Source of the DNA: a virus
IMG/VR virus record: IMGVR_UViG_3300024520_000556
Location: 1 to 21,458 of that record
Strand: one strand, 5' to 3'
DNA: 21,458 nucleotides
Under the pieces are notes generated by a model. It ran no database searches. It saw only the letters and a list, made by a program, of their open reading frames with translations, and was not told the DNA's origin. Shown here piece after piece: positions 1 to 21,458 of this stretch; within the stretch, counting starts at the first letter, position 1, and every line of letters starts with the position of its first letter. The position numbers and the translations under genes are program-made.

Positions 1-370
1 TTACGTCTCCTTCATTGTATACTTTATTATCTATTTTATCAATAACTTTACCTTTTATAATTTCAGCACTTTCTATAATATCATCGTGAAAATGATTTCC
101 AAAAGCACCGCCTTTTTTCATAAATGTATCAAAGTTTAGATAATCATTAAAAAGGTTATTTCTTCTTATAATTGTAACTAAGTCGCTAACGGGTATTTCT
201 TTAAAAAAAGGATAAGCCTCTAATTGGTTTTTATTAATTGGTTTATTGCTTTTACCTTTAAAAGATATTAAAGATTGTAACAATGTTAAAAAATTTTCGT
301 CAACATCCTTAACCGCATCCATTAACTCTCTATGTGTATTTGGTTTTTTATATTCACTACACATAATCAT
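1..370 (-). CDS. Cupin-domain protein, partial (C-terminus beyond left edge)
   Basis: The reading frame begins at the ATG at 370-368 and is still open at base 1, giving 123 visible residues. Residues 87-107 fit cupin motif 1, G(X)5HXH(X)4E(X)6G, with G87, H93, H95, E100 and G107; the following VYNEGD (117-122) is the usual strand and GD turn before motif 2, which lies outside the window. The first 80 residues are not recognised. Cupins are small beta-barrels that bind a metal through the two His and the Glu, or bind sugars or other small ligands; the ligand here is unknown. The start overlaps the stop of the upstream gene as ATGA, so it is probably translationally coupled to the membrane-protein genes downstream of the tail fibre. 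An ATG two codons later is equally possible. The cupin call is fairly firm; any function is open. Confidence 0.7.
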   Translation of the reverse strand, partial: MIMCSEYKKPNTHRELMDAVKDVDENFLTLLQSLISFKGKSNKPINKNQLEAYPFFKEIPVSDLVTIIRRNNLFNDYLNFDTFMKKGGAFGNHFHDDIIESAEIIKGKVIDKIDNKVYNEGDV

Positions 371-633
371 TTTCTATTTAAATTATCAACTAACTTTTCT
401 AAGCGTTCTGCTACAGTTGTACTCAATTGCTTAACCTCAGTAGAAATTACGTAATACTTTTCTATAAATCCAAGTATAGCAGTGTCTTTTTCTTTGTTTT
501 CATCTTTTAATTTTTTATTGCTAAAAATAAGATATCCACAAAAACACAACAACAAACCAACCACTGAAACATATTCAATACTTAGTAGGCTTTTAGCTCC
601 TTCTATCATTTCGGTTGATTGGTATAATAACAT
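367..633 (-). CDS. Small single-pass membrane protein, holin- or spanin-like candidate
   Basis: An 88-residue protein with one hydrophobic segment at about residues 21-38, followed by a charged, heptad-like helical tail (about 40-88, rich in Lys and Glu). This layout, an N-terminal membrane anchor and a coiled-coil tail, is seen both in BhlA/UviB-type holin-like proteins and in inner-membrane spanins; the sequence alone does not separate these. It lies four bases after the stop of a four-helix membrane protein and its own stop overlaps the next start (ATGA), so the three genes are read as a unit. Position directly after the tail fibre is the usual place for lysis genes in siphophages, which is the main reason for the call. 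No endolysin is visible in the window. Confidence 0.5.
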   Translation of the reverse strand: MLLYQSTEMIEGAKSLLSIEYVSVVGLLLCFCGYLIFSNKKLKDENKEKDTAILGFIEKYYVISTEVKQLSTTVAERLEKLVDNLNRK

Positions 634-637
634 ACTT

Positions 638-1054
638 TTATTTATTTATTTGAGTTACTAATAAGTAACCCGCTAAAGCCATTAACCCTATATTAATAAC
701 AATACTATAAATGTAATTTGATATAGGAAATATTACAAATAAGCTATTTAAAAAATAATATAATGCTATCACATACAAAGATAATTCTTTACGCTTACAG
801 AACTTTAAACGCTTACTATATAAAGCTAACGTTAAGACTGAAATAAACATAACTAATTGCGTTAATAATGGGTATATAAATAGTAAATAACTTTTAAAGT
901 TTACTAAAAATATACTACTCAATTCAATTAATATAATTAATAAGAATGAGAATATTAAAAACTTATTCTTAATATCTTTTTTATCAATTTTAACCACCAT
1001 TTTATTTAGTGCTATTGATGTCTTCTTTAATACTTCTATTGGTAATCTTGGCAT
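638..1054 (-). CDS. Four-helix membrane protein, possible holin
   Basis: A 138-residue protein with a basic N-terminal 30 residues and four hydrophobic segments at about 32-52, 57-79, 91-109 and 113-133, joined by short charged loops (for example 80-90, KRLKFCKRKE). It is clearly an integral membrane protein. Its place between the tail fibre gene and a second small membrane protein suggests a lysis role such as holin, but four-helix holins are less common than two- or three-helix ones, and no family motif was recognised. A 65-base gap precedes it; the run just upstream of the ATG is A-rich (AAATAAAAAAAAT), typical of Bacteroidota translation starts. An alternative is a phage membrane protein that alters the host envelope or excludes other phages. 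Confidence 0.5.
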   Translation of the reverse strand: MPRLPIEVLKKTSIALNKMVVKIDKKDIKNKFLIFSFLLIILIELSSIFLVNFKSYLLFIYPLLTQLVMFISVLTLALYSKRLKFCKRKELSLYVIALYYFLNSLFVIFPISNYIYSIVINIGLMALAGYLLVTQINK

Positions 1055-1119
1055 ATTTTTTTTATTTATCGTCCGTTTTTGTTGCTATGTATAAAAGTGT
1101 GTTCATTTATTAACTTTAT

Positions 1120-4100
1120 TTAATCTAAAAGAAAATAATGGAAACAATGATACATAGAATCTGCTATTTGTAATTCCCCACTTTGTGCTAAATGGACATT
1201 TTCATCTGTTTGTGTTATTTGTGTCGTATTTCTATTATTAGCATCAACTTGTTGTGTTACACTATTTAATAGTATATCTACTTGCACATTACTATCGTTG
1301 TAAAAAATATTAGTAACGTAATTATCTAAAATAAACTTTTCAACTCTACTATTGTAATTAATAACCTCTCTACTTAAATTCATATAATTCTGCTTTGTTT
1401 CTGCCAATTGATTGCTGCCAAAAGGGTTAGAAAATACACAACCATTCTGTATAATTTTTATGCTTGAGTTATGAGCTATTAATTTATCATACATTTGTGC
1501 AATAACTGTATTTGGTGATTTTGAATTAGTACCTAAATTTATAACTACATAATCCAATTGTGTAATTCCTAAATCAGCGCAATAAGCATCAAAATCAATA
1601 ACACCTCCAAAATAAAAAGGACTTGAACTACTTAAAAAGAACTCCCAAGTTTCACCACTATACCCCTCGTGCTTAGTGCCTGCTGGCGTGGTTTTATTAC
1701 CTACAAAGGTTAAATTGCTTAAATTATCTGCAACTGGTACACCACCACTTAAAACTAATCTTCGTCTTAATTCGTCAATCATTACAGCTCTTTCAAAAAA
1801 ACTATCGCCAAATAATAATATATTTTTATTGGATGCTGGACTACTCTTTTTAGTAGTTGGTATAATTTCTACATTTTGAGGTACTGCAATTTCTCTAAAA
1901 TTGTTATTTTTTAATCTAAAAATAACATCAAAATTAGTGTCAGCAGAATCAGATGTATATTCAAATTTTCTATCATAAAAATATGAATCTGGAATAGTTC
2001 CTGTAAAATCAAAGTCAACCCAAAAATTACTGTTTATTGATTGTCTTACCATTGATTTATTAAACAACTCCAATTTATTACCCTTAACTACTGGTATCGT
2101 AGTTGGTAAATAAAATTGAACTCCTTTAGTTAAATTTTCGTTGTTTGCTCTTTCGTTTTCGTAGGCATAATTTAAAGGGAAATCTTTTAAATTATTATCA
2201 GATTTTTCATAAAAAGCAAACTTTTTCAACTCAATAGTTTCAGTATTTCCTGCTGTTTGTTCAATGTAAGCATAAACACTAAAAGTATCAGGAATTGTAG
2301 AAGGCATTGTAAAAGTATAATCTACTCTATAAAACTCGTTGATTTTTCTAATATCTTTTTTAGCACTCGTTATATTATCTACAACTCCATCAATAACCTT
2401 TTGTAAATAAACCCCACCTGTAGTTAACGAGTGTTTAACATAAAAAGAAAATACAACCTCTTTGCCTTTTAAGTCGTTATAAATTAGTCTATCTTTTAAG
2501 TCTAAACCTAACAACACATAACCACTATTAACACCATCTGCACCCAATAAAAACTGATAACTTCCAAAATCATTTACATTTAAAGCATTTTGGTAGCCTG
2601 AATTAGTTGAATTACTTAAAAACAAGAAAAAATCTAAAGGTGTAGTTGTATCTCCCACAGTTGGGGTAACTCCGATAAGGTTTTCAAATCTATAATTTTT
2701 TATCAAGTTATAACCTTGTTTTGAATCATTAACCTTAATAGCATCTACAACCTCGTATATTTCAATCCTATCTGTATCTTCTTGGTTTGCTAATAAATGA
2801 GTTGAATCAGAAGTAGTTGTAATAATTAAATCATAATCTTTATTTCCTGCGTCTTGCGTGAAAACTTGCTCTAATAAAGTAATATTTGTTTCACTTCGGT
2901 ATAATCCAAAAGCACATTGAGTTGATAAAGTTGTTATATCTCCTTTAATTTTATATTTTGTATTGCCTTTAACTCGATATTTATTAATCGTATAGTTAGA
3001 ATTAGCAACTTTTGTATTACCAACAGTAGACAAAGATTGGTCACGTTCAAATACTTCTGTCGGTAGCAGAAGAGAATTGTTTTTATCTATTTCAGATATA
3101 TCAATTTTTACATCTTGAATAGTAGAAACTTCTTTTAAATATATTTCTAATCCATCATATTTTGATAAATAAAAGTAATTCCCCCCTGTTGGTATTGTAA
3201 TTTCTTGATAGAATTTAGTTGTAGTTGTAGGTAATTCAACACCATAAGTAATAGGTGAGCCATAAGAATCAGCAGGATAAATTCCATACAATGCAAAACC
3301 ACTTGCATCTGCTTTTGTATCTCCAATAATTGCGACTTTAGTACCCTCGACTACTTTGTAAATTCTAACATCACTTGTAGAAGTTGGGTTAAAAGCACCA
3401 TCAGAAAATTTAATACCTCCATCTTCTCTAACTCTTGAAGTATCTAAAGGAATTAATAGTTTATCTTTAATTTCTACATCTGCATTAAAAATACCATTAC
3501 TCTCTACAATTGCAGTCGAGTTGCTTTTAGGAACTGTATCTCTTTCTGAAAATATACCAATATCATAAGCATCATTTTTAGCTAAATACATAACAGTTGC
3601 ACCTGTTGGAACCGTTACTGTTAAATTGTAAAGTGTTTCAGAAACAGTCATTGCTTGTCCTACTTGTACAGGATTAGCATAACTATCAGCAGGATAAAAG
3701 GCATATAAAGCCTTATCAGTAGCATCAGCACTTGAACCAAGAATTTTTACTTTATCACCCTCTATAACATTGTATTTTAAAACATCTGTATTTGCGCTAG
3801 GTGTATATGAACCATTTAATTGTATTCCCGAATCTACTCTTGTATCAAATTCTGTTATAACAGTTAATCCTATTAATGATAATTTGGTATCTACATAATC
3901 TTTAATTCCCTCACTCGTAACAGCATTTGCACTACCATCCGTAGGCACTGCATCAAACGTAATGTTTAAAGGAATGTCTATTTTAGAAAATGTAGTTTGT
4001 CTTACAATTATTACAAATTGATTAGTTAACGATACAACTAAGCCTCCTGCATTTGTGTACGTTCCGCTTTCTCCTGCTATCCACCAACCATCAACGCTTG

Positions 4101-4275
4101 GCGTGTCAGCGATTAATAATTTACCTTTAAAACCAACCTCGCCGACTGTTTCAAAAAACGTAGCTAACTCGCTAATTGTGTTCTTAGTCATTAAACCTGT
4201 ATTGTCAGCCTTTGCAAAGAAATCTGTTAAAGAAATGTTAGTTGTTGCTAATTCATTTAATTTAATTGTACTCAT
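1120..4275 (-). CDS. Tail fibre / receptor-binding protein with C-terminal SGNH esterase domain
   Basis: A 1051-residue tail protein. Residues 1-130 look like an attachment region common in flavobacterial phage fibres. Residues about 143-243, 281-381 and 411-508 are three copies of one beta-rich domain. About 525-690 resembles a carbohydrate-binding jelly roll. From about 815 to the end lies an SGNH/GDSL hydrolase: block I GDSF with nucleophile Ser825, block II glycine near 871-874, block III GTN with Asn917, and the catalytic His1028 in DENVH. The residue normally Asp in the DxxH motif is Glu1025, with Asp1024 next to it. SGNH domains on phage fibres and spikes remove acyl groups from surface polysaccharides; the substrate here is inferred, not seen. 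The start overlaps the stop of the preceding tail gene (TAATG). Being the last and largest tail gene before the lysis candidates fits a receptor-binding fibre. Confidence 0.85.
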   Translation of the reverse strand: MSTIKLNELATTNISLTDFFAKADNTGLMTKNTISELATFFETVGEVGFKGKLLIADTPSVDGWWIAGESGTYTNAGGLVVSLTNQFVIIVRQTTFSKIDIPLNITFDAVPTDGSANAVTSEGIKDYVDTKLSLIGLTVITEFDTRVDSGIQLNGSYTPSANTDVLKYNVIEGDKVKILGSSADATDKALYAFYPADSYANPVQVGQAMTVSETLYNLTVTVPTGATVMYLAKNDAYDIGIFSERDTVPKSNSTAIVESNGIFNADVEIKDKLLIPLDTSRVREDGGIKFSDGAFNPTSTSDVRIYKVVEGTKVAIIGDTKADASGFALYGIYPADSYGSPITYGVELPTTTTKFYQEITIPTGGNYFYLSKYDGLEIYLKEVSTIQDVKIDISEIDKNNSLLLPTEVFERDQSLSTVGNTKVANSNYTINKYRVKGNTKYKIKGDITTLSTQCAFGLYRSETNITLLEQVFTQDAGNKDYDLIITTTSDSTHLLANQEDTDRIEIYEVVDAIKVNDSKQGYNLIKNYRFENLIGVTPTVGDTTTPLDFFLFLSNSTNSGYQNALNVNDFGSYQFLLGADGVNSGYVLLGLDLKDRLIYNDLKGKEVVFSFYVKHSLTTGGVYLQKVIDGVVDNITSAKKDIRKINEFYRVDYTFTMPSTIPDTFSVYAYIEQTAGNTETIELKKFAFYEKSDNNLKDFPLNYAYENERANNENLTKGVQFYLPTTIPVVKGNKLELFNKSMVRQSINSNFWVDFDFTGTIPDSYFYDRKFEYTSDSADTNFDVIFRLKNNNFREIAVPQNVEIIPTTKKSSPASNKNILLFGDSFFERAVMIDELRRRLVLSGGVPVADNLSNLTFVGNKTTPAGTKHEGYSGETWEFFLSSSSPFYFGGVIDFDAYCADLGITQLDYVVINLGTNSKSPNTVIAQMYDKLIAHNSSIKIIQNGCVFSNPFGSNQLAETKQNYMNLSREVINYNSRVEKFILDNYVTNIFYNDSNVQVDILLNSVTQQVDANNRNTTQITQTDENVHLAQSGELQIADSMYHCFHYFLLD
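2752..3849 (-). repeat. Three tandem copies of a ~100-residue domain inside the tail fibre
   Basis: Copies 1 and 2 (residues 143-243 and 281-381) share the frame G-I-x-L/F-x-G-x-x-x-P-x-x-x-x-D-V, then V-x-E-G-x-K-V, then Y-P-A-D-S-Y, then V-P-T-G or I-P-T-G, and end in Y-L-A/S-K. Copy 3 (411-508) keeps only the outline (YRVKGNTKYKI, FGLYRS, IEIYEV) and is more diverged. The similarity was judged by eye. Confidence 0.75.
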
Positions 4276-4769
4276 TATCCTGTTATTATTTCGTTAGTGT
4301 TACCATCTTCTAAATTATTACTATTACCGTCTACAAGGTTAAAAACTTGCCCTGTAGTGCTTACTGGTGCGCCATACCCTTCAACACTTGCTGAGAATGT
4401 TATAAATTCGTCTACATTTGAGCTATCTGATAAACTTGTTAAATATCCAAAACCTGTATCAATAAAAACTAAGTCAGCATCTTGCATTTTCCATTCTATT
4501 AAAGTTCTATTTCGTTTTAACGTTCTAAGTCTATCGTAAGAAATCTTAGTAAAATCTCCACCGTTAAAATTGGTATTTATGATTAACCCATCAAAACTAA
4601 AGTTATAACTTTGATTTGTTGGTGCGCTTGTTTTCCATCCTGCATTGTCTCGTGTAGTTGTATCTAACATCTCAGTACTTTCATCGAAACTATCAGAAAT
4701 TAAGCAACCAATAGGTAAATATTCCCCATCCCACTTTAAATATATCAGTCTATCCGTACCGTTTATCAT
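4275..4769 (-). CDS. Second tail-tube-like protein, probably at the tail tip
   Basis: A 164-residue protein that aligns by eye along most of its length with the major tail protein encoded at 9182-9622. Matching blocks are YLPIGCLISDSFDES against YRPVVCLTSHNISES, YNFSFDGL against YEIGFDGV, TLIEWKM against NFTWKIS, and FGYLTSLSDSSNVDEF against SGFLSSLEKTAEIDSD. It therefore probably has the beta-sandwich fold of tail tube proteins. It carries an extra C-terminal tail of about 23 residues with a repeated L-x-D-G-N-x-N pattern. It lies between the tail-tip hub and the fibre, a position expected for a tip or fibre adaptor, so a role joining the tube or hub to the fibre is inferred. Stop and fibre start overlap (TAATG). 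A promoter-like TATATTTG lies five bases before its ATG. Confidence 0.65.
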   Translation of the reverse strand: MINGTDRLIYLKWDGEYLPIGCLISDSFDESTEMLDTTTRDNAGWKTSAPTNQSYNFSFDGLIINTNFNGGDFTKISYDRLRTLKRNRTLIEWKMQDADLVFIDTGFGYLTSLSDSSNVDEFITFSASVEGYGAPVSTTGQVFNLVDGNSNNLEDGNTNEIITG

Positions 4770-4774
4770 AATTA

Positions 4775-4794
4775 CAAATATAATTAAATACTAT
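4775..4794 (-). promoter_or_regulatory. Putative promoter before the second tail-tube-like gene
   Basis: On the minus strand TATATTTG (4782-4775) matches the Bacteroidota -7 element TAnnTTTG. Three bases upstream lies ATAGTATTT (4794-4786), close to the ATAGATTTT block found before three other late genes. No -33 TTG is visible. The ATG is only five bases after the -7 element, so a transcript from it would have almost no leader. Confidence 0.4.
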
Positions 4795-4816
4795 TGATTA
4801 TTTATTTTTAATAGTT

Positions 4817-6703
4817 TTATTTTATAGTAGGTTCAACAACATTACCATAATCAAAGGTAGGTGTATAGTCTACATCATTGTAATCAAGACCACCAGCATC
4901 ATTTAATATTTGTTTTAGCTTTATTTTTGTAGTGTTAGTTAACGCATCATAACTATACTCTATTGGCATAAATTTAACGTCTGTAATACCATCAATTTCA
5001 AAGACTGATAAGTAATCAACAAAACCAAATATATCACCGCTAAACACTCTTAAAGGCTTGCTATACATTGCCATTCTTTCCTCACCTGAGTATTGCAGTA
5101 AAGCTATTTTACGCACATTTCCACGATTCCATAACTCAGTCGGTGTAACTTCATCAGATTGATAAATTGTACCAATATAAACATCAGATATACTATCACC
5201 ATTAAAAACTTCTTTTACATCTTCAATTTTAGTAGAAAAATCAGTAGTATTAAATTGAAATGTATGGTTTTCTCCTTTTATATCTTCTAGTTCATTGTCT
5301 GCAATTGTTAGATTATTTTGAGAAACCAAATAAGTAACATCATAATCAGTACCAAAACTAGTGGGGTTCGGCGTGTATAATTCAATATAAGCATCACCAT
5401 CAAAAGGTAATGTATCTGATATTATTTCGTAATTAAACGAGCCTAAATATTTAACCTCAGAAAACAATATAAAAATGTTAGATGTGTCCCACTGCCCATT
5501 CTTATTCATATATCTAGTACTAGTGCCGTCTGTTAATATTACTTTACACCTAAATAATGCAGTACCAAAATTAGTTCCTGAAAAAGTATGCTCAATTGCT
5601 CCCCTATAAGAAATCCTATTACCCTCAATTAAGGAAACTACATCAGAAGTAATTATTAAATCTTGTTGCCCTCGTGTTTCTCCACTTAATATTAAACCCT
5701 CATTACTTACAGGAAAATCTAAATACGTATAACTCGCTATGGTCCATTCGTCAACTATATTTTTCAAAGGAAATATACGGGGTGTACTTTGTAGATAAAT
5801 GTTATTAAAAAACGATTTAACTAAACCATATTTATAATTAATTCTATATGCACCAATACCACTATCTATACTTAATTGTTGATTAGCATTAACGTGGTGT
5901 GGGTAAAAATTATTAATTTGACTGCCTAACGTAAAACTTAAATCAATTGTTTTAGTTGTAGGGCTTAAAGCCACTCCGTCACTATCATAACCGTAATAAG
6001 TTAAACTACTATTATCTTTTAATGAATTAGGCTTATAAATCAGCCATTCGCCTTTATATTGCGTAATACACAACCCAAATAAATCGAATAGAGAGCGTAA
6101 AACTTCATCGCAATTCATAAAGGTATTATTATCGTCTTTTATGTATCGATTTGCGTTTATAAAAGTTTCTGCTAGTGTATTTGTTCCGCTTGTTTGCCCT
6201 TCATAAATTACATCTACATAAGTATAAATATTTTGAGTTAAATTAGTTCGTTTTAAACAATTAACAATCACTTCTAAAATAGATTGTTTACCTATAAATG
6301 GCAATCCTGTATCATTTTCTACATAAGATAAATTCTTTAAGAACCCTAAACCATCAGTACAATCTAAGCTAATTATCCATTTATCCTCTACAAAAGATTC
6401 ATATAAACCCTCAGGCGATAACCAACCTAAAAACTCACTAACACCATCTCTTATATATTTTACTGAAAATGTACGTTCATTTTCACTATAAAAGTCATCA
6501 AACTTTAAATCTAAATTAGCTTCTAAATTAATGGTTAAACCACCGCCTCTAATTGTTTCTAATGTATCTTTTACCGTTGCTTTGTTCGTTGTTAAGTTAC
6601 CGTATATTTGTGTAGAATCCCCTACAAAAGAATCATTGTATATTTCGCATCTATGTACTATTTCTTTTACATCTGTAAATTCAAACCAATATTTTAAAGC
6701 CAT
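4817..6703 (-). CDS. Tail-tip / baseplate hub protein
   Basis: A 628-residue protein placed directly after the tape measure gene (two-base gap), where siphophages encode the distal tail and hub proteins. It begins with a beta-rich segment (WFEFTDVKEIVHRCEIYND) and a region near residues 90-125 with FLGWLSPEG and LDCTDGLGFLKNL, followed by VLRSLFDLFGLCITQYKGEW around residue 200-220. These patterns recur in large tail proteins of Bacteroidota phages that I take to be hub or Dit-Tal equivalents; this rests on recall and position, not a search. No peptidase, lysozyme or other catalytic motif was recognised. It probably closes the tail tube and carries the tip proteins and fibre encoded next. It could also be described as a fused distal tail plus hub protein, as no separate Dit gene is present. 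Confidence 0.65.
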   Translation of the reverse strand: MALKYWFEFTDVKEIVHRCEIYNDSFVGDSTQIYGNLTTNKATVKDTLETIRGGGLTINLEANLDLKFDDFYSENERTFSVKYIRDGVSEFLGWLSPEGLYESFVEDKWIISLDCTDGLGFLKNLSYVENDTGLPFIGKQSILEVIVNCLKRTNLTQNIYTYVDVIYEGQTSGTNTLAETFINANRYIKDDNNTFMNCDEVLRSLFDLFGLCITQYKGEWLIYKPNSLKDNSSLTYYGYDSDGVALSPTTKTIDLSFTLGSQINNFYPHHVNANQQLSIDSGIGAYRINYKYGLVKSFFNNIYLQSTPRIFPLKNIVDEWTIASYTYLDFPVSNEGLILSGETRGQQDLIITSDVVSLIEGNRISYRGAIEHTFSGTNFGTALFRCKVILTDGTSTRYMNKNGQWDTSNIFILFSEVKYLGSFNYEIISDTLPFDGDAYIELYTPNPTSFGTDYDVTYLVSQNNLTIADNELEDIKGENHTFQFNTTDFSTKIEDVKEVFNGDSISDVYIGTIYQSDEVTPTELWNRGNVRKIALLQYSGEERMAMYSKPLRVFSGDIFGFVDYLSVFEIDGITDVKFMPIEYSYDALTNTTKIKLKQILNDAGGLDYNDVDYTPTFDYGNVVEPTIK

Positions 6704-6705
6704 AA

Positions 6706-8508
6706 TTATATCGTTAAAGTACCTCCTAAGTTTCTATTTCTATCTAAAGTATTCCTTAAAACACCTACTAATTTTTGCCCTTGTATTTCAAATACAACCG
6801 TACCGCCACCAACTGAACCGCCACCGCTACTAAATGATGAACCACCACTAAATGAGCTACCTTGTCCGCCTTGTACGTTGGAATTATCAGCACCAGCACC
6901 ACCAAAACTAGACATCCCACTACCCGCAGCATTTAAAGCAATACCACCTGCAATTGCAGCTAAACCCGCTCCAATCCCTGTAACAGCTCCAAATAATTTA
7001 GTAACCGTACCCGCTAAAACCGCAGCAGTACCTAATTGAATTAACTTATCACCCATTGCAGAAATCAAGTTACCAATACCACTAATTAAAGCACCACCAA
7101 CCGCAGCTAAAACACTTGTACCCTGTGCTAAACCATTACCTATTGCTTGACCAATACCGCTAAAAGTACTAGTCATTGCGCCCTGTATCATTTGTTTAGA
7201 TTGCTCATTTAATAAAGCCATTTTTTCAGATAGTAATTGTCTTTGATTATCCCACTCTTTTAAATTGTAATACTTTTCCCAATCAAAAGGACTATCACCT
7301 ACCCATTTATCCGATAAATCTATTTGTTCTATTTCTTCAAAACTACCCTTATCTAGTTTGAAATCTATAAAAACAGGTTTTCGACCACCACCTACTGAAT
7401 TATCTTTTTTATTATCTTTATTACCTTTTTTACCACCAAATAAAATCAAATCTTTTACGTTTGCTAAATTAGTTAGTGTTGAAATTTGTTCTGTTATTTC
7501 GTCAATTTCACTTTTATTATAATCTTTTAAATTATTTAAAGCATAATTTGCATTTTGAACAAATCTTTTTTGCTTAACATCATAACCTTTATCAAGTTTA
7601 GCTTGTTCTTTTTTTACTTGGTCTTCGGCTTCTTTTACAGTAGCAACTCCAAAACGTGCTTTAATTTTTAAGGCTTTTTCTTCTTCTAAAGCTAATATTT
7701 TAGATTGTTTTTCTTGTATTAAAGTAAGAGCCGCCTGTGCTTTTGCTTGTTGAACTAAACTACCAATATAAGCATCAATAGCAATCTTTGATTTTTCATA
7801 ATTACCTTTTGTTGTTAATAATGAGGTGTCAAAATCTGAATATTTATCTTTTAAAATAGATAATGCTTTGCTTTGTTCTTTTTGTGTAGAGTTATTGTCT
7901 AACATTACATCAGTTAATGCCTTAAACTCAACAATACCAGTCGAAGACACACCTTTTAAAGCATCTACAAACTCCTTTGTTTTGCTTGTAGTAGCCATTA
8001 TCTTATCACCAAACATTAACCACGCAGAGGTCGCTAAAGATATTGCTAAGGTTATACCACCAAAACCACTTAAACTGCCTAACATAGCTTTTAATGCACT
8101 ACCAGCAGACCCTGTTCTTTTCTTTAAATACCCAAATTGTTCTGTTAAGTTGGTAATGTTGTTAGAAATACCCATCATTCCAAAAGGTGCATCTTGTACC
8201 GTTCTGGAAAAGGCTAACATTGCATTATCACCGCTTTGTATACTTTTAGTCGCACCGTTAAAACCACCGCTAAGATTTCCTAAACTTTTCTTGTAATTAT
8301 TTGAAGCATTTGAAACTTTGGTTAATCTCGTAGCATTACTTGCTAAACTTTTATAGTACTTTTCTTGCGAAATAGTACCATCTTTATACGCTTGTTTTAG
8401 TTCCTTTTCTTTTGCTTTTAATTGGTCTGTTAGTTTTAAAGCCTGTGCTACTTTGGTCTGAAACTCCTTAATCTTTGCGCCAATTTCAACTTCTAATCTA
8501 TTTCCCAT
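6706..8508 (-). CDS. Tail tape measure protein
   Basis: A 600-residue protein that sets tail length and is packed inside the tail tube. Residues 1-75 are a charged helical region rich in Lys, Gln and Glu. Residues 104-125 (QDAPFGMMGISNNITNL) match a segment I know from Bacteroidota tape measure proteins. A hydrophobic stretch lies at about 143-167, further coiled coil at about 250-350, and a long Gly/Ala-rich hydrophobic region near 440-545 ends in a Ser/Gly-rich linker. At about 0.15 nm per residue a tail near 90 nm is inferred. The gene follows the tail assembly chaperone frames and overlaps the second by 11 bases, the standard siphophage order. The opposite-strand open frames within it are shadows. 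Confidence 0.88.
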   Translation of the reverse strand: MGNRLEVEIGAKIKEFQTKVAQALKLTDQLKAKEKELKQAYKDGTISQEKYYKSLASNATRLTKVSNASNNYKKSLGNLSGGFNGATKSIQSGDNAMLAFSRTVQDAPFGMMGISNNITNLTEQFGYLKKRTGSAGSALKAMLGSLSGFGGITLAISLATSAWLMFGDKIMATTSKTKEFVDALKGVSSTGIVEFKALTDVMLDNNSTQKEQSKALSILKDKYSDFDTSLLTTKGNYEKSKIAIDAYIGSLVQQAKAQAALTLIQEKQSKILALEEEKALKIKARFGVATVKEAEDQVKKEQAKLDKGYDVKQKRFVQNANYALNNLKDYNKSEIDEITEQISTLTNLANVKDLILFGGKKGNKDNKKDNSVGGGRKPVFIDFKLDKGSFEEIEQIDLSDKWVGDSPFDWEKYYNLKEWDNQRQLLSEKMALLNEQSKQMIQGAMTSTFSGIGQAIGNGLAQGTSVLAAVGGALISGIGNLISAMGDKLIQLGTAAVLAGTVTKLFGAVTGIGAGLAAIAGGIALNAAGSGMSSFGGAGADNSNVQGGQGSSFSGGSSFSSGGGSVGGGTVVFEIQGQKLVGVLRNTLDRNRNLGGTLTI

Positions 8509-8785
8509 TGTGTCTATTATTGTATTCTTGTTGAGCCTGTTTAAAAAATTCCATTGCCTGTTTATTTATTTTTGGTATTGCTTTTTTTATACCTAAATCC
8601 CAAAATTGTTTCTTTGTTGGTAACTTCTTTAAATTCATTGAACCACCGATATAACTATTGTAAGCTATTTCTCTTGTTTTTATATTCTCTTTTAGCTCCA
8701 TTCTATAAAAAGCAAAAAGCCGAATGTTAAATTCAGCCATTGTCATTGTAAATAAATAATCATAGGTTAAATTAAATTCACCCAA
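8498..8785 (-). CDS. Tail assembly chaperone, downstream (gpT-like) frame, reached by -1 frameshift
   Basis: As an isolated frame this would have to start at a TTG at 8785 and give 95 residues, which is an unlikely gene start. The frame is in fact open upstream through the codons I-D-W-Y-K-D-I-I-S-F-C to the A10 run at the end of the preceding gene, in the -1 frame relative to it. The joined protein would be 226 residues. The sequence just after the junction (DWYKDIISFCLGEF, then YLFTMTMAEFNIRL) resembles the C-terminal extension of gpGT-type chaperones, with a W, an eF and a 'MTxxE' pattern. Such proteins bind the tape measure during tail assembly, and the gene lies directly before the tape measure, which it overlaps by 11 bases. 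Separate translation is possible but less likely. Confidence 0.7.
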   Translation of the reverse strand: MGEFNLTYDYLFTMTMAEFNIRLFAFYRMELKENIKTREIAYNSYIGGSMNLKKLPTKKQFWDLGIKKAIPKINKQAMEFFKQAQQEYNNRHNGK

Positions 8786-8814
8786 GCAAAAAGATATAAT
8801 ATCTTTATACCAAT

Positions 8815-9177
8815 CTATTTTTTTTTTACATCTTTACTTTCATTTTCAGAACTTTCTAACGGTGTTTTATTTTCGTTGTTACCTATAAAAGTGTTAATAA
8901 AAGATAAGATTAAATTAGTACCGAACAACTCTTCTTTTTCAAGCCATTCAATAACATTATCTTCTGTAAAGTCTATCTCTTTTTTATCCTTTTTATAACT
9001 GTTTTTTAGGCTTTCAAACATCAAAACAGGTGCATATTTAAAAGGGTTTTTAATAACCTTTTCTAACATCTCGTTATAATCGCAATCTAAACGCTCTAAA
9101 ACTTCACCTATAAATAATAAACCAAAAGTAAAAGTTCTCTTTTTACCTCCTATTTTTAAAACTAATTGTTTTTGCAT
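8815..9177 (-). CDS. Tail assembly chaperone, upstream (gpG-like) frame
   Basis: A 120-residue protein between the major tail protein and the tape measure, the position of gpG in lambda-like phages. It starts with a beta-rich segment (QLVLKIGGKKRTFTFGLLFI), continues with helices (EVLERLDCDYNEMLEKV) and ends in an acidic and lysine tail (SSENESKDVKKK). It would coat the tape measure protein before the tube polymerises. Its last three codons are AAA, forming an A10 run with the preceding GTA, followed by TAG; the -1 frame continues as the gpT-like part, so two products are expected, the short form and a 226-residue fusion. It starts four bases after the stop of the tail tube gene. Confidence 0.8.
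   Translation of the reverse strand: MQKQLVLKIGGKKRTFTFGLLFIGEVLERLDCDYNEMLEKVIKNPFKYAPVLMFESLKNSYKKDKKEIDFTEDNVIEWLEKEELFGTNLILSFINTFIGNNENKTPLESSENESKDVKKK
8818..8827 (-). other. A10 slippery run for programmed -1 frameshift (tail assembly chaperone)
   Basis: On the minus strand the upstream gene ends GTA AAA AAA AAA TAG. The run of ten A's contains the slippery heptamer A-AAA-AAA in the right phase. A -1 slip reads AAA ATA GAT TGG and enters the downstream frame, which stays open to its stop at 8498-8500. Polymerase slippage adding one A would give the same product. Confidence 0.75.
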
Positions 9178-9181
9178 TTAT

Positions 9182-9622
9182 CTAGGCTTCTGGGTCAGTT
9201 GTTGTAATTAATCCACTCCCCATAATTGAACCTGTAAAAGTTACATCAGAATCAATTTCAGCAGTCTTTTCTAAACTTGATAAAAAACCACTTCCATAAT
9301 TATCAAAAGTTGAAGCGTCTGAATATCTTGTAGATATTTTCCAAGTAAAGTTACCACCTCTATTTCTTAGTCTTGTAGTTAACTGCTCATAACCCTCAAA
9401 AGCTCCATCAGGGTCAGAATAAACACCATCAAAACCTATCTCATAAGTGTAAGCTCCCTCTCTTTTTTGTGTAGCTCCATCTGAATCACATTTTGTTCTT
9501 GTTGCAATTTCATCTACACTTTCAGATATATTATGGGATGTTAGACATACTACAGGTCTATAAGCGTCACTACCATTCCATATAGATAGAATTTCGGTTT
9601 TTGTTTTAACGTAATTACTCAT
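9182..9622 (-). CDS. Major tail (tube) protein
   Basis: A 146-residue protein before the chaperone and tape measure genes, where the tail tube subunit is normally encoded. It has the beta-rich make-up of TP901-1-like major tail proteins, with blocks YRPVVCLTSHNISESVDEI, YEIGFDGVYS, LTTRLRNRGGNFTWKIS and DVTFTGSIMGSG. It would form the stacked hexameric rings of the tube. It is related by eye to the product of 4275-4769. A 73-base gap upstream holds a putative promoter (TATATTTG at 9654-9647, with an ATAGATTTT block), which suits the high output needed for a tube subunit. Confidence 0.8.
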   Translation of the reverse strand: MSNYVKTKTEILSIWNGSDAYRPVVCLTSHNISESVDEIATRTKCDSDGATQKREGAYTYEIGFDGVYSDPDGAFEGYEQLTTRLRNRGGNFTWKISTRYSDASTFDNYGSGFLSSLEKTAEIDSDVTFTGSIMGSGLITTTDPEA

Positions 9623-9646
9623 TTTAAATATTTTTATTTAATATAA

Positions 9647-9669
9647 CAAATATAATAAATAAAATCTAT
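9647..9669 (-). promoter_or_regulatory. Putative late promoter before the major tail gene
   Basis: On the minus strand ATAGATTTT (9669-9661), six bases, then TATATTTG (9654-9647), a match to the -7 element TAnnTTTG. The ATG follows 24 bases later. No -33 TTG is seen. A small A+T-only hairpin-like repeat (AAAATC/GATTTT, 9661-9677) overlaps the upstream block. Confidence 0.45.
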
Positions 9670-9695
9670 TAGATTTTTTTTTAGTATAAATTTTT

Positions 9696-10130
9696 CTAAT
9701 TAATAAACATTTCTATTCTCAAAAATCTTCTAAATATGTTTTCAGTCGGTGTAATTGTTTCAATTCCTGCAGGGAAATCTTGCGTTTGTCTATGGATATT
9801 TAAACCACTTGCAACATCTAAAGTTAAATTGTTTGTTAACTCTCTTAATTTGTCTAAAATGTCATCTGCTAACGTTCGTTTAAGTTCGTTACCAGTTCCA
9901 TAATAAGAAGTAACAATATCGAGTAAAACAGTAGATTCATAAGCATAACCGCATTTTGTGTATTTATTAACTGAGTTTGTTTGTGTAGTAATTAATACAT
10001 AATGGTTTACATTGCCATTTGTAGGCACTCTAAGATCATAAACAGGTATATTAATACCGTTTACTACCATATTTGAAGTAGCTGTTAAAATAGCTTTTCT
10101 TACCCATTTGTTAGGTATTGGTTTATCCAT
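9696..10130 (-). CDS. Tail terminator / tail completion protein
   Basis: A 144-residue protein between the HK97 gp10-like gene and the tail tube gene, the usual position of the gpU/DUF3168-like tail terminator, which caps the finished tube and joins it to the head. The pattern fits: a helix at the start (WVRKAILTATSNM), a strand with VPVYD-type residues (INIPVYDLRVP), YVLITTQT, then a long helix (NELKRTLADDILDKLRELT) and a C-terminal strand ending FRRFLRIEMFIN. It overlaps the preceding gene by eight bases. The call rests on position and predicted fold outline; no strict signature was seen. Confidence 0.65.
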   Translation of the reverse strand: MDKPIPNKWVRKAILTATSNMVVNGINIPVYDLRVPTNGNVNHYVLITTQTNSVNKYTKCGYAYESTVLLDIVTSYYGTGNELKRTLADDILDKLRELTNNLTLDVASGLNIHRQTQDFPAGIETITPTENIFRRFLRIEMFIN

Positions 10131-10650
10131 TGTGTTTTTTTGTTAAATCTTCTAATAAATCTTTTAAATCTTGTTTCAATATTTTCTTCCCTTTTAAGAA
10201 AGCTGGGTATAAAAACGGTCTAGGTTTTAAACCCTTTTTTAATATACTCATAAAAATAGGAAAAGCCATTTTTTCATCTATTCCTTTATTCTTACACCAA
10301 TCTTTTATGCTTTGTAAGCCTTTTTCAAAACCACCACCTTTACCTTTAAATTGAGATGCTATCTTTTTTAATTCGGGTGGTACACTAACTTGTTTACCTG
10401 TACCAAACTCTACAAAAGGCGCATAGCTACGAGCAACACCCCCAACATAAATACTATAACTTAATTTTTTGCCTTCTGTTTTTTCTGATAATATACTTTC
10501 GTTTAATTTACCGTTATTTATAGGTGCATTAATTTTTGCATTAGCTTTTATTTCTTCGGCTGTTTGTTTTATAACTACATCAATATGATTTTCAGTATCC
10601 TTGCCAAATGCTTTAATGTTTTTAATGATATTGTCAATGCCCTTGCCCAT
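10123..10650 (-). CDS. HK97 gp10-like head-tail joining protein
   Basis: The frame is open from 10704, but I place the start at the ATG at 10650-10648. The product then begins MGKGIDNIIKNIKAFGKD, which is like the N-terminus of HK97 gp10 family proteins, and the overlap with the upstream gene falls from 71 to 17 bases. The longer form would begin with an odd repeat-encoded stretch (IKIKTKIKTR). The protein is 175 residues, basic, with the family's middle motif YAPFVEFGTGKQV, then a C-terminal PRPFLYPAF, both typical of gp10-like proteins acting at the neck between head and tail. It sits between the head closure and tail terminator genes as expected. Confidence 0.8.
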   Translation of the reverse strand: MGKGIDNIIKNIKAFGKDTENHIDVVIKQTAEEIKANAKINAPINNGKLNESILSEKTEGKKLSYSIYVGGVARSYAPFVEFGTGKQVSVPPELKKIASQFKGKGGGFEKGLQSIKDWCKNKGIDEKMAFPIFMSILKKGLKPRPFLYPAFLKGKKILKQDLKDLLEDLTKKHNG

Positions 10651-11047
10651 TCTGGTTTTGATTTTGGTTTTGATTTTGATTACCAATAGGCGTAATCGTA
10701 TCAACTCCTTTACTCATTTCTTTTTTTAATGTTATTATAATTTCCCTATCTTCAAAACCTACATTTATAGGTTCTGTTTGTATTACATATTTCAAACCCC
10801 TATATTTAAAGAATTGGTTTTTACTATTATACGTTAAATCATTCCTTTTACGTAGTTTTATAGTGATAGTATCAGTTGTGTCAATAATACCCATATCAGT
10901 ACTTCTATAGACTGTATTTGTTGTAATCAACTCGCACCAAGTAGTTGTAATTAGCTGTGGTGTTACTGATTTGTCTCCAAACTCATCTTGCGCCTCTGGT
11001 AACGTTTGCCATACTTCTATTCTTTTATTGTATTTTCTCGCCCTCAT
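10634..11047 (-). CDS. Head closure protein (head-tail adaptor)
   Basis: A 137-residue protein of the SPP1 gp16/HK97 gp9-like head closure type. It opens with MRARKYNKRIEVWQ, continues with a D-E-F-G-D turn (QDEFGDKSVTP) and TWCELI, and later has FFKYRGLKYVIQTEPIN, all matching the outline of the family's small beta-barrel: an opening strand, a D-x-G turn, a W, and a 'gx.yxI' strand. It would close the portal channel after packaging and receive the tail. The C-terminus has an unusual Gln-Asn repeat with 10 residues from the hexanucleotide tract. Start overlaps the stop of the connector gene (TAATG). Confidence 0.75.
   Translation of the reverse strand: MRARKYNKRIEVWQTLPEAQDEFGDKSVTPQLITTTWCELITTNTVYRSTDMGIIDTTDTITIKLRKRNDLTYNSKNQFFKYRGLKYVIQTEPINVGFEDREIIITLKKEMSKGVDTITPIGNQNQNQNQNQNGQGH
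10649..10678 (-). repeat. Hexanucleotide repeat encoding a Gln-Asn tract
   Basis: On the minus strand CAAAAT and CAAAAC alternate for four units, followed by CAGAAT. In the head closure frame this encodes (Gln-Asn)5 near the C-terminus. The unit is six bases, so gain or loss of units would keep that frame. The tract ends at the first bases of the proposed start codon of the gp10-like gene. Confidence 0.85.
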
Positions 11048-11517
11048 TAAATTATAAATCGTTTCAAACTAAATATCATTGCATCAATATAAGGTGGTAT
11101 CTTTTGCGCTGTTCCTGAATTTGTTTCAGCATCATAATACAAATATTTAATATATTCTAAAGCACAATCTTTTATTTCACTTGGTACGTCATCAGGATTC
11201 GCATAACCAACGTTTAACGTTACTTTAACGTCATCACTTGAATTAGTTGTAAATATAGAATAACTTTGCTTTTCCGTTTGTTCTGCTGTTATAGGTGTTA
11301 TTAATTCGTTAATTGGATAGTCATAAACATACACGCAATAATTACTAAAAAAATACTCTTTAGACCTTGTATACACTAACTCATTTGTTTGCTTTTCAAT
11401 GTACGACAAAGCACTTTTAATAAAAGATGTTATACGTGCATCATCTTCTGTTAAAGTGTCATCAACTCTTAAATAGTTCTTTGTTTCCGCTAACGTTAAG
11501 ACGTCTAAATATGCCAT
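11047..11517 (-). CDS. gp6-like head-tail connector protein
   Basis: A 156-residue protein with the N-terminal pattern of HK97 gp6-like connectors (Phage_connect_1): TLAETKNYLRVDDTLTEDDARI, then ITSFIKSALSYIEKQT. The C-terminal helices (PSEIKDCALEYIKYLYYD) also fit. These proteins form the ring below the portal. It is the first gene of the connector and neck group; the gap upstream holds a terminator for the capsid genes and an overlapping promoter-like sequence, so this group may be transcribed separately from the capsid genes. Confidence 0.8.
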   Translation of the reverse strand: MAYLDVLTLAETKNYLRVDDTLTEDDARITSFIKSALSYIEKQTNELVYTRSKEYFFSNYCVYVYDYPINELITPITAEQTEKQSYSIFTTNSSDDVKVTLNVGYANPDDVPSEIKDCALEYIKYLYYDAETNSGTAQKIPPYIDAMIFSLKRFII

Positions 11518-11535
11518 TATAAATATTATTTATTA

Positions 11536-11569
11536 CAAATATAAAAAAAATAGAGCATACTTATACAAA
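11536..11569 (-). promoter_or_regulatory. Putative promoter for the connector genes, overlapping a terminator
   Basis: On the minus strand TTTG (11569-11566), 22 bases, then TATATTTG (11543-11536), close to the flavobacterial consensus TTG-N17-23-TAnnTTTG. The TTTG lies in the loop of the terminator hairpin, and the -7 element starts in its T-run. The connector ATG follows 18 bases after the -7 element. Confidence 0.5.
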
Positions 11570-11580
11570 TATGCTCTATT
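11543..11580 (-). terminator. Intrinsic terminator after the capsid genes
   Basis: A perfect 11-bp stem, AATAGAGCATA with TATGCTCTATT (11580-11570 and 11559-11549), and a 10-base loop, followed on the minus strand by a T-run (11550-11543). It ends transcription coming from the protease, major capsid and 42-residue genes. Confidence 0.85.
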
Positions 11581-11603
11581 AATTATTTAAGAATGTATTT
11601 CTA

Positions 11604-11732
11604 CTAATCTTCTTTAGGTTTATAACCTTCAAGTAAATGAACTAAATCCTTTCTTTTACCTTTGTATTCCGAACCTACTTTATAGGTTTTCTTTTCCTGT
11701 ATACAGAAAAACTCTTTTGTTACTTTTGCCAT
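11604..11732 (-). CDS. Small capsid-adjacent protein (42 residues)
   Basis: A complete short frame, ATG at 11732-11730 and TAG at 11606-11604, starting 24 bases after the major capsid stop and ending 24 bases before the terminator stem. The product is basic: MAKVTKEFFCIQEKKTYKVG, then SEYKGKRKDLVHLLEGYKPKED. The order F-x-C-I, Y-K-V-G-x-x-Y-x-G and D-L-x-x-L-L-E resembles the small proteins with a 'YkvGdxyxg...L...G' pattern that lie beside capsid genes in many siphophages. Function unknown; a minor head or capsid-decorating part, or an assembly factor, is possible. The position between capsid gene and terminator argues that it is real. Confidence 0.75.
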   Translation of the reverse strand: MAKVTKEFFCIQEKKTYKVGSEYKGKRKDLVHLLEGYKPKED

Positions 11733-11756
11733 AATTTTATGTATTAAATATTAATA

Positions 11757-12890
11757 TTAAACTGATGTAAAATCTCCAAACACTAACGCTAAAGGCTGTT
11801 CAACAGCTAAAGCTGTTTGGCTTTCAATCCTTGCAGTAATGTTGTTCTTTGTAAAGTTATCACCCTCAACATCTGAAAACTCTAAAGAAAGACCCTCAGT
11901 ATTAATTTTGTTAACTCTTGACCAATCACCGATAAAATATTTGTTAGCAGTTAACCAAGTAGCTTTTAACACTTGAACACCTGCAACTCTTAAAATACCA
12001 CCCTCATAAGTAACGGCACTTTCTAAATCTTGCTTCGCAGTCTTTAACATATCCATCCACGCATCTGGTCTAACTACAATTCCGTTGGTCTCATAATCGT
12101 TATTCTCTAACTTTGCAATCTCATTCATTAACATTTTAGTCTTAGAACTTCCTGTAATTATTTCAGTTGATGCAGTTGCATCAGATGCTAAGATTGTGTT
12201 AAATGCGCTGTTTTCAGCTTTAAAGTAATCACGTCTTAACAACATTGGAATAGCAGAAGTAATGTAAGAAAGATTGTTTCTCATTTTCTTGCTATATCTT
12301 GCAAAACCAGCGATAAAGTCAGTTGTTACATCAACAGTAGTAAAGTCATAATCTCTTTGATTCTTTGTAGCTCCTTCTGTTTGCGCTCCGATAGAACCCT
12401 CACCAGCACCTTCAACTGTATACGTATAAGTACCTCCGTCAATATTAACAGAACCAACTAAATCAGCTACGTTTACTTTTTGAGATGGAAATTTAACTAT
12501 ATCATAGTTGTAACTTCTTGGCTCATCTCCTGTAAGGTTTGCAGTAGTCATATCTGCAACCGCCTTAATTTCAATATCTACAGAACCACCTTTTCGCATT
12601 TCTGTAATTTCTTTTCCTTTGCTTTCAATAGCAACTTTTAAGAAATCTTTACCTTTGTTTGCGTCAGCAACTTGCTTACCTTGCAACTTAACATCTAAAA
12701 TGTCAGCGTGTTTCTGTAATTCTTTTAATTGATTTTCTAATTCATCTTTAACCTCTTTTACTTGGTTTGCGATAAATTCTTTGTTTTTAGTTTCAAAAAC
12801 CTCGATTGCTCTTTTTACTTCCTGTTCATTTGCGCCTTTAACCTCATTTTTTAGGTTAGATAATGCGTCTTGTAATTCTTTTAATTCCAT
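11757..12890 (-). CDS. Major capsid protein, HK97 fold
   Basis: A 377-residue protein. Residues 1 to about 75 are a charged coiled coil (LQDALSNLKNEV, VKDELENQLKELQKHADIL) typical of the delta domain that scaffolds HK97-type capsids and is removed by the prohead protease. The mature shell protein probably begins somewhere between residues 75 and 115; the exact cut cannot be read. The rest has the family pattern, including TYTYTVEGAG, TEGATKNQRDYDFTTVDV, and IVVRPDAWMDMLKTAKQ, with a C-terminal QTALAVEQPLALVFGDF. The gene directly follows the protease, with start and stop overlapping (TAATG), and precedes a small gene and a terminator. Confidence 0.92.
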   Translation of the reverse strand: MELKELQDALSNLKNEVKGANEQEVKRAIEVFETKNKEFIANQVKEVKDELENQLKELQKHADILDVKLQGKQVADANKGKDFLKVAIESKGKEITEMRKGGSVDIEIKAVADMTTANLTGDEPRSYNYDIVKFPSQKVNVADLVGSVNIDGGTYTYTVEGAGEGSIGAQTEGATKNQRDYDFTTVDVTTDFIAGFARYSKKMRNNLSYITSAIPMLLRRDYFKAENSAFNTILASDATASTEIITGSSKTKMLMNEIAKLENNDYETNGIVVRPDAWMDMLKTAKQDLESAVTYEGGILRVAGVQVLKATWLTANKYFIGDWSRVNKINTEGLSLEFSDVEGDNFTKNNITARIESQTALAVEQPLALVFGDFTSV

Positions 12891-13552
12891 TATTTTAATG
12901 TTTTTGTAAATTCGTTAATAATATTTGCAATGTCTAACGGCTTTTCATTGGAAGTGTCAGTTTTTTTAGACGGCTCTTTATCTGTAAGTGTTATTAATAA
13001 TTGTTCTATTTGTTTTAATCGTGCATCTGAATAGTCTAAGTTATAAGACTTTTCAATTAGTTCTAATACACCATAATGCCCCTTAATACTCTTTACATCT
13101 TGAACGGTGCTTAATTGATTAGCTCCCCAACTTGTAAGAAATGAGTATTCCATTAATTTGTATTCTGTTATAATGCTTTTATTCTTTTGGTCTCTATTCA
13201 AAACATTATAACCTATACTTAATTCAGCATTTAAGCCATTCTCAGTCATTAGCTTAATATCGCTAAACATATCTCTACTAACTTCTTTAGATAGGTTAAA
13301 TTTAGTAGTAGTCAATAAACCATAGTTATCTTTAGTATCTATATTTAAAGGCACTCCTAAACTTACTCTTGGATTGTGGTCTTTAAGTACTCTTATCCTT
13401 TTATAATTCTCATTAACGGTCTTATCAAAACTACCCTTTGCGCTTATATCACCATCACTATCTTTGTAATCATACGCATTTGCATAAGCTACAACTATAC
13501 CCTTAGTTTCGTCTAAGTCTTTAACCTCTATTGATTGTTGTTTAAAATACAT
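12890..13552 (-). CDS. Prohead protease (HK97 family, peptidase U35/S78)
   Basis: A 220-residue protein with the family pattern in order: D-S-D-G-D-I-S-A-K-G-S-F (31-42), the catalytic-histidine region LKDHN with His59, and ELSIGY with Ser112 as the likely nucleophile, followed by the substrate-strand segment LTSWGANQLSTV (139-150). It would cut the delta domain from the capsid protein and process itself inside the prohead. The C-terminal 50 residues are polar and probably disordered. The position before the capsid gene, joined by a one-base overlap, is standard. A TATATTTG element lies only four bases before the ATG. Confidence 0.88.
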   Translation of the reverse strand: MYFKQQSIEVKDLDETKGIVVAYANAYDYKDSDGDISAKGSFDKTVNENYKRIRVLKDHNPRVSLGVPLNIDTKDNYGLLTTTKFNLSKEVSRDMFSDIKLMTENGLNAELSIGYNVLNRDQKNKSIITEYKLMEYSFLTSWGANQLSTVQDVKSIKGHYGVLELIEKSYNLDYSDARLKQIEQLLITLTDKEPSKKTDTSNEKPLDIANIINEFTKTLK

Positions 13553-13556
13553 GTTA

Positions 13557-13576
13557 CAAATATAAATAAAATCTAT
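13557..13576 (-). promoter_or_regulatory. Putative late promoter for protease and capsid genes
   Basis: On the minus strand ATAGATTTT (13576-13568), three bases, then TATATTTG (13564-13557). The ATG of the protease follows only four bases later (TATATTTGTAACATG), so a transcript from it would be leaderless or nearly so. No -33 TTG is seen. Confidence 0.45.
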
Positions 13577-13612
13577 TATAAATTTATTTTTTATACTTTT
13601 TTTTTATAGTTA

Positions 13613-13643
13613 TTGTTTTTTACTATATTGTTTTGTATATTTG
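13613..13643 (+). promoter_or_regulatory. Putative plus-strand promoter for a short RNA
   Basis: TTG (13613-13615), 20 bases, then TATATTTG (13636-13643): a full match to the flavobacterial consensus TTG-N17-23-TAnnTTTG. It points away from the surrounding minus-strand genes and towards a terminator about 60 bases on. Confidence 0.5.
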
Positions 13644-13649
13644 AGCTTT

Positions 13650-13732
13650 CATATTTGTATTATTTAATTTTTTAGTTATCTCAATGGGGGTTGAGAATTT
13701 TCCTCACTATATCTTTATAGTGAGGTTTTTTT
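13650..13732 (+). ncRNA. Predicted small RNA, ~80 nt, antisense in direction to the head operon
   Basis: The 184-base gap between the gpF-like and protease genes holds a complete plus-strand transcription unit. A promoter match lies at 13613-13643. Then comes an A+T-rich 5' part, a 6-bp hairpin TCTCAA-TGGGGG-TTGAGA (13679-13696) with a G-rich loop, and a 10-bp terminator hairpin with seven T's. The expected transcript is about 80 bases, from roughly 13650 to 13732. No convincing reading frame is contained: the ATG at 13684 opens a frame that runs on through the terminator into a shadow of the gpF-like gene. The G5 loop could pair with C-rich RNA. The exact start is an estimate, and expression is unproven. 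Confidence 0.45.
13702..13732 (+). terminator. Intrinsic terminator, plus strand
   Basis: CCTCACTATA (13702-13711), loop TCTT, TATAGTGAGG (13716-13725), then seven T's. The 10-bp stem is perfect. On the minus strand the hairpin is followed by AAAATT, not a T-run, so it acts for plus-strand transcripts. Confidence 0.85.
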
Positions 13733-13736
13733 ATGC

Positions 13737-14549
13737 TTATAAATTTCTTATTAATCTTCCGTCCTTATCTCTCTTAGGCACTAAGGCATTTGTACACCTA
13801 CAATTAATAGTATTACTTGCGCTTCCGTTCGGGTCTCCTGCAAATTGCATTTCTTGAAAACTACCGTTAAAAGGTACTTTAAAAGGTTCGTCTTGGTCAA
13901 CTTTAACACCGTTCATAACTAAGTGGTTAAACTCAGATTTGGGTGGTTTACGTGTTCGTACATCAGTCGCACTTATCCAAACCTTATCCATTGGTACACC
14001 GCTTACCTTACCAGCTACAACCGAAGCATAATTCGCCGCCGCCGTTGTTTCTGTTCGTGCTATACGTAGAGCCTGCCATCTATAAAAGTTTCTTTGATTT
14101 ATTTGTTTCGTTAAGTTTGTAGATATTTCTGATATAGTTAAGTTATTAGAAACCATTACAGCGATTTCTTTTCTAACATATTCTAAAAATGTACGTCTCA
14201 CCTCACTTACTCGATAGGTCGCATTTTCAAACAACCAAGCTATTAAATTACGTTCAAACTCAGATAAGAAAGCGTTTAACGTAAACTCTTTGATTTCTTT
14301 GTTAATGGTTCTGCCAACTCTTGCACCGTGAATAGTACCAACTTCTTTATATATATTATAGTAAATGTTTATAAACTGCTCTTGCTTTAGATTAGTTTCT
14401 AAAAACTCACTATAATTGTCTACAGTCATAAACATAAAAGGGATAGAATTACCTAAATCTCTAAAACCTGTTAATAGTTGTTTGTAAGCTAACTTTTCAT
14501 ATTGTGAATGTTGCCTTAACCATTTTTTTCTATATTGGTTTTCTGTCAT
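13737..14549 (-). CDS. Minor head protein, SPP1 gp7 / Mu gpF-like
   Basis: A 270-residue protein. The C-terminal part has the signature of the phage head morphogenesis domain: RIARTETTAAANYA (about 163-176), KVWISATDVRTRKP (189-202), EFNHLVMNGVKVDQDEPF, then AGDPNGSASNTINCRC ending in the conserved Cys-Arg-Cys (about 251-253). The N-terminal half is helical, rich in aromatic and charged residues. These proteins bind the portal and enter the prohead in small numbers. The gene follows the portal and a small membrane peptide, and precedes the protease, as is normal. Its start overlaps the stop of the membrane peptide (TAATG). A plus-strand terminator hairpin ends just before its stop codon. Confidence 0.88.
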   Translation of the reverse strand: MTENQYRKKWLRQHSQYEKLAYKQLLTGFRDLGNSIPFMFMTVDNYSEFLETNLKQEQFINIYYNIYKEVGTIHGARVGRTINKEIKEFTLNAFLSEFERNLIAWLFENATYRVSEVRRTFLEYVRKEIAVMVSNNLTISEISTNLTKQINQRNFYRWQALRIARTETTAAANYASVVAGKVSGVPMDKVWISATDVRTRKPPKSEFNHLVMNGVKVDQDEPFKVPFNGSFQEMQFAGDPNGSASNTINCRCTNALVPKRDKDGRLIRNL

Positions 14550-14749
14550 TAATACTCTGCATTTTTATGATAAAATAGAAGTAAATCTCCGTAATTATCC
14601 CCAAAACAAAGATTATTTAATACTCTTAATTTTTTAGACATAAATATATTTCCCTCCCTTAATCCTTTAATTATACAAATGCAGAAAAAAGGCAAATAAA
14701 GAAAGAAAACAGAATACAAAACAATAATTAATAAATAAAAAAAGTTCAT
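14549..14749 (-). CDS. Small hydrophobic protein between portal and minor head protein
   Basis: The frame gives 66 residues: a strongly hydrophobic segment at about 3-28 (one membrane helix), a short basic loop, then a soluble tail LRVLNNLCFGDNYGDLLLFY. It starts two bases after the portal stop and its own stop overlaps the next start (TAATG), so it is tightly built into the head operon. An internal ATG at codon 37 would give a soluble peptide of 30 residues and is preceded by a purine-rich GGGAGGG about nine bases before, so the real start is uncertain. No family recognised. A membrane peptide inside a head operon is unusual; the short form would be a simpler reading. Confidence 0.45.
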   Translation of the reverse strand: MNFFYLLIIVLYSVFFLYLPFFCICIIKGLREGNIFMSKKLRVLNNLCFGDNYGDLLLFYHKNAEY

Positions 14750-14751
14750 AT

Positions 14752-16131
14752 CTATTCATTTAAAGTTAAATCATCACTTGGCAATATTGCATCTTCTAAG
14801 CTCATAATGTCATCTTTTACGGTAAATATAGATAGATTAGCGTCTTCAATTTCTTCCAACCTCATTGCAAATCTTGCTTCTTTTCTATTCATAATCCCGT
14901 CAGCAACTAAAGAAACAACTCTTTTACTCATTGTTTCCAAATCTTCCTGCATCTCTGGTAGCTCCTTATAATCAAATAAAAGAATAGTATCTTTATAGCC
15001 TTTTATCTCATTTAAAACTCCTTGTTTAAATGCTTCTGCAATTATATTAGAATCTGGAACAGTTGTATTAATTAATACTCTTTTTAATTCCAATTCCTGT
15101 TTATCGTGCTTACCACCATCATCATTGTTCAGTAAACTATCTGACCATCCCAAAGCATTACAAATCATTTTCTGATTATACTTTAAATGCTCAAATATTT
15201 TTAGTTCATCAGATGTTAGCGATATACGGGTAAACGCTAATTCACCACTTGAAGCCATTATGTTAGATAAATCTTCCTTACTTACCTTAGCTTCATTCAT
15301 TCTATCTTTAAGCCCCTTTTGTTGTCTATCTGAAAGGTTTTGTCCTTTTGCGTGAATAAAACCAAATACCCCTGCATTTCTTAGCATTTCAATGTTTAAA
15401 TCTAACCCTTTGTTACTTGCTAATACATTTTTCCATACTGCTCTTAACGGGCTTTGTCCGTACAACTGCTCACCATTTTGCCCATAATTAGGGTTATCTA
15501 TTGAAACGTGTATAACTTCATTTCTTTCAAACCTTGTAAGTCTATTGTAATAATCCATTTCAAAATATTCAATAACATCTTCTGATCCTAACATATTAGC
15601 ATCTTTACGAATATATATTTTCATTAAATGAGCTGGTAAGCAATACAATTGTTGTGGTTCTCCTGCATTTATTCCGTTCTCAGGCATTAACTTATACCAA
15701 TAGAAATTACCAGTCATTTTTAAGAAACTATACGTTAATTTAAAAAACTCTTCCCAAGTTTGATTTGGATTTGGTCTTTCAAATGGCATAGGGTAATCTT
15801 CTTTACTTAATGCTTTTAATTCTAATTGATTGGTTTTAATTTTTTGTGTAAATGTTGGATTGTAATTTGTAGCTTTTAATAGTCTGTTATATTTCTTATT
15901 ACTTTCTTCATCTTCTATCTTTTTTATGTAAAAAGGAATAGAAACAAATTTACTTGACATTTGATTAACAATAGAAAATACATCTCCATTGATATTATAA
16001 CCATCATCAATGTATTTCTTTAAATCGGTATCGTCATTATTTGTCAACCCATTAAGACCCCAATAAAAAGTTTTATTGTATTTATTATTGTTTGTTTGGT
16101 TATTACCTTTTAAAAAATCCCAGAAACCCAT
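14752..16131 (-). CDS. Portal protein, HK97 type
   Basis: A 459-residue protein of the Phage_portal family. It has an N-terminal WDFLKG start, the segment VFSIVNQMSSKFVSIPFYI (about 52-70), RPNPNQTWEEFFKLTYSFL followed by GNFYWYKL, then PQQLYCLPAHLMKIYI and VIHVSIDNPNYGQNG-LYGQSPL, a classic portal block, and SLLNNDDG. Twelve copies form the DNA channel at one capsid vertex and dock the terminase. Length is normal for the family. The gene lies 56 bases after the large terminase; the gap holds a promoter-like element. It precedes the minor head protein with one small gene in between. Confidence 0.92.
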   Translation of the reverse strand: MGFWDFLKGNNQTNNNKYNKTFYWGLNGLTNNDDTDLKKYIDDGYNINGDVFSIVNQMSSKFVSIPFYIKKIEDEESNKKYNRLLKATNYNPTFTQKIKTNQLELKALSKEDYPMPFERPNPNQTWEEFFKLTYSFLKMTGNFYWYKLMPENGINAGEPQQLYCLPAHLMKIYIRKDANMLGSEDVIEYFEMDYYNRLTRFERNEVIHVSIDNPNYGQNGEQLYGQSPLRAVWKNVLASNKGLDLNIEMLRNAGVFGFIHAKGQNLSDRQQKGLKDRMNEAKVSKEDLSNIMASSGELAFTRISLTSDELKIFEHLKYNQKMICNALGWSDSLLNNDDGGKHDKQELELKRVLINTTVPDSNIIAEAFKQGVLNEIKGYKDTILLFDYKELPEMQEDLETMSKRVVSLVADGIMNRKEARFAMRLEEIEDANLSIFTVKDDIMSLEDAILPSDDLTLNE

Positions 16132-16154
16132 ATAAGAAAAATATATTAAATATT

Positions 16155-16177
16155 CAAAAGTAATAAAAAAAATCTAT
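16155..16177 (-). promoter_or_regulatory. Putative late promoter before the portal gene
   Basis: On the minus strand ATAGATTTT (16177-16169), six bases, then TACTTTTG (16162-16155), matching TAnnTTTG. The spacing is the same as before the major tail gene. The portal ATG follows 23 bases after the -7 element. Confidence 0.4.
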
Positions 16178-16187
16178 ATAAGTAGTT

Positions 16188-17405
16188 TTAAAAGAATACT
16201 ATTTCATTTCCTATTCCTATGTCCATCATTTCGTGATAACGTATAGCATCCATTGCGTGGTTAAATTGGTCTACAGGTTTGTTCTTTGCGTTGTTGTTTT
16301 TGTCCTTATCCCAAATGTATTTTTGAAACTCGTTTATAATATTGTTAGATTTCTTTGTGACTAAATAAGATTGTGTTTGCATTGTAGTGATACCAAACAT
16401 AATACTATCAGCACCCTTTTTAACAGGCATTATATCAATACCAAATCTTCTGATTTCTTCTATTGATTTAGGTTCAGCGCTATCAGCGTACACATAAACA
16501 TCATTTGGTAACATTTTGGCAATATCACTATTAACCATTCCTGTTCTATAACAAACCTCATTTAATATTCGTTTATCATTGTATTTATAAACTTCCACTA
16601 TTGCAGTAGGGTCATTACTATAACCAAAATCTAAACCTATTCCAATCAATCTTGCTTCACTTGGCAAACTATCGATAACCATCCAATTATCAAAAATAAC
16701 ACCGTCTAAGTTACCTACTAAACCAAGACCATAAACTTTCCACTTATTAGCCCAATACTTATTTTTGATATTATCAATATCGAATAATGTTTCGATTAGT
16801 CTTGTGGGGTCGTGGAATCCTTTTTGCTTATAATCTAAGATAGAACGAACCTCACTATCTGAAAGGTATTCATTGTCTTCAAATGTTAATGTTATAAAGT
16901 TTTTATCATTTATGTATTCATCACCCCAAAATAAAGCATCAGGATTGTAGTCAATTATAGTTAGCCCTGCCCTTGATATGAACTGAACAGCAGTGTCAAC
17001 GTCCATTTTATCCGCTTCATTGATGTATAAGATATCTCTACGAAATCCTTTCCCTACATCATTAACGTCAGCACCTAAGAAGTCTAAATAACTATCGTTA
17101 AAGTATTCGTGTTTACTTTCTGAGCGGTTAAAATCAAACTCATTTCTTAATACTCCCCAGTCTTTACAGATCTTCTTATAATCTCTTATAACTGTTCTTT
17201 TCATCTTACTTAATTCAGATGATAAAATAGTAGCTTCTTTAGTTGAAGCACATAAGGATTGTATAAGTAATTGAATTATTGATACTGTTTTAGACGCACC
17301 TTGTCCACCTCTAATTACAAAAACATTCTCTTTTGGATTATTTAAGATTAAATCCCTTATTTTATAATAAGCCTTTGTATATAGATATTTGTTACCTGTT
17401 GCCAA
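16188..17405 (-). CDS. Terminase large subunit
   Basis: A 405-residue packaging motor with ATPase and nuclease parts. Walker A is GGQGASKT (33-40); Walker B is ILYINEAD (125-132) with Glu130 as the catalytic carboxylate. The RNase H-like nuclease has acidic residues Asp259 in GLDFGYSNDPTA, Asp308 in ADSAEPKSI and Asp386 in HAMDAIRY. The two-domain order and length match phage terminases. It cuts and pumps genome DNA into the prohead through the portal. It overlaps the small subunit gene by 14 bases and precedes the portal. All key residues are present, so it should be functional. Confidence 0.95.
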   Translation of the reverse strand: MATGNKYLYTKAYYKIRDLILNNPKENVFVIRGGQGASKTVSIIQLLIQSLCASTKEATILSSELSKMKRTVIRDYKKICKDWGVLRNEFDFNRSESKHEYFNDSYLDFLGADVNDVGKGFRRDILYINEADKMDVDTAVQFISRAGLTIIDYNPDALFWGDEYINDKNFITLTFEDNEYLSDSEVRSILDYKQKGFHDPTRLIETLFDIDNIKNKYWANKWKVYGLGLVGNLDGVIFDNWMVIDSLPSEARLIGIGLDFGYSNDPTAIVEVYKYNDKRILNEVCYRTGMVNSDIAKMLPNDVYVYADSAEPKSIEEIRRFGIDIMPVKKGADSIMFGITTMQTQSYLVTKKSNNIINEFQKYIWDKDKNNNAKNKPVDQFNHAMDAIRYHEMMDIGIGNEIVFF

Positions 17406-17820
17406 TGTCTTTAACTTCTGGAATATTAAAACCTCCTGATATTTCTGTTTTGGTGGTTTCTGATAATCCGTTTAAACGTGCTGTAATGCTTTGGGAATAT
17501 ACCATTGCCATACCACCCTCTATTTGGTCTCTCTTAATATCCGCCTTTATACGTGATGAGATAGGGGAATAATTTGAGTAAGCATCATCTCTATTTTCAA
17601 AATATTGTTTTAAATCAGGATAAGTTATCTCTGTATGTTCACAAACATAATTCTCAAAACCCACCATAGTTAAGGGTTTTTCTCTTTGTTCGTATGTAGA
17701 TTGTCCGTCTTTACCTACAAAAACGTGTTTAAGTATTGGATTGCTTTTAGTTTCTTTTTTATATCCAACATAAAGTTCCCATAATTTCCTTGGTGTTTCT
17801 ATGTATTTATTTTTACCCAT
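17392..17820 (-). CDS. Terminase small subunit
   Basis: A 142-residue protein directly before the large terminase, overlapping it by 14 bases. It begins ETPRKLWELYVGYKKET, followed by a 'PLTMVGFENYVCEH' segment, YFENRDDAYSNYSPISSRIK, and ends MAMVYSQSITARLNGLSETT with a short acidic and glycine tail. This is the layout of the DNA-binding terminase small subunits of Bacteroidota phages, including the typical C-terminal 'ITARLNGL'. It recognises the packaging start in the genome and activates the large subunit. The identification uses pattern recall plus position. Confidence 0.82.
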   Translation of the reverse strand: MGKNKYIETPRKLWELYVGYKKETKSNPILKHVFVGKDGQSTYEQREKPLTMVGFENYVCEHTEITYPDLKQYFENRDDAYSNYSPISSRIKADIKRDQIEGGMAMVYSQSITARLNGLSETTKTEISGGFNIPEVKDIGNR

Positions 17821-18008
17821 TACCTTTCTACTAATTCTAATTTCCTATTAAACTTCAATTCCAGTTTTTTACCGTGTTTATTGTACCAAATTCTCGCCTT
17901 ACGTTTACTTGTAAATTTCTGGCTATACTTTGTTATCTTTTTTTTGTGTGAAACGCAATAAATAAACATATTAGCAAATATAAGGAATTTATTTATATTT
18001 ACTTTCAT
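17820..18008 (-). CDS. Small basic protein of unknown function
   Basis: A 62-residue, strongly basic protein; the core is FTSKRKARIWYNKHGKKLEL. Its stop overlaps the start of the small terminase gene (TAATG), and the long form overlaps the phosphoesterase gene by 20 bases. A second ATG at 17969-17967 gives 49 residues (MFIYCVSHKKK at the start) without overlap; a TATATTTG element lies five bases before this inner ATG. I cannot choose between the two. The charge suggests nucleic acid binding, but no family is recognised. Confidence 0.55.
   Translation of the reverse strand: MKVNINKFLIFANMFIYCVSHKKKITKYSQKFTSKRKARIWYNKHGKKLELKFNRKLELVER
17975..17982 (-). promoter_or_regulatory. TATATTTG element before the small basic gene
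   Basis: A -7-like TATATTTG on the minus strand, five bases before the inner ATG (17969) of the small basic gene and two bases after the end of the next-upstream gene's short spacer. No -33 box or ATAGATTTT block accompanies it. It may be chance. Confidence 0.25.
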
Positions 18009-18747
18009 TATAATCTTCTAATATCATAGGCACAGCAATAGCTTCTTTTCCACCTATAACAACACCGCAACCAATAGCGGGTTTTAAACCAGCTTTAGCA
18101 TAACCAAAGGCATACTCTTCGTGATTAATTCCACAACCTACTTGCATACCAAATATTCTGTTTTTACGACCTACAACATACTCTACGTATAACTGCGTAT
18201 GCAAATGACCTTGTACCATAGACTGTAAATCTTTTTTACATTTTGTTCTTGCAGTACCACCCTCACCGTGTGCGTATAAAACCCCGTCTATTTCTAATTC
18301 TGTATGAAAACGCCAATTAGGTATTTTTAAGACATCGTTATATTCTCTTATCCATTCTCTTGGAATACCACCTGTTTGAGCTTTACGCATAATTAAACGT
18401 GTATGATTTCCTATAATTACATCAACATCAGGGAACACTTTGTAATATCTTTGCAGTCTTTTCTTAGCGTAATACAACTCTTCACCTCCACCCATTCCGT
18501 CTGCATCTGTTTCGTGATAACTTGAATAGTGGTTATCAATTTCATCGCCAATATGCACTACTCTGTTACAATTATACTTATTATAGGTATCTACTAAGAA
18601 ATCTAAATAAGTGTCTAAATCAAAGGGGCAGTGAGTATCACCTATAATTAAAACTCTGCTCTCTTGTTTAGTCCAAGATTTATACATTTGTTTTGTTTGC
18701 CCTTTTAATCGAGGTCTGAAATCTCCCATATTTTTATTGATTTTCAA
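17989..18747 (-). CDS. Calcineurin-like metallophosphoesterase
   Basis: A 252-residue protein with all five metal-site motifs: IGDTH (Asp37, His39), HIGDEID (Asp68), GNH (Asn114, His115), AHGEG (His160) and GHLH (His181, His183). The family hydrolyses phosphomono- or diesters with two metal ions; the substrate cannot be told. Similar enzymes are common in phages of Bacteroidota next to the terminase genes. An insert at about 75-105 (HETDADGMGGGEELYYAKK) sits near the active site. It is the first gene of the minus-strand block, 40 bases after a TATATTTG element in the divergent control region. A role in DNA end processing, nucleotide metabolism or signalling is possible, none shown. Confidence 0.88.
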   Translation of the reverse strand: MKINKNMGDFRPRLKGQTKQMYKSWTKQESRVLIIGDTHCPFDLDTYLDFLVDTYNKYNCNRVVHIGDEIDNHYSSYHETDADGMGGGEELYYAKKRLQRYYKVFPDVDVIIGNHTRLIMRKAQTGGIPREWIREYNDVLKIPNWRFHTELEIDGVLYAHGEGGTARTKCKKDLQSMVQGHLHTQLYVEYVVGRKNRIFGMQVGCGINHEEYAFGYAKAGLKPAIGCGVVIGGKEAIAVPMILEDYNESKYK

Positions 18748-18787
18748 TACTTTGTAAAGATACGTAAAAAAAAATTAAAAATAAATA

Positions 18788-18795
18788 CAAATATA
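18788..18795 (-). promoter_or_regulatory. -7-like element for the minus-strand block
   Basis: TATATTTG on the minus strand (18795-18788), part of the 12-bp palindrome CAAATATATTTG (18788-18799). Its plus-strand half gives the TTTG used as the -33 box of the divergent promoter. The phosphoesterase ATG is 40 bases downstream. No -33 box is evident for this direction. Confidence 0.35.
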
Positions 18796-18827
18796 TTTGG
18801 TATATACATTTATATATACTATCTTTG
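18796..18827 (+). promoter_or_regulatory. Divergent promoter with operator-like dyad in the spacer
   Basis: TTTG (18796-18799), 20 bases, then TATCTTTG (18820-18827), a strong match to the flavobacterial promoter consensus. The 20-base spacer is an inverted repeat, GTATATA-CATTTA-TATATAC (18800-18819), filling the space between the two boxes. A repressor bound there would block RNA polymerase. The start of the first plus-strand gene (ATG 18867) lies 39 bases beyond, a plausible leader. Confidence 0.6.
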
Positions 18828-18866
18828 AAGTGCTTGCAACGAAGCAATGATATTAAAAAAGACAAA

Positions 18867-19118
18867 ATGAAAATATTATCTACATTATCAGAAAAAACAG
18901 TAAATATCTACAATAACACTTTTAAAATTGAATTAAAAAAAGTTGTTAAAACAAACGTATTGGTTAGAAGTTCAGATAAAAGAGCAGGAACTTATGTTGA
19001 TAATCATTATTTATCTACTGTGGCTTTTGTAAATGGAAAATCTTATATAACATGTCCTTGTATTGATTGTGTTATTGATGAATTACAAAACGGAGGTTAT
19101 AAATTCTTTATATCTTAA
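18867..19118 (+). CDS. Small protein of unknown function with CxCxxC
   Basis: An 83-residue protein, first gene of the plus-strand block. I use the ATG at 18867; the frame extends back to a TTG at 18825, but that codon lies within the -7 element and upstream of the expected transcription start. The product is beta-rich and basic in the first half (KIELKKVVKTNVLVRSS), with CPCIDC at 63-68 and a C-terminal helix (IDELQNGGYKFF). The cysteines could bind a metal, but three Cys alone are weak evidence. No family recognised. Being first after a promoter with an operator-like site suggests an early regulatory or host-takeover role, which is inference only. Confidence 0.6.
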   Translation: MKILSTLSEKTVNIYNNTFKIELKKVVKTNVLVRSSDKRAGTYVDNHYLSTVAFVNGKSYITCPCIDCVIDELQNGGYKFFIS

Positions 19119-19163
19119 AAATAATAACAACGGGGTGTAAAAACCTCTTTTAAAAATTTAATT

Positions 19164-19409
19164 ATGACAGCAGAACAATTTTATATAAATTATGAATTTT
19201 CAGATGAAAAAGTAAATGATAGTGGAGAGTTAACAGAAGATAGGGTTATAGAAATGCTAAATGCTTTTTATGAATACAAAACTAAAGAGAATAACAATAG
19301 TAAATTTACTAAAAATATTGATATAGGTTTTTATTGCCACGAAAAGGGCTCTAGTATAGCAACAGAATGTGAACATCAATGTCCATCTTGTCGAGATATG
19401 TTTAATTGA
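19164..19409 (+). CDS. Small protein with C-terminal Cys/His cluster
   Basis: An 81-residue acidic protein. The N-terminal part is helical (TAEQFYINYEFSDEKV, EDRVIEMLNAFYEY); the end carries Cys58, His59, Cys69, His71, Cys73 and Cys76 (CEHQCPSCRDMF), which look like a small zinc-binding site. It lies 45 bases after the preceding gene and is followed by a probable terminator. The preceding 19131-19157 segment can form a weak hairpin (GGGGT/ACCTC). The function is unknown. Confidence 0.6.
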   Translation: MTAEQFYINYEFSDEKVNDSGELTEDRVIEMLNAFYEYKTKENNNSKFTKNIDIGFYCHEKGSSIATECEHQCPSCRDMFN

Positions 19410-19417
19410 GTATTCAA

Positions 19418-19440
19418 CCACAATATTGGGTGGCTTTTTT
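19418..19440 (+). terminator. Probable weak terminator
   Basis: CCAC (19418-19421) pairs with GTGG (19430-19433) around an 8-base loop, followed by C and six T's (19435-19440). The stem is short, so read-through is likely. It lies nine bases after the Cys/His-protein stop. Confidence 0.45.
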
Positions 19441-19545
19441 ACAAACTGTATTGTATAAGGTTAGTAGCGTGAATAAGGCACGAACCAAAGTAAATAAACA
19501 AAGACTAAAGAATTAATAAATAAAAACTTTAAACAATTATAACAA

Positions 19546-19698
19546 ATGAGTAAAACAGTAAAAAAAGCCATAACCATAACCCCTGAGGAATGGGAATTGG
19601 CAAGGGCAAACTCCGTTATAGTATTCGGATTTGAAAACAGGAGCGGTTACATCCGTAGATTAATTAAACAAGATAAACCAAATAGATATGAGATTTAA
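19546..19698 (+). CDS. Ribbon-helix-helix-like small DNA-binding protein
   Basis: A 50-residue protein. It begins SKTVKKAITITPEEWELARA, a short strand followed by a helix, then a loop and a second helix NRSGYIRRLIKQ, which is the usual order of a ribbon-helix-helix (Arc/CopG-like) domain: the alternating K-A-I-T-I-T strand would enter the DNA major groove and the 'NRSxYIRxLI' helix is typical. Such proteins act as dimeric repressors or antitoxins. About 105 bases without a gene precede it (19441-19545); this leader has a short inverted repeat CGTG-N7-CACG and no clear promoter. It overlaps the next tiny gene by 11 bases. The operator-like dyad at 18800-18819 is a possible target, by inference only. 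Confidence 0.65.
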   Translation: MSKTVKKAITITPEEWELARANSVIVFGFENRSGYIRRLIKQDKPNRYEI

Positions 19699-19798
19699 AG
19701 AAGAAATAAAAAACATAGGTATTTTTTTAAGCGTAGCCTTAGCCTTATCAGTAATTTTAGTAGTAGTAATATTAATATCATTTAACGCAATATCGTAA
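19688..19798 (+). CDS. Tiny single-pass membrane peptide (36 residues)
   Basis: ATG at 19688 overlaps the end of the RHH-like gene by 11 bases; TAA at 19796-19798 overlaps the next start (TAATG). The product is MRFKEEIKNIGIF, then a hydrophobic helix of about 22 residues (LSVALALSVILVVVILISF), then NAIS. The dense overlaps on both sides and the amphipathic charged start favour a real gene over chance. No family recognised. Confidence 0.5.
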   Translation: MRFKEEIKNIGIFLSVALALSVILVVVILISFNAIS

Positions 19799-19881
19799 TG
19801 AAAAAAATAAACGAAACAGCAGTATTTACTTGGACAATAATAATATTAATAACCATTAATTTAATTAAACTAATTTTTTAA
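19798..19881 (+). CDS. Tiny hydrophobic peptide (27 residues)
   Basis: ATG at 19798 overlaps the preceding stop as TAATG; TAA ends at 19881, four bases before the next gene. The product is MKKINETAVFTWTIIIL, then ITINLIKLIF: a basic start and one hydrophobic helix. Like its neighbour it would lie in the membrane. It is very short and A+T-rich, so it could be chance; the packing between two genes is the main support. Confidence 0.4.
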   Translation: MKKINETAVFTWTIIILITINLIKLIF

Positions 19882-19885
19882 CATT

Positions 19886-20137
19886 ATGAAAACGTATTTA
19901 AAAAAAGAAACATTTGGAGCAATTACAGTAATTGCCTTCGACAATGAAAATTTAGCATCAGTTGATGTTTTTAGAGGTGAAAATTTAGACATCAGAAAAT
20001 TTGATGACTTATCTGAGTTTGAATATGCAATCAATTATCAATTATCTAAAGGATTTGCAATTACTACAAGAAACGAATTTAATAAAAATTACATTAAATT
20101 TAGTAAAAATTTAAACCAAATAGCAAAAGAACTATAA
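19886..20137 (+). CDS. Hypothetical protein (83 residues)
   Basis: A small mixed alpha/beta protein: KKETFGAITVIAFDNENLAS at the start, an acidic region DDLSEFEYAINYQLSKGFAI and a basic, Asn-rich helical C-terminus (FNKNYIKFSKNLNQIAKEL). No known family. It starts four bases after the tiny peptide gene and ends one base before the next, so it belongs to the same transcript. Codon use is like its neighbours. Confidence 0.6.
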   Translation: MKTYLKKETFGAITVIAFDNENLASVDVFRGENLDIRKFDDLSEFEYAINYQLSKGFAITTRNEFNKNYIKFSKNLNQIAKEL

Positions 20138-20138
20138 T

Positions 20139-20447
20139 ATGAAACAGCAAGAAATTTTAGATATTTTTGAAGATGTAAATTTAGAAAGTAACCGCCATCA
20201 TTTTGAGAACATCTCTCAGCATTGGTTTGATGAAATTTTACAAGTTGAGCAAAAGGATATTTTTATAGAGTTCCGTTTGCAAGGTAGATTTTTTACACCC
20301 TCATTTAATAGTACAGGATTTATAATTAACGACCTTACAATTATAGAAGTGAAGTTGTATGATGAAAATGATAAACTTGTATTAATTACTGCAAGAACAA
20401 TTAGCAGAATAGAAAAATTATTAAAAACTAAAATTAGTGAGTTATGA
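20139..20447 (+). CDS. Hypothetical protein (102 residues)
   Basis: An acidic alpha/beta protein that starts with MKQQEILDIFEDVNLESNRH, has a central beta part (DIFIEFRLQGRFFTPSF, FIINDLTIIEVKLYD) and ends in a helix (RTISRIEKLLKTKISEL). No motif or family was recognised. One base separates it from the previous gene and its stop overlaps the start of the DnaA-like gene as ATGA, indicating translational coupling with it; a partner role is possible. Confidence 0.6.
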   Translation: MKQQEILDIFEDVNLESNRHHFENISQHWFDEILQVEQKDIFIEFRLQGRFFTPSFNSTGFIINDLTIIEVKLYDENDKLVLITARTISRIEKLLKTKISEL

Positions 20448-20854
20448 GAAATGAAATGAAAATAATTAGAATCGTATCAAATTTTTATGGTGTTGATTTG
20501 TTAGATGAAAATAATTTAAAAACAAGAAGAAGAAGTGTTGTTGTGCCACGTCAAGTGGCTATGCACTTAATTTACGACTTTACGCCTTTGTCATTTGATA
20601 CGGTTGGTAAATTGTTTAATAAGAATCACGCTACCGTAATGCACGCTCATAAATTAATTAGCGACTTAATGCCTTATGACTTGGAACTAAAACAGGAATT
20701 ATATGACCTTAAAATTTTAGTTAAGTCAGAAATTTATGTAGCTAAAAAACCGAAAGATTTATTAATTGATGACATTATAGCAGAACTACATAAAATGAAC
20801 ATTGATAATGTCAATAGAATTGCAAAAATATTAATAGCAGAAACCCCTAATTAA
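20444..20854 (+). CDS. Stand-alone DnaA domain IV-like DNA-binding protein
   Basis: A 136-residue protein. Residues about 5-75 match the C-terminal DNA-binding domain of DnaA: helix IVSNFYGVDLLDE, the basic RRRSVVVPRQVAMHL segment, then the signature KNHATVMHAHKLI. Arg28 lines up with E. coli Arg399, and His62 with His434; Asp433 and Thr435 of E. coli are replaced by Asn61 and Ala63. There is no AAA+ domain, so it cannot act as a full initiator. Residues 76-136 are a helical extension of unknown role. In Bacteroidota mobile elements and phages such proteins may recruit replication proteins or regulate transcription at DnaA-box-like sites. It ends the plus-strand operon; its stop codon lies within the terminator. 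Confidence 0.85.
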   Translation: MRNEMKIIRIVSNFYGVDLLDENNLKTRRRSVVVPRQVAMHLIYDFTPLSFDTVGKLFNKNHATVMHAHKLISDLMPYDLELKQELYDLKILVKSEIYVAKKPKDLLIDDIIAELHKMNIDNVNRIAKILIAETPN

Positions 20855-20867
20855 AGGGGTTTTTTTT
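20842..20867 (+). terminator. Intrinsic terminator ending the plus-strand block
   Basis: AACCCCT (20842-20848), loop AATTAA, AGGGGTT (20855-20861), with eight T's at 20860-20867. The TAA of the DnaA-like gene ends in the loop (20852-20854), and the minus-strand gene coming from the right ends at the T-run (its TAA is at 20868-20866). Confidence 0.85.
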
Positions 20868-21243
20868 ATGCCTTAATACTTCCATTGTTTAAATGTATCT
20901 TATCAGATATCGAGGTTATTCTCTTTTCATCAATAGAGAAAGCCACGCATACTTCTTTTAACTTTTGCACCTGACTACTATCGAATGACGTTAGCATCCA
21001 ATTAATAAAGTCTAAATTATTATCTGTTTTCTTTGCTTGTAAATCTTTGTTATCAACCTTTTCTATTTCGTTGTGTAATTCTATTTCAATTTTCCTTAAA
21101 TCGTCTAAGGTTCTACTTAAATTCTTTTTAGCTGTATGTCTAAATACTTTTAAATGACTGCACTCCTCTAAGTAGTGTAAATTTTCAAAGGAAGATAGTA
21201 CACCTCCACTAACATTTAATAAATCTTTTTTAGTTATTTTCAT
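20866..21243 (-). CDS. Hypothetical helical protein (125 residues)
   Basis: A charged, mainly helical protein with a coiled-coil-like middle (RTLDDLRKIEIELHNEIEKV, about 44-63) and a C-terminal part INWMLTSFDSSQVQKLKEV. It converges on the DnaA-like gene, and its stop codon falls in the T-run of that gene's terminator. It starts one base after the stop of the gene to its right, so the two form an operon that enters the window from the right. Function not recognised. Confidence 0.6.
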   Translation of the reverse strand: MKITKKDLLNVSGGVLSSFENLHYLEECSHLKVFRHTAKKNLSRTLDDLRKIEIELHNEIEKVDNKDLQAKKTDNNLDFINWMLTSFDSSQVQKLKEVCVAFSIDEKRITSISDKIHLNNGSIKA

Positions 21244-21244
21244 T

Positions 21245-21442
21245 TTATTTTATTTTGTTGTATAATAAAGTATAGCATTCTTTCTGAGCATCTATACAAG
21301 ATTCAAAGACTTTTGAACCTATCTTTTTGAGTTTGTCATCTTTGTATAAATCCGCAGTAACTCCTTTTTTTGAGCTAATAAATTCAAAGTTATAGCCCAA
21401 GTTTTCGCAGTAGTTTGTGTAATCTATAAAATTATCTAGCAT
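21245..21442 (-). CDS. Hypothetical small protein (65 residues)
   Basis: A complete frame with ATG at 21442-21440. The product is acidic at the start (LDNFIDYTNYCENLGYNFEF) and ends FESCIDAQKECYTLLYNKIK, a pattern of strand then helix seen in many small phage proteins with a C-terminal '...F.s..eA...' helix, but the family is not identified. An A-rich run precedes the ATG as at other genes here. One base separates it from the next gene. Confidence 0.55.
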   Translation of the reverse strand: MLDNFIDYTNYCENLGYNFEFISSKKGVTADLYKDDKLKKIGSKVFESCIDAQKECYTLLYNKIK

Positions 21443-21458
21443 TTTTTTTGTTAAAATA

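Follow-up and report, generated by a model that had tools for sequence, protein, structure and literature searches.

A putative small-RNA unit in a candidate cargo slot with a reverse promoter at the gpF-protease junction of a phage lineage

The junction between the gpF-like and protease genes in this flavobacterial phage lineage is, on a slender balance of the sequence evidence, probably a cargo slot with a standing reverse promoter. The window, which is the whole stretch of DNA analysed here (21,458 nt), represents a 21-kb fragment of a phage genome, and the cargo predicted in it is a short non-coding RNA. Gene callers skip phage small RNAs, and to our knowledge such RNAs are hardly known beyond enterobacterial models. 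A fixed promoter with swappable cargo provides a search rule (60-85 nt upstream of the protease start, opposite strand), which would find such RNAs as well as unknown accessory genes in flavophages. In this way, the tRNAs, small ORFs and RNA units of the phage group could be placed in one explained slot.

A reverse-strand unit in the gpF-protease gap

The gap of 184 nt (13553-13736), read directly, is bordered by a head maturation protease (12890..13552, minus strand; PHROG 80, E 1.2e-30) and a gpF-like head morphogenesis protein (13737..14549, minus strand; PHROG 2468, E 9.3e-40). The first-pass annotation placed a promoter, a hairpin with a G5 loop and a terminator on the plus strand of this gap, surrounded by minus-strand genes. 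Both statements hold. All annotatable genes from 1120 to 18747 lie on the minus strand, and the plus strand of the gap carries a sigma-A type promoter reverse to the head operon (13613..13643; TTG at 13613-13615, a 20-nt spacer and TATATTTG at 13636-13643), hairpin 1 (13679..13696; TCTCAA-TGGGGG-TTGAGA, with GGGGG in the loop) and an intrinsic terminator (13702..13732; a 10-bp stem (4 GC) at 13702-13725 and T7 at 13726-13732), the 3' end of which falls 4 nt short of the gpF stop codon. When the gap was dinucleotide-shuffled 5000 times, the strict promoter motif appeared in 6.3% of the shuffles, the terminator alone in 0/5000, and promoter and terminator in order also in 0/5000. With both strands checked, the terminator is the sole one of such strength in the window, and GGGGG at 13686-13690 is the single plus-strand occurrence there. 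The promoter and the terminator are thus firmly supported as sequence motifs.

Since the flavobacterial sigma-A box (TAnnTTTG) spans -12 to -5 relative to the transcription start (PMC9723704), the RNA was predicted to start at about 13648 and to end at the T-tract, giving 85 nt on the plus strand (13648..13732). This agrees with the ~80-nt RNA without a contained frame that had been proposed: no coding frame is contained in the predicted RNA, and the ATG at 13684 reads through the terminator into gpF antisense. Its length, non-coding nature and intrinsic terminator are those expected of a small RNA (50-250 nt, non-coding, intrinsic terminator), and an Rfam scan of the window gave no tRNA match for it. 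Folding of 13648-13732 yielded z = -4.85, which is mostly driven by the terminator, because the part 5' of the terminator folded alone gave z = -1.3, which is not unusual.

Terminators and short units in relatives

IMG/VR searches with the protease and gpF returned 80 and 46 loci, respectively. In most long-gap relatives with gpF identity of at least 58%, a reverse terminator adjoins the gpF stop codon, namely in L026/L027 (gpF identity 77%), L028 (71%), L106 (63%, two tandem reverse units), L110/L031 (62%) and L107 (58%, three reverse units). Short units of similar size (65-105 nt) were found in several lineages, and tandem units in two. In L106 (1676-1902), the -33 TTG of the second unit sits within the terminator hairpin of the first. 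The reverse strand of L107 bears first a GGGGG RNA unit, then another short unit, and finally a 60-aa ORF with tRNA-Cys(GCA) and a terminator behind it; a tRNA gene in this orientation is a good indication that reverse transcripts of the slot are made in one relative or more. Small ORFs on the forward strand of the gaps (e.g. ATGAAAGCTCAAATATAC...; window, L106, L107 and L110) seemed suggestive on inspection, but showed no conserved length or sequence and were set aside.

The gap of L025/L105 (gpF 76%) measures 92 nt and retains half a terminator. Judging from this comparison, the unit was lost there by deletion, and it would therefore be dispensable. The terminator at the gpF border is also absent from many compact-gap relatives.

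A reverse promoter at a fixed place with varying cargo

Relative to the start codon of the protease, the -33 element of the reverse promoter lies at 58-62 and the -7 element at 82-85. The strict promoter was found at this fixed distance in the window, L026 and L107, where the cargo is a predicted RNA, and in L029, L051 and L084, where unrelated small ORFs of 100, 110 and 97 aa, respectively, stand behind it; the gpF of L084 is just 31% identical. Two relatives count against a standing promoter: L028, with a short RNA unit as cargo, has one mismatch (TACATTTA at 83, TTG at 59), and L110 has no -33 match. Among isolated Cellulophaga phages, phi18:1 and phi12:1 carry TATATTTG at 76-77 ahead of two reverse genes in the slot, which in phi10:1 extends over 3.9 kb and contains forward genes and tRNAs besides four reverse genes. 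More tRNA-like stretches were seen by eye in phi10:1 (L147, NC_021802.1) at 8290-8620, where ARAGORN gives Tyr and Phe only. Homing-endonuclease genes also occur in the slot, of the HNH/NUMOD4 type in L132 and the GIY-YIG type in L100. The junction can be described, from these gene arrangements, as an insertion hot spot.

Among 81 distinct upstream regions of 250 nt each, 5/8 strict reverse promoters fell within one 8-nt bin, which was picked after viewing the positions, and the sets compared are small and related by descent. A strict promoter was present in 4/6 slots with a reverse terminator versus 0/12 control gaps; L106 is counted among the four, its strict promoter being that of the second unit, at another place in the slot. 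The motif bins and the alignment register were chosen by eye after inspection, so the small-sample significance is inflated.

The G5 hairpin

GGGGG recurs, with differing stems, in 3/8 units (window, L028 and the first L107 unit, L107u1) and is the sole occurrence on the plus-equivalent strand in each. Compared with shuffled flanks, the enclosing stem gave p 0.0036 in the window and 0.019 and 0.069 in the two other G5 lineages. The compensatory changes anticipated for the hairpins were seen in hairpin 1 between the window and L028, which retains TGGGGG in an altered stem with 4 pairs changed on both sides; the L107 hairpin pairs poorly in the shared ungapped register of the three sequences. 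In this ungapped alignment, two-sided changes affect 5/6 pairs, mostly window versus L028; MAFFT on whole units had misplaced the L107 G5, and the hairpin was aligned alone, a register that favours the hairpin.

Outside the G5 hairpin the RNA bodies evolve fast, and the eight 5' bodies together showed no greater structure than shuffles (combined p 0.18). The G5 hairpin is thus moderately supported by the sequences as a kept element, and the units do not yet qualify as a family of structured RNAs as Rfam uses the term. Rfam 15 gave no match at or above the gathering score in the window, L026, L028, L106 or L110. A comparison with Flavo-1 had also been suggested, and this motif was absent among the window matches at E <= 10, with 0 at gathering. 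Anti-Shine-Dalgarno pairing of GGGGG was considered and rejected, as it exceeded shuffles in L107u1 alone (p 0.002; window 0.11, L028 0.44). Taken together with the promoter and terminator positions in relatives, the G5 loop with its compensatory stem changes leaves the proposed plus-strand small-RNA unit well supported, as far as sequence can support it.

Exact patterns were used to search for further G5 units; few were found, and three G5 examples are present in the searched data. The hairpin-only pattern matched 16 stretches in IMG/VR, of which the window phage was the one followed as a relative. The hairpin plus terminator pattern matched the window phage, L028 and two stretches read as chance. 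With the promoter-G5-T7 pattern, 33 stretches were obtained, only the window phage and L107 being in the slot by reading; the remaining matches were rejected as coding or different elements. A pattern of the second-unit type matched the L106 contig only. The distant DNA search of isolated phages gave AT-rich chance matches only, and the gpF profile search of genome contigs gave no match.

Proposed explanation and alternatives

We lean, with some reserve, towards a cargo slot whose product in the window is a trans-acting, moron-like small RNA working through its G5 loop. The standing promoter facing away from the protease would transcribe whatever cargo separates it from gpF, and the intrinsic terminator at the gpF border would keep this transcription out of the head operon. 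The window cargo would be a non-coding RNA of ~85 nt, made by host RNA polymerase from the slot promoter; moron-like and dispensable, this small RNA would act in trans. Its exposed GGGGG loop may be a seed that pairs with C-rich sequence of a host RNA, or of an RNA from unsequenced phage DNA, and its 3' end may be protected by the terminator hairpin. The genome has a GC content of 30%, and GGGGG is rare there. No CCCCC was found on the minus strand of the window outside the gap itself, and a host or unsequenced phage target is therefore likelier than a known late gene. The sequences show the promoter and terminator motifs, the places they keep, the swapping of cargo and the recurring G5 loop; transcription of the RNA, its timing, trans action and target are what we infer. 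The unstructured 5' bodies, GGGGG in only three units and the loss of the unit in L025/L105 count against this explanation. More tentatively, the junction may be a plug-in site equipped with a reverse promoter of its own, in which ORFs, tRNAs and an undescribed class of short regulatory G5-loop RNAs acting on host transcripts are swapped as cargo.

The terminator itself might instead be the selected part, halting antisense transcripts that come from the divergent promoter region before they reach gpF, portal and terminase, with the RNA as a by-product. Terminators adjoin the gpF stop in every unit-bearing lineage while the RNA bodies drift and show no structure beyond chance, as such an insulator would predict. 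However, insulation does not call for a complete promoter that keeps its position and is matched to ORFs in relatives, the G5 loop recurs, and many compact-gap relatives do without the terminator, so we consider this unlikely.

That a decayed reverse gene left behind a functionless promoter, short transcript and terminator appears quite unlikely. Reverse ORFs do stand behind the same promoter in other slots, L025 looks like a deletion in progress, and the bodies diverge fast, but decay would hardly leave short units of one size class (65-105 nt) in several lineages, tandem in two, or compensatory change in the G5 hairpin.

An antisense brake on late genes, which the first-pass annotation had also proposed, is disfavoured: the RNA ends 4 nt short of the stop codon of gpF, and the CCCCC complement is found only in the gap itself. 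In such a brake, the RNA would pair with a minus-strand mRNA reading from gpF to protease and uncouple both units. It is indeed fully complementary to the gpF-protease intergenic region, where the sole minus-strand CCCCC falls, but such complementarity comes automatically and would not need the G5 loop to be kept, there is no overlap with coding sequence, and the protease has its own promoter-like block; the brake is very improbable. Finally, hairpins form on either strand and Watson-Crick compensation is blind to strand, but it is scarcely credible that they are processing or stability elements of the late mRNA on the minus strand, given a T-tract on the plus side only, the conserved position of the plus promoter and the reverse transcription of the slot indicated by the L107 tRNA-Cys.

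Comparison with known systems

Compared with the features by which morons are recognised, the unit as read from sequence has its own promoter and an orientation independent of its neighbours, has its own terminator and is absent from close relatives (L025/L105 and many compact gaps). Among the three roles initially proposed, a moron-like one fits best, as the slot holds other reverse cargo in relatives and isolated phages. Accessory loci antisense to lytic genes have been reported, e.g. STMMW_20121 of prophage ST64B (PMC7067206). Like these and other morons, the unit has an autonomous promoter, lies on the opposite strand in a structural region, is dispensable and varies among relatives; unlike them, the promoter of the window lineage stays put while the cargo changes, and the window cargo is a short RNA. 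Of 396 Flavobacteriales genomes, 1 was matched by the gpF profile A1 (E <= 1e-30), suggesting that the lineage seldom occurs as a prophage; for phi18:1, no temperate lifestyle is known (PMC11946311). For both reasons a benefit in lysogeny is not assumed for the window phage.

Prophage RNAs with host effects have precedents (PMC7067206, PMC12803456), which are leads on function, not relatives. Similar to svsR of NC-SV (PMC12803456) and STnc6030 of BTP1 (PMC7067206, which also names IsrJ), the window RNA would be phage-encoded, outside the lytic programme and possibly active in trans in the host; however, svsR, STnc6030 and IsrJ are enterobacterial, and no sequence relation is expected. Rfp18 of F. 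psychrophilum (PMC9723704) has a TAnnTTTG flavobacterial promoter, an independent short transcript (predicted in the window) and stem-loops, but it is chromosomal and conserved in a genus, and is likened by features, not sequence. The tRNA cluster of phi10:1 also places short RNA genes at the gpF-protease junction, with the L107 tRNA in the same slot and strand, whereas the window RNA has no tRNA match.

Minus-strand blocks and other stretches

The other half of the gap contains a feature overlooked by the first-pass annotation, a promoter-like block of the protease-capsid unit (13557..13610, minus strand) ending with TATATTTG at 13564-13557, just before the protease ATG. This block is kept in relatives and lies back to back with the plus promoter, sharing the gap. 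Two more minus-strand genes are preceded by similar minus-strand blocks (4772-4828, 9646-9695), and another by a 19-nt piece (11533-11551). All four (13557-13610, 9646-9695, 4772-4828 and 11533-11551) end in a AATAGATTTTATTTATATTTG-like sequence ahead of these genes. They resemble a family of late phage promoters lacking the TTG box of the host, and are read as putative promoters of the late genes. At 11549-11580 of the window (minus strand), a terminator-like hairpin, with its T-run entering a TATATTTG box, precedes the next gene block.

Two further kinds of stretch were seen elsewhere. In L151 (6319-6430) and at the equivalent places of L160 and L176, TATATTTG is followed by a conserved AACCTTAnTGGGGGATGT..CTGAACCCGnTAAGGTT stretch among early genes; it looks like a structured RNA element, and had no Rfam match in L151/L160. 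In L164 (1650-1740) and its equivalent in L177, a promoter-like TATATTTG is separated by ~50 nt from a terminator-like hairpin (GGGGTTGC..GTAGCCCT) in an intergenic stretch, which is possibly another short RNA unit.
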